DNA from: Cryptococcus deneoformans JEC21
Taxonomy: Eukaryota > Basidiomycota > Tremellomycetes > Tremellales > Cryptococcaceae
NCBI RefSeq assembly: GCF_000091045.1
Contig: NC_006693.1
Span: 241,799-305,798 of the forward strand
Direction of reading: 5' to 3'
DNA: 64,000 nt
Each line of letters opens with the position of its first letter. Positions within the stretch are counted from its first letter, which is position 1. Position numbers and translations under genes: made by a program. Below are positions 1-64,000 of the stretch, piece after piece. The notes under the pieces are model-generated. The model ran no database searches, was not told the DNA's origin, and was given only the letters and a program-made list of their open reading frames with translations.

Positions 1-904
1 GCGTCAGTCGAAAGGAGCGCAAGATGAAAAGATGAAATTTAGCGAGAAGGGCTGCAAGATTGCAGCTGCGGTAGGGATGAATAGGGCAGGTGGGCATAGG
101 GCCGAATTGAAGCTGGGTAAATAATAGTATATTACACTGCTGACAAATCAAAGCAGATACAATTCCCGAACACCATTCCCTTCCACTCCACTGTCCTTCC
201 ATTCCCATCCATAATTGATTCTGTTGTTGTCCTACTCTCTATCCGCTCGCCATTCGCCCGTTTCCGAGCTGATCTCTTCCCCTTCCATCCCCATCTAGCG
301 ACTTTCTCTCCTATTCTCGGAGTCTGTCTTGTGGCCTGCATTCGATAAAAATACTCTTGGCTCCAAGAACCCATCATCGAGCATCGAGAGGTAGGTGTTG
401 GTGTGCAGGGTATACACTGTGGACGGAGGGGAATTTGCAGGTAGTCCATACTTATCCTCCTAGCAAGATAAAACGCTCACATATACGCAGTCTCTTCTAT
501 CGTGAATCTGATAGTTTATCTCTTCACTGGTTGCAATAATGCTAACGACTGTATAGGTTCACCGCTGTTCGTTCTCCACCTTCCACACTCCCTTGCCTAT
601 TCTCTCATCATCCTCACTACCATCTTTACTTTCGCCTACTTCACCGACTCATTTGTTCGACTTTCAATGGCGGCGCAAACGTTAGATATATGATGTTATA
701 GAAGCACAGCGCAGTATAAGCATAATGGGTGGCATGATACCGAGTAGAAGGGCATGTGCGAGCTGGCTATGATAAAGGTAAGTCTGTTCCTTAGCGCTCT
801 CTTTTGTAACCTATGCATTGCGTCCTGCTGCCACCTCTGCTCAGCGAGATGGGAGAATGTTGTGAGACTGTTACTCTTCTCGTTGGCATGACGCTATCTG
901 TCAC
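1..904. other. Left-edge non-coding stretch
   Basis: No reading frame here looks like a protein I recognise. The longest open frame (132-449, minus) has biased, non-domain-like composition. The stretch may hold the decayed 5' flank of the pseudogene that follows. I see no RNA gene or repeat. Confidence 0.4.
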
Positions 905-1590
905 ATTGCATCTATGAGTCCACGTTCAAGAGAAGTAGAGAAAGGACATAGACCTACCATACCTGACCAACTATCGAGGCTCAGTAAGTCGGACAATATA
1001 AAAGATATCGGCACTTGGGGGAGCTGTGAGGATTCTTGGCCAACTCCGAGTCCACTTGAGAAGCTTGGCGTCTTTATCTTTGAAACCGAGGAGCAGTTTG
1101 CTAAACGTGAGTCGCATTGGCCGAGCATTGATCGGCCCTTCTGACAGTACTATTGGGGAAACACTCTACGCCAAGGCTGAAGGCTGCAAGAAGCTCGTCG
1201 CCAAGTATGGTATGACCTGTCTCGTCCTCCAGCCTCAACCAGTTTGACGGATGTCCCCAGGGCTCTAAATGTGCTGAGTGGGCCGGGCGAAAGGCTTAAA
1301 ATTGGTTGCTCTCTGTTCCGAGCTTGGTATCGACCAGCTCCAAGTACGTAATATCTTTCGGTCCGCAAGATATTGCGTGTTTGACCAGTTAGTGTACTTT
1401 AGGTTGGATCTAACGATTATGCCGAGGCCAACGCCGCGCCTGAAGAAAAGACTGCCGAGGACATGCGCTGACTCGCTGAGTTCATTGCGAAGCATAATTC
1501 TCCTGTGAAGATTGCTTACGAGTCTTGGTGTTTCTCCAAGCGAGTCATCGACTGGAAGCACACCTGGAGAATTGCCCAGCTCGGTGTAAG
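905..1590 (+). pseudogene. 3-dehydroshikimate dehydratase / sugar-phosphate isomerase-like pseudogene
   Basis: Pieces of a xylose-isomerase-like TIM barrel (AP-endonuclease-2 superfamily) can be followed on the plus strand but never in one frame. An N-terminal segment (...TIPDQLSRLSK) lies near 950-985. Next come GETLYAKAEGCKKLVAKYGM near 1154-1213, NQFDGCPQGSK near 1243-1275, CSELGIDQLQ near 1315-1342, and VGSNDYAEAN followed by SPVKIAYESWCFSKRV near 1404-1550. The frame changes near 1240 and again near 1275. A TGA at about 1470 sits where the reading ...EDMR-stop-LAEF implies Trp (TGG to TGA). After a good splice donor at about 1588 the C-terminal half of the barrel is absent. The family resemblance is to fungal quinate-pathway dehydratases and related cyclitol/sugar isomerases; the true substrate is unknown. 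It lies next to an intact sugar/inositol-type transporter. Confidence 0.6.
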
Positions 1591-2615
1591 TCCTGTTTCT
1601 CCTCCACTTCATTTAACGCCTAATAAAGGGAGTGGCGGAGGAAAAGTGAGAAGCAACGTAACTTACGTAAGTCGGACGTTTAACCAGTAAGAGCGGAGGC
1701 AAAGAACGGAAGTATTATTATTTGCACAGAGTACTGGTACTGTACTCGTGTAGTTATACATCAACCTAATAAAATAGAACACAAAACTGATGTAACCTCA
1801 TTAACCTCACATACCGCCTCGCCACAGTATCATAATTGCAGGAGTGCCCAAGCCTTAGACCGGACGCCATAGTAAATCAAGTTGTTTCCTCTCTAGACTC
1901 TAGAAATTGCCTTTCTTCACCTTCCTGGGGTTCATCTCCACGTAGTTGTCCCATCATACATCCTTCGTCCCATGTGTCAAGTGTCCTCACAGCTCATTAA
2001 TATCAAATATCAAACAAAGTATTGACATCAACTGGGCGCACCCAGGTTGTCACCAGATCCTCACAGTCAAAGGGGCCCTTCGGGGAACGACGTCACTACC
2101 ATATCTCGGTCCCTTTTTACCTTCCAGAACAGCCGCAAAACAAGCCGCAAAACAGCCGGACCGAAGACATAGACTTTGAATTGTTCGTCCCCGGGTTCGT
2201 GGGCGTCCAAAAGATATGCACCATCTCGGTCCTTTTTTTTATCTTCAGAACAGAGCAAAAACAAGCTGCCAAGCGAGCCGCAAAACAATCCGCAAAGCAG
2301 CCGACTGAAGACATAAACTTTTGAACCGTTCGTCCGCCGGGTTCGCGGGGCTCGCAAAAAATATGGGCCATATTGATGGACAACCGTTGCGTCATCAGTG
2401 CAATCGACCAGCAACGTCCAAGATTAATTACTGAAGATCGTCTTGTTATCTTCGGCCAGACGGTGTCATCAGGGTAAGATTCTGGTCAAGAATAGTATAT
2501 AACTCAGGAAGAAAGAAGCACGGAACGTTTCTGCATGCTAAAGAACAACTATTCGCCTCCCAGTTAACAACATTCAACTTTCGATCAATTAACTATTCAA
2601 CTAGCATAAACGTTT
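1591..2615. other. Intergenic region with decayed sequence, upstream of the transporter
   Basis: No coding signal is seen. It contains an imperfect tandem repeat (2097-2362, listed separately). The presumed promoter and 5' leader of the transporter lie in the last few hundred bases; a TATA-like AGTATATAAC is present near 2493-2502. Confidence 0.4.
2097..2362. repeat. Imperfect two-copy tandem repeat, about 125-140 bp units
   Basis: Two diverged direct copies (about 2097-2218 and 2219-2362) share, in the same order, ACCATATCTCGGTCC/ACCATCTCGGTCC, a T-run, TTC(C)AGAACAG, a run of CAAAACAAGCCGC-type units, GAAGACATA(G/A)AC and GTTCGTCC(C/G)(C)CGGGTTCG. Inside each copy a short CCGCAAAACA-like unit is itself repeated. 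The function is unknown; it resembles relic repeat DNA near a subtelomere. Confidence 0.55.
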
Positions 2616-4844
2616 ATGAGTGCAACTCACATTGAGGATCGTGATAATAGCTTTCTGGAAAACAAGGCTATTGATCACACTGAGGAAGTTGAAAATGTTA
2701 AAGGCTCTCAAGAACCGTCTAATCTCTCTGGCTTTGGTGGTCATTTGATAGTGAGTTTATATTTATATTTTACATGACTGTGTAAAACAGGTGTTAACAC
2801 CTGTTCCTAGGATGAAAATCTTGTGCGTGTAGAAGGTGAAGATAAAGTAACATGGTATCTTTGCTTTTTAGTTGCTGCCGTATGTGCATCATCCCGTATT
2901 TTTAGTATAAAGTGGCATTAATTGATTCCTAATAGTCGGCAATCGCTGGCTTCCTATTCGGCTATGACACTGGTGTCGTTGGTGTCGCATTGCCTTTGGT
3001 GGGAACCGACCTCGGTGGCAGCGCACTCAACTCTTCACAGCAAGAAATTATCACTGCAGGTACCACCATCGGGGCTATCTTTGGTTCTGCTATCCTTGGT
3101 GGATGGGGTGATCGCCTTGGACGAAAGATGGCAATCTTGATTTCTGACGTCTTGTAAGTTATCTTTTCGACAGTGTTGTACACTCCCACTTACCTTCTTT
3201 ATAAAGCTTTACCCTCGGTGCCGTGATCATTGCATGCAGTTACTCTGTCCCGCAAATCATTGTCGGTCGAATTGTCCTTGGTGTTGGAGTCGGTGGCGCA
3301 TCTGTCATTGCTCCTCTTTTCATCGCTGAGACAGCGCCTACCGCTGTGCGTGGTCGATGTATTGGTATCAAGTGAGCTTTATAGGTATTATATATGGGTG
3401 GACTTCAGCTGACGCTGGAGCATAGTGCCTTCTTTATTCCCTTCGGTCAGGTGGTCGCCGACGCAATCGGTGCAGGTGTACAGAACCTGCATAATGGGTG
3501 GCGATTACTTTGTAAATATGCATCATACACCTATTTACTGGTCCGCTAACGCATCACCAGTTGCTTTGGGCGTTGTCCCTTCCGTTCTTCAACTGCTTCT
3601 CTTCCACTATCTTCCTGAGTCACCACGAATCCTTATCCTCAGGGGGGATACCGACGGTGCTCGTACCGTCTTCCAGCATATCTACCCTACTGCTACTCCT
3701 GAAATGATCGACTACAAGTTCCGCGTCGCTCAAGAGTACGTCACTGCCACAACCGCGCTTCAGTCTGATACCACTTTCTGGGAAAGAGTGAAGAAAGTAT
3801 GGAAGACTGGATCTTACCGGCGATCTATCACTTGTGTCAGTGTTATTCAAGCCGCCTGTCAACTCTCTGGTTTCAACACCCTTCTCTATTATGCAGGCAC
3901 TCTCTTCGGTCTCCTTGGTCTGTCTAATCCAGCCTTGGGTGGTCTTATCCCTGCCAGTACCAACGCCGTTTTTGTATTAATTGGAATGTCTCTTGTTGAC
4001 AAAGTCGGAAGACGAGGGTTAATGTTATTTGGTGTGCCAATAATGGTATATTTTTTTCATCTACTCTGATGCGTGTTTTCTATGACTAACTCACATCCCT
4101 TCAGCTTCTTGGTCTTGTGTGGAACATCGTTGCTTTCTATTGTGAGTGGTACTATTTCGATTGACCTACCATCATCTCTAACCGTCATGCGAAGACATGT
4201 GCAAGCCGACAGGCGGATTCCTCGACACTTCTTACTCCTATGACACGACAAACGTCAGTGTTGTTATTGGTGGTATCGTCTTGTTCGTCCTCGGTTACGG
4301 TCTCAGCTACAGTCATATCGCTTGGTACCAGGCTGAATATTTGGCCCTCGAAGTACGGTCCATGGGTTGTGGTGTCGCCACCACTGCCAATTGGATTGCC
4401 AACCTCGTTGTCTCCGTCTCCTATCTTTCGGAGCTCGAAACTATGACACCCTCTGGTACCTACGGTTTCTATCTCGGTCTCAGTGTGATCGGCTTTGTGT
4501 TCGTCGTGTTCTGCTTCCCAGAAGCCAGTAAGTACTCTTAATATGCTAGCTTTTATCTTTTTTGGCCGAATACTGATGGCCTCACCTTCCCATCGATAGA
4601 AGAACTGTCCATCGACGAGACGTCCATTTTATTTGAGAACGACTGGGGAGTTAAGCGATCTATTCAGATGCGCAAAGAGCGACGTGAGACTCAAAAACGA
4701 TTCCATGATGCCGAACTCGCCGAAGCTGCCACAGCTCACATTGAAGCTCGTCAGCAAAAGTCGACTTCGGTCAGTCCTGCCGAGCTCTCCAAATTTATGG
4801 CGGGTTTGAAGGGTGGCAAAAGAAAACCTTCTGTCTCGGTTTAA
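2616..4844 (+). CDS. MFS sugar/inositol-type transporter (Itr-like)
   Basis: Nine exons (2616-2750, 2811-2879, 2936-3153, 3207-3371, 3426-3511, 3561-4045, 4105-4141, 4195-4527, 4600-4844) join with consistent phases to give 590 codons, so the gene appears intact. The product is a 12-TM sugar-porter-family permease. TM1 carries GFLFGYDTGVVGVALPL. The loop 2-3 motif is GDRLGRK, and RIVLGVGVGGASVIAPLFIAE precedes the PTAVRGR signature. The mid-loop holds PESPR and the second half DKVGRRG. The cytoplasmic tail has a FPEASKELSIDE variant of the sugar-porter C-terminal motif. The sequence is closer in feel to fungal myo-inositol transporters than to hexose transporters, but the substrate is inferred. 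The ATG at 2616 starts a hydrophilic N-terminus normal for the family. Both neighbours are broken metabolic genes, so this may be the survivor of a sugar/cyclitol group. Plasma-membrane location is expected. Confidence 0.85.
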
Positions 4845-5640
4845 GCCGCAGCTTGAGGACGTCCAGTGTGACAAGTGAACGTGGGGTCTTGATATGTGCT
4901 AGTGTTTTGGCTCTCAAAATGTTCCTAACTGAAGTTCTTGTATTTACATATATATGATCTGTATGCGTGTGATAGATATATATTGAATCTTCTTCTATGA
5001 TATGCATCAGCAGTTTACGTACGAGCAAGTGTGGGGCTTGGATAAAGTGGTCCTATTGCGTATGTTTGAGACAATAATCATGCTTGGGCATCGGTACCAT
5101 TCGATAGCTATGCAACGTAGGAGTGTGTACATACCAACGTATGGAGTAACATGAGATGTACGTAGACGTTTCCCGTATATGGAGCGGAAGGAACAAAGTG
5201 TTGGAAGTGGAGGGTATCCGCCCTACGCACCCCTAAATTCGGCGATAGCCCGGCGTGCCTGTCTTTCTCTTTTGTTCTTCGTACCTTTCTATTCTCTTGT
5301 TCTTCGGCATTATTGCCCATATTCCTTATTGTTCTTCGGCACGATGTACGCTCAGAGCTCTTGTACTGCCTAATATATATATCAAGATCCCTACATCATA
5401 CATCATGCATCATTACTTCTTTTCTTGATCATACGATCGGATTCGCTCTCATTTACAAAGATGGAGACACTGATAACGATGATATGTTACGTAAGGTTTT
5501 ATAAGAAGGAGCCCTCGGCTGGAGCCGAAAGTCACCGAGGCCAGGAGATGGATATCTTCCCATCAAATTATTTATCATACCACTTCCCGTTGAGAATCTT
5601 ACTTTCATACGCCCATCTTATTTACACACAGACACGTACA
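4845..5640. other. Intergenic region between transporter and dehydrogenase pseudogene
   Basis: This holds the 3' flank of the transporter and the former promoter of the next gene. The decamer TTGTTCTTCG occurs three times between about 5270 and 5340. No supported gene. Confidence 0.4.
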
Positions 5641-7071
5641 ATGGCACCATTCACTCTCAACTTAGGTATCATCTCTACTGGTGGCATCTCCACTACCTTC
5701 GCCCACGACCTTGTCGTCGACCCGGCCTGCCATAACATTAAGAATGTCAACCACCCAAGATCGCCGCTGTCGGCTCCTGCTCCGTCTATTCCGCTCAATC
5801 GCTCCTTGACAAGCTCAATGAAAGCTGCGAGGGGAAATCATGGGCTTGGGGAGTGAGGAATGGTGTTCCCGGTAGTGCCAAACCGAGGGGCACTTACGAG
5901 GAAATATACAACGATCCTGTACGCAATCTGGGATCATCTTAAATGCTATGATAAGGCGTATTGACGTACTGCTCTCACAAGTAGGATGCTACAGCCGTCT
6001 ACGTAGGCACCCCACATGTCCTCCACCACCGTAACGCAAAAGGCGTTCTGTTGGCTGGTACACACGTCCTCGAGAAGCCTGCTTATTTCGAAGTCGAAGC
6101 GTTGGACGAGTTGATCAAGATTGCTAAGGAAAACAAAATCTTTATGGAGTGAGTCATTTGTTTGTCTCCTTCTCCTTTTACTCTCTTCCATCTTTTCCTT
6201 TGTAAGCATGTATGCTGATGAGCAACTTCGCAGAACTGTGTGGACTCGATTCCAACCCACCGCCTACGCCGTTGAAGAAGTCATCAAGTCCGGTATTCTC
6301 GGTAAACCCAAGCGTTTTTTTGCCGATTTCTCCATGGGCTGGGACATAGGCGGTACGCTTTCTTATCGCTGTCTAACAATCCATAATCATTACTAATTTG
6401 ATACCATATCAGTTTCGGCCGACACCAGCCAAATGGTCAACCCAGCTCTCGGCGCTGGCTCGCTCCTTGATATGTCTGCCTACCCCTCTGTCTGGGCCAT
6501 GCTCCTCCTCCACCGCCACCCTCTCAACCCCGATAAAGACCCCAAGGCGTTCGTCACCCATCAAACTGTTTACCCGCGCACTGGAGTGGACATCAACTGG
6601 AGGTGGTTGGTGGAATAGAAGGGGCTTATGCCAAGGAATGCCGATGACGGACTCGGATAATGGGGGACAGAAGGATTCGGCGGCGGCTTTGCAGTGTGAG
6701 GAAGGGGATTTGGTTATCACCTGTACGTCCCCTCATTCTCCCCCTTTTCCCTCGCGCTAACTTTTCTTTCCCTCGCCCCCTTTCTTCCTATGTAGACCCC
6801 CTTTACCAACCGGAGACATTCTACTCCACCCTCGTCCCTCCCGCTTCCCGGTACTATCACCTCTTCCACCACTCATCATCACCCTCTCCACGACGGGAAC
6901 AATGGGATGTCATACAAAGCAGATGAGGTTGCGAGGTGTATTAGGGATGGGAAGATTGAGAGTGAGAGGATGCCATGGGAGGAGAGCAGGGTGGGGCAGG
7001 GGTGGGTTGATAAGGTGAGGAAGGAAGGGCCGAGCGAGACTGCCAAGTTGGTGAGGACTGCTGGACAATAG
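5641..7071 (+). pseudogene. Gfo/Idh/MocA-family dehydrogenase pseudogene (dihydrodiol dehydrogenase-like)
   Basis: The N-terminus MAPFTLNLGIISTGGIST gives the Rossmann GxxGxxS-type start of the trans-dihydrodiol/D-xylose dehydrogenase group. It is followed, in another frame, by KIAAVGSCSVYSAQS, then TYEEIYNDP, a spliced exon with AVYVGTPHVLHHRNAK and the family EKPAY motif, and FQPTAYAVEEVIKSG. The frame is broken at least three times. One base is missing in the C-run near 5757. A TAG replaces an expected Trp codon and a one-base shift follows at about 6600-6620. Another shift near 6850 precedes the C-terminus (...RMPWEESRVGQGW, ending at 7069-7071). Introns with good borders remain near 5909-5985 and 6150-6232. 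The lesions are scattered over the gene, so a single sequencing error does not explain them. In life it would oxidise a sugar or cyclitol with NAD(P). It is probably non-functional. Confidence 0.75.
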
Positions 7072-7947
7072 AGTAGGAAGCGGCAAGTGACAAGTGACGA
7101 AGGTCCTTGTGAGATATATCAAAAGCAGAAGGCGAAAACGAATATGCAGACATCAATGTTTACTGCCCCATCATCTAGGCTGTATATATGTTGTGACTTC
7201 CAGCTTTCAAATCATTGATTGCTTCGGCTTGATAAATCGATTAACAAAGAATGGCTTGTAACTTGTCTCGGAAACAAGTCTGACTTGTAACTTGAATCCA
7301 ATCTTTTTTTCTACCTTCTCCTGCGCCTAATCAACATTTACAACAAGGCAGGCAAGACATGAAGTTACAAAAAGAAGATAAACAAAAGAAGGAAGGATAA
7401 CTACGAAGTAATAATGTGATGGCGCAAAACGAATAACGAGTTACGTCGTATTACCATCTCGACTCCTTGTCGCCGCGTCTTTCTACAGTACGTACGTACA
7501 ATGTAGCACGCATGGAGGCGATATGTATGACTACTATTCAGCTATGATGTGAGGCCGTATCCATGCGAGACCACAATTCGGAACACGCCTTCTCTGGCTC
7601 TTCCCTTTGTCACTGTACACACTCTCCAGAATTCAGTATCCATCGTGGGGAATATGGCAACAGCCAGCGGCTGCTCTCGTGGACTGATCTGCTTGCCATT
7701 AAACATCTATAACTGTAATTGTATCTACTCTTAGGATCGTCTTGGACATGTGATTGTATGGCATACAAGTAACATATCTTTACAAGATGATGCCTATTCC
7801 AACTCCCAATATATACAACAGAAACCATATATACAACAGAAACCATATATACAACAGAAACCATATATACAACAGAAACCAATATGTACAACAAAAACCG
7901 CTATCCCCTCCTCTTTGTCCACCCACTCAACAGCCGAAGCTGTCCCT
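7072..7947. other. Intergenic region with an 18-bp minisatellite
   Basis: No gene is supported between the pseudogene and the convergent unknown gene. The stretch likely contains both 3' UTRs. The minisatellite at 7809-7899 is described separately. Confidence 0.45.
7809..7899. repeat. Minisatellite, 18-bp unit x4 plus one diverged unit
   Basis: The unit ATATATACAACAGAAACC is present four times without change (7809-7880), followed by a diverged fifth unit (7881-7899). Perfect copies suggest recent slippage or unequal exchange. It lies about 50 bp downstream of the stop codon of the minus-strand gene that ends at 7948, so it may be transcribed in a 3' UTR. Confidence 0.9.
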
Positions 7948-9984
7948 TCATCCCCGGGCCAACAAGACGCCCATCTGGTCCCGAGTGACCAGCTTCACCC
8001 GCACCCCGAGCATCGTTAGGCGGTCCTTAAAGGCCGCCAACGTAAGCTCGCCCGACTCTGGGTCGATATCTTCAAGGTCGATATCGACAGGGTCGGGCTT
8101 GTTGACTATTGGGGGGGGATCGTGGCGGAGATCGTCAAGGATAAGACCTGCCTTATTGGAGCCGAAGGACGTGTCAAACGACGAGTCCAACTGTCCAGAG
8201 GAGTCACTGTCGACGGAGGAGGGAGCCCTAGAGCATCTGGCACCTACAGTCGATTCGTAAGCGTAGCTTCAACGTGGAAGATTAAAAGGTGCATACGGTC
8301 ATTGGAGAGGAGGGAGGCCATGATGGACGTCTTCATGTGGAACATTTCCTTAGGAGCGGATAGCCTCTCCAGGCCTCTCCTGAACTCTTGCGGTGCAGTG
8401 GACGTTCGACTGTCAAACGCCTCAGCACGACGAGAAGAGGAGCCTCCGCCTGCACCCCTACCGCCAGGACGAGACCCTCCACCAAGACGCGACCCTCCGC
8501 CACGTGAGTTATCGCCTCCAGGGCCAGAGTTTCCGCCGTGCGAGCCATCATTATCCTTGCCAGGTGGCTTGTCGTCCCCTGGCTTGTCCTCTTCATCTTT
8601 CTCTTCATCATACAAATCCGCCAATGTGCGCTTGTTCCTCTTGGTCGAACGACGACTGTGTCGCCTGCGCCCAACTTCTAATCCTTTCAATCTCATGTCG
8701 GTGGCTGAATCAGCGGTCGCATCAACAGGAACATGATGAGCAAAAGGGAGGGGCAGGTCGTTGAGGAAGCGTTGCGTTGGAAGTGCCGCTGCATGAGCGA
8801 GGAACAAGAGAATGGTCGCATCGAGGTGATACCTTGCCTCTTTATTCAAAGTGGCGTTGGCACGGTCGCTGATCAGACAATTGGGAGGCGACGACCAAAA
8901 GTCTTGCAGCTCTGCGAGTTCCTCGACAGAGTAATCATCTGGCAGATATCCAAAATGTCGTCTGGATTTCTCCAAAAACTCGCTATCTGCCTCTAGGGCA
9001 AGTACGGGAATGTCTGGGGTCGAGTCTCGAGAGAGATACACAACCCGATAAAAGTATTCGTTGACTATAGAGAGACCGAAAATACAACCCGAGATGGCGT
9101 AGCCTAATATGACATACCACATAGTCTGAAACACGCCTTCCTGGCAGAGGTATCTGAGAGATTTCTCGTCGTTCTGTCTTTTAGCCTCGCCGGTAAGAAA
9201 AGTCGCTAGTTTCATCCACTTCAATTCGATGACCGCATAAAGCGTTCGTTTCCAGCCCGATGAGCAGCTGAGATCTTTGACAACACCGATAAGAGAGGCA
9301 TCAGGAGTAGTGGCACCATCCTTTTTTGATTTGGAGGTGTCTTGCGATTGAGAGGGCTATGTTGAACGCGTAATAAGCATTGTGTCACCTTTTGCACAAG
9401 CCATGACTCACGACTCCCAGGACTTTCCCCGTCCGGCGTCTGTACACATCCACCAGATCTAGCTTGGCCCACTCTTTGTCATGTCTGTCGTAGAAGGTCG
9501 ATTTCAAATTTGATTGATGAAAGAATTTGGTAGCCCTCGTCATGTGGTTGTAGTTCTCTTGGATGAACCGATCAAGATAGCGACGAAAAACACTGTCATC
9601 GAACATCTGCTCGTCATCGATCACCCCGTCCCTGTACTCATTGGCCCAGGGTTGGCCCAGATAGTCGCCTTGGCATGTCTCATCGTAGGAGCGGATAGTG
9701 AGGTATTCGGAGGCTTCATAAGGTTCGCTGAGGTCGAAGGGGACGAGAGAGAGAGGATATGGTCGGTCTTTGTTTTTGGGGTGGCCGCCGTATGCAATGG
9801 GATCGTCACGAGGGGATTTCGGATGTTCAGGGAGTGTCTGATATGATGAAGGGAGCGAGGATAAGGGTGAGTCGGAAGCAGAAGGGGGGGATAATGAAGT
9901 CAGGTGCGAGTCTGCAGTAAGTTGAGCTGGTGCCGCAGCTCGTGTCGACGCGCATTCTCGTTCCTGTGTATCGGGCGAGGTCAT
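7948..9984 (-). CDS. Unknown 642-residue protein with PD...ExK-type (nuclease-like) pattern
   Basis: Three exons (9984-9412, 9356-8297, 8243-7948) join in phase and give 642 residues. Residues 1-60 are Ser/Pro/Thr-rich. The middle contains TPDASLIGVV and, 24 residues on, LYAVIELK. These place D210 and E235-x-K237 in the order and spacing of PD-(D/E)XK nuclease folds, followed by a helix with a Gln (CQEGVFQTMWYVI) and a hydrophobic segment. The region after about residue 400 is low complexity, rich in Gly, Ser, Arg and Asp, and probably disordered. Similar endonuclease-like domains of unknown role are widespread in basidiomycete accessory proteins. I infer a restriction-endonuclease-like fold but not activity. 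The hydrophobic stretch could instead be a membrane segment. The gene abuts the retrotransposon island 400 bp upstream, so it sits at the edge of the former subtelomere. Confidence 0.7.
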
Positions 9985-10391
9985 TGTGGAAGTGGAGGGT
10001 GGAGAAAAAGTGAGAGAGTAATAGAGGATTGAATGGACAAAACGATGAGGACTGGGAAGAGAAGGCGGGAAGGAAGATAAGAAGTTGAATTATCGATTGT
10101 AGATTGATTCGTTCCGCGCAACGTGTTGGACCGGTGGTGACGAACAGTGAGACGTAATACGTAATCCTCGACATCCTCAACATCACCGCCGGCCACCTCG
10201 CTCCTCCGTCGGTCCGTCCTCTCTAGTCCTCCCCTTCCAAATAACCATACTTACGTAAGTAATTGTTCACGCACCCATCTCGATTCTCGATGTCTCGACT
10301 GGGCCTGCCATGGTGCTTTCTGCTTTCGTGTTTCTCATCTTTATTCTCCATCGGCTCATATCATATATTGGTGCAACAACAGCAAGCGGCC
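9985..10391. other. Promoter region of the unknown gene, up to the telomere repeats
   Basis: This is the upstream region of the minus-strand gene at 7948-9984. The sequence is unremarkable until it meets two telomere units at 10392. No gene is seen. Confidence 0.4.
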
Positions 10392-10407
10392 TTAGGGGGT
10401 TAGGGGG
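10392..10407 (+). repeat. Interstitial telomere repeats (TTAGGGGG)2
   Basis: Two perfect adjacent copies of TTAGGGGG, the Cryptococcus telomere unit, are directly followed by the 3' end of a Cnl1 element on the minus strand (TTATAGAGGTTGCA read on the plus strand). The G-rich strand reads 5' to 3' toward higher coordinates, which is the orientation of a chromosome end lying to the right of the left-hand genes. Confidence 0.9.
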
Positions 10408-12475
10408 TTATAGAGGTTGCATTTTTTCGTTGTTTAATTTATTGGGTTGTCGTGTGTGTTACCCGAATGAAAGAAACTACTTAAATAAACAACTTATTAA
10501 AGAAAAGAAAAAAAAATAATCCAACCTCCTCTTCCTCACAAGACCAGCGTCCTCGCCCTTGCCTTTACTAGCTCGACACCAATCCGTTTCTCCATTTTCT
10601 CGAACCCCCCCACCGGCATCGCCTCCCTCCACTCCTTCCATTCGTCTGCTGTGCTCCTGCTCATCAGGCCACCAGTGGAAAGGATGATCGGTTTAAAGAC
10701 CCCACCAGTGACTTTCGGAGCGTTCTTCGAGACGACCTGACCCACCTTGTCGAGCCAGTTCACGCACCGGTCCAAGCAGAAGTCGGCTAGCTTGCCGTTG
10801 GGGGCGCAGGGTGTGACGGTGCTTCTCGCGTCTCGGTCTCCGAGGGAGTATACCTTCAGGTCGTAGTCAGTGAAGGCCAACGCGCTGGAACCTCTGACCC
10901 GAAGGTCGTTTCTCCTTTGTCCCGACAGCGTGTGGGGCTCAATCTCAACCGTGGCACCTTGGATTTGTTTGAGGTGTTGATAGATGACGCGGTTGATGGC
11001 ATTGTGCCGGCGCTGGGTCCAGGGGTTGCGGGCGCGGCAAAGCTCGTCGTGACCCAAAGGTGAGTCCGACCCACAGAAGCGACAGACAGGTATCGAGGAG
11101 CCGACCAGGGTGCGGTCGTGGAGACCCGAGGCAATCTCGACGTTGGAAAGGCGCAGGGGCTGAAGGTAAGGGATGACTGATAACCAACTTCGGCCGAGTC
11201 TGGAGGCATTCTCGGTGAGTCGCTTGCGTTCGGTGTCGCCGAGATTACGTAGAATGGCTTCCTGTTGCGATTCCCAGAGTTCTGCGCATCGAGTTCGTTG
11301 GGGGACCGGAGTTGGAGGTTCCTCAGGCGAAGAAAGGAGACCTAGGTTATCGAGGAGAGTGTCGGAGGCCTCGGCTGCCGAGCGGTAAGCAAGGGGGGCT
11401 ACATCTTTGAAGGAAAGTAGACCTAGTCCGCCCAGTCGCGCTGGTAGCTTCGTCAACGATCTCCCTAGAGTCTCCTCTTCCACTGTATCCTCTCGCTGCC
11501 TCATCCTCATCCTTTTCACCTCCTCCCACAGCATCGTGTCCAGTCTTTCCCATAGATCTACAAGGTCGTCGGAGCGTAGGCTTCTCTGTAGGTGTCGTAG
11601 ATTTTGCTGGATGCAGAACCGTAATAGAAGGAGCGCGTGTTGATGTGGAAGATCCTTGAGCTTGCCCACCTTTGCCATTTCCTTCCGAATCCTGCCTTCC
11701 AGAAACTCCGCCCGCTTCTCCTTACCACCTACCATCGTCCCTAGCATCTTGAAGCCCTCCTGCCTGATCTCATCGAAGCTGATTAACTTGCATTTCTTTT
11801 CGTTGAGCTTGATGATGTGCTGCTTGTCGGCGAGGAATTGGGTAGTTTTGCTGAGGACTTGCGAGTCGTTTGAGAAGAGGTAGATGTCATCGAGATAAGC
11901 GAGCGCTTGCGTAGACGGACCTAGCGATTGACTGAGGGCGTGCAAGGTTGGTCGGAGGGTGATTGAGAAGAAGAGAGGGCCAAAGGGGTCACCCTGTCGA
12001 ACACCTTGAGAGGATTGAAGGATTTTGTCGCCACACACAAGGTCGGACGAGTCGCCATAGGCCCATTTGCAAGTCCTCCAAAGCGTCGGCGCATGGGTCT
12101 TGACCGCAGCTGCCATCTCGGCCCTATCTACACGGTTGAAAGCGTTAGAAGCATCGAGCGAGGCTAAAAAGGAGAACTCAGCGCCGGCAGAACCCTCCAA
12201 GACTCTCTCTGTCAGCCTCACGATCGGCTCTACACCACCGATTGACTTGACCCCGAGCTGGAACGGGAGGAGGAAGTCGGGTTGGAAATGCGAGATGATG
12301 AGAGCTTTCGCACATAGCCGATAGATAAGTTCACCAACAGCGATAGGTCGGATAGAGCCATCGTCCTTCTTCAAGGGGATGAGACGAGAAGTGCGGAGCA
12401 TAGAGCGACCAGGGGCGGTGTTGTTGGCGATGGCGGCGCAGAGGAGTTGGAGAAACTGCTTGACCGGCTCCCTCT
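10408..12475 (-). mobile_element. Cnl1: Cnl1 non-LTR retrotransposon, copy A (5'-truncated)
   Basis: The 3' end of the element lies at the telomere repeats (10408) and its 5' edge is cut at about 12475. A ~128-bp 3' UTR with A-rich and T-rich tracts follows the stop codon at 10536. The coding part holds reverse transcriptase, a zinc finger and a restriction-like endonuclease. Copy A differs from copies B-D at scattered bases (for example CTCACAAG versus CTCATAAG just beyond the coding end), so it is the oldest or an independent insertion. The join with copy B falls in a G-run. Confidence 0.85.
10536..12475 (-). CDS. Cnl1 reverse transcriptase / restriction-like endonuclease (5'-partial)
   Basis: The open frame runs from the truncated 5' edge of copy A to the stop at 10536, with the first ATG at 12401. 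Reverse-transcriptase blocks are visible. Motif A is in FLASLDASNAFNRVD, motif B in GVRQGDPFGPLFF and motif C in LAYLDDIYLF (catalytic DD). The C-terminal part has a CCHC-type finger, CRFCGSDSPLGHDELC, followed by a restriction-like-endonuclease core around RRNDLRV and TDYDLKVYS. This domain order is typical of site-specific elements of the R2/CRE type, to which telomere-targeted Cnl1 belongs. The N-terminal part of the full element is missing, so this copy cannot be autonomous, but the remaining ~645 codons are open. Confidence 0.85.
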
Positions 12476-12940
12476 TGGGGGTTATAGAGGTTGCATTTTT
12501 TCGTTGTTTAATTTATTGGGTTGTCGTGTGTGTTACCCGAATGAAAGAAACTACTTAAATAAACAACTTTTTAAAGAAAAGAAAAAATAATCCAACCTCC
12601 TCTTCCTCATAAGACCAGCGTCCTCGCCCTTGCCTTTACTAACTCGACACCAATCCGTTTCTCCATTTTCTCGAACCCCCCCACCGGCATCGCCTCCCTC
12701 CACTCCTTCCATTCGTCTGCTGTGCTCCTGCTCATCAGGCCACCAGTGGAAAGGATGATCGGTTTAAAGACCCCACCGGTGACTTTCGGAGCGTTCTTGG
12801 AGACGACCTGACCCACCTTGTCGAGCCAGTTCACGCACCGGTCCAAGCAGAATTCGGCCAGTTTGCTGTTGGGGGTGCTGGGGGTGGCTGTGCTCCTCGC
12901 GTCTCGGTCCCCGAGGGAGTAAACCTTCAGGTCGTAGTCA
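12476..12940 (-). mobile_element. Cnl1: Cnl1 copy B (short 5'-truncated 3' fragment)
   Basis: About 465 bp of the Cnl1 3' end: the conserved 3' UTR plus the last ~110 codons (stop at 12607), identical or nearly so to copies C and D. The 3' edge is GGGGGTTATAGAGG. The 5' edge ends abruptly at about 12940 against the 3' edge of copy C. It encodes only the tail behind the endonuclease core and is non-functional alone. Confidence 0.85.
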
Positions 12941-14006
12941 GGGGTTATAGAGGTTGCATTTTTTCGTTGTTTAATTTATTGGGTTGTCGTGTGTGTTACC
13001 CGAATGAAAGAAACTACTTAAATAAACAACTTTTTAAAGAAAAGAAAAAATAATCCAACCTCCTCTTCCTCATAAGACCAGCGTCCTCGCCCTTGCCTTT
13101 ACTAACTCGACACCAATCCGTTTCTCCATTTTCTCGAACCCCCCCACCGGCATCGCCTCCCTCCACTCCTTCCATTCGTCTGCTGTGCTCCTGCTCATCA
13201 GGCCACCAGTGGAAAGGATGATCGGTTTAAAGACCCCACCGGTGACTTTCGGAGCGTTCTTGGAGACGACCTGACCCACCTTGTCGAGCCAGTTCACGCA
13301 CCGGTCCAAGCAGAATTCGGCCAGTTTGCTGTTGGGGGTGCTGGGGGTGGCTGTGCTCCTCGCGTCTCGGTCCCCGAGGGAGTAAACCTTCAGGTCGTAG
13401 TCAGTGAAGGCCAGAGCGCTGGAACCTCTGACCCGAAGGTCGTTTCTCCTTTGTCCCGACAGCGTGTGGGGCTCAATCTCAACCGTGGCACCTTGAATTT
13501 GTTTGAGGTGTTGATAAATGACGCGGTTGATGGCATTGTGCCGGCGCTGGGTCCAGGGGTTGCGGGCGCGGCAAAGCTCGTCGTGACCCAAAGGTGAGTC
13601 CGACCCACAGAAGCGACAGACAGGGATCGAGGAGCCGACCAGGGTGCGGTCATGGAGACCGGAGGCAATCTCGACATTGGAAAGGCGCAGGGGTTGAAGG
13701 TAAGGGATAACTGATAACCAACTTCGGCCGAGTCTGGAGGCATTCTCGGTGAGTCGCTTGCGTTCAGTGTCGCCGAGATTATGTAGGATGGCTTCCTGTT
13801 GCGATTCCCAGAGTTCTGCGCATCGAGTTCGTTGGGGGATCGGAGTTGGAGGTTCCTCTGGCGAAGAAAGGAGACCTAGGTTATCGAGGAGAGTGTCGGA
13901 GGCCTCGGCTGCCGAGCGGTAAGCAAGGGGGGCTACATCTTTGAAGGAAAGTAGACCTAGTCCGCCCAGTCGCGCTGGTAGCTTCGTCAACGATCTCCCT
14001 AGAGCC
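12941..14006 (-). mobile_element. Cnl1: Cnl1 copy C (5'-truncated)
   Basis: About 1.07 kb of the Cnl1 3' half. The coding tail (13070-14003) begins after the RT domain and keeps the CCHC finger and endonuclease core, ending in the same C-terminus as the other copies. The 5' edge meets copy D at CCTTAGGGGTTATAGAGG, where TTAGGGG is a residual telomere-like unit. Small differences from copy D (for example P-to-I in ...EEPPTPIPQRT) show they are separate insertions. Confidence 0.85.
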
Positions 14007-15749
14007 TTAGGGGTTATAGAGGTTGCATTTTTTCGTTGTTTAATTTATTGGGTTGTCGTGTGTGTTACCCGAATGAAAGAAACTACTTAAATAAACAACT
14101 TTTTAAAGAAAAGAAAAAATAATCCAACCTCCTCTTCCTCATAAGACCAGCGTCCTCGCCCTTGCCTTTACTAACTCGACACCAATCCGTTTCTCCATTT
14201 TCTCGAACCCCCCCACCGGCATCGCCTCCCTCCACTCCTTCCATTCGTCTGCTGTGCTCCTGCTCATCAGGCCACCAGTGGAAAGGATGATCGGTTTAAA
14301 GACCCCACCGGTGACTTTCGGAGCGTTCTTGGAGACGACCTGACCCACCTTGTCGAGCCAGTTCACGCACCGGTCCAAGCAGAATTCGGCCAGTTTGCTG
14401 TTGGGGGTGCTGGGGGTGGCTGTGCTCCTCGCGTCTCGGTCCCCGAGGGAGTAAACCTTCAGGTCGTAGTCAGTGAAGGCCAGCGCGCTGGAACCTCTGA
14501 CCCGAAGGTCGTTTCTCCTTTGTCCCGACAGCGTGTGGGGCTCAATCTCAACCGTGGCACCTTGGATTTGTTTGAGGTGTTGATAGATGACGCGGTTGAT
14601 GGCATTGTGCCGGCGCTGGGTCCAGGGGTTGCGGGCGCGGCAAAGCTCGTCGTGACCCAAAGGTGAGTCCGACCCACAGAAGCGACAGACAGGTATCGAG
14701 GAGCCGACCAGGGTGCGGTCGTGGAGACCCGAGGCAATCTCGACGTTGGAAAGGCGCAGGGGCTGAAGGTAAGGGATGACTGATAACCAACTTCGGCCGA
14801 GTCTGGAGGCATTCTCGGTGAGTCGCTTGCGTTCAGTGTCGCCGAGATTATGTAGGATGGCTTCCTGTTGCGATTCCCAGAGTTCTGCGCATCGAGTTCG
14901 TTGGGGGACCGGAGTTGGAGGTTCCTCAGGCGAAGAAAGGAGACCTAGGTTATCGAGGAGAGTGTCGGAGGCCTCGGCTGCCGAGCGGTAAGCAAGGGGG
15001 GCTACATCTTTGAAGGAAAGTAGACCTAGTCCGCCCAGTCGCGCTGGTAGCTTCGTCAACGATCTCCCGAGAGCCTCCTCTTCCGCTGTATCCTCTCGCT
15101 GCCTCATCCTCATCCTTTTCACCTCCTCCCATAGCATCGTGTCCAGCCTCTCCCATAGGTCTACAAGGTCGTCCGAGCGCAGGCTTCTCTGCAGGTGTCG
15201 TAGATTTTGCTGAATGCAGAAGCGTAATAGAAGGAGCGCGTGTTGATGTGGAAGATCCTTGAGCTTGCCCACCTTTGCCATTTCCTTCCGAATCCTGCCT
15301 TCCAGAAACTCCGCTCGCTTCTCCTTACCTCCTACCATCGTCCCTAGCATCTTGAAGCCATCCTGCCTGATCTCATCGAAGCTGATTAACTTGCATTTCT
15401 TTTCGTTGAGCTTGATGATGTGCTGCTTGTCGGCGAGGAATTGGGTAGTTTTGCTGAGGACTTGCGAGTCGTTTGAGAAGAGGTAGATGTCATCGAGATA
15501 AGCGAGCGCTTGCGTAGACGGACCTAGCGATTGACTGAGGGCATTCAAGGTTGGTCGGAGGGTGATTGAGAAGAAGAGAGGGCCAAAGGGGTCACCCTGT
15601 CGAACACCTTGAGAGGATTGAAGGATTTTGTCGCCACACACAAGGTCGGACGAGTCGCCATAGGCCCATTTGCAAGTCCTCCAAAGCGTCGGCGCATGGG
15701 TCTTGACAGCAGCTGCCATCTCGGCCCTATCTACACGGTTGAAAGCGTT
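14007..15749 (-). mobile_element. Cnl1: Cnl1 copy D (5'-truncated, fused to a transposase gene)
   Basis: About 1.74 kb, from the 3' edge next to copy C to about 15749, where RT motif A is cut just before NAFNRVD. Upstream sequence then switches to the unrelated DDE-transposase gene. Motifs B and C, the CCHC finger and the endonuclease core are kept, and the frame is open from the junction to the stop at 14139. Confidence 0.85.
14139..15749 (-). CDS. Cnl1 RT/endonuclease, copy D (N-terminally truncated)
   Basis: The open frame covers the end of RT motif A (NAFNRVD), GVRQGDPFGPLFF, LAYLDDIYLF, the CCHC finger and the endonuclease core. Without its first half it is inactive as a retrotransposase. 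The frame stays open for a few codons (to an ATG at 15800) into the neighbouring transposase DNA on the same strand, which is a chance product of the junction. Confidence 0.7.
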   Translation of the reverse strand, partial: NAFNRVDRAEMAAAVKTHAPTLWRTCKWAYGDSSDLVCGDKILQSSQGVRQGDPFGPLFFSITLRPTLNALSQSLGPSTQALAYLDDIYLFSNDSQVLSKTTQFLADKQHIIKLNEKKCKLISFDEIRQDGFKMLGTMVGGKEKRAEFLEGRIRKEMAKVGKLKDLPHQHALLLLRFCIQQNLRHLQRSLRSDDLVDLWERLDTMLWEEVKRMRMRQREDTAEEEALGRSLTKLPARLGGLGLLSFKDVAPLAYRSAAEASDTLLDNLGLLSSPEEPPTPVPQRTRCAELWESQQEAILHNLGDTERKRLTENASRLGRSWLSVIPYLQPLRLSNVEIASGLHDRTLVGSSIPVCRFCGSDSPLGHDELCRARNPWTQRRHNAINRVIYQHLKQIQGATVEIEPHTLSGQRRNDLRVRGSSALAFTDYDLKVYSLGDRDARSTATPSTPNSKLAEFCLDRCVNWLDKVGQVVSKNAPKVTGGVFKPIILSTGGLMSRSTADEWKEWREAMPVGGFEKMEKRIGVELVKARARTLVL

Positions 15750-18700
15750 CACTTTTGTCAGCCAAAGCGGAAGCCACTTTGGAGGAAATTCTCCGTTCAA
15801 AGTCAGCGCAATGCAATTTCAGAGTCTGCACTGAACGCTCGACCTCATCCCTTGGCAAGGGGAAGCTGGTGTTGTAAAAAACAGGTTTGATTTCAGTAAA
15901 ATGGTCATTGTAAATCAGACCTGCTTCTCGCCATTCAGCATCCATCATGGATGACCGCCATCCATACTGTAGCCTCAATGCGGCAAAGCGGAAAAAAGCT
16001 GACGTAGACAACTTTTGCTTTTCGACATATGTGGCTATAGATGCGTCCAGACCTAACTGGTACGTGGCCGCTGATCTTGATAAAGGAGGAGGAGGAGGAG
16101 GAGGAGGATCGGCAGTGTCGGGGGGATGGTTTTGCAGACTACCGGTGACTGCTGCCTTACGTGGCTGACACCAATCTCTAAGCGTCAACCGATGCTGAGG
16201 TAGACTGGGTCCTGCCGGGCATGGTGCAGAGGAAGACGAGGAAGACTGTATGGCAACAGTCAGGTGTGAAAGGGGTGATATCGAGGGTGTATGTGTATTC
16301 GGCGTAATTTGAAACTGGAATGTTGCGCAATGGAAGACATGATGAGATGTCAGTAATTGATCCTTCTTGGATTGTGTCCTTTCTAGTTGACTTCGGCCAC
16401 TTACTCTCTCGTGAAATAGCCATACTTGCCTCACAACCTTCCTTGATTTTTGAAGAATTGACTGCATTAACTTGTCTCATCATATCTTTATCAAGTGGCT
16501 GATCATTCTTGTTCTTTTGCCTGTTGCTTGTGTCAAAAAGAAAAATCCGAAGCCTAAGAGGGTAGTACACACCTTTTCATTTGGCTTTCCTCCATGACGC
16601 AGTATGGAGCCGAGCTTTTGCGAGGAGAGGGAGTTCTAAGATCTGGTGGGATCAATGACTGTAATAGATTGGAATCAGTAATGCAACAGTGTTGATAATA
16701 ATCAATGACCTTACCTCTGGTTCAACCAAAACATCAGGGTCACCATTGAGAGACACGCCCAAGAAAAGGCAGTCCTCATCATTCCTTGATAGCTGACCTC
16801 CAATTCCATCCTTAACATCTTCTTCATCTACCGTGTTTTCCTCATGGATGGTCATTAAGCTTTTCTTTAAAAATTTGTATCTCTTCTCAGGGTCGCCATC
16901 AAACTCTCCTGGTGGCTGTCTGGGAACTAAACCAAAACGATGATGAGGTGCAACATCCAGAAGTAATGGTTGCGGCACCCCATATAAGGCCTCCTTTGAC
17001 GCAAAAGGTGATTCATGACAAATACATGATGGGAACTAGCTAGGGCAGAACGGAACTGTCGTGATGGTGAATCAGCAGGTTGTGAGAGATTGTAAATGTC
17101 AACCTTCACATTGTACCGCAAGATACCGTCCGCTAGTAGATCCTGAATCGTTGTCAAGCTGGATGCCTTGCCTCGAACCAAATCTCCGAGACGCTTGTGC
17201 CAGTTCTCATTACCACTGGTGTGAGAGGGTAAATGAGGATGACGACGTTGCAGGCAGCCGCCCCTGACATGTTTGACCTGAATATCGAAAGTCGACCTGA
17301 ATATCAGAGTGGCGATGGGTGTGGACATGAAATGGCTTCTCAAATCATCCATTCTAGTCAACTGCTCCGCAATTGGCCGATATTGAGCTGGGCTGCCTTT
17401 TTTATTTGCCCATGAAGACACGATCGCTTGGGCAAACCTGTAGAAAGCGCATGGCGGTGATCGGAATTGGCTGGCAAAGTCCGCATAATTCGTTCCTTGA
17501 CATGATAGAAGTCTTGAACAACAGACACCTCGGGTAACGCCTCGTGAATGCGACGACGGAAGTCACAGCAACGGTCAACGACGACTTCGCCAAGCTCACT
17601 GAAATTTTGACCAAGCAGATGACATCTTTCAGCAAATTCGAGAAGTGGTCCTTGCATTTCTGCAGGAGAGTTATTTGGGAGAAATTCCTGGTTTCGTCAC
17701 ATGTTAGCGACACACTCTAGCTGTATTGTTACGTGGAAGTAGTAGGGTAGAACTCACCCAAAACACTAATTCTTTATCTTCATTCACTCCTGTAAGCAAG
17801 CCTCCAGCGAACGGGTTTACAACCTGCATCTTGCCATTGTTTGTACGCGAATATACTGAAGCTTTGTTTGCAACCTTCATGGTCGCGTCAACGGCGGCGA
17901 TAAGACCTGTGTGAGGTAAGTTTGCATCAGAATAGTAAAAGATAGATCGAGCAAGAGAGTGAACGTACCTGACAAAGTACGGATGTACTGCGAGCTTTCA
18001 TGCTTGCGCTGCCTCGCCACAAAGTCTTCATAGCATGCTCGTACAGTGTCAAAAGAAGGACTCGGGTTAATGGCGATTTCATTGTCGTTTCCGCTTGTTC
18101 CGGTCGAGGTGTTTCCGCTCAATTCGGTGATATTATCTTCGGAGACGCCAGTTCTTACAGCAGGTGGTCCATCATCCTTCTTGATCTCGGCTCGTTGGAG
18201 CATCATAGGGAAAGGTGTAGCCGATTGGTTGAAGAATGACATCCGAGTTCGCTCGCGAAGAGCTGCGGCATAGAACCGGGTTTCAAGTCGTCTGCTGTAC
18301 AGTATATGTAGCTCTGCAGCATGTGTCAATTAATCAAATAGTTAATTCATAAAAAAGTAACACGAAAAATTTCAAACTGACGGTGTATATTTTCCACAAG
18401 CTGATTCACTGAGCTTTTGGGTCGTACCTCCGCAATGAGGTCGTAGAGCTCCCTCGTCACCGCAGTTTTGGCAAGGAAATGAGGTAAAAGACCTGTTCGA
18501 TTGGTTACGCCTTTCAATAGCTCTGGCTGGTACAGATGGGCAGAAACTCACCTTGCTCCCACGGCATACATCCCTCCCAATAAGTATCTGCAGATGGCGA
18601 ATAAACCCCATGCTCTGCGCAAATATATTGAAGGCTGACGACTTTGATGTTATGATCCACCCCATAAACGCTCCGAAAAGGTTTCCATCCCTTACGTTTG

Positions 18701-19229
18701 ACCGTTGACTGGCAGCCGGCCTTTGGGCATTTGTCGAGAACCATTTCAGGATAAAAAAGAGGATGTACGACTAAAACAGGTTCTACGAGAAATGAAGAAG
18801 GATTGGCAGAGATGCTTTTGCCGCGGAACTGCAATTCCTCAAGAGAGGGAGGACTGAAGAGGGGACCATAGAAGGGAAACGACGATGGGGTACAGCCTGA
18901 CTGAAAAGGAATGGAGCTGTCAGCGATCGTCGCCTGCGTGCACTAAGCACGGAACTCACCTGATTCTTCAGACGCTCAAGTACTGTCATATACTCTAGGA
19001 CGCCGGCCACGAAGTCCATTTGTTGCAGAGTACCGTGACATTTATCCTTTATCCACCTGTTTCTCCTGTTTTCGATGCTGGCATCCGAGAGGTCTCCTCC
19101 TTTCCAATCTACAATCCAATTATTGGCGTTCTTTCTCTTCTGCGATTCGTCGTCTCTTTTCTCGCGACCCTTACAAGCCTCGCGGAGCTGAAGTCGAACC
19201 ACTGATATATTGAATGATATGGATGACAT
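15727..19229 (-). CDS. DDE-type transposase-like gene, 3' end truncated by Cnl1
   Basis: A multi-exon minus-strand gene starting with the ATG at 19229 (MSSISFNISVVRLQLREACK). Next comes a KCPKAGC...VKRKGWKP zinc-binding-looking module near 18650-18740. A transposase core follows: AVDATMKVANK near 17870-17895 (first Asp), GLLTGVNEDKELVFW, VVVDRCCDFRRRI near 17545-17580 (second Asp), DFYHVKERI, and SGNENWHKRL near 17180-17215 (candidate third acidic residue). These parts match the layout of basidiomycete DDE transposases with an N-terminal Cys-containing module (DUF6729-like), a low-certainty family name. The C-terminal exon reads ...RISSKVASALADKSER and enters Cnl1 DNA at about 15749, ending at a stop inside it. 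Exon borders between the blocks were not all resolved. Terminal inverted repeats were not identified with certainty. Confidence 0.6.
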
Positions 19230-19417
19230 GTTTCAAATTCAGAGTGTGACGAAGCGATTGTCGAGTAAATGAATGTATCGTGAAGAAGTGTAAAATAGAT
19301 GAATGTCGAATAGAGGAAGAGATATAACGGTTATAATTAATTTTTAATTGCATCAACTTATATGCATCAACTTAATGAATTAATTATTGTTACCAAATGT
19401 TACGGCGGCCGCCGAAT

Positions 19418-19459
19418 CTTACCAGATTTGGACCCTGAGAATCTGGTAAATCTGGTAAG
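19418..19459. repeat. 12-bp perfect inverted repeat with 18-nt spacer
   Basis: CTTACCAGATTT (19418-19429) is the exact reverse complement of AAATCTGGTAAG (19448-19459). The spacer also contains another AATCTGGT. It could be a hairpin, a relic transposon end or a protein-binding site; nothing decides between them. Confidence 0.7.
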
Positions 19460-19621
19460 GCGCTGGGGTCCGGATGTGAGTAGGGTGCTCTTTTTTGTGG
19501 CGATGGAATTTCCATCAGGCAATGTGATCGGATCCAAATCGAAAGTCACCATCATCATCATCATCAATAGAATAATAATAATTATATATGATGGGGCCAA
19601 CCGAGAAAATGATGGACCGAC

Positions 19622-19790
19622 TTCCATCCCGACCCGAATCCAGATCCGGAATCATGCCCAAGACTTCTCTTTTCCATCCCGACCCAAATCCAGATCCGGA
19701 ATCATGCCCTGCCTTCTCTTTTCCATCCCGACCCTTCTCTTCTCCATCCCGACCCAAATCCTGATCCGGAATCATGCCCATGATTCTCTC
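19622..19790. repeat. Tandem repeat, ~50-bp unit, 3.4 copies
   Basis: Units start with (T/C)TCCATCCCGACCC and continue AAATCCAGATCCGGAATCATGCCC with a variable tail ending TTCTCT. Full units lie at 19622-19671, 19672-19720 and 19742-19790, with an internally deleted 21-bp unit at 19721-19741. It sits immediately before the lone Cnl1 3' end and has the look of a subtelomeric satellite. Confidence 0.85.
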
Positions 19791-19814
19791 CCCCAGCTGT
19801 TAGGAGTTAGCAGC

Positions 19815-19943
19815 GAGGAGAGCGGAGGTTGGATCATTTTTTTCTTTTCTTTAAAAGTTGTTTATTTAAGTAGTTTTTGTAATTCGGGTAACACACACGA
19901 CAACCCAATAAATTAAACAACGAAAAATGCAACCTCTATAACC
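19815..19943 (+). mobile_element. Cnl1: Lone Cnl1 3' end in opposite orientation
   Basis: About 125 bp matching the Cnl1 3' UTR on the plus strand. It includes GGAGGTTGGAT, the T-rich tract, GTTGTTTATTTAAGTAGTTT, GGTAACACACACGACAACCC and the terminal GCAACCTCTATAACCC. A single CTTAG follows before unique sequence. It has diverged slightly from the array copies. Its 3' end points right, away from the island, opposite to copies A-D. Confidence 0.85.
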
Positions 19944-20052
19944 CTTAGATGCATAGCTATGGAATAATACCTGGCTCCAAGTATACTTGCCTCAGTCCGA
20001 AGGCCCAAAACCGCTTCCGTAACAGAACGACAGTTTCCCAAAACTTTTCTGT

Positions 20053-23000
20053 TCAACTCCCTTTTCTTTCCCGATCTCCAGCAGACTTCCTCAAATTGAC
20101 ACTAAGAGCTCTCGCTCTTCTCCACCTTGCAAACCTTCTAGTAGTCGTAACGCCGAATCTCTTGATGTATCCGAATGAGAATACGATGAAGAAAGCGACA
20201 GTGCAAGGGACGGCAACCTTCCAGAAGTAAGAGACAGGGCCTTCGATTTGATCGAAGCCTGTGAAGTTCATACCAAAATAGGAGGCCTACAATGATAACG
20301 CGAAAGATTCCGAATAGTAAATTTTCAGTGGTACGAGATGACGAAGAAAACGAGTTGGATAGAGGGGGGTGTTGTTTGGTAGCGAAGAGAGTACGTTAAA
20401 GAGGGACATGAGAGCAATGGTTAGTAATCGATAACGGAGCACAACACTGTAGGAATCGGTGCTTACAATGAAAGTCAAAGCTATGGACATAAGTCAATCA
20501 ACAAAACTGACCATGTCTACCACACCAGTTTCTGTACTCACGCAAGAAAACAACAGTGACGATGCTCAATCTTTCCATTGAAGCATTCGTTTGGAAACTT
20601 AAGACATTCTTACCGATTGCGAATTTTGTCAGTGTTTTTGGCACAATTTATTTTGAGAGCACAAATAACAACAGGCAGACTCACAAAGACATAATCTGTC
20701 AAATGATCACACGTCGACACAAATTGCTCCAAACTTCCCACAATGATCTCCAAATGATCAATCACATCCTCAATATAGACTTTCGTCAATGGGGAGAAGA
20801 ATCCCAAGCTAGCCGCCCCTACATCTACACCCAGATGCGGCGCTCCCAAAGCTGCGAGGTTCCTATGTGACTGGTGGAGGTTCATCATCGACAAGATCGA
20901 GGCTGCGTCGGCGTCTGACTGCTTTGCTCTGAGGGCAACACCGGGAACAGGAGTGTCGGAACGGGAGGCGGCACGGGAAATGGAGGATGTAGGTGGTGCA
21001 GTGGGTGCGATATTATGGGAAGGCATGAATGGCTGTGGTTGAGGCTGAGCAAAATGAGGGATTTCAGCCAATGGCATAGCTTGTGAGTGCTGGGAGCTTC
21101 CTGAATGAGGTGAGAAAGGGTTGTATCCCGCCCCCGCACCCATAGCTCCTCCTGTTCCAGATGCAATGCTGGAACTATGTCCTAATCCATCCTGTTCCCT
21201 CCCATGCCCGTTCCCATTCCCATTCCCCTCACCCCCGTAACCCCGACCCACCGCGCTGGCGGCAACTGAACGTTGAATATCTTGGTCACGGATGACGTAA
21301 CACAAATGCAGAAGTGGTGTGAGAGCACGGCGAAGGCGTATTAGTTGGGAGGAGAGTACATGAAGGTGACGAACAGTTTCCATCTGTCCGGACAAGGTTA
21401 GCTCCAGTTATGATAAGCAATAGAATGAACATACCTCTGGGTCAACGAGGACTGAAGCCTCGAGCTTCAAGATCTCGTTCTCGAACCTTTGGGATACCTA
21501 TTGCACGATAAGCATACTGCTTTTTCATCTTTGAAGGACGACTTACCTCGATGGCAAGATCAACAACTGGGAATACAATGTGAGCCTGCAGCCGCCATGT
21601 TGTTAAAAGCAACTTACCAGTATCTAGGATAGCCTGTGCCAGCATACTAACATCCCCTGATCTCCGTAACAGACTCTGCTCGTCCTCTAGTCTTGTATAA
21701 ATAGGTGACAGAACCTCTTTTGTAGGTTTAGCATCCATCGAGATCAAAGTCCCTGCCTTAATGTAAGTTTACTATCTAACAATGGCGAAGAAGAAAGATA
21801 CAGACCATCTCTCAACATGAAGATGCTCAGAATACTCCGGCGAATAGGAACCATATAATCTGCACTCAGTTCTTCAACAGTGAGCTTATGTGCTTGCTTC
21901 TCTGGAGTCTACTCCGTACATCAGCAAAATTCCCACACCGGATGTAGCCATTAGCTTACTCGGTGTATCCCTATCGTTCGCCTCGGAGAAATCATACTAG
22001 GCTCAAATGCCCCTTGAACACCCTCAGGCAACCTCGGCTTCTTGTGGTCCCCTTCAAACACCCCTCTCACTCGCTGCGAGAACCGCCTCTCCTTACCTAG
22101 ATGTATCCCCCCTTGCCCCTTCCCGTAAGTTCCCTCAGCCATATCATCTGCTAACATGTCAAGCTCGTCTCCTTCAAAGATTTGACTGTGGTGGATAAGT
22201 AGTTGGAGATAGAGATGATCTTTGTAGAAGTCGAGTTTGGAGCGAGGAGAGTCCGGTGCTTCGAGAGAATCTTCCACGGCCAGGGGGTGTAGACTAAACT
22301 GAAACGTTAGCCACATCCAATAGGAGATATCAATAAAAGAGATCTATGACTTGCCCAAAATGTAAAACCAAAGTCTTTACAACCTCCCAATTCACACCAT
22401 CAACATGTACTGCTCGTGTATTAGCTTACATATTAGCCGATCATCACATCTACCTACTCCATCTGACTCCGATAGGTTTATCATTTTCATCCAGCTGCCG
22501 CTTCCCATGCCCACTATCGAGCCACTCTTGCAGCTTTTCTCCAGGAAAGTCTGAACTTTGGTTCATACAATCTTGATCTGGATTTGAACAATAGTCGACG
22601 ACCTACGGAATGCCCGTTAGTACTTATTCAAGCCCCTAATAAAAGCTCAATAGTTCACTCTGATACGTGTTTTTCCTTTCAGATGTCCATAGTTCTTCTG
22701 ATCCCTCTTGCTTTTCACATCCACGCCAGGCTCGTCACCTGTCCCGACCGCTGTCGAAGTATTCAATAAGCGATATTGATCCGAATTCCGCCTCGAGCTA
22801 CTATTTGACAAAGTTACACGTCGGTGTCGTATACCATTCCCTATGTCCGGTAAGTCGGTTGCTTTTGACCTTGGAGATCGATCGCGCTTAGTCCACCGAT
22901 TGAGGGAGGTGGATGGTTGCGCTTCGACATCGATGTCTGTCTCTGATGGAAAAGACGCTGTCCTCGTTTCGCTTTTGATATTGCTGGGGGAAGTATCGGC

Positions 23001-23137
23001 TAAGGAACGAACTTGGAATACGGCTAGAATTATTTTAGCTACACATATCAACTCTAACATTAAGCCCCAAAGTACACACTTGAAGTACTCGACCTATTTG
23101 GACCGAGAGATGGACGTGGTTGTCCGATGCCGGTCAT
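20053..23137 (-). CDS. CorA/Alr-Mnr2-type Mg2+ transporter
   Basis: A multi-exon minus-strand gene. The ATG at 23137 opens MTGIGQPRPSLGPN and splices (donor about 23078, acceptor about 23032) to a long hydrophilic N-terminus. Conserved blocks follow: VDGVNWEVVKTLV, the CorA helix SLHPLAVEDSLEAPDSPRSKLD, YKDHLYLQLLIHHSQ, FMLRDGTLIS, and a long helix with VSMLAQAILD and RRALTPLLHL. Near the end, ASYFGMNFTGF is the invariant GMN motif closing TM1 of CorA channels, followed by TM2 (YFWKVAVPCTVAFFIVFSFG) and a basic tail. The long Gly/Ser/Gln-rich insert (about 20880-21260) inside the soluble domain is typical of fungal Alr/Mnr2-type proteins. It takes up or stores Mg2+ at the plasma or vacuolar membrane; which one is not decidable here. 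Exon joins in the middle were not all checked. Confidence 0.85.
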
Positions 23138-23680
23138 GTTCGTCTTCTTGCAGGAAGTCGAGAAAGGACGGATGAGAGAAGATGGCGAGTTCGGAAAGAT
23201 TCGAATGTACAACAACAGCATATCTCGTCTTAAATCAAATGGGAAACTACAAATAGAACTAATAGTAGGAATAGGCAAATGACGTTGTGGAGCAGCAAAT
23301 CTTGTTGCGTCATAGGTTTTTGTCATTTTGTAATCAAAGTTATCTATATATTCCTGCATGCGCAATTATTAGAACTTGCTCGCCTAATCCCCTTCAAACT
23401 TCCCGATTCAAGTCCTGGAGCACAACTATGGTTGTTCGTTTCATATTTTCATCGATTTCACTTACTTGGTACCAAGAGTGATAAAGAGTCAGTGAAATCG
23501 ACGGCAACAATAGAAACAAAGGTTGCAAAAAGCGAACCTCCGGCTCGGGGCCGCGACAAAGGATTGACTTATATGACCTTCTTTTCCGCCCTCATATAAA
23601 TAAGCCTTCAACACTTGCCCTATCATTAATCTTGCTTTCAAGCATATATTTGCAACTCACAACCTTCAATTCAACTAGTC
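23138..23680. other. Divergent promoter region between CorA-type gene and Ser-rich gene
   Basis: Two start codons face away from each other across this stretch. A TATA box (TATAAATA, 23595-23602) lies about 80 bp upstream of the ATG at 23681. No further gene is seen. Confidence 0.45.
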
Positions 23681-24535
23681 ATGTCGTCAACTATGACAAT
23701 ACGGCCTTCCATTCGCTCGCTATCGGGCCACTTACCTTCGTTGGGAAGTAGTAGTTCAGTCTCTTCGTCGGGGAGTTCTCCAAGACCCTCCTGGCTTAGC
23801 TCTGGGCACAAATCCTTCACCACCCTATCAGATCTTAGAGATCACCAATGTCAGCTCCCGCCTCTAGGTCACACAGGATATTCGACAACCGTCTTCAATT
23901 CTGCTGCCAGTAAATCTCCAACGACTCCCCCCCATGAGCCCCCAGCTCTCCAATTTTGCTACGGGCTCTAGCCCCTTTTTATCGGGCCTTCCACGACAAC
24001 AGTAACAGTCCCCTCCTTGCTTTCCCTTCTCAGCCAATTCAGAATTGAGGCAACTGGCCGACCCGCTTTTTCTACCAAATCATCAGTCTCTGCAAGCGTA
24101 AGATTCCAAAACAACGTCGATACCCTCACAGATGTCAAACGACCAAATTACGATAACGACCTTCGTTCCACTCTGATTAACAACCTTCTCGGCCCGGACG
24201 GGATTAGTATGACCAACGAGGGAAGGGAATACAGATACGAACTTTGGAATGCGGCTTCTAAATGGGCTTCTCGAATAACATCGAGCACCGGTACCGGAAG
24301 GATTCGGTTTGTCAGAGAGAATAAAAGAATCGGTGTACGCAACCTGGATAAGGATGTCTTGACTGGAGCGACTTTTATGAACCTTCTGCAGAGGGAGAAG
24401 GATAAGGATTTTGAGGAAAGAAAGATATGCGCGAGAACTTCGGAAAAACGAGAAGTCGAGGTCAACGGAAGAAAGGAGTGCGAATCTAAGGGTAGGGGTT
24501 GGAAGCTGAGTAATGTTCGTACTCTCGTAAGATAG
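23681..24535 (+). CDS. Unknown Ser-rich protein, probably two exons
   Basis: The ATG at 23681 has a good TATA box upstream. The first ~96 codons are Ser/Pro/Thr-rich (SSSSVSSSGSS). A TAG at 23969-23971 interrupts the frame, but the same frame reopens directly behind it and runs to 24535. A 93- or 99-nt intron (donor at 23910, acceptor AG at 24002 or 24008) would remove the stop and keep frame. The second part is charged (NYDNDLRSTLINNLLGPDG, REYRYELWNAASKWASRI, FVRENKRIGVRN), probably helical, with a Lys/Glu/Arg-rich tail. I recognise no domain. N-terminal Ser-richness plus a folded basic C-terminus could suit a mitochondrial or DNA-associated protein, but that is a guess. Confidence 0.55.
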
Positions 24536-24816
24536 AAATTATATATAAGTAGGGTAGAACGTGGCCAAGGTGGCAGGCTTTTACGGAGCATTATGGACTC
24601 AAAATCATTTGCTGCCTCGAACGGGAAATGTTGCCCACCAGTAAGAAGCCTGATCTTGGTCTGCTTTTACACATTTATATTAAATTGTGAGGGCAATGCC
24701 CATCCGTTGATTGCTTTCATCCGTGTCTATTCATCTATCTTCTAGGGTCTCAGCATATTCTTCACCTTCGTCCTGTACCCACCCCTCCAGATCAAGCGTA
24801 ATTCGCGCCTCAGGCT

Positions 24817-26437
24817 TTAAGCGCTCCCCTCAATTTTATAACTCCATCCTCTGCCCTCATCAATCCTGCCCCTCTGAATACCCGTCATCGTATCCCTCAA
24901 TAACTTGACGAGCGGGTTGAAAGGGATGGTGTAATCTTGGTTTCGATAGGTGATCCCGCCGATGGATACGACGACGACGCCGGTACCGCAGCCGAACATC
25001 CTGTATCGAAAAGGACAAGGGAGAGAGATTAGCGAAGGCTATTGGTAAAAATAATAAATATAGAGAGAGGAAAGAGTGAAGGCCGCAGAAACTAGGAAAA
25101 AGCACAAAAAGAGAAACAAAACGGGAGAAAAGACGTACCCTTTCAAACTACCATCCTTCAATCCCTCCAAAATCTCCCCCATACTAATATCCCTCTCCAC
25201 TATCCTGATCTTTTTCGGCATCTCCACGTCCCCTTCCGCGAATGGGAAAGCCTTTTTTCCGGAAGCATGGTCTTCAACGAGCTCAATAATGGATTGACGG
25301 GTGACGCCAGGTAGGACGATACCGTTATCAAGGGACATGGTTGTGAATTCGAGGTCTACATGGAAAAAGGCGCAGAGGAATGAACGTTAGCGCTAGTTGA
25401 GGTGAAGTAGAGAAAGAGTGAACGCTAGGGAAGGGAAAGGGGGAGAGGTAGGGTAGAGAATGAACGTACAGCCATCAGAAGCCTGCTTAATAATCCACAT
25501 GTTCATAGCGCCCGCTTCGGAGATGTAATCTTCCTTGCCGTGCAACCAGAGGGACATAGCGTATCCCTTCTTCTTAGAGATGTTTACTGTGCCTGTGAGA
25601 AGCTTAGCCAGAGTTCTGATCAATCAAAAGAAGTCAAAAGTCTCGGGACAGGCACCGAGATCGAGGAGAAGAAGGAAAATCGACTGACCATAGTTCGCCC
25701 CAAGCTTGAAACTACCCGTCCCGCCAGGCCAAGCCCTGATAAACTCCTTACAGGCATCCAGCTTCAATCCCTTTCCTTCTCTTTCACTACTCCCATAAAG
25801 CCCCAGACCCAGATTCAAAGATGTCACTACGTACAACAAAGCCTCATCCGCGAGAGCGTCTTCTTTGATACCGAATGATTGGGAAGTTTCGAGCAACGTG
25901 GGGCGGATGTATAGAGATGAACCGTCGGTGGAGGGTACGATAGGGGTCTCGAGGGAAAGGAGGGAGGAGAAGAGGGAAAGGAGCTCGATGTTATCCCAGT
26001 CATGCTGTTCAGAGTGTTAGTCGAGCGTTTGATGGCGGCTGGAGTGGGAGACATACAGGAAGACCGAGACGGGCACCAGAACGCTTGAGTCTGTCAAAGT
26101 TCATCTCAGGCCTGAACAATCTCAAATCGCCTTGCTCAGATTTATAGCACTATATATCCTATCAGTACTCCGTATCTTCCTCGCCACCTCGTTGTTCATT
26201 GTCGAATCAGCTCACCTTCATCCCTTCGAAACAAGTCACAGCGTACTGCAAAACGCCTGCCAGAGGATCAAACGCCAAATCCTTCCTAGGCCCAATTTTG
26301 GGTGTACCCCATCCGGTGTGGCGGGACCAGGGAACGGTGAGCATGTATCGACCGTGTGATTCTTTGCCCGGGGCTGGAGTGAAATCGGCGGGGAGGCGTG
26401 TCAGTTCAAGATTGGATGCAAGAAGAGCCTGGGACAT
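24817..26437 (-). CDS. Branched-chain amino-acid aminotransferase (BCAT)
   Basis: A PLP-dependent fold-IV transaminase that interconverts Leu/Ile/Val with their 2-oxo acids. The ATG at 26437 gives MSQALLASNLELTRLPADF. Family blocks are HMLTVPWS-like YMLTVPWSRHTGWG, QYAVTCFEGMK, RLFRPEMNFDRLKRSG, and SFKLGANYG with the expected PLP lysine. Further on are EAGAMNMWI (the usual EAGTMN block), LDNGIVLPGVTRQSI and FGCGTGVVVVSIG. The exons are joined by short introns. No strong mitochondrial presequence is evident from the N-terminus, so the cytosolic isozyme (Bat2-like) is as likely as the mitochondrial one. The gene ends 280 bp from the convergent Ser-rich gene. Confidence 0.9.
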
Positions 26438-26960
26438 CTTCGCTATTGGCCTCTTTGGTGCTGGTGTTGTAATGAGGTGGAAGAGTTGTTTATAGATAAG
26501 AGGAGATGGATAGTATAAATGAAGATCGGTATTTATTTTCGGTGATCAAAATTCAAGGCTGTCCGGTCGGGCGACAACCCATCCGATGGAGTCGAACATC
26601 TTTTATTTTCGTTCCAGATTCACGGATCACCGCGGTCTCTGTAAGGACGTTCCTGATCCGTGCCGGGGGTCATTTGCGGAGATATCCGAAGCATTAGAAC
26701 TTTACCGCATGGATTAGCATTGGGTTTGTAAGGGAGCATTGAAAGGGAAGTGTCGTTGCAATACAAATGTCACGAGGGGCTATTAGAAAAGTTATGATGT
26801 TTTCGGAATTCTATTAGAATCCATTTGTAATGTCGCGCGCGACGGGGAAAGACTGGCCCCAACCAGTTCCATGCCATTTTTGTATTCGTCTATCATCATC
26901 CCATCATTAAAACTTATATAAGAAACATTTGGGTTTCACACCTTCCTCTTTTTACTTTTC

Positions 26961-26983
26961 TCTAGACCATAACATGGTCTAGA
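26961..26983. repeat. Perfect hairpin: 10-bp arms, 3-nt loop
   Basis: TCTAGACCAT (26961-26970) - AAC - ATGGTCTAGA (26974-26983). It lies about 50 bp downstream of a TATA-like box, so an RNA starting there would carry a stable 5' stem-loop that contains an ATG. Whether it is transcribed is unknown. Confidence 0.8.
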
Positions 26984-26994
26984 GCAACAGTCGG

Positions 26995-27270
26995 TCACGG
27001 TAAGCATACCACAAGCACGAGAGTGACTGTGCTAACGAGAATGGCTGCCGAAAGGATTGAAAATGCATGAACAGATCGATCGATGGAAGACCGTGGTGTT
27101 GAATGATCGCCAGTGGATGACACTTCAGCTCTCAACCTCTTATTCAAATGTTCCCAGTTTCCGCTTCCATCACGCTCCTCCAGCATTACATTCGCCGCTT
27201 TCTCGTTCCAATCTGCAACCCACCGGCAACACTTGACACCAGTCTTCCTTCCTTCCTCACTGCTGGCGCG
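26995..27270 (-). CDS. Possible small tail-anchored protein (3' exon only)
   Basis: A minus-strand frame entering from about 27270 reads KCCRWVADWNEKAANVMLEE, continues NWEHLNKRLRAEVSS and closes with a hydrophobic helix (FSILSAAILVSTVTLVLVVC) just before the stop at 26995, like a tail anchor. The sequence does not look random, and a branch-site CTAAC plus T-tract and CAG lie upstream near 27260-27285. I could not find a convincing 5' exon, and the family is not recognised. Confidence 0.3.
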   Translation of the reverse strand, partial: RASSEEGRKTGVKCCRWVADWNEKAANVMLEERDGSGNWEHLNKRLRAEVSSTGDHSTPRSSIDRSVHAFSILSAAILVSTVTLVLVVCLP

Positions 27271-27807
27271 AAAAAAAAGTTAGGATGCGGGGTCCCCAGG
27301 GAGACGCGTGCTGGGCGCCACACTTGTGGTAACGCCGAAATCTCCGGAGCTGGTTCGAGGTGAGATTCAGGGTCTGTGTGCAACAACAACAAGGCCCCCG
27401 CCCGCCGCCGCTTGTGTATTCGTGCCCGATGCTTGCTCATGTTCCAGCGCGTCGCTTCTCTTCTAATCTCTTCCTTGTTTCCCTCTTATTCACTAATTTC
27501 CTATACTCACCCTATCCTCTCCATCCATTCACATTCACTGGTAAGCATCATCACTCCCCTTCTTGCCACACCGACTCCTACTCCCGTTGCCCCACACGCG
27601 TGCCGCCTTGCCGCGCTTCATTACCACGTTCCGCTCAACCTTCCAGTACTCGATAAATAATTGCTTACTCCGTTACCGTTAGTCTCGCATTTCAGAAACA
27701 AGTTCCCTCGACGGGGTCACAATACTATCATATCCTCTAGCATCCATCTTGATAGACGCCTAGACTCGCATCAAGTACACTAACAGAACCAACAAGTCGC
27801 ATCTGTC

Positions 27808-30800
27808 ATGGCAGCTCCGCCCGAGTCACTTCAATCGCTTCCGTCCCCGACGCCGTCCTCATCTTCACAAGCTCATTCTCACTTTGGCTCCCTTCATCTT
27901 CAAACACCACAAACATCTTCCACCCCCAGTACCAATTCTCATCCATCGCCCAACCCGCTGAATGAACGTGACGCTCAAGCAAACTCTGCAAGCACAACAA
28001 CCGCTGTCCAGCCTGCCGCTTACCTCCCTTCAGTCTCATCTTCCCCGCCCCCGAATCCACCGCCTTACATCCCCCCACCTCAACACGCCATGCCACCTGA
28101 TCCAATTCACTCAATGCCTTCAGCAGCAGGTTACGGACAACCGGCAATGTCTTGGGCGAATGCGCCTCCGGGACCGAATGGTTGGAGAAATGGAGGGGGC
28201 GTAGCTGGTGGATCGTTTGCAGGATACAGAGGCGGAATCCCGAACGGGAGGCATTTGCCTACGAATCCAGACTACCCCGCGAGGTTTGGCGCAAGGCCTG
28301 GTTCGGCACATGGAGAGAGCAGAGACAGAAGGAGAGAAAGGAGAGATAGAGATAGAGACGACGAGAGGGAATTGGAAGAGGAGGTGATTAGTACGATTTT
28401 CGTAGTTGGCTTCCCGGATGACATGTCTGTAAGTTCAATTCCCGTCTTCCTCATATGATATGATTGCTGATCAGGCATTATAGGAACGGGAATTCCAAAA
28501 TATTTTCACATTCGCACCTGGATTTGAGGCTGCAACACTCAAGTTCCCCTCTGGCTCTCGACGTGAACCGACTGCCGCTCTCCTTGCCGAATTAACCCAA
28601 TTAGCTGCTCACCAGAACGCTCAAGGAGGGGAATATTCAGAGTATCCCCTAGGTAACATCAACCTCGAAGAAGCCATTTCCTCCTTATCTCTAACCACCG
28701 CATCTACCTCTCAATCTACCACTCCTTCAGCGCCCATGTCACTCACCCCTTCTGTCTCCTCCAATCCCATGCTGGCCCCTGGTCCTAATCCAGCTATCCC
28801 TCCATCTTCCGCTCGGCGCCAAACTATTGGTTTTGCTCGATTCAAAACCCGTAGCGACGCGCTCACCGCAAAGGACCATCTCCAAGGCAAAAAGATTGAT
28901 CCTTTGACGGGCTCAGTGTTGAAAGCAGAGATGGCTAAGAAGAATCTACACACTAAGAAGACGACGTCCGGTGAGGAGATTATGGGTTTTTTACTAAGAT
29001 CTGGAAGGCTCGGGTTAGTCCCTGGTGCGGGTCACACTACTGGTCCTGTTTCTGTCAGCGGGACTTCAGGAGGTAATGGAGCGATGGGCTCTGTAAGGGA
29101 TGCGTGGGAATCGTGGCCAAACTCCAGCTCGGGCCCGGGATCTGATAAGGACGCGCGCCTAAATGTGGACGAGAAGGCCACTGCCAACATGTCTTCTCAA
29201 TTAAATACCAGTACCAATCTTACGCCATCTTCCGCCTCCGCCCCTACATCTACCTCGGCTCCCGGTGTATCAACCTCGACATCCCCGCCTCTCAGGCAGA
29301 CCGACTCGAAAGCCCTTTTGGCACTAGCGGAAGAAGCAGATGAGCTTGAAGGGTGGAGTGTAAACGGCGCGCTTGGGATGGGTATGACTATGGGTCCTCC
29401 ATACGAAGGGTATTCCTCTGTCTCCGCTCCTAGTCAAGGCCAAGCTCCAGGGCAGGGTCAAGGTCAAAGAAGATTAGGGAGCCAGTCTGGACCGGCAGGT
29501 GCTGCGTATGGGAGACATGGACATGGGCACGGGCCGGAGTACGGGACGAATGCGACGGGGACGACCCTTTCCGGAGAGCACATGGATGGTGCGCACGTAG
29601 GTGGGATAGGATTGGCTGGAGGCAGAATTATGGGTGCCAATCCCGCTGATCAAAATCCACCTGTGGGTCTTATTCTTGCTTTATCATCTCGACTAAAAAC
29701 ATCCACTGACATAGTAATGACTTGCAGATCAACACTCTCTATGTCGGTAACCTTCCCGCAGTCTCACCGCCTACTCATCCGCCAGGCTTCCTCGAAGAAT
29801 CTCTCCGAGCATTATTCAGTCGATGTCCGGGTTTCAAACGGATGTCGTATAGGCAAAAAATCAATGGCCCAATGTGCTTTGTTGAGTTTGAAGAGGTGAT
29901 ATACGCTAGTCAAGCGATCAAGGAATTGTACGGGCATAATCTTGTAGGTTTATATAATCTTAATGTCGATTTCGCTTCTATTAGCAAGATACTGATTGTG
30001 GCCGATTTGAACGCAGGGCGGACTTGTCAAAGGAGGTATCCGACTTTCGTACTCCAAGAACTCTCTCGGCCAACGAGGTAACAACCACCCGTCTCAAATA
30101 AACACCAATGTCTTTGGCGGCATCGCACATAACGTTGCTTTGGCTGGAATGTCCATGACTTCGCCTACCACTCAGCAGCATCCATTACCAAATGGTGCTG
30201 TGGGATACGGGCTTCCGGGTAGTTTGGGAGAAGGGAGCGCGTCGTTAGGTATGGGCGATTTGAGGAGGGAATCAGGACCAGGGACAGCCACGGCCAATGG
30301 GATTTCTACCGGTACTTCGCTCTCACCAACAGCTCAACCATTCAACATATCGCTCCCACCCACTTCTCCCCGATCAAGATATTTTGCCTCTCCACCTCTG
30401 AGTACAAGCAACCCTCATAAACTCTCTCCTACCGAATCCGCCTCTGTTTCTGCATCAGCTTCCGCTTCCGCGTCCACATCTGTATCTGCAGGCTCTTCAT
30501 TGAACTCCAACACAACCAACGGTCTCAGTACTACCGGTCTGCCCACACCGGGTGGCGCTGGTGTGGGTGTACCTATACCATCCTCATCCTCCCGCTCGTC
30601 CACCTCTGCTCGCTCCACTGCCTCTGCGTTCCAACCCTTTGGTCAACCATCAACCTCCATCTCGACCAGCGTGAACACCAATACTTCGAGCGGGTTCTCG
30701 CCTGTTTCTTCTCCGATAAGAACACCTGCGAGTTTTAGTTGGTTGAGCAGTTCGGCGGGGACAGGCGGTGGAGTGGGGTACGGGTATGAGTTTGGGGGGA

Positions 30801-30868
30801 GTGTACCGTTGGGAAGTTTGAATGGCGCTGCCAGTGCTTGGGGGCAAAGTGCGGAGAGAAGGGACTAA
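27808..30868 (+). CDS. RRM RNA-binding protein, Whi3-like
   Basis: Four exons (27808-28428, 28484-29662, 29728-29943, 30017-30868) join in phase to 955 residues. The N-terminus is low complexity (Ser/Pro/Thr, then an Arg/Asp/Glu run). A first RRM-like region starts at about residue 200 ([20 protein letters not shown]) and is split by a Ser/Pro-rich insert before [20 protein letters not shown]. The canonical RRM lies near residues 600-690, with RNP2 in NTLYVGNLP and RNP1 in [10 protein letters not shown]. It closes with [16 protein letters not shown], characteristic of the yeast Whi3/Whi4 and related fungal family. Whi3 proteins bind mRNAs and control cell size, cell-cycle entry and differentiation from cytoplasmic granules. 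The Ser/Asn-rich tail fits granule-forming behaviour, which is inference for this protein. Confidence 0.85.
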
Positions 30869-33545
30869 AGTGACGAGCTCTACCGAGGATAGACGATCTG
30901 TCAGCAATAATAAGCAAAGAAAACAAACAATTCATCAGTTACCATCCTTCAAAGACTCATTGTTTCAACAATCTCCTCATTGCCTTCTTTTCAATTATAC
31001 GCAGTACGAATCCAACAATTCTCTCGATAGCATTTTCCTTGATCATTTTTGCCTTTTGGCGCCCTCGCCAGCCCAAGTTGTCGCGCATCAAAATCATTAT
31101 TTCGGGTCTCTGGTCTCATTTCTTCTTTCATCAAATTGCTTTATCGGGTTTCGATTTTCATTCTCATTCTCGAACCCGCCAAAAAAAAATCATTCGTTTC
31201 TCTGTTATTTGACTAGTCTGCTTTCCATTTTCTCTCTTGCCATCTCGCAATGCTGCCACCAATTTACACTCAACATGCAAATGCCATACATTATTACTCT
31301 TTCTTTTCTTTTTTTATACTATTTTGCCTTGCCATTTTTGTTTACCTATCTTTACTCTCTGTGCATAACGCAATGTTATCGGTCTGTATCTGTTTCTTTG
31401 CGACACATTTGCAACTTGTCAGTAGATCATGTGACAATGAATGGTTTGCTTTGTTCGTTTCCGAAACCTGATCTACATACATGGTTTACTCGAGAGATGC
31501 GAAGAAGCAGTCATCGGTCGAATATCATAACAAACTTTCGTTAAGAGTTCATTTATAGCAACACGCAGCGGAAACATACTGAGCCAAAGTCTGATCAGCA
31601 TCGTAGAGACGAACAAACCACGCACTCTGTGATGGACTCGGGGGATCCCCTGAACCGAATACACGAACGCAACACAGCGTTGTTTGGACAGAGGGTCCGA
31701 GCACCCATCACTACATGATCATGGATGTTTTCAGCGCTTCTCTTTTCCCTCCGGCGCTCTACTCATCTCCCTGTAGGCGTCCCCACCCCCCGCCCCCCCT
31801 TCTACACCCCTCTTTTCTCCTCCCTCCCAGTATTCACCTCTCACATCCATGCTTCCTCCATTAATTCCCTTCATGCGTGGCAGAAGAACTCCCATAACTC
31901 ACCTCCTCTCCTCGCCCCCGTGCTTCTCCCCCCGTTCCGAACCTTCGTTTTCGGCTGTTCTTCCTCGCATACAAACCAGTCCGTGGCCCCATGCGCTATG
32001 GTCCATTTCCCATGCCTCTCGCCGGTCCTTCCCTCCTTTCGGGAACTACCTTTGTTTCTTCCGTCGACTATCCCCGGTTTTACCCAACCAAACCTCAAAC
32101 CCTCCCCCCTGGTGTTGAGTGACTGTAGCGGTGTCACTGTCCTCGTAGAGGCCGGAAAACACCTGATGCCACTTAGTTTCGTGTCCTCGGTCGTTTGTCT
32201 ACAGTTGTAACTTGAAAGCACTCGATTCAGTCGTTGGAATTGCTGAGCTCGAGAGTTTGAGAAGACCAAGCTGATTGAGCCATGCATTTTTCTACTCGGA
32301 AGGGTAAGCCTTTTAATGTCTTTTCTAGCTCTTTGAGCTGACCAAGCTTTCCCATATTTTCCCTACATCCTACCCTCGTTCCTCTGTATCCTTACGGATG
32401 ATCACGATGTCAGATAAAGTAGTTGATGGTGTGGACAGAAGAAAGAGAAGAATGGGGGGGGAAAACCTCTGTAACCCATAAGAAAATTTCTTCGGTGGAC
32501 CCGATCCCGGGGATGGACTTTGAGCTGGTCGAGCCAACAGAGCGTGTCGACTTTGCCTTTAGCGATCTATTTGACCATTTCAATAGTTGATGGTGTGCTT
32601 ATCGTTTAGCGAGGTGGATACCTAGATATCATGTAGATTGCTGTAGCAAGCATTGAAGGATGCTCAACGGCAGATGATTATATATCGTCGACAACTTTTC
32701 CGTAGACTCCCATCAACTGGAGGTAAAAGACATATGACAACGAACCGACTAAGCAGTAAAAAACGTCTTATGCAATTTTCTTTATCTCTACCAGTCATCG
32801 CCATTCTCATTTTCATTTACTTCGAATCAAAAACCTTGATTTTTTATATTTTTGGGCGACCTAGCAAGTTTACCGAGAACCGCTGAAAAAAAAAATTAAC
32901 GTTCCGCCGGGTTGGCCTGGGCGACCAACCTTTATATCGCATCAGGAAGAGATAGATCAGTTCTCACAGGCCACGCGGGTTTTATATGAATAAGGGAATC
33001 TTTTAATACGATCCGGCGGGACGTTTGCATGATAAGATCGATCGAATAAACCCTTATCTACTCGATCGCTCGTGCCTTCGAAATTGCTTTTGCTTGCTTT
33101 TCTCCTCCGCTTTTTCTTTGACAATAATCTCATCTCAGTATATCGATACTCAAGAGCTCGGAGACCATTCAATGCAAAGCAGAAGAGTAGGGAAACCGTT
33201 TACAGAGTTAGGAATGTGACGAATCGGTGACAAGGAGCTATTCGCATTACTAGACTCTTTTTCTTCGATCTTTGTTTAATCGTCACTCGCACACTTTTCG
33301 AATTCTTGTAATAATTAGCTTTACAAGAAAGGTTAAGGTGAGGAGAAACTTGTGAACCAAACGAAAGACAAGCGATGAACAGATGGACAACGGATGATAC
33401 ATGCCAAAACCTGTTGATAATGCTCCCAATACCCAGATTATCAACCCTCTCCCAACCGATAAGCTACTGTTCACTAACCTAAAAACCCACACAAGACAAT
33501 ATGAGACGCTAATTAATATTAAAATCTATCCTCTACGCCCCCCAT
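30869..33545. other. Gene-poor 2.7-kb region
   Basis: T-rich sequence downstream of the RRM gene (to about 31500) looks like a 3' UTR and flank. From 31725 to 32287 both strands are open for 140-160 codons, but composition is biased (Ser/Pro/Phe on plus, Arg/Gly on minus) and no domain is seen. I do not call a gene. The remainder holds the 3' flank of the convergent transporter. Confidence 0.4.
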
Positions 33546-35906
33546 TCAAGCCGTCGCCCCCTTCTCATTTTTGTAGTCATCCTCATCATCGGCGCCGCCA
33601 ATCATAGGTGGTGGGGTGGGGATGTGCTTCTGGAAGAAAAGGTATCGCTTGAAGAACCAGGGGACGCGGACTCGGGTTTCGTAAGATACGAATTGCGCCG
33701 TTGGGACGGAGAAGACCTCTGTAAGAAGGGTTAGCGCCTTGCCGTCAAAAAGTGAAGGAGCTAGGAGAAGACGTACGATCGATTTCCTCCAGAGTCAACT
33801 GCTTGGTCTCCCTAACGAAGAAGAAAATCATTCCCCATGCAATCAAATTGAGACCCGCGTAGAAACCGAAAGCACCGGTAGATGTCATGACGGTTCGCAT
33901 ACGGGGGAAGGTTATACTAAGGACACCGGCTATATAGAAAGATGGAAATGTCAGCTTGGATTATGTGCAGGGGGGACAGCGAAGACATACCAAAGAAGTT
34001 GTTAATGAACACCACCCAAGCCATACCCTGTTCTCGCTGAATAGTAGGGAAGACTTCTGCAGAGTACTGGAAAGCGACGGGTCCTTCACCGAGAGAATAG
34101 GCGATGGTGAAGAGGTAGACAAAGAGTACAACGGGACCGATTTGAGAGCCACGGCTGCCGCTGTCTTTGAGAAGAGAGAGACCGGCGGCGAGAAGGAAAA
34201 TGCACATGAGGGGGAAAGTCTATTCAATAGTTAGCCTTTGTGAGACAAGAGGTTAAAAATGTTGCCTACAATTAAACACAACCTCCTTCGACCAACGGTA
34301 TCGATCATGAACAATGTAGGGATGGTGAACACAACTTGGACGGCACCGTAACCCAGAGAGGCATAAAGAGCCTGGGTATCAGTATAACCGACGTCCGTGA
34401 AAATGGTTGAACTGTAGAATGAGATGACTACAAGCATTGTCAGTTAAAGCCAGGGGAGAAATGGAGAAAACTTACTGTTGATACCGCACATCTGCTGAGC
34501 GAGCATAACAGTAGAAGCACCATAGTTCGCCCTCCTGATTCTAGGCACCCTGAAACAATCCCACAACCTAGAAAAGTAGTTGGACCCTTTAGCCAAGGAG
34601 AGCTCTTCTTGGTAGATAACGTGAGAGTAGTAGTAGTCCCTTGCCGCAATAATGGGGTGGGCTCGCAGACGCAGGAAAGAGTGGAATGCCTTGTCGTACT
34701 TTCCGTGCTTCATGAGCCAACGAGGAGATTCAGGGGTGAACCAGATACCGAGCATGAGGATGAAGGCGGGAATGAAAGCGGAGGCGAGTTGAAGACGCCA
34801 GGCGATCTGGCCGGTATTCTTGACGATAACATTGGCAGCGAAACCAAGGAAGATACCTATTCATCATTAGCACACGTTGAGTGGACCGATTCGATTGACT
34901 GAATGACTCACCAGCAACGACCCAAAGCTGCCAGAACATCACCAAAGCACCTCGAACCCTAGCGGGAGCAATCTCAGCAGAGAAGATGGGGACAGTAGCG
35001 TTCTTCGCGCCGATACCAATGCCCATGACGAAACGAACAGCAAAGAGAGCTTGCCAAGAGTGAGTGAATGCGGAAGCGATCGGGGTGGCGGTAAGACAAC
35101 AGGCGGTGAGGAAAATTTCACCTCGACGACCGAGGTAGTGGTTAAGAGGGTCGACAATGAATGCACCAATGCAGCCGGCAGTTAAGAAGATGATTGAATT
35201 GACAGCACCGACGATCCATTCGTCTCGGCCTTCACCCGCAATACCGAATTCTTCTGGGAAAGACAAGTTCGCACCGTTAGAACCAGTTTGATCCCAACCT
35301 GTTCTGGATTAGCCACGCTAGATGAGATCAAGGAGAGTGAGACGTACCTTGTGTGGCAGCACCGATAGCACAAAGAGCGATAGAGTACCAGAGCATCCGA
35401 GGACCGTGCCATTTGTGATCTCTTTCGTACTCAAGAGCAGTTTTTTCCTCTGGAGTGAGCACACTGATGGTGTCGAAGTGCTTGCCTTCTCGAGCAACAA
35501 GGGCAGCCCGGCCAAAAAGATCGCTATATTCAGCAAGATTGTGACCGTTGGCGAAAAGCTTGGCATCCTCGACAACCTTTTCAGGTGCGAAGCGCTAAAG
35601 AAAGGTTAGCAATGATGCTTATGTATGATAGTCGACGGAATCTGATGCTCTCCAACTCAAGATGTCGCCAGAAACAATGACCACGACATTCTCCCTGCCA
35701 AATTGCAAAAGAATGAACAGAAGACTCACTCTCAAAGGGTTTTGAATGATATTGACCGCTGGCGTATGGTGGCTCTTGTCGCCCATGTCCTCAATATGAG
35801 ACGCATCAGCGGCCTTGGTGTCGTTCTCATGGTAGGAAGAGGAAGGAGGAAGAGAGGTCTTCTCGACGTGTATGCTGTCGGGCTTATAGTCAACCGTCGA
35901 CATCAT
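33546..35906 (-). CDS. MFS sugar transporter (sugar porter family)
   Basis: A multi-exon minus-strand gene. The start is set at the ATG pair 35906/35903 (MMSTVDYKPDSIHVE); a frame extension upstream has no ATG. A long cytoplasmic N-terminus (about 130 residues) precedes TM1. Family marks are NHYLGRRGEIF in loop 2-3, RFVMGIGIGAKNATVPIFSAE, PARVRGA, FTPESPRWLMKHGKYDKA, AQQMCGIN, DTVGRRRLC and GEGPVAFQYSAEVFP, with a C-terminal RETKQLTLEEID. The tail is charged. The QQMCGIN, PESPRW and long N-terminus put it with fungal polyol/hexose H+ symporters; the substrate is not decidable. It differs clearly from the transporter at 2616-4844. It is core-located and has no broken neighbours. Confidence 0.85.
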
Positions 35907-37026
35907 GGTGATGGTGGTGCTCAAGGTAACGGAGGTAGGAAGGACGAGTGGCCAGGAAGGAAGGATATATAGAATAGGAAGAGGAGGTGGGGCCGTTTGT
36001 CTTTTCGAGTGTGGGGCTGTTTATATTTGTCAGTGGGCGGCAGGGGCTCAACCGGGGGAATCAGGGCGAAATGCGGTAAGTGCCTGCAATGCCCCTTCAT
36101 CATGCCCAGCGGCAATTACTGTCTTGGGGTTCCGCGACGCACTCCTTGGCATCTTCTCTTTTTTCCTCTCGCCATGCGCCATGCGCGTCTGTTTGGTCCT
36201 GGCAGATGACAGCAGCCCGGCATGGGACTCCGCAAGCGAGCTCTGGGGGCTATTCCCGCTTGGGGCACCTGGAGGGGTTCAGGGAATCACCTAGTGTCTG
36301 CCGTGCTTTTTCCACGCGGAGCAAGAGTCCGATCGGTTCCTCAATGCTATTTTGATCGCGTTCCAGATAAGCTTATTTGGACTTGTTGGCCCATGTTTGG
36401 TTATTTTGGGAGGTTATTTTTCCTTGATCGCTCCATCAGGACGCCAAAAGGTGTTCTCAGAACAAAATTATATCTGGGTTTTTTGGGTCTTTATTTAGAA
36501 TTTGGCGGGAATTTGGCCCCAAAGTCTGGCCCCCACCGCCAGTCCCGCCGGCTTCTCGCCGCTCGAATTGAACTCTTATTTTACCCTTTTTTATTCAGTT
36601 TCCGTCTTACGTATATCACATCAATCAGCACTCGTTCAGATCCTATCTATACATCCATCTGTACTTTTCCTTGCCGCTGCGGTTGTGCCAGGGTAAGATG
36701 GGCTGTTTCGGGTCGACGAATTCGTGAGAATAATGCAATTCGGGAATTGATGGATGATGTGCCTATGAATCGCCAAAGTGGGATAGCCCAACTTGGCACT
36801 CGACCAAACCCTGGATACTTGTTGTAAATACGTCGAATACCGTACCTTTAAGGCTTCATCTTGGCTTTGCCAGCCTGGGTTTTGCGCCCCATGCTTCACG
36901 ACTCATCTGCTTTACCCTTTCCCCCTCGCTTCGCCATTTCTCGTCTCTCGTCTCATCCCGCTGCTGTCCATCTCCATCCTCCATCTTGTTGGCCTCTGTC
37001 CCAGCCTCCCCAATCTCCCCCGGGCC

Positions 37027-37118
37027 AGCTACCCTAACTTCCCCGACTTCCCCAACTTCCCCGACTTCCCCAACTTCCCCGACTTCCCCAACTTCCCCAA
37101 CTGCCCCAACTTCCCCAG
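37027..37118. repeat. Minisatellite, 9-bp core alternating as 18-bp unit
   Basis: About ten copies of CTTCCCC(G/A)A, mostly alternating G and A to give an 18-bp unit, with degenerate units at the right end. Since 9 is divisible by 3 both strands stay open (PNFPDF.. on plus, GEVGEV.. on minus), which explains the long open frames here without implying a gene. Confidence 0.9.
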
Positions 37119-37864
37119 CTTCCCCACGTCCCACTTCCCTTTCCTTTCCTTTTTCTACTTGAAAACAGCAAAGAATACAGATATGCATAGCACACACAGT
37201 ACATAACACTACAGCACGCAAAAAGAAGGTAGAGAGCAAAATCACACGATTGGAAATAATTTAATGTAATCGTGTACAGACACAGGAGGGCGCAAAAGGT
37301 AAAAGTATGACACATCAACAGTTTAGCCTTTATTTTAAGCTTCATATATTTCACATTTACTTATTTATGTCTTTTCGACTTCTCTTTTGTGGTTCTTTCG
37401 TAATTATCTAATTAAATTTTAGACTTCACTTCGAGGTACCCCGGCTTACCCCGAGTACACTTATACAACGAGAGAGTCGCCTAAACTGATGACCAAAAAC
37501 TGGTTTTATGGACCCTATCAATTTGTGTACGGATTATGGCGAAGGATGCGGATTGTCCTCATTGACAAATTTTTGGCGCCCTACCCTCAACCGGGCACCA
37601 AAAGACGTTGCTTAATCATCCTTGGGCGATCATCCCTTGCTTCGTTATTAGAGCTACTCGAAACAATCGAAATTGAATCCATCTCTTTCAAGTTCTCGGT
37701 ACTTTTGGCTTTCTTTTTTTTATTCAATCTTCCTTCCGGCCATGTATCTACTCAGTCCACCTCTTTACCCTCACCCCTCAACCCGTCCGTCTTTCACCTT
37801 ATTTTTCAATTTCTCTCCCACTCATGAAAACATTCAGTGTCTTTCATTCGGTTCCGGACGCGAC

Positions 37865-38185
37865 ATGTTCCGCCAGTCCATTCTTCCTGAATCTCTCTTG
37901 ATTCTCTCCCTATATGTCCTGCGGTCACTAACCATTACTGTCAATGCCGCCTTTCACCGCTCTGCAAGTAAATGTACTACAACTTTGGCCGATATTGGCG
38001 ACACAATCCCTCTACCTTCGATGGCACCGCTGGAGAGTTTGGAATCACGTTCTTCCAGGGTTGTTGGCAATTACCTGCTTCAGAGTACGAACCATTCGGA
38101 AAAGGTTCAGCCAAGGATGAGGCAAGTAGGACGGGGGATAGCAAAAAAAGGAATGATGGGAACTTATCAGACATGTTTCTGTTGA
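37865..38185 (+). CDS. Possible small protein with signal peptide
   Basis: The ATG at 37865 opens a 106-residue frame starting MFRQSILPESLLILSLYVLR and reaching a small-residue cleavage-like site (TVNAAF). This would be a secretory signal peptide followed by a short Ser-rich mature part with two Cys near the very end. A splice variant into the overlapping plus frame is possible. No family recognised; it may be chance. Confidence 0.25.
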   Translation: MFRQSILPESLLILSLYVLRSLTITVNAAFHRSASKCTTTLADIGDTIPLPSMAPLESLESRSSRVVGNYLLQSTNHSEKVQPRMRQVGRGIAKKGMMGTYQTCFC

Positions 38186-38934
38186 TCGAACCATCGAGCC
38201 AAAACTGGTTCCCCCAAAGGTAGAACTAAACTCTTTAGCAGCCACTCCTTATTGAGATGACAAAGTAAGCCGTGACCGCGTCACCTGAGACTATGGCTCA
38301 ATGCGCTCGGAACCTGGAACAAAAAAGGATGAAGGATGATGTAAGTCGTCGAAGTCGTAGTCGTAGTTGTGCGAGCGAATATCTGCAGGACGACAGACCG
38401 AATCTTATGTAGTATGGTGTATAAACGTGATACATAAAGTTTCGATACCTTCATACAATCGTTTATACTTCGATTTATCTTCCTTATATCCCTTCGATCG
38501 GTAGTTCTATTCTTTGTACATCTGTTTCCTGGCCCTTTCTTTCTTCTTATTATACAACAAACTAATAATAAGTACGTACTGTAACAATATGCACGTTATA
38601 AGTCAACAGCTATTGGCGTACGCATACAATATTATATGTATGGCTCACTTCTCCTGCAGCTTGAAGTGTTGCTTAATGGACTCGATGCATAGTCTATATA
38701 TGCCGAGCGAGATCGATGCAGCAACAGATCATGCCAGTGATGATGATGATACTATCATTTACTACAAGGAGTGCCACACTCTGACGCGTCCGGCCATTTT
38801 TAACGCGTTTGCGTTGACATGAGTTTCAGCTCGCTCGGCGCGTTCATTTCTTGCATTTCACCACCTTCCCAATTACTTATCTTAATTCAAGTTACTCTTC
38901 ATTTACCGAAAAGCCACCGGCGGCTATTGGCAGG

Positions 38935-41409
38935 ATGTCCACAGTGACCTTTGAAAATAGTACGTGCCGTTGATGCTGTGGAGTGCAGAAGCTGACGGGA
39001 CTGATTAGTCTTTCACGGTGATTCTGCCGACTTGGGAAGTGAGTTCTGACGGGCTTCAAAAAGCGGTCATGGGATGTGTATGCGATGGGTGCACTGGCAG
39101 AGGGGGATTTGTTGCTTTCAGGTGGATTTTTGGCAAGGATTGGTTGCCGTGGAGCTGTGGAGTCCGGATCCGGATGGCGTGGCTTTGAGCATCATAAGTC
39201 GTGGCCGGATTGACCTTGATGAGCTTTTCAAGAATTCTCGACCATCACCGTATTCCCACCGTCAACCACTTACCATGATGTGCTCGACTGATTTAAAGAC
39301 AAAGAGCTGACCCTATCTTCTAGAGCTCCGTTTTAACCCCGTTGGATTTGGGTGGAAGGCGTACCAGAGCGAGGACAACAACCCCACAACTTATAATGGT
39401 TCGGATATCAGGCATGCCACCTGGTTCCGGTGAGTGAATGTCGTCAACACGCCTTACTGATTGCCATCTTTAGAGTCGCCCGTCATTTTCAGCTTCGACT
39501 GGGTATGCGAAACTCTGAAAAGCCTCGGATCTCGTTTGACGGTTTCAAGAGAGATGTGAGTGGCAAATTCTGACGTAGTTATTTTGTCATAGCTTATACG
39601 TGCTTCTATTGCAGGACTTGGATAAGATCAAGCGGACTCTCCAGGAATATTTCAACATCACGCTTGAGACTAGAGATACGAGTTTGAAGGGATGGAACTG
39701 GGGTGAGGCGCAAGTGAAAGGTATGTGCAGTCTCATCCATCGAATCTCGAGCATGCTAACAAATTGATAGGGAGTGATCTAGTCTTCCAAGTTCAAGGCA
39801 AAACCGCATTCGACGTTCCTCTCTCTCAAGTCGCCAACTCCAACATTGCCGGCAAGTACGAAGTCGCGCTCGAATTCAACCCTCCTTCCAATTACAAATT
39901 TGATCCCAAAGACCTCAATAAGCGTCCTCCTGACGAAATGGTTGAGATGCGTTTCTACATTCCCGGAAAGAGTATGAAAAAGGCTGGTAGCGATGCTGGT
40001 AGTGGTGGCGAGGAGACGGAATTGGATGAGGAGGGTAATGAAGTCAGTGCCGCGGATGCGTTCCACAGTTTGATCAAGGAAAAGGCGGACATTGGAGCTG
40101 TCGTCGGGGATAGCATTGTGGTGTTTGAAGACTGTCTAATCTTGACACCCAGGCAAGTTCTTTCACTTGCTATCTCGTCGAAACGATCGCTGATGTATTT
40201 GCAGAGGCCGATTCTCTATCGAAGTTTACGCCGACTCCATCCGACTAGTTGGTAAATCCACCGACCACCGAGTCCCATTTACTTCTATTCACCGGATCTT
40301 TCTTCTTCCCAAGCTTGACGATTTGCACGTTCAGCTCGTTCTTGGTCTCGACCCTCCTATTCGACAAGGCGCTACTCGATACCCCTTCCTTGTCGCACAG
40401 TGGCCCAAGGATGAGGTCGTCAATGCGGAACTCAATCTCACAGAGTAAGCTACATTATTATTCCCATGGATATGTGCTGATCAGTTTTAGTGAGGAGCTC
40501 GCACAATACCCTGACTTGGAGAAGACTTATGAAGCGACCACCTTCCAGGTCGTCTCTCGTGTGCTCAAAGCATTGACTGGAAAGAAGGTGACCCCCCCCG
40601 GAAGCTTGAGAAAGTGAGTTTCTTGCCATCTTTTTACCACGTAAACACAAACTGATTCCCTCCTCAGCGCTCAAGGCCTCAACGGTATCAGAGCTAACGT
40701 GAAGGCCGTCCAAGGAGAACTCTACTTCCTCGAAAAAGGCCTGATTTTCATCTCCAAACAACCCATTCTTATCGATTTCTCCAAAACCGATAGTATTTCA
40801 TTTTCCCGTGTCGGCGGCGGTGTCGCTTCCGCCCGAACATTCGACATGCGCGTCGTATCCAAGACCGGAGGCGCTGACCATGTGTTCAGCGCTATCAACA
40901 AGCAAGAAGTCGGACCGATCAGCTCGTTTTTGCAGTCGAAGAATATCCGACTCAAGAATGAGATGGAGGAGGCGATTGTTGATATCGATGAGCCGTTTAG
41001 CGACGACGATGAGGAGATGGAAAGTCCTTCTGAAGACGAGAGACCATCGAAGGCAAAGAATGACAAATCGAAGACTAAGCCTGTGAAGAAAGCAGCCGAT
41101 GACGATGAAGATGAGTCTGGTAAGCGCTCCCTTCCTCTTTCCATTTTTTCTCATACAATGCATCGTTTGCTGACGAAAACCATGACAGATGATGAAGACT
41201 TTGAAGATGAATCTTCTGACGGCGGCTCACCAAGTGAATCTGACTCTGACGACGATTCTGGCATGGCTTCAGATGCAAGCGACCCTATGATGGAAGAACT
41301 GCGGAAGAAGACTCAAGCGAAGCGAACAAAGGCAAAGGAGACAAGTGGGAGTGGAAGTGAGGATGAGAAGCCGAAGAAGAAGAAGGCGAAGAAGGATGAC
41401 GATGAATAG
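38935..41409 (+). CDS. POB3: FACT complex subunit Pob3 (SSRP1-like)
   Basis: Histone chaperone subunit that, with Spt16, reorganises nucleosomes during transcription and replication. The ATG at 38935 gives MSTVTFENIFHGDSADLGKL, followed by RFNPVGFGWKAY typical of the Pob3 N-terminal domain. Further blocks are FRVARHFQLRLGMRN, PDEMVEMRFYIPGK and the tandem PH-like middle domain (RGRFSIEVYADSIRLVGK, HRIFLLPKLDDLHVQLVLGLDPPIRQG). The C-terminal PH module has QGELYFLEKGLIFI and a highly acidic tail rich in Asp, Glu and Ser, ending KKKAKKDDDE. There is no HMG box, as expected for the fungal form. The second exon is only 30 nt (39009-39038) and is followed by an unusually long 285-nt intron (39039-39323). 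It is nuclear. Confidence 0.95.
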
Positions 41410-42567
41410 AGGGTATGGGGTAGTTGAGAGGGGCGAGAGATGCCTGTGTCCAGATGTATCATATGTATGGCTATAGATCGTTTTGGAAAGTCAGGCGAGC
41501 CCGAGTTGTTCCAATTCCACAAGTCACATTACATTGCAAATCACATACATGGTACGTACGAGGAAGGGATCAGATATGATAATGAACTCCAAAACAAAGC
41601 AAGCTTAATGCTATACAAATCCAACAGATTGCGGGAATCCATACTTAAATGACGCGCACCACATGGTTGAGAAATAGGACTTTTCAAGAACTGAAAGAGG
41701 TAAGAGGAGAAGATAGGAAAGGAAGACAAAAGAGAAGGAGAGGACCATGATCATCTCCGGCACAAACGCGTGCGAAGATCGTAATTGTATTGCTGTCCTC
41801 CTGGTTAAGCTTGTCAAGTCGTCGTATCTTTTTTTATAACTGCTTGGAAGGTACCTGAAACGACCAATTAAACCTTCTGTTGACCGCTGACAGTAGTATT
41901 TGTACTGGAGTTATTAAAAAAAACACCTTGCGGGAAAAGTTATCAGCAGTCCATAAACTCATTAGAATTGATTATCCTTTTCGTCATTCATCATGCGTCA
42001 TTCTCGTATTCTCTGTTGTCCACGGTAGCCGTCGACATTCTCCGTGTACCCACAAATAAAGGAACGCCGTCTGTCGTCTTCCATTACCTTTCTACCTGTC
42101 ACCTGTCGACGTAAGACAGTGGAGCATATGATTTGGGACTTGGAAACCTTCCAATTTTGCTTCCGGCGTGAAGATGTACAAACCGAGCCATTTTATGACG
42201 ATAACTCAAATAGGGAAAAAAACTTGCCAGGGTGGCCAAGTGAAAAAGTAAACAAGCCAGAGTTCCTTCCGGCTTGTCCTTTGCCTATTACTTTCCCTCT
42301 GAACATCTGTTGTGTAATGCTCTCACGTCTTCATCATACCTCCTTCGGTCCTATAATCCAGGATACGTATCAAAAGCGGCAGAAACGACCATAAACCCCA
42401 TACATAATGAAAATATGGCAATTCAAAGTCAAGAAAGGGAACGGGAATCACGCACAGCGCGAAAGCCCTATCACTCAACAGCTAGATTGAATTCGAACGG
42501 GAATCACGCACAGCGCGAAAACCCTATCGCTCTACAGCTAGACTGAATTCATTACTAACTTGAGTCT
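41410..42567. other. Intergenic region with a 54-bp tandem duplication
   Basis: Convergent 3' flanks of Pob3 and the glutaredoxin-like gene. Apart from the duplication at about 42438-42545 I see nothing. Confidence 0.4.
42438..42545. repeat. Tandem duplication, ~54-bp unit x2
   Basis: The unit starts GAACGGGAATCACGCACAGC, continues GCGAAA(G/A)CCCTATC(A/G)CTC(A/T)ACAGCTAGA and ends TTGAATTC/CTGAATTC. The two copies differ at about five bases. It lies 22 bp past the stop codon of the minus-strand gene ending at 42568, so it is probably transcribed in its 3' UTR. Confidence 0.85.
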
Positions 42568-44261
42568 TTATCGCCCAGCCAACTCCCTCATCTCCTCGAT
42601 CATGCCCTTTTCCTTCTTCTTGACCACTGCCATCTTCAGCTTCTTCTTCTTCCTCTCCTCTTTCACTTTCTTCCACCCAATCTTACTCAACTTCTTCTCC
42701 AGTTCTCCTGAGAGACGCATCTCTTCAAGAGTCTCCAGATCTCCCAAAATGGGCTCATTGCCGATCATGACGATTGGCGAGTCCGCCGCAGCAGGCAGAC
42801 CGAGACGGGCTAGGATAGAGAGGATGATCTCACGGTCTGGCCGGGAGTGGAGAGGGATATAAGTGATATGTCGGTTGGTTGAGTGGGAAGAGGCGATGAT
42901 ATCGATTACGTCGTGCGGGAGTTGCTTACGTCTATCCAAAGTGTGAAGGGGAGGTTAGGGACAGAAGGAAGTGAGAAGAAGAGGAATGTCAGCCAAAGTC
43001 TCTTGTGCTGCTACGTTTTCCCCACTGGGGAAGGGGGAATATTAAAAGACAACGAGCTCACCCATTACCGCCAAACCAAACGACGACCTCATCGTCCCAT
43101 TCACTCTCAATATCCTTCAACCACTCCTCCTCCCCCTCTGCTTTCTCTTTCCCTTCCTTACCGTTCATGCTCGCCAACCCCCCCTCTCCACCAAACTTCC
43201 TCGCTGCTGCACTAATACCAAGTATTGTGTTCGCATCCAGCGGTTTCGAGGGGTCAATGCTCTCAGATAAGACGTTATACTGTGAAGCAAGGATGTACGA
43301 CTGAAGAGCGAGGAGTTCATGTGAGGCTGGGATGGGTCGGGGGCGAAGAGCTGGGCGGGTAATTTTTGGAGGAGCTAAGTAGATTGAATAGAAGATAAAG
43401 ACAGATATCAGGATGAATTACACATGTTATATTTAGGGGATAATATGGGGATAATGCAAACTTACGAAGAGCATGGTGTTGTTGAGCTTGCAATTGAACC
43501 ATCTTCTCAACTTCCTTGACCTTTTCGACCGCCTGGACTTCCTTATTCACCTCAGTTTCCTTCTTTGGCCTAATCCCTTTCAACATCCACGCCGTTTTTT
43601 TATGAGGTGGCTGATATTCCCTCTCCTCTCCCATCCCCTCCCACTCTAACGCGTTTACATCGACGTTGACATTGACATATTGAGCTTCCGGAACGAGTGC
43701 GATTCGTTTCGCTATATCTCCCAGGAAAAGACTGGGTGGCCTGGCGGAGGGGACAAAGATGAGAATAGCGATGGTTGTGAAAATAATGCAAACCAAGAAA
43801 ACAAGTCGCAAGATTGGCTTCGGGACCGTAAATGCGGATTGGAAAGAGCGGAAGTGTGAAGTAGAAGGTGAGACAAGGTTGATTGGTGGTGCGAGCTGTA
43901 GCTGCTCCTGGTCCAAACCTTGGCATGAAGGGGACAAGATGCTGATTGTCGAACTCTCAGGAATAGACTCAAGATCTCGGGCAGCATAATAACCATTTCC
44001 ATGTCGTCCGTGCCCAGAAGAAGGGTAGACAGAAGTAATGAGAGTGAAGCGTTCTTGCTGAGGGCTACGTGAAGAGCGAGCTTTGAGGGGTGGTGGTGAG
44101 CGGTGGTGGCCATCGACGGAATATTGAGGAATAAACTCGGAAGGCAACAACAAAGATTTGACCGAAGTCAGACCGTGATTGGGATCAAGTTTAGATCGTG
44201 GGCCACGCGAAGGAGGCGAAGGAGGAGGGGAGAAAAGATATTGGTGGATAGGGGAAGACAT
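42568..44261 (-). CDS. Type II membrane protein with cysteine-less glutaredoxin-like domain
   Basis: The ATG at 44261 opens a Ser/Pro-rich cytosolic stretch of about 145 residues. One hydrophobic helix follows (about residues 150-170, LRLVFLVCIIFTTIAILIFV), giving an N-in/C-out topology like the Golgi/ER glutaredoxins Grx6/Grx7. After a linker and coiled-coil-like segment, the C-terminus (42568-43300) has a glutaredoxin pattern. There is a first beta strand EVVVWFGGN, a middle strand ITYIPL, SPIVMIGNEPILGDLETL in place of TVPxVFIGGxxIGGxDDL, and a closing helix SGELEKKLSKIGW, followed by a Lys-rich tail. Where the family carries CxxC or CxxS there is GGNGRK, so no redox-active cysteine is present. 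Glutathione or redox function is therefore doubtful; a structural or chaperone role is possible. The exon join 43070/42934 keeps phase. Confidence 0.65.
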
Positions 44262-45181
44262 GTTGGCTAGGAAGGATTCGCGCTATCAAAGCGGGGCTTG
44301 GAGTGGTGACAACCGTCAAGGTCGATGGATGGGGTAGTTGCGTAGCTGTCAAAGCGGTATTCGGTGGGTTCGGTCAACGAACGGTACTGCTGATCACCTC
44401 TCAGAGGCTGCAGTTGATCTAATAGCAGGAGGAAAAATAGATGAAGATGGAGAGACAAAATACGAAAATCAAAATCGAGAGTAATTAAAAAGTGAGACAT
44501 AACATACGCGACTGCTGCTGCAGCAGTCGAGGGGAAGTATGCTCTAGGGTTGTGCTGGAAAATTGGGAACTGGGAAATCCTTCTTTGCCACATGACAAAA
44601 AAAATCACGAACGACGCGACTTCGTTCCCTGAAAAGACCCTGAATTCCGTTTATCGTTACAGATCACGATGGATAAGAAACTTTCTTCATATACACCGGC
44701 TCATATCAGTTTACCGCTACTTATGCGTTGCTGCTGTACCAATATTCACATTGTTAGCTCTAAACAGCACGCAGTAAAAGACCCGGAAAAGGCTGGGTGA
44801 GAAATGCGGACGGAGAACGGCCAAGTACGGTTTGTTCACGAATGGCAGGTGGCGTTCAATCTCCCTGACATCTGCAGGCACCAAACGCGTAAAAAGATGA
44901 AAACGCGTAGATAAATAAATCAAAGAGAGGGACTTTGAGACGCGTAAATATATCTTCGACTCTTTTTGCTACTGGCCACTGAGTGATGACTGATGGCTGA
45001 AAATAAAATGATATTGGCAGGACAAATCGAGAGGTCGGGTAAACATCCCACACCATGAGGAATAGCAGCGATAGAACAAAAAACACCATGCATCTGAAAA
45101 CCTATGCCCAGCTAACGCTGTTACCTGCCGACAACTTCCCGATTCGATAAACTGAAATCATGATGAGCGAGGGCCGTTCGT
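44262..45181. other. Intergenic region
   Basis: Promoter of the glutaredoxin-like gene and 3' flank of the next minus-strand gene. Several ACGCGT (MluI-box-like) hexamers occur between about 44885 and 44945; in yeasts this is the MBF cell-cycle element, but that role is not shown here. No gene. Confidence 0.4.
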
Positions 45182-46003
45182 TCAAAGCCCTGAAAGAGTG
45201 TCAGAGGAAAAACCGTCGAGAACGGATCCATTCGAGTTAAAACGACGCGTGGAAGTAATCGGAGAGAGTGTCGGTTGTTCCAAATGCCCCTCTGTTGTCG
45301 ACAGTCTACAGGCAGAATTGCCGCTAGTCACCGTTCCTAATATATTTCCAGTACTCATCCCAGCCTCCATCATAGACCTCATTCCCTTCAAACGACTCTC
45401 CAACTCCTCCACATCATTCCTCACCACCAAACTCGCCCTACTCGTCTTCTCTGTCTCCTCTTTCATCCTAATTCTCATCCCATCCCATACTTCCTCCCCC
45501 CACCCATTTCTACTCTCCTCTGTACTATCCGCCCACTCCCTAATCAAATCCCGATTAGCTACTTTATTATCCCATCTCTTTCTCATATCCCCTTGCCCAT
45601 TTGCTTCGGCAGTGGCTTGGCGTTCGCTCATGAAACTGGATTTAATGGAACGGTAATCCATTCCATAAACGCCCGCGAGTGAAGTGAGCAAGTCTTTGCG
45701 CTGCTTCTCAAGAGCCCTTAGGTTATTGCGCTCATTGATGAGGGATTGGCCGGCAGTGGAAAAGAGGGCTTGAGAAGTGGTGTTGGAAAAAAGAGATTTT
45801 GAGTTGAAGATCTTTGCAAGTGGAAGCTTCTTATTCTTGCGCCGCTTCCGGGTGGCGGTTGTAGATTGCGAACTCATGGAGCTGAAGTTGCCACTGTTGC
45901 TGTCGTTAATGCTCCTACTCTGAACATAGATCTGGGTGGGAGAAGGAGTGGCAGAAGAAGACCAGAGGGATGCGGTATCATCGTAAACCGACGCCAAAGA
46001 CAT
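45182..46003 (-). CDS. Unknown 273-residue protein
   Basis: A single exon from the ATG at 46003 to a stop at 45182. The N-terminus is Ser/Thr-rich (MSLASVYDDTASLWSSSATP) with a basic patch TRKRRKNKKLPLAK near residues 52-65 that could be a nuclear signal. The middle is predicted helical and coiled-coil-like (LINERNNLRALEKQRKDLL, then a Met/Arg/Glu-rich stretch). No family is recognised. It is probably a real gene given its length and its non-repetitive, charged composition. Confidence 0.6.
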   Translation of the reverse strand: MSLASVYDDTASLWSSSATPSPTQIYVQSRSINDSNSGNFSSMSSQSTTATRKRRKNKKLPLAKIFNSKSLFSNTTSQALFSTAGQSLINERNNLRALEKQRKDLLTSLAGVYGMDYRSIKSSFMSERQATAEANGQGDMRKRWDNKVANRDLIREWADSTEESRNGWGEEVWDGMRIRMKEETEKTSRASLVVRNDVEELESRLKGMRSMMEAGMSTGNILGTVTSGNSACRLSTTEGHLEQPTLSPITSTRRFNSNGSVLDGFSSDTLSGL

Positions 46004-46628
46004 GATAGGGTAAGGTGCTACTGCTTTCGCTGCGTGTTGTGGTCAAGATAGAATGTGGCGTGGACGATTGACTTGTGGAAAGGAGAGAGGGAAAACAAAA
46101 GGTTAAAGGTTAGCTGATGATCTAGAAGGGAGGTATATTAGGATTAACATCCCATAAATCGAGTCAATGATACTCACCAACTCATCCATCCTTTGCATCG
46201 ACCGTCTCATCCCGAAGGAAGAAAGGATCCACCCGGGGGACCTTTCCTGTTATGCCCCCGCCTGATGCATATGAAAGGGACAAGATGTTTCCTCACATGT
46301 TCCATCAGCAGCCTACTGATTTAACTGCTACAGTAGTAGTGCAGAATTGCTGTAAAATCCACGCGATGCAAAATCTTTTGCTTTTGCCTTCGGTCCCCCA
46401 GCTCAACTCTGATTAGAAACATTTAAGACAGGAGAAACGGTGTGACACTCGATTCGTTTCGATTCGTTTACATTGCAATTCCTATTTCACATTATTTACT
46501 TTTATGACCATTATCCCCAAAACTCAAAAATGTCCATATGCCTGACCCCAATGATATTTATCCATGTAACCAACCCAAGTTCACACCTCTTACCACCAGA
46601 AGGACGCCATTGCCTGGGCCTAATCCCA
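46004..46628. other. Intergenic region
   Basis: Promoter of the unknown gene on the left and 3' flank of the dehydrogenase on the right. I see no gene. Confidence 0.4.
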
Positions 46629-48192
46629 TCAATCATGGATCTGAACTTTGATAGCTCCTTGAGAGGGATCAGCGGCCACATGGAAAGCCTTGACAGCCTC
46701 TTTCAAAGTAAAACGGTGGGTGACAAGTGGTTTCAGGTCAACAAGCCCACCAGAGATGAGTCGAATTGCTTTCGGGTACTGTATGAGGGTATTTTTTTAA
46801 AGATCAGCAAGGGCTTTCCTAAAGGAGCTTGATAAGACATGGGGAGACTACTGACTTGATTGTTGTATCTGTACTGGAACTGAAGATCAATCTCGCGGGC
46901 ACTGCAGTAGCCAAATGGGTACTGACAAGATAGTTTTAGCTACGGACCATTCATGTTGGGATTGGGAGCAGGGAAAAAGACTTACACTTTGCTCTGAAGG
47001 ACCAACACCGATGACAAAGACCTTGCCTCCAAATTTGACAGACTGTCAAAATGATATAGAGTCAGCGTTTGCGAATTTGAAGACGTGTATCAAGTAAGGT
47101 CTTACGAAGATAGCAGATCTGATACTGCTCTCCACCCCGGTACAGTCAAGTGCAATGGAAAGCTGCATGCCCGCCACATCTTTGATCTGCTTCGCAACCT
47201 CCTCGGGTTTTGCAGTCTTCTCAATCAGTACAGTCTTGACAGTTGGGAGAAGCTTCTTGGCGAACTCCAGTCGGGATGCGAAGAGGTCGGTAATCACAAT
47301 GGGGGTACAACCTGCAGCGTGGGCAGCAAGAAGAGTGACTAGCCCTATAGGACCCGCTCCGCTATCACATGGTAAACGCTGCACTCGAGACAAAGAGAAA
47401 AAAAAAAGATACCAAAGCGCGAGTAAACTTACCAGATAACGATAGGGTCTCCCAGTCTCACACCAGCCCTGTCAATACCGGCCAACGCCACTGTAAGGGG
47501 TTCACACAAGGATCCCTCTTCATAAGACATGTTATCGGCCAGACGGTGGCACCAGGCAGCGGGATGGTTGTGGTATCGAGTGAGTGTACCGTGGTAAGGA
47601 GGAGTAGAGAAGAAGACGTCGGCCGGACCTAGAGGAGGAGCATAAGCAGCTACAGTGAGACCGACGAAAGAACACTTACAAGCGTTGTAGCGACCTGTAC
47701 GACAAGGTTCACATGAAGCAAGTCCACATGGAACACCAGCTTCGATAGCTACCCGGTCACCGACCTGCCACTGTGTAACGCCTTCTCCAATGGCAACGAT
47801 TTCGCCTGCCGATTCATGACCTGCTCCGCATTCGTCTGTGACAATCATAGTAGGCCCAATGTGGCCATGCTTCCAGAAGTGAACATCAGAACTACATTAG
47901 ACATTAACTTTCTGAACTCCGTTTTGGTATGAAAGACGGGAAAAACGTACCCGCAGATACCTGTGGCGCGAACATGGATTGTCACTTCACCAGGACCGGG
48001 CTCGAATCGAGGCTTCTTGATCATGTGGATCTCATGAGATGGATTGTAAGCGCAGGCGATGTTGAGATCGGGGTCGGAAAGCTCGGGGGCATCTTCGGCA
48101 AGCGTTTGGAACTCGGGATGCTGAAGGACCTTTGTAGGGTCGTAGTGGGCGCGGTATTTGGAGGCAGGGATGGATGTGATAGCGATGGTCAT
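46629..48192 (-). CDS. L-arabinitol 4-dehydrogenase (zinc MDR family)
   Basis: Oxidises L-arabinitol to L-xylulose with NAD+, or acts on xylitol/sorbitol as near relatives do. The ATG at 48192 gives [17 protein letters not shown]. The catalytic-zinc Cys lies in ATGICG, spliced to SDVHFWKHG, and the His-Glu pair in CGAGHESAG. The structural-zinc cysteines follow ([19 protein letters not shown]). [16 protein letters not shown] and [18 protein letters not shown] are typical of the L-arabinitol dehydrogenase branch. The Rossmann GAGPIGLV comes next, then VITD in the NAD pocket, and the protein ends GAIKVQIHD at 46629. The gene is divergent to an L-xylulose-reductase-type SDR with 390 bp between start codons. 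Together they carry out successive oxidation and reduction steps. Cytosolic. Confidence 0.88.
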
Positions 48193-48582
48193 TGTTGTGA
48201 GTAATGGTTAGGTGGTGCATTGCGAGCAAAAACGGTTATTTGGGCTGATAGTATCTTTATACTCGGCAGTTCTACCGAACAATAGGCCCTTGCACCTGTC
48301 GAGACAGAAGAAGATTGCCATCTCGGGGTCATCCGACAGGAGAACATATACAGGCACGGATGTCGGGGCCGTGGCCGCTCCGGCTATTCGGTCGCTCTCT
48401 TCCGGTTTTGTTTGTGCGTTTTGTAAGCTTCATTCTTGCTTCCGACAGTGGCCAGACCTTGCAGGAAACTCACGGCCCATAGAACTCGTTTTACGACAAC
48501 AACAGCTCGCCAAATCTTCTGATCATTAACCCTTGTGGCTTTGCCAAGCTTCCCAGAATTTCGACCACAGCACTCATTCAAC
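48193..48582. promoter_or_regulatory. Shared divergent promoter of the dehydrogenase/SDR pair
   Basis: 390 bp separate the two start codons, the only room for both promoters. Several CGG/CCG-containing stretches typical of binuclear-zinc activator sites occur (48330-48410, for example CGGGGCCGTGGCCGCTCCGG). Which factor acts, if any, is unknown. Co-regulation is inferred from the arrangement and the linked enzyme functions. Confidence 0.5.
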
Positions 48583-49816
48583 ATGCCAATTACTCTCGAC
48601 TTTACCGGCAAACTCGTGCTCGTCACTGGAGGCGGACGAGGAATTGGTCTAGCAATCTCCAAGGCTCTTGCCGAAGCTGGCGCCGACGTTGCTATCAGTT
48701 ACACTTCAAAGGATGCCACACCCGTCGCCAAGGAGCTGTCTGACAAGTATGGGACGAAAGTCAGGGCCTTCAAATGCGAGATCACGAAAAGTAGCGAGGT
48801 GGATGCGTTGGTTGAGGAGGTGAAGAAGGAGTATGGTAAAGATGTTGATATCGGCGTTGCGAATGCTGGTAAGCCAACGTTTCTCTATCGTGGGGTTAGT
48901 TGTAGACTAAACGATTGCTTTCGTAGGTGTATCACTCTGGAAAGACGCTCATGAGAACACCGATGGTATATATAACTCTCATCCCGATTTGCATGGGTTC
49001 AATCGCTGATGCTTTATGTCTCAGAGGATTTTCAATCCATCTTCGCCGTCAATACCTTTGGGCCTTACTACCTTTCGCGTGCCCTCGTTCGATCCTGGCT
49101 TGGTCTGCCCGTACCCGTGAACTCTGCCAGCGACCCAATCGATGTCGCCAATATGAAGAACGTCGACCTCAAAAAACAAATTCTTTTTGTATCTAGTATC
49201 TCGGCGCTCGTGGCTATGAACCCTCAGAGACAATCAGCTTATAACGCAAGTAAAGGGGCTGTCACGATGCTGGCAAAGGTACGTTCCATATCTGTCACTT
49301 GCTGAGATGTTTGCTGATTGAATGAGGTGTAGAGTTTGGCGGGCGAATGGTCTCATATTGGTGTTGCCATCAACTCAATTTCTCCTGTATGTCCAATCAT
49401 CTCCTTCCACTTTAATTACCTCTCCTCGGCCTCTTACCCTGCTGATACCCGAACCAAAGGGCTACGTGTCCACCGATATGATCGCCAATCCTCCCGACGC
49501 CACTGCCTCAACATGGGTCAAAGAATGGGAGAAGCGCACCCCTGTCGGCCGGTGAGTGCAATCATCAGCCCCTTTTTTTTCCTTCTCTCCCTTTCAAGAC
49601 TAAGACTAATAGCCGTATCTTTTTCATGCATAGATTCGCTACGGCCGACGAAATAGGAGGTTTCGTCGCTACGCTTTTGTCTGATAAGATGGGTGGGATG
49701 GGTTTCATGGCTGGGTCGGATATTGTGGTGGATGGAGGTGAGTATCATGCTTGGCTGGATCGCCGATGAGCCAGTTGAATGAAGCTTATGTGTTCACAGG
49801 ATACACCATCTTCTGA
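48583..49816 (+). CDS. Short-chain dehydrogenase, L-xylulose reductase / mannitol-dehydrogenase type
   Basis: The ATG at 48583 gives MPITLDFTGKLVLVTGGGRG with the TGxxxGIG cofactor motif, then ADVAISY, a VANAG motif spliced to VSLWKDAHENT, FAVNTFGPYYLSRA, the catalytic Ser in ILFVSSIS and the YxxxK in SAYNASKGA. The end is GSDIVVDGGYTIF. The exons are linked by short introns (for example 49280-49332). This SDR branch includes NADPH-dependent L-xylulose reductases, sorbose reductases and mannitol dehydrogenases. Its head-to-head position with an L-arabinitol dehydrogenase favours L-xylulose to xylitol reduction, though mannitol/fructose cannot be excluded. An insertion with VPVNSASDPIDVANMKNVDL in the middle is longer than in most SDRs and is seen in this fungal group. 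Confidence 0.85.
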
Positions 49817-50243
49817 ATTTAGACTTGCGGTAAATAAAGAGTAAAGGAAGTAATACAAAACAGGGCACTTTGTGAATATTATCGATCGGCATGCTACAAA
49901 TGACCCTCCTTAAGTAGCTCAATCGTCCGAAAAGTACGTAAGCCTACAGAACTATAATGATTCCATGTCAGAATATGGCAAAAACCAACAGGCACTCACT
50001 CTCAGGGACGTTTGAGATTCATGGATAACAACAACTGGACTGAGAACAGTTGTACTTCTTCCAATGCAAACATCGCACAGCTCGTATTGGACTAGTTTCT
50101 TTTTGTAAAATACAGTAGTACAACAGTATGCGTCGCTGATGATTCCATTTTATACATACATATTTAGTTGATTGCCCGAGATAACAGTCACTACTTTGGT
50201 CCACAATTGCAGTGCGACATCCCACGCAGCGGAAGGCTTCCCC
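49817..50243. other. Intergenic region
   Basis: 3' flank of the SDR gene and of the minus-strand zinc-knuckle ORF. No gene seen. Confidence 0.4.
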
Positions 50244-50553
50244 TTACCTTTCGGCATGGTACTTTTGGAGACAATTCTCCCTGCCATGGGTTCCACTCCC
50301 ACAGTAAACACACTCGCCAAAGAGCGTATTGTTGAATTCCGGAGATTCAGATCGTTGAGCGTCTTGGTGTCGGCGTTGTTGTCTAGCCTTAGGCTCGTCC
50401 TCATCGGACATATAGGCGTCTTCTCGTGCACCGTCATGTCTGCGTATCGAGGCGTAGTTAGTTGACTGCGAGTGGTGTGGTCATAAGTATAGCAATAGAC
50501 AGTAATACAGGCACTTACATGTATGCCACCACCCTGTCATAATATTCCTCTAT
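50244..50553 (-). CDS. Small CCHC zinc-knuckle protein (5' end unresolved)
   Basis: A minus-strand frame too short to be found by length alone. The exon 50439-50244 reads HDGAREDAYMSDEDEPKARQ and then a charged stretch. The zinc knuckle is CVYCGSGTHGRENC (C-x2-C-x4-H-x4-C), and the frame ends LQKYHAER with a TAA at 50244-50246. An upstream exon (about 50553-50519, ...EYYDRVVAY) joins in phase through a good donor GTAAGT (50518) and acceptor CAG (50440). A stop lies further upstream in that frame, so another exon or the ATG at 50411 must supply the start. The minimal form from 50411 is 55 residues. Zinc knuckles bind RNA or proteins; nothing more specific can be said. Confidence 0.45.
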
Positions 50554-50819
50554 CAATCCATCACATTTTTACCTCCACATCACCACCATTAACGCTCAAT
50601 ATCAATATCTACCATTTATAAAATCCTCCCAGCTGCCCTTGTTGTGTCAGTGAGTACCCCACGTGTTTCCCATGCAAGATACAGGGATGCATATTTCAAT
50701 ATCTTTTCATTTTATCGTCGGAAGAACCAAACCACCAAGCTACATAAGGGACAAGCTACATCGACCGACACAAGGACAAAGAGAAGAGAACAAAGACATA
50801 CGAAGACATACCTCTCCTC

Positions 50820-53375
50820 TCAAAGCGCGTGCTCAAACACCGAATCTCGGTCAAGCACCATATCAGGTACCGACTCAGCATCTTCAAACGCCATTTCCCT
50901 TGCCATATCACCATCAGGATGCACTTCTTCCCCTTTTCCCTGTTGTCTTTGACCTTGTGCTTTTGCTTTTGCTTCATTTCGTGTGTGTACAGCTGACGTC
51001 GTTCGGCTTTGAGTTTGGGTTTGGACTTGGTCCCGAGTGAAAATTTCATCTTGAGGTGATGTATGGTCACGATCATCGATTAACGCCGCATAATCCCATA
51101 CTCCTGAAATTTGCGAAGCTTGGGAGACCGAAGATGTCATAACAGAAGCACCTAAGATTATATCAGTCCAACTTAAACTCTACTTCGCTCAGGCCAAGTA
51201 TAACCACGGCCTGGATTGGAAAAAGGAGAGGGGTAAGAAAGAAAAGGAAGAACCTACTACTCGCCATACCATCCGTTCTCATATCCTCCTTCAAATCCCT
51301 CCCAGCCGCCCGAGGGGTCGCATACCTCAACGACATCTTGCTCGCCGTCTCCACTTTCCCATGTACTAACAGCCCTATACTATCATCCCTTGACCCTCGT
51401 GATCCACCCGACGCTCCTGATCCTCCCATTCCTTCAGACATTTGAGATCCATCAGATACTTCAGAGAGTTGAGACACTCGAGAATTTAGTGAGCTTTTCG
51501 AACCAGAATCTAAACTTGCCGGTGAAATTTCCACCATAAACGTATTATTCCCCGTCGTTATCGGGCTACCGGTCAGATCATTCCGTATCCTGTCATTCGA
51601 TCGCGCAACTTCATTCTTTCCCATCTTGCGTCCTTGATTTCGAGTATAGGAACCAGGAGATTGGATTCGAGTGTCCTTAACAAGTCGCTTGCCGGTCGAC
51701 CGAACATGGACAAACATTGGTAATATTCTTTTTCGCTCCAACTCTTCTTCATCAAATGAGAGATCCATTATTTCCGGTTCGTCCATTCCGTACTGCCAAA
51801 GGTCGTATAGGGCGTTGGGGATATCAAATACGCGTGAAGATCGAGGGGCGATGGTCCTCCGTCGAGTATCAACATGAGTATTGCGGGCGCGATTGAGGTT
51901 GGTATTGGTGTTAGCATCGGCCATAGCGCCATGCGGATGAAGATGGGTGGTTGAATTGGGAATGACGTTAGGGCCAATACGGGCAATCTGTCGAGTCCCT
52001 GGCGGTGGAATCGGGTGATAATCCAAATCTTCGTCGGGGTAAATATCAAATATAGTCGTTCCATTGGGTCGATATCGGCTCGGAAGGCCCTGAGGTGTAT
52101 GTGGTGGAAGAGGCCTGTTCATCAATTCTTCCTTGGTAGGGATATGCCGAGAAGCCTGGTGCGCGGGTGTGGGTGCGGCTTGCAAAGAAGACTCAGCAAA
52201 CAGAGGCTTTGCGTGCAGGGGGTGCGCGAGGGAAGGATGGATCTCGCCGTTAGATAGTTTTGGGGATGCTACCGTATTATTCGTCTTGCCAAACCTCTTG
52301 CTGAGCCGTTTGACGTAGATGCTCTTAGGTCTTGCCTTTACTTGCCAAGTAGTCGATCTCACAGCTTTCTTCGGGGTAGCGTCGGCAGTAAAGGCACTGA
52401 TCGCGTCCGCGTCAAGATTGGTATCATAATTTGGAAAGGGAGCGAAAGAATCAAAGATATCGAGATCAATAGGATCTTCAGGTGTGTGTTCAGGTAACAA
52501 TTGAGGAGAAAAAGAAGACGGAGATGGTCGGGATGATGTTTTACTTTCACCAAGAGATGGTGACAAAGATGTTCTCACTCTACTAGGAGTCTTGAGGAAA
52601 TCGCCTGTAATAATTGGTGACACCGGCCTTTGAGTTGGTAGATGGAAATCGCGGATCTCATCCTATTTTCGTTATTCCAATATCAGACAATTTACTATCA
52701 AATCCCCACTGTTATTCAAGCGAGATAGGCAAAGCTTACTTGATTCCCAACGATAATCATTACCTCCTCATCTTCATCCGCACCTCCGTACATTTGATTC
52801 CCTCCCGCTTTCGGCGTGGGTGTGACAACAGCCTTCACATCATTTCTTGTAATCGAAAATCTCCTCTTCATCATAGCGGTCCCCTGTTTCATCAAGCCTG
52901 GCCTTCTCGATGACTCCCCCATCTCTCCCTCCCTCTCCTTCTCCTTCTCTTTCTCCCTCTGTTTTACCCGTTCCTTCTGCCTTTCCCGATCCTTCCCAAC
53001 CCGCTCTGCCCGTTCCAGCTGAGAGACCAAATCATTATTCTTCTTAAACGGGTTCTTAAACAACAAGCCCTTCGAGGTATGCGAAGTCACGCTTCCTTGC
53101 AATGTCGATCCTTCTCCTCTTTCATGGCGAAGATGAATCGAGTGGTAAATGGAAGGTGCAAAGTCAGGGTCTGCAGCAGAAGTAGATGCAGGGGCATGAG
53201 GTGAGCGGGAATACGAGTGAGATCTGAAGTTAGAGCTTGAACATGAGTTTGCGCGATGGGTATCTTGGGTGGTGTGCGATGCGGCGTAAGAGGTGAAAGA
53301 GGTTTGAGAGGCGTTGGTTGATCGATGCGAAGACGTATGAAAAGTGTTAAGAAAATGGCGAGGGCTGGACAACAT
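50820..53375 (-). CDS. Large unknown, low-complexity cytoplasmic protein
   Basis: Three exons on the minus strand. The first runs from the ATG at 53375 to about 52738 (MLSSPRHFLNTFHTSSHRST ... MIIVGNQ), the second starts at about 52663 with DEIRDFHLPTQRPVSPIITG, and the last encodes VSQASQISGVWDYAALIDDR and ends at 50820. The product is about 800 residues, rich in Ser, Thr, Pro and Arg. A Lys/Arg/Glu coiled-coil-like block lies near residues 120-150 (REKEKEKEREGE), and a conserved-looking segment FDIYPDEDLDYHPIPPPG sits in the middle. DIPNALYDLWQYGMDEPEI and DLSFDEEELERKRILPMF may be short binding motifs. No domain is recognised. It could be a cell-polarity or septation scaffold, but that is speculation. 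Confidence 0.6.
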
Positions 53376-53698
53376 GTTCCTTTACAGGCACTTGTTAAGG
53401 TAAAAAGACAAAAATACAAGATGATGTGCAATATAAAGGATGAGGGCAGGATGGAAAGAAGAGATGGGGATGAAAGACGAGATTGAATTCCAACTCTGTT
53501 GGCGATACGATGAGTATCTGGTATCTGCTGTTGCTGCTGTTGTGTTAGTGTGGTAAATAGTTACGTAATAATGTCCACACCAGGACGCGTTTTCTATTTA
53601 CGCGTCTGCTGGAAACAACAACAAAACTAGTATTAAACCATCGTCACCATTTACCTCTTATTTCATCTCATACTTCTTCCTATTTGCAACTACCACCA
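53376..53698. other. Short divergent promoter region
   Basis: 323 bp between the unknown minus-strand gene and centrin. It contains a CTG/TTG microsatellite-like run near 53527-53545 (GCTGTTGCTGCTGTTG) and two ACGCGT-type hexamers (53585-53605). Confidence 0.4.
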
Positions 53699-54425
53699 AT
53701 GTCGCACTACACCAAACCCAAATCCAGGCGTCCCGCTACCCTCCCTTTACCCCACTCACACGCTACCACATCCAATTCCCGCTCACTGACCGAAGACCAA
53801 CGCGGGGAAATCAAGGAGGCTTTCGAACTTTTCGACGTGGACAAGGACGGGGCTATCGATTACCATGAATTGAAAGTCGCTATGCGTGCTTTGGGATTCG
53901 ATGTGAAGAAAGGGGAGGTCATGAAATTGTTGAAGGAACATGGGGGGGAAGATGGGTTGATGGATTTTTTGGCGTTTGAGAGGATTAGTGCGTGTCCCTT
54001 TTGTTTCCTGGGAATGAAGAGCTGCGATGCGACAAGGTTGAAAGAGGAGCCCATTATGAAGACATGGAAGTATATAAGCTAACAACAAACCACGTCTTAA
54101 CAGTGACAGAAAAGATCCTCGCTCGAAATCCGGAGCATGAGCTCAGACGAGCGTTTGAACTGTTTGACGACGACAGAACCGGAAAAATCTCGCTCAAGAA
54201 CCTAAGAAGAGTAGCACGAGAGCTGGGCGAGACTCTCGGTGAAGAAGAGCTGTGCGTATCCTCTCGGAAAACACCTCAAATTGACCTACGCTGGGAAGGG
54301 AACTGTTCGCTGATAATCGAAAATTGACTCTCTATAGGCAAGCAATGATAGACGAATTTGACCTTGATCAGGATGGGGAGATCAACTTGGAAGAGTTCCT
54401 CGCTATCATGCTGGATGGTGAATGA
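53699..54425 (+). CDS. CDC31: Centrin (Cdc31-like)
   Basis: EF-hand calcium-binding protein of the spindle pole body (half-bridge duplication) and of mRNA-export/nucleotide-excision-repair complexes. The ATG at 53699 begins [20 protein letters not shown]-hand 1 [12 protein letters not shown] is canonical; the second (around [14 protein letters not shown]) has lost the acidic ligands; the third [12 protein letters not shown] is partial; the fourth [12 protein letters not shown] is canonical. [16 protein letters not shown] and [14 protein letters not shown] are typical centrin helices. Three exons, with introns near 53990-54103 and 54251-54338. The length (about 170 residues) is normal. Confidence 0.92.
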
Positions 54426-55264
54426 ATGGATTGGGATGGGATTACTAGGATTACTAGATCTAGGTTTAGTTGCTAACGCGCTCAATGCTTGGGTGCGATG
54501 GTGTGTATGTAAGGTATGATTCACATGTTCCGAAAAAAAGAAGTTGTACTCGTGAATGTGGTGATCAAAGTCGTATCGCTCTTAATCTTAAGCCATTCCT
54601 GTCGCTTTTTACCAAACAACCCATGCGAAATGCCACTCAGGTATGTACGGACTTCAAAAATCTTGGGGATGTGGTCATTAAGCAATCACATTTTTCGGCT
54701 GCGCCAATTTGAATTCGTACAACAATTTATATATGATACGGTATATAAGTACAGGAGAGACAAGTGGATGGATGCCCCAAAGCTAATCAGAACTGGACAC
54801 AATCCTCCTTCATGAGGTAAGTTGGATACAAACGTCTTGACTCGGCATAATAATGAAGAATGAAACGTTCCGTTCTGATCAGTAAATCTTCCATCCTCTC
54901 CTCCTTTGCTAGATGTCCATCAGTTAACACTCCAAGCGCGATGATAGCAATCTATCCTGGTCAACAGACTCCATGATTTGGAAAGGCGCTTGACCATCAT
55001 GCCGAACACGTTCACAGCGACACAGGACAGAAGCAAACAATTAAATGTTCGACAAGTACGTCTCGCTGGATGATATCCTGTCACATCCATTGATTTTGAC
55101 ATGGCTGTCACTTTAGTTTTAAAGAGGAAGGATCTTCTTGCCCGCTCCCAGATGATCTGGCACTTTGATTCGCATAATAAAGCCCGTCAAATACAGACGG
55201 TGACATCGAAATATATTAGATACATATCATAACGCGACGATCTATCAAAACCGAGATTCCCTTC
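54426..55264. other. Intergenic region, convergent 3' flanks
   Basis: No coding or RNA gene signal. Only short biased open frames. Confidence 0.4.
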
Positions 55265-56018
55265 TTACGCCCGATGCCACCACCTCTTTTCACTCATTGG
55301 CCCCGCCTGATACTCCCTATCCCGCACCCTCCTCCTGTTAGTGCAGCAAGAGAAGCACACCACAAATGTTGAGAAGAACAAGATGATCGTGGCTGCCAAC
55401 ACCAACCAGATAGCGGCTGCGAAGTCTGCGTCCGCACTGGTATTCTTATTGATTTCATGCTTGACAAGTCCAAAGACAACAAAGTCGATGATCATCGCGA
55501 CGAGGGAGACGATGAATGCCAAGAGAGCAATAAAAGCGGCGAACAGGAAACCGAGACGATCTGAGCAGAGAGCGATGAGGAAAGATAGGAAGGCGATACC
55601 ACATGCAATGGGGTGAAGGATGAAGGCTTTCGTAACATTTTCAAGAGAGTTGTTGACATAGGTATAATCAGTGAGGTTACCAGTCACATCGGCGATATCA
55701 TAGCCGATTTGTCTTTGACTACATGTATCTGAGCCCTGATGAAATGTCAGCGAGTGTTCGTCATGAAGGGGGTGAACGGTACCTACAATGATATTTGAGC
55801 AATATCCAAAGACACCAAATGTTGCTTTTGATGATCCTGTCGTGATATCAAGGAAGGATATATGGTCTATGACGGGTGCAGAAACTGAGAACGACACGAA
55901 AAGTCAGATTTGCCCAACGTCGTTATCAAAGAGATGGAAACTTACTGGTTGCAACTAGTAAGAGCACAGCCGCTGATAACAGCAAAAATGACCCGCAGTG
56001 GATTGGACCAAAACCCAT
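55265..56018 (-). CDS. PalI/Rim9 - SUR7-type four-TM protein
   Basis: The ATG at 56018 opens MGFGPIHCGSFLLLSAAVLL (TM1), spliced to VSAPVIDHISFLDI. The external loop has the family pattern FGVFGYCSN followed by two further cysteines (GSDTCSQRQIGY). Three more helices follow (PIACGIAFLSFLIALCSD, FIALLAFIVSLVAMIIDFVVFG, AIWLVLAATIILFFSTFVVC) and a basic cytosolic tail. This is the PalI/Rim9/SUR7 layout. In ascomycetes Rim9/PalI supports the plasma-membrane ambient-pH receptor and Sur7 marks eisosomes; the role here is inferred from fold only. The SUR7/PalI assignment is firm, the pH role is not. Confidence 0.78.
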
Positions 56019-57026
56019 GATGGGAGTTTAATTGTGAATGTCCGCGTGAAGGTAGGGAAAGAAAGTGAGTATTGGGAGGTCGAAAGCACTAGTAAGGGTG
56101 TTCGAGAACTAGTCTGCAATGCGATAGCTAAGAAGGCAGGAAACTGTCAGCTCAAGAAGCTACGAACCAAACATCCAAACATCTGGCTTACTTCGACTCA
56201 CCTTCGAATCAAAGGATCTAGTATTTCCGAGGGTCGATTCAAAGTCGGAGTGGAAAGTCTTGTCGTGTAATGTAAAAGAAAAGCGAAAAGAGAAGATGTT
56301 GGCCGCTTATATCCACTCCATTCGTTGCCACCCATCATGCATCAAGCCAGGGCATAGCACCGCACAGTCGCTGTGTAAACATCACGCAGACCTCTAAACA
56401 TGCCAGCAACGACCTTTTTTAGCCGAAATACAAGGCACCATATACAAAGGCGGTGTTATGCTGGGCAGAATGACATCATCGATTAACGGAGGTCACCGAT
56501 TTCATGATTTTGGCGAGAAGAAGAAGATGGAAAAAAAAGGTTCAGCGCAGTCGTTTGCGCGGTGACTTATTACAGTAGTTTATCCATTTTCTTGAGTGCT
56601 GGATGACATAGATGTACCATTTGGATCGAATCACGTGGATTGCCAAGATAGAGAAAGGTGTGCCTAAACATTGAACAATCTTGCTTTGCAAGTGTTCTCG
56701 CCGGCAGTGTTCCCAAAATTCGAGGAAGGCTTACGGCTTATTTATTTATTAGTGTTCGGTTGTCGGCCCCCTCCTCCTTGCCCGAGATAAGATTACCTCA
56801 CGTGCACTTTTTGCGGGAGAGACTGTTGTTTTGCGGGAGAGACTGCCGCTGGAGCGTGACGGGAGGCCGACTACTATAATAAGAGGTTGCCAACACTTCA
56901 ATAAATGTGCAATTATCTTCCTTCATCCTCACCCTATCCTTTTGGAAGAACGACTTCAATACTATGCATACTTCTTACTTGTACATTGATTACATATTCC
57001 TGCACTCACTCAACCACATATTTAGT
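56019..57026. other. Intergenic region
   Basis: Promoter of the PalI-type gene and 3' flank of malate synthase. The 15-mer TTGCGGGAGAGACTG occurs twice (about 56811 and 56831). No gene. Confidence 0.4.
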
Positions 57027-59074
57027 TTAAAGGCTAGCCTTGGCGCCCCCCTTGGTACCGACACCTTCAAGGTACCCCAACAAATCACTTGTCAAGAAAT
57101 CACTCGGCCACTGGGCCTTGACCTGCTGGGCCATGTACTCGGACGCAATCTTGACGTGTGATGGATCAATACCAGGCAGTTTTGAGACTTTGGATGCTTC
57201 TTCAGAGAGAATAGTTTGGACGTAAGAAGGATTGATGTCTTTGCCGGAGTCCTGCCAGAAAAAGAAAAAGGAAGAGTTCAGCCATAGAGCAGACAACAAA
57301 AAAAGATGTAAGGAAGACATACAGTCTTGGAGCCATACTTGCACCACTGCCAAAGCTGCACCCTCGCAATCTCCGCCGTCGCAGCGTCCTCCATCAAATG
57401 ATTAATCGGCACACAGCCATTCCCACTAATCCACGCCGCACAATACGACAAAGCCGCGCTCACATTATCCCTCAACCCTTGTTCTGTAATCTTCCCAGGG
57501 ACAGAGGGGTCGGCAATCTGCTTGTCTGTGACAGTAACGTCTTCGCGGCGGATGTGGTACTGGTTAGGACCGGGCATGTGTTGGTTAAAGATCTCAAGGG
57601 CGATGGAGATGAGCGCGGGGTGAGCCACCCATGTGCCATCATGGCCCGCAGTGACTTCACGGAGCTTATCGGCGCGAACTTTGGACATGGCACGCTCATT
57701 GGCAGCGGGATCGTTCTTGATAGGAATCTGGGCAGACATGCCTCCCATGGCGGCGACCTTTCGCCTGTTTATCGGTGGTTAGCTGTCGGTTAGGAGGGAA
57801 TGGATGGGATTGGGAGGTAGTGGCAAATTGTGCGCTTACTTATGACAAGTTTGGATGAGGAGGCGGACGTAGGCGTCCATGAAGGGGACGGTCATGGTAA
57901 CGTCAGATCGGTCAGGGAAGACACAGTTCTTGTGGGCACGTTGCTTCTTGATGCTACTCCTCATCAGTAATCATTCCCATTTCCAGAGCAGACACAAAAA
58001 ACCAGTAACCAACTTACAAACTGAAGATATAATCCCATCGCCCACAGTTCAAACCCGCAGAGTGTTCCTTCAACTCATACAAAATCTCTTCCATTTGGAA
58101 CGCCGCAGGTAAAGTCTCGATTAAAACAGTTGCCCTAATTACACCCTGCTGCACACCTAAATGACTTGTTGCAAGGCAGAAGGCATCGTTCCAAAGACGC
58201 GCTTCGAGGTGGTGCTCCATCTTGGGGAGGTAGAAATAAGGTCCAGAACCTCGAGAGATGAGTTCGCGGGCGTTGTGGAAAAAGTAGAGACCAAAGTCGA
58301 AGAGGGAGCCGGACATGGGAGTACCGTCGATAATCAAACGGGGTTCGGGGAGGTGCCATCCTCGAGGTCTTATTGCAAATATTAACGGAGAAGTCGAGGG
58401 CTTTAGAATGTATGACTCACCGGACCAAAAGCACAGCCGGCTTCTCGGAGAGCTTGTAAGCCTTGCCATTGATTTCAAAGTCAATTTGTCGTCTATTATT
58501 CCAGGTCAAGTCCCTCCTTGAATATTTACGATATTAAGAAGGAAACTTACCGGATAGCATCGTAAAGGTTGACCTGTCCGAGAACCATGTTTGACCAGGT
58601 AGGAGAATTGGAGTCTATCCTCAATGTTTGTCAGTATAACAGTGTCACCCAAGTATCAACGAGCGACTCACCCTCAAAGTCGGCCATAAAAGTTTTGGCA
58701 CCAGAGTTCAAAGCGTTGATGACCATCTTCCTGTCAGTTGGGCCAGTGATCTCAACTCTGTATCCTTGTTCAGTTCCAGCCCCTGCTAATAGGAATAAGA
58801 AAAGGACATACCGACGGTCTTCAAGTCCTGGACCGGGAGGGGCACAGTTCCAAGCAAGGTTCTCCCTAATCTCCCTGGTCTCTGGGAGGAAGGAGAGGGG
58901 CTTGCCTTGGTCCAGCTCGGCCTGTACCTTTTCACGGTTTTTTAACAACTCCAACCTTCGTTTGTTGAATGTCCTGTGGAGCAAGGCGAGAAACTCGAGA
59001 GCTTCGGTAGAGAGGATGTGCTCTCCGCCCTTGGGGATGGGAGCAGTGAGGTAGATGCCTTGAGGGAGAGACAT
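57027..59074 (-). CDS. MLS1: Malate synthase (glyoxylate cycle)
   Basis: Condenses glyoxylate with acetyl-CoA to malate, letting cells grow on C2 compounds and fatty acids. The ATG at 59074 begins [20 protein letters not shown]. Family blocks are [49 protein letters not shown] with the catalytic Arg, and the signature [46 protein letters not shown] and [12 protein letters not shown] follow. Seven or more short introns. The protein ends KGGAKASL, i.e. A-S-L rather than the usual SKL/AKL PTS1, so peroxisomal import by this tail is uncertain. Expression is normally high on acetate and low on glucose. Confidence 0.95.
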
Positions 59075-59895
59075 TGTATCGTTATCTCGTTTGTGCAAGT
59101 GTTGATAACAGACTGATTGATAGATGAAAGAGCTGGGAAGTGAAAGCTGTGGGAGTCACTGGTAAACCTGGGAAGGCAGGTCTTATATATGCAGTTGTTG
59201 TCTCGAGGCTATCGGCTCCCCGTCGGCTGAAAAGGGCGAGAATGTCTGATCTGTGGAAATATCAGTGGGAACTACACGGATTGTTGGAAATCACCCTCCA
59301 CCACAGTCCTCCACCAACCAATAACCGGTGTGCGAGCCATACAAAATCTCCGGGCTTATCGGTAACAGAGATAACCGGCATTTTGCGCTTCTCGACGAAT
59401 CAAATCACTTCGACGGATTTACTCGCTTTTACCACTTGTCTTTGGGTGTGAACGTCGTTCTCTCAAGTCTGCTCGTGATGTATTTGGTTTGAGAGACGAC
59501 TCGAGAGCGGCCAAGAGGGCACAGTGTAAGCTGATGCATCCGCCTTTTGCTTCGTTACGACGAGCACTGAATGAGGCTGAAATCGCTGTCAATCTGCTTA
59601 TCTCCGAAGCGAGTGACTTGTTGTTGACTCTGATAATTCGATTAACGCAGAACACAGGTTAGGCTCGACAAGATTGGACGTCCAGGAACATGTTATAGTT
59701 AGGCTCGAAGATGAAGGGAAGAAGTGTATCGTGTTGATCATGACGTCGTTCTGCACAACAAAGACATTCGTCCGGTCTGTTCCTTGAATTTTGTGCACAG
59801 GCCCCTATCAATACCAACCAGAAATCTCACATTAACACTCGCCCACAGCCAAAAGCACAACCTGTTTATCCACCCCAATCCACAAGCATTCAGCA
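59075..59895. other. Divergent promoter region (malate synthase / GH5 glucanase)
   Basis: 821 bp between two divergent starts. The last 80 bp are C-rich leader of the glucanase gene. Short open frames here show no domain. Confidence 0.4.
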
Positions 59896-61675
59896 ATGGG
59901 TGTACTCTCAAAGTTCAAAGATCAATTCACCCAATCCTCCCCTTCTTACGACTTTCCCCCTCCACCTCCTTCAATCCCTCTCGGCCCTAACGCAGTCTTC
60001 CGTTACCGCAAGCAACGAGGTGTCAATTTGGGATCATGGTTTTCTCTGGAGCAGTGGATCTGCCCTCACGTCTTCAAAGGCGCCAAACCCCCTGGCCAAA
60101 GTGACTATGATGTGGCTAGTGGGAAGGACGCAAAGAGGATTTTAGAGGAGCACTGGGATACTTGGATCACCGAGGATGATATGAAATGGATTGCATCTAG
60201 GGGGTTTAACAGTGTTCGACTACCCGTGAGCCTACTACAGATATGGATAATATTTACTTGCTGATGGTATCTTGGTTGGGCTCAGATTGCATACTATCAC
60301 CTCTGCGGTCCTCTCCCCGAAGTTTTGAAAGGCACTGATTTTGAATCATTTCGCCACGTTTTTGAAGGCGCTTGGGGACGAATCGAGAGAGCGGTCGAGA
60401 TGGCAGGAGCTTATGGTTTAGGAGTACTTATAGGTTAGTCATTGAGTTGACACTTGCCATCGGATCACTTCTCAAAACATTAGGCGCTGACGTCTTTTCA
60501 CCGTACTGCAATTAGACCTGCACGGTGCGGCCGGTGCTCAGAATCCGGATGGTGAGTTTTTACAGCAAGGTAGCCATTTCAGTTCAGCATCATTAACCAT
60601 AACTGCCTTTATACAGCCCATGCCGGCCTTTCTCGCGGCAAAGTATCATTCTGGGATACCCATGCCAACCAAGCCTCCACCTCCCTTGCACTTCGCTTTC
60701 TCGCATCCAAGTTCGCTTCCGTCCCCCACATCGTCGGCCTAGAACTCCTCAACGAGCCTCAAAACAACCGCAAACTACAGTCATGGTACAGCAAGACTAT
60801 CGACGAAGTCCGTAAAGTCGCTCCGCCGGATTTTCCCATCTACTGCTCAGACGCATGGGATACGGATCATTATGCTGGTTGGGTCGGATCGAGAGGCGAT
60901 TTCGTCGTACTAGACCATCACCTTTACAGATGTTTCACCGATGAGGACAAGTGTCAAACCGGAACAGATCATGCAAACAATCTCAGATCTGGTTTCAGAG
61001 GTAGGTTTGCCCAGCAATGCGAAGCCGCCAAAGGATCTCTCGTCGTGGGCGAATGGTCTGCCTCCCTGGACCCTCGGTCCTTCCCTCAAGGAATGCCTGA
61101 CGGGGAGAAAGACGCTCAGAGACGGGCATTCGTCCACGCCCAGCTCGAGATATTCGAGTCCCACGCGGCGGGGTATTGGTTTTGGACTTACAAGAAAGGT
61201 GAAGGATGGGACGCTGGCTGGTCAGCAACCAATGCGAGTCAGGCAGAGATTCTGCCTGGGTGGGTTGGAAGCAGACAGTTCAAAGGGACACCACCCAGTC
61301 ATATCAAGGATCAAGAGTTGCAGAACGGACATAGTAGGTTTAGCAAATCTCTCCCGCTAATTGTCAAAATGCGAAAAGCACTGATGGGACATTCTTTTGA
61401 ATAATCTAGAATCCCACGCTGATTATTGGGCCGCAAACGGCGGTTCTCCCAATCCAGATATGTACGCTCCCGGATTCTCTCAAGGATGGGACGATGCTCT
61501 CATCTTCTTGAGCACCCAAGGATCACCTAGCGAGATGGGTTTTGTGCACCAGTGGGCAATAAGGCGTCAAGCAGAGTTTGAAAGCCAGGGGCATAAGCTC
61601 GGCCGCGCTGCTTGGGAATGGGAGCACGGCTTCAAGCAAGGGGTTGAAGCTTGTGCTAGGTGCTGTCTGGCTTGA
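59896..61675 (+). CDS. GH5 exo-beta-1,3-glucanase-like glycosidase
   Basis: The ATG at 59896 gives MGVLSKFKDQFTQSSPSYDF; no signal peptide is visible. The family core follows: YRKQRGVNLGSWFSLEQWI, DDMKWIASRGFNSVRLP, PIAYYH, LIDLHGAAGAQN and a VSFWDTHANQ stretch. LLNEPQN carries the acid/base Glu, VVLDHHLYRCF follows, and VVGEWSAS carries the nucleophile Glu; GYWFWTYKKGEGWDAGWS comes next. The last exon (...DMYAPGFSQGW, EWEHGFKQGVEAC) is an extension found in basidiomycete members of this group. It is probably an intracellular or unconventionally exported beta-glucosidase acting on beta-1,3-glucan or glucosides. Activity on sterol or lipid glucosides cannot be excluded. About five introns with short canonical borders. 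Confidence 0.85.
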
Positions 61676-63137
61676 TACACGTTTCGGCAAGGAGTTCGCT
61701 GTATCATTTAGGCAGCCCGTTGTAGATAGTGTATTATATGAAATTACGAGTATGAGCTGTAACAAAAGACAACGTGAGGGCGAGCACGAACAATAAATGC
61801 ATACTCATGAGATTATAGAATAATGTACGCGCCCTTTCAATCGACCCAGTCCACCGCTGATGCAAGGACAAAGCCGAAATCCATAGGGCGAGTTTGCTCT
61901 TTCCCAGCCTTATGAAAGTGCTCGCCATCAAAGTGCTAAAAGCAGACGAGAACTCTTCAGAGGGGGAGTGAATAGGGGGTAATGACAGTCGAGATAGGCT
62001 GCCAAGAGTCAAGCAAATGGCAGAGAAGAAATAGCAATACAAAGGGTCATGCATATAGCTGCGAGACAGTGATATCTGATGTTTACACAAGTAATTCGAC
62101 CTAGAGAATCTTTTCAATTGTCAGCAACAGAACGTTTCGACCAGTTGAGAACATAAGAGAAAAATAAGATAGTATCAGATACCGTTGTAAGGAAGGTTAC
62201 GCGCATGCTCCGAAGAGTCGCACAGTGTGAATACGATTAGGAGGTTGTATCATCATACGATGTGATGGATAGGAAGGCGATGAAAAAAGTAAAAGGAAAG
62301 GATACTCACAAAGCTAGAATATACGAAGAGTCAAAAGATTTCTGCTACAAAGGTTATCCAGACCGACATGAGACAGTCAGACCTGGCACCACCTACCAGC
62401 AGCCCATCCACCTAGCCAAAACGGCATGGCAGATCAGTAGACCGACCGCAACAATCCCGCTCAAAACGAGCAGAACGTGATGGGGCACAGTTACCACGGG
62501 CAATGCTCTTCCACGGGTTGACTCATACAGCGACCAATCGCACAGCCTGGCAGGGCTGGCGGAGGACCCACTAACCTCATGCTCCGCTCAACCTACTTGG
62601 AGGAGGAACGGAGGAAAGGGCGATGATCCTCCTAGTCGTGGATCTAAGAACCGCGGGTTGGATGGAATGTGGTGTGTAGATAACGACATCAGGAACGAAA
62701 AAGAGTTTCTATAATAGTGGCTGCATGCCGAAAGAGCTGGGTGATGCAAAGAGATGAAGAAGAGGAAACGAAAAGAGAGACGTGAAAAATCAGATGAAGG
62801 AATTTGGACGAGATGTCGACGCCACTGAGTAAATGCCGAGGATAATGCCGAGTGTCTCCGGGGCTTACGCTGACGATGAAGCGGTGGTCAGCCTCGCGAT
62901 GCTGAGTGAGGTGTCTCTGTCAATCTCGAGCGTGGTCTGTTCCTCATCGACTGCATCATCCTCGCCAGCATCCATTCTTCCTTTCCTTCCTTCCTGCAAG
63001 AATACAGTCAGCCGCCACTCAATCACCTTTCGGCTTACCCCCGAGCCACGCAAATTCGCACCCGCCCCCCACACCAGCGTGACGCCTGACGTCTTTTACC
63101 GCCTCTCTTGCCGCCCAACAACGCGGTTCGATCCAAG
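61676..63137. other. Intergenic region with a possible small minus-strand ORF
   Basis: No recognised gene. A GC-rich block at 62390-62690 (listed separately) stands out from its AT-rich surroundings. The plus-strand open frame 62833-63144 is Ser/Pro-rich and overlaps the start of the deubiquitinase gene; it is probably its leader. Confidence 0.35.
62393..62689 (-). CDS. Doubtful small membrane-anchored ORF with an internal TGA
   Basis: From an ATG at 62689 the frame reads MSLSTHHIPSNPRFLDPRLG, then QVG, a TGA at about 62590, and continues GSSASPARLCDWSLYESTRG. It ends in a hydrophobic helix HVLLVLSGIVAVGLLICHAVL and stops at 62393. The two halves share one frame over 99 codons. Either the second half is an exon of an unfound gene, or the block is non-coding, perhaps a structured RNA given its GC content. 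No intron that restores frame was found. Confidence 0.2.
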
Positions 63138-64000
63138 ATGGTGAGTAACAATCGGCTTTGCTGGTGTCTCAAACACATTTTCGACCGTTTAATCCAATTT
63201 GGATGAAGCGCTTACCGTTATATAGCAGCAACCCGCAAATGATGTGCAGGACATTATTCTAGACGAAAGTCCGGCTCCAATGGAAGTCGATGACATCCCA
63301 AATGTTCATGACTGTACGTCATTAATCTGTTTACAAGGACCATGAAAGGTTGAGCGATAATATTACTAACGCGACTCTTTCTTTCATTCAGATGAAGCGT
63401 ATGCCGCCAAGTGCATGCCAGATCTAGGCTTAGAAATTGAAGATTTCCAGTACCAAACATGGCGAATTGAGCACTGGAGTCAACAGCCGAAAAGAATAGT
63501 TGGACCAGAGTTCAGTTGTGGTGGGCACAAGTGGTAGGTTGATTTTTAGATATTATGCTCAGTGTACAGGGTGCTGATTTGAGGATTCAGGCGCATTTTG
63601 TTGTTTCCGCAAGGAAACGCGAACGGACAGCCCAACGACATGGTCTCCGTCTACTTGGATTACGCGAACCCAAAGACAGCTCCTGAAGGATGGCATGCGT
63701 GTGCACAATTCTGCCTGGCCATTTCGAATCCATGGGATCCCACGATTCAAACATCTAGCCGTGAGTCTACTCTCCGTCGGAGCGAAGAAAATAACTAAAA
63801 TATCAACCTTTGTCTTGTTCAGACGCGCATCATCGATTTGTTGCTGAAGAATGTGATTGGGGATTCACTCGATTTGTCGACTTGCGAAAGTTGTACACAG
63901 CGGATCCTGCCAACGGAAAGAATAGACCGACGATTGAGAATGATGAAGTGGAGATTACAGCTTTCGTGCGAGTGTTGAAGGATCCCACGGGCGTTTTGTG
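63138..64000 (+). CDS. Ubiquitin C-terminal hydrolase USP7/Ubp15-type (5' part, cut by window end)
   Basis: The start ATG (63138-63140) is immediately followed by an intron. Exons then give QQPANDVQDIILDESPAPME, and after the second intron DEAYAAKCMPDLGLEIEDFQ. The MATH (TRAF-like) domain follows: FQYQTWRIEHWSQQ, GPEFSCGGHKWRILLFPQGN, DMVSVYLDY, CAQFCLAISNPWDP, HHRFVAEECDWGFTRFVDL, then EVEITAFVRVLKDPTGVL. An N-terminal MATH domain with the WGFTRF motif is the hallmark of USP7/Ubp15 deubiquitinases. The catalytic UCH domain lies beyond the window. Yeast Ubp15 acts in the cell cycle, endocytosis and peroxisome import machinery. Confidence 0.85.

Follow-up and report, generated by a model that had tools for sequence, protein, structure and literature searches.

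The transposon-rich island described here is, with a probability of roughly 0.92, the joint of the published fusion of chromosomes 8 and 12 in Cryptococcus deneoformans JEC21. It lies in a window (the whole stretch of DNA analysed) of 64,000 nucleotides, positions 241,799-305,798 of contig 8, in a genome of 19,051,922 bases in 14 contigs; bare coordinates refer to the window, and coordinates of the form C8:56 to a contig. The evidence supports derivation of the sequences left and right of the island from two different chromosome ends. The most probable position of the joint itself is 15749/15750, where the fourth copy of the retrotransposon Cnl1 breaks off into a transposase-like gene, a placement that we make with moderate confidence. 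The preliminary description took the island for a possible relic of a telomere-to-telomere fusion between two old chromosome ends, each capped by Cnl1. The fusion and the two different ends stand, whereas the age does not: the telomere-telomere fusion is already known and is a recent product of laboratory crosses, not an unrecognised old relic. The right Cnl1 fragment carries no telomere repeats and so does not in itself show a capped end. Sequence evidence now confirms a karyotype change that was already documented in this much-used reference strain, and the anatomy of the joint bears on whether the fusion originated by transposon recombination or by end joining. Where JEC21 chromosomes 8 and 12 serve as a gene-order reference, the island should be read as a laboratory-made joint and not as an ancestral arrangement.

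Table 1 Features of the island and its flanks, in window coordinates
Feature	Position	Strand	Basis
Subtelomeric sequence of the chromosome end on the left, former chromosome 12 side, telomere rightward	7879..10391	+	Sequence sharing with other subtelomeres
Two TTAGGGGG units, old telomere base and Cnl1 target	10392..10407	+	Sequence and genome-wide pattern matches
Cnl1 piece 1, 3' end left	10408..12477	-	BLAST
Cnl1 piece 2, 463 bases, 3' end 12482	12478..12940	-	Identical to first 463 bases of piece 3
Cnl1 piece 3, 3' end 12945	12941..14004	-	BLAST
Cnl1 piece 4, 3' end 14014, broken off at 15749	14010..15749	-	BLAST; reverse transcriptase domain
Transposase-like DNA-transposon gene, open as far as the likely joint	15750..19229 (exon model 15727-19229)	-	Exon model; homologs P0044-P0047
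Short tandem repeats, 50- and 21-base units	19622..19755	.	Repeat detection
Diverged Cnl1 3' fragment, 3' end right, adjoining CCCTTAG	19815..19944	+	BLAST
CorA-like transporter gene, first of right flank, intact	20053..23221	-	3' end sure, start codon uncertain

Statements from the literature are given here after excerpts of the papers concerned. PMC3861523 describes a telomere-telomere fusion with dicentric breakage and a duplication of 62 kb and 22 genes. PMC3769227 reports that chromosomes 8 and 12 share a 63-kb duplication at their left ends and assigns the fusion to the B3501 x B3502 cross, with the parents B-3501/B-3502 free of it, and PMC6895784 gives the size of the duplication as 16 kb. 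The arrangement in our window agrees with the reported JEC21/JEC20 fusion in strain, chromosomes, a left-end duplication of ~62-63 kb and transposons at the boundary; judged from the excerpted later accounts, no differing feature was found, and the joint anatomy given here would be a modest addition to them. A comparison of synteny with relatives, which the preliminary description had proposed as a check, also turns out, by published data, in favour of a fusion. In Table 2 and the text of PMC2677675, JEC21 chromosome 8 from 0 to 245 kb, named TR(8), corresponds to H99 chromosome 12 from 0 to 202 kb, which puts the left flank on H99 chromosome 12 and assigns the left arm of chromosome 8 to chromosome 12 in relatives. 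A table in the same paper locates the centromeric region of chromosome 8 at 706-762 kb in JEC21 and at 464-485 kb in H99; this offset of 242 kb suggests that H99 chromosome 8 starts near the island. The former chromosome end on the left is thus seen in the sequence, and the one on the right follows from published synteny.

The duplication is present in the assembly. Over 62.87 kb, the left end of contig 8 is an inverted copy of that of contig 12, and about 29.9 kb of this was aligned (the middle 33 kb, C8:10001-42991, lies outside the alignment). Within the aligned parts, there is no difference between C8:56-492 and C12:62501-62937, and C8:500-10000 aligns with C12:52992-62493 at 100%. The stretch C8:42992-62926 reads the same as inverted contig 12 sequence, three Ns being the sole difference. 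The match starts at C8:56, where the telomere repeats of contig 8 end; no contig 12 match was found in contig 8 from 62,932 up to 70,000, and contig 12 passes into telomere repeats beyond the duplicated segment. In both copies the terminal telomere repeats directly adjoin unique DNA. From the two end points the overlap measures 62,868-62,871 bases, a range caused by three shared bases. This inverted duplication of the two left ends is the signature of the published sequence of fusion, dicentric breakage and ~62-kb duplication. The original fusion paper, by Fraser et al. in 2005, reportedly gives 62,872 for the duplication in its abstract.

The left flank was said to look subtelomeric, and it does. 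On the plus strand, positions 7879-10391 share 86-88% identity with contigs 1, 14 and 7 at their right ends; on the minus strand, they share 92% with contig 10 at its left end. Parts of this segment also have minus-strand matches at the left ends of contigs 10, 3 and 2. Such a pattern, right ends on plus and left ends on minus, is expected for a sequence of one polarity. Two weaker matches fall outside the pattern, one at C12:864128-864566 (minus strand, 80%, 42 kb from the right end) and one of 69 bases inside contig 4. Farther left, 1157-8269 and the right subtelomere of contig 10 share 94% identity. The genes of this flank include a piece of a sugar transporter (Pfam 6.7e-30), and four other open reading frames gave no Pfam match. 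As a separate observation, the sugar-transporter part also matches the left region of contig 4 on the plus strand.

The subtelomeric sequence gives way to two TTAGGGGG units, which were found by us as described, followed by the four Cnl1 copies with their 3' ends to the left (10392-10407 and 10408-15749 by BLAST). One unit is uninformative, because 1.7 are expected by chance in a shuffled 64-kb sequence. Genome-wide, the tandem 16-mer gave 114 matches, and among the matches listed (contigs 1 to part of 12) C8:252190 is the only one more than 600 bases away from a contig end. Where the window changes to TTAGGGGG, the common sequence continues in contigs 7 and 14, and in contig 1 the telomere starts ~45 bases farther out. 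A genome search with a 23-base telomere pattern returned contig ends only, and the pattern is absent from the island. The left flank is a genuine right-hand chromosome end, and Cnl1 retrotransposons invaded the base of its telomere. We also considered the TTAGGGGG pair as the fusion point and rejected it, since the same two units lead into Cnl1 twice at the real left end of contig 2; the pair is an old telomere base taken by Cnl1, ~5.3 kb from the likely joint.

Cnl1 is described as an R2-superfamily retrotransposon close to MoTeR (PMC12810828, excerpt), and the island array resembles the usual copies, which are 5'-truncated, nested and subtelomeric, with 3' ends on TTAGGGG or a G-run. It differs from them in being interior, a position that is explained by the fusion. 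The open reading frame 14139-15818 of piece 4 encodes a Cnl1 reverse transcriptase (Pfam RVT_1, E 1.2e-11). Searches with the 3'-terminal 293 bases of piece 1 gave at least 32 genome matches, 5 in the island and 27 outside it. Three of these 27 are interior (C7:961 kb, C8:192 kb and C4:719 kb); the remaining 24 are found no farther than ~52 kb from a contig end, and the 3' end points toward the centromere in every one (24/24). By this polarity the four left pieces of the island are of the right-end type and the right piece is of the left-end type. A run of at least GGGG adjoins the 3' end in all four left pieces and in 11 of 13 other readable cases; the two cases without it are at the left of contig 10 and the right of contig 7. 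The left pieces thus sit on a telomere-like G-run with their polarity toward the centromere, and the right piece adjoins CCC only.

On the right, the expected Cnl1 3' end indeed faces right, but its edge reads CTCTATAACCC then TTAGATGC and not the CCCCCTAA unit. No telomere repeat was found at this edge, so the former chromosome end on this side rests on published synteny, and the fragment by itself gives no sign of a capped end. It is 92.5% identical to piece 1. Dating of the fusion from it was dropped, as the age of a diverged fragment is uninformative about the fusion. The adjacent DNA is core sequence, in agreement with the preliminary description. The stop codon of the CorA-like gene (Pfam E 1.2e-29) ends at 20053, ~108 bases from the Cnl1 edge at 19944, and its product aligns along the full query with a C. 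neoformans Ze90-1 protein at 86% identity, with agreeing C termini. In 19945-30000, one match elsewhere in the genome besides Cnl1 was obtained, of ~120 bases at 81%.

Between the two sets of Cnl1 pieces, the transposase gene and satellite-like repeats noted earlier were recovered as a minus-strand model (15727-19229) and a tandem repeat (19622-19755). The boundary of this DNA with piece 4 marks the likely joint. Piece 4 follows piece 1 until 15749 and then stops, where piece 1 and the copy on contig 6 go on as Cnl1; the sequence past 15749 is neither telomeric nor Cnl1, with no telomere repeat or G-run at the break. Of the Cnl1 5' ends at genuine chromosome ends, two could be read, on the right of contigs 7 and 10, and each runs into telomere repeats. 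At the right end of contig 10, telomere repeats after a Cnl1 piece are followed by other DNA, so that non-Cnl1 sequence past an array is by itself no proof of fusion. The transposase-like model ends seven codons past the joint, the first of which spans it, suggesting that the joint cuts the gene. All four homologs, which are uncharacterised proteins, align only within residues 1-676 of 947, and a homolog search with the last 158 residues (790-947) gave no match. As the homologs end short of the joint and these residues have no match, truncation of the gene is suggested only. The same two results would fit a joint farther right, between 15750 and 19814, with part of the transposon coming from the left chromosome end. 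We regard this placement as unlikely: piece 4 ends at 15749 without a telomere repeat or G-run, in contrast to the 5' ends on contigs 7 and 10 right. As for the transposon itself, its sole relative found in the genome is a deleted copy on contig 5. A first model of 517 residues had no Pfam family at 1e-3, a check for the KDZ type gave one weak match to DDE_Tnp_ISL3 (E 0.032, below the family cut-off), and the ends of the element, which in that type would carry terminal inverted repeats, were not found.

With Cnl1 stopping short at the likely joint and a transposase-like gene beginning there, end joining is favoured over recombination between Cnl1 copies. We therefore lean toward a joint at 15749/15750 that was made by end joining, and consider it somewhat probable that neither telomeres nor homologous transposons were united in the fusion: a Cnl1 array with a break in its fourth element would have been end-joined to a DNA transposon broken in its gene, after both telomeres were lost, perhaps as Cnl1 turnover exposes ends. 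In the published account, two parental chromosomes fused at their ends, breakage of the dicentric followed, and the new chromosomes 8 and 12 arose. Both ends may have lost their telomeres before fusing, one breaking inside the Cnl1 array and the other inside the DNA-transposon gene, and the broken ends may then have been united by end joining at 15749/15750. The duplication requires two dicentric breaks at different points, with telomere addition at each. Two dicentric sister chromatids would thus have broken at separate places along the old chromosome 12 arm; telomere addition would then have healed both stumps, leaving the overlap as the duplication. The candidate healing sites are C8:56-58, with at most 3 shared bases, and, on the contig 12 side, the position after C8:62926, where addition would have occurred onto unique DNA.

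The reviews PMC3861523 and PMC6895784 leave undecided, in the excerpted sections, whether transposon recombination or non-homologous end joining was the route. Homologous recombination between subtelomeric transposons would give the same fusion, and PMC6895784 reports a proposed origin by meiotic recombination between subtelomeric transposon repeats. It is also compatible with the transposable element that adjoins TR(8) in both JEC21 and H99 (PMC2677675), and it is conceivable that both parental ends carried the DNA transposon, with opposite polarity. However, near-end Cnl1 copies have one polarity relative to chromosome ends (24/24), so a crossover between them would swap ends and make no dicentric. 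The island Cnl1 pieces also face apart, with ~4 kb of other DNA between them, and the original proposal is phrased in PMC2677675 as non-homologous recombination close to transposons, so the notion of end joining is not new in itself. We consider homologous recombination improbable; end joining of two broken ends is simpler. A comparable case is provided by the C. deuterogattii fusions after centromere loss, which PMC7188483 (excerpt) reads as microhomology-mediated joining. They resemble the joint proposed for JEC21 in end joining near chromosome ends and in lacking telomere repeats at the joint, whereas they lie in unique sequence after subtelomere loss, with up to 6 shared bases, and JEC21 has kept, on one side, a Cnl1 array together with two old telomere units. 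Human chromosome 2, named in the same excerpt, likewise joins two chromosome ends head to head, but telomere repeats meet at its joint and the JEC21 joint has no inverted telomere repeats.

Two readings that dispense with the fusion are very improbable. Interior Cnl1 copies do exist (3 of the 27 matches outside the island, and an insertion into the FRR1 gene of C. neoformans according to PMC12810828), but an interior transposon nest that merely mimics two chromosome ends is rejected in view of the subtelomeric left flank with its telomere units, the duplication and new telomere caps at the ends of contigs 8 and 12, and, in the excerpts, the H99 synteny and the published fusion accounts. Mis-assembly across repeats draws on the repetitive array, in which pieces 2 and 3 have an exact 463-base repeat in common, so that the internal Cnl1 copy number could be wrong; as an explanation of the island it is dismissed, because hybridisation of XL280 versus JEC21 showed the rearrangement (PMC3769227) and the assembly anomaly was pursued and explained (PMC3861523).

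The transposase-like element, which lies to the right of the likely joint, has one deleted relative, on contig 5 of the JEC21 assembly (89-95% identical in pieces). Homologs of the element occur in C. amylolentus, Atractiella and Clathrus as unnamed proteins, in which no Pfam domain was found. The element and these homologs possibly constitute an undescribed transposase family.

In the left Cnl1 array, piece 2 (463 bases) recurs exactly as the opening 463 bases of piece 3, a repeat that may stem from a very recent insertion or a local duplication, or else from a slip in the assembly. We also observed that 45 bases at the Cnl1-into-Cnl1 junction before 12482 recur at another such junction in contig 5's left subtelomere; one target site may have been hit twice, or an array may have been exchanged between chromosome ends. 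Within the right-hand Cnl1 piece, a diverged 41-base stretch is matched exactly in a short Cnl1 fragment, pointing to an older Cnl1 variant.

Near the right end of contig 10, the sequence runs from a Cnl1 piece through telomere repeats and then other DNA to the final telomere, an order indicating that telomere repeats can be buried without fusion.

Coordinates of the features (bare numbers, window positions; G000, JEC21 assembly; C, contig)
Feature	Position	Remark
Transposase-like element	15750-19481	
Deleted relative	G000:C5:1412969-1414538	
463-base repeat	12478-13404	Cnl1 pieces 2/3
Cnl1-into-Cnl1 junction	12440-12495	45 shared bases
Recurrence of junction	G000:C5 ~16.3 kb	
Diverged 41-base stretch	19802-19842	
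Short Cnl1 fragment	G000:C8:191725-191849	within former chr 12 arm
Buried telomere repeats	G000:C10:1085.26-1085.72 kb	
Left-flank repeat	5195-5457	~260 bases

The left-flank repeat has many interior matches on other contigs, and several of them fall within centromeric regions as listed in PMC2677675. It may represent a solo LTR from a retrotransposon of the centromeres.

The end points on contigs 8 and 12 place the JEC21 duplication at ~62-63 kb in the assembly, unlike the 16 kb stated in section 8 of the review PMC6895784; ~62-63 kb is also the size given in PMC3861523 and PMC3769227.
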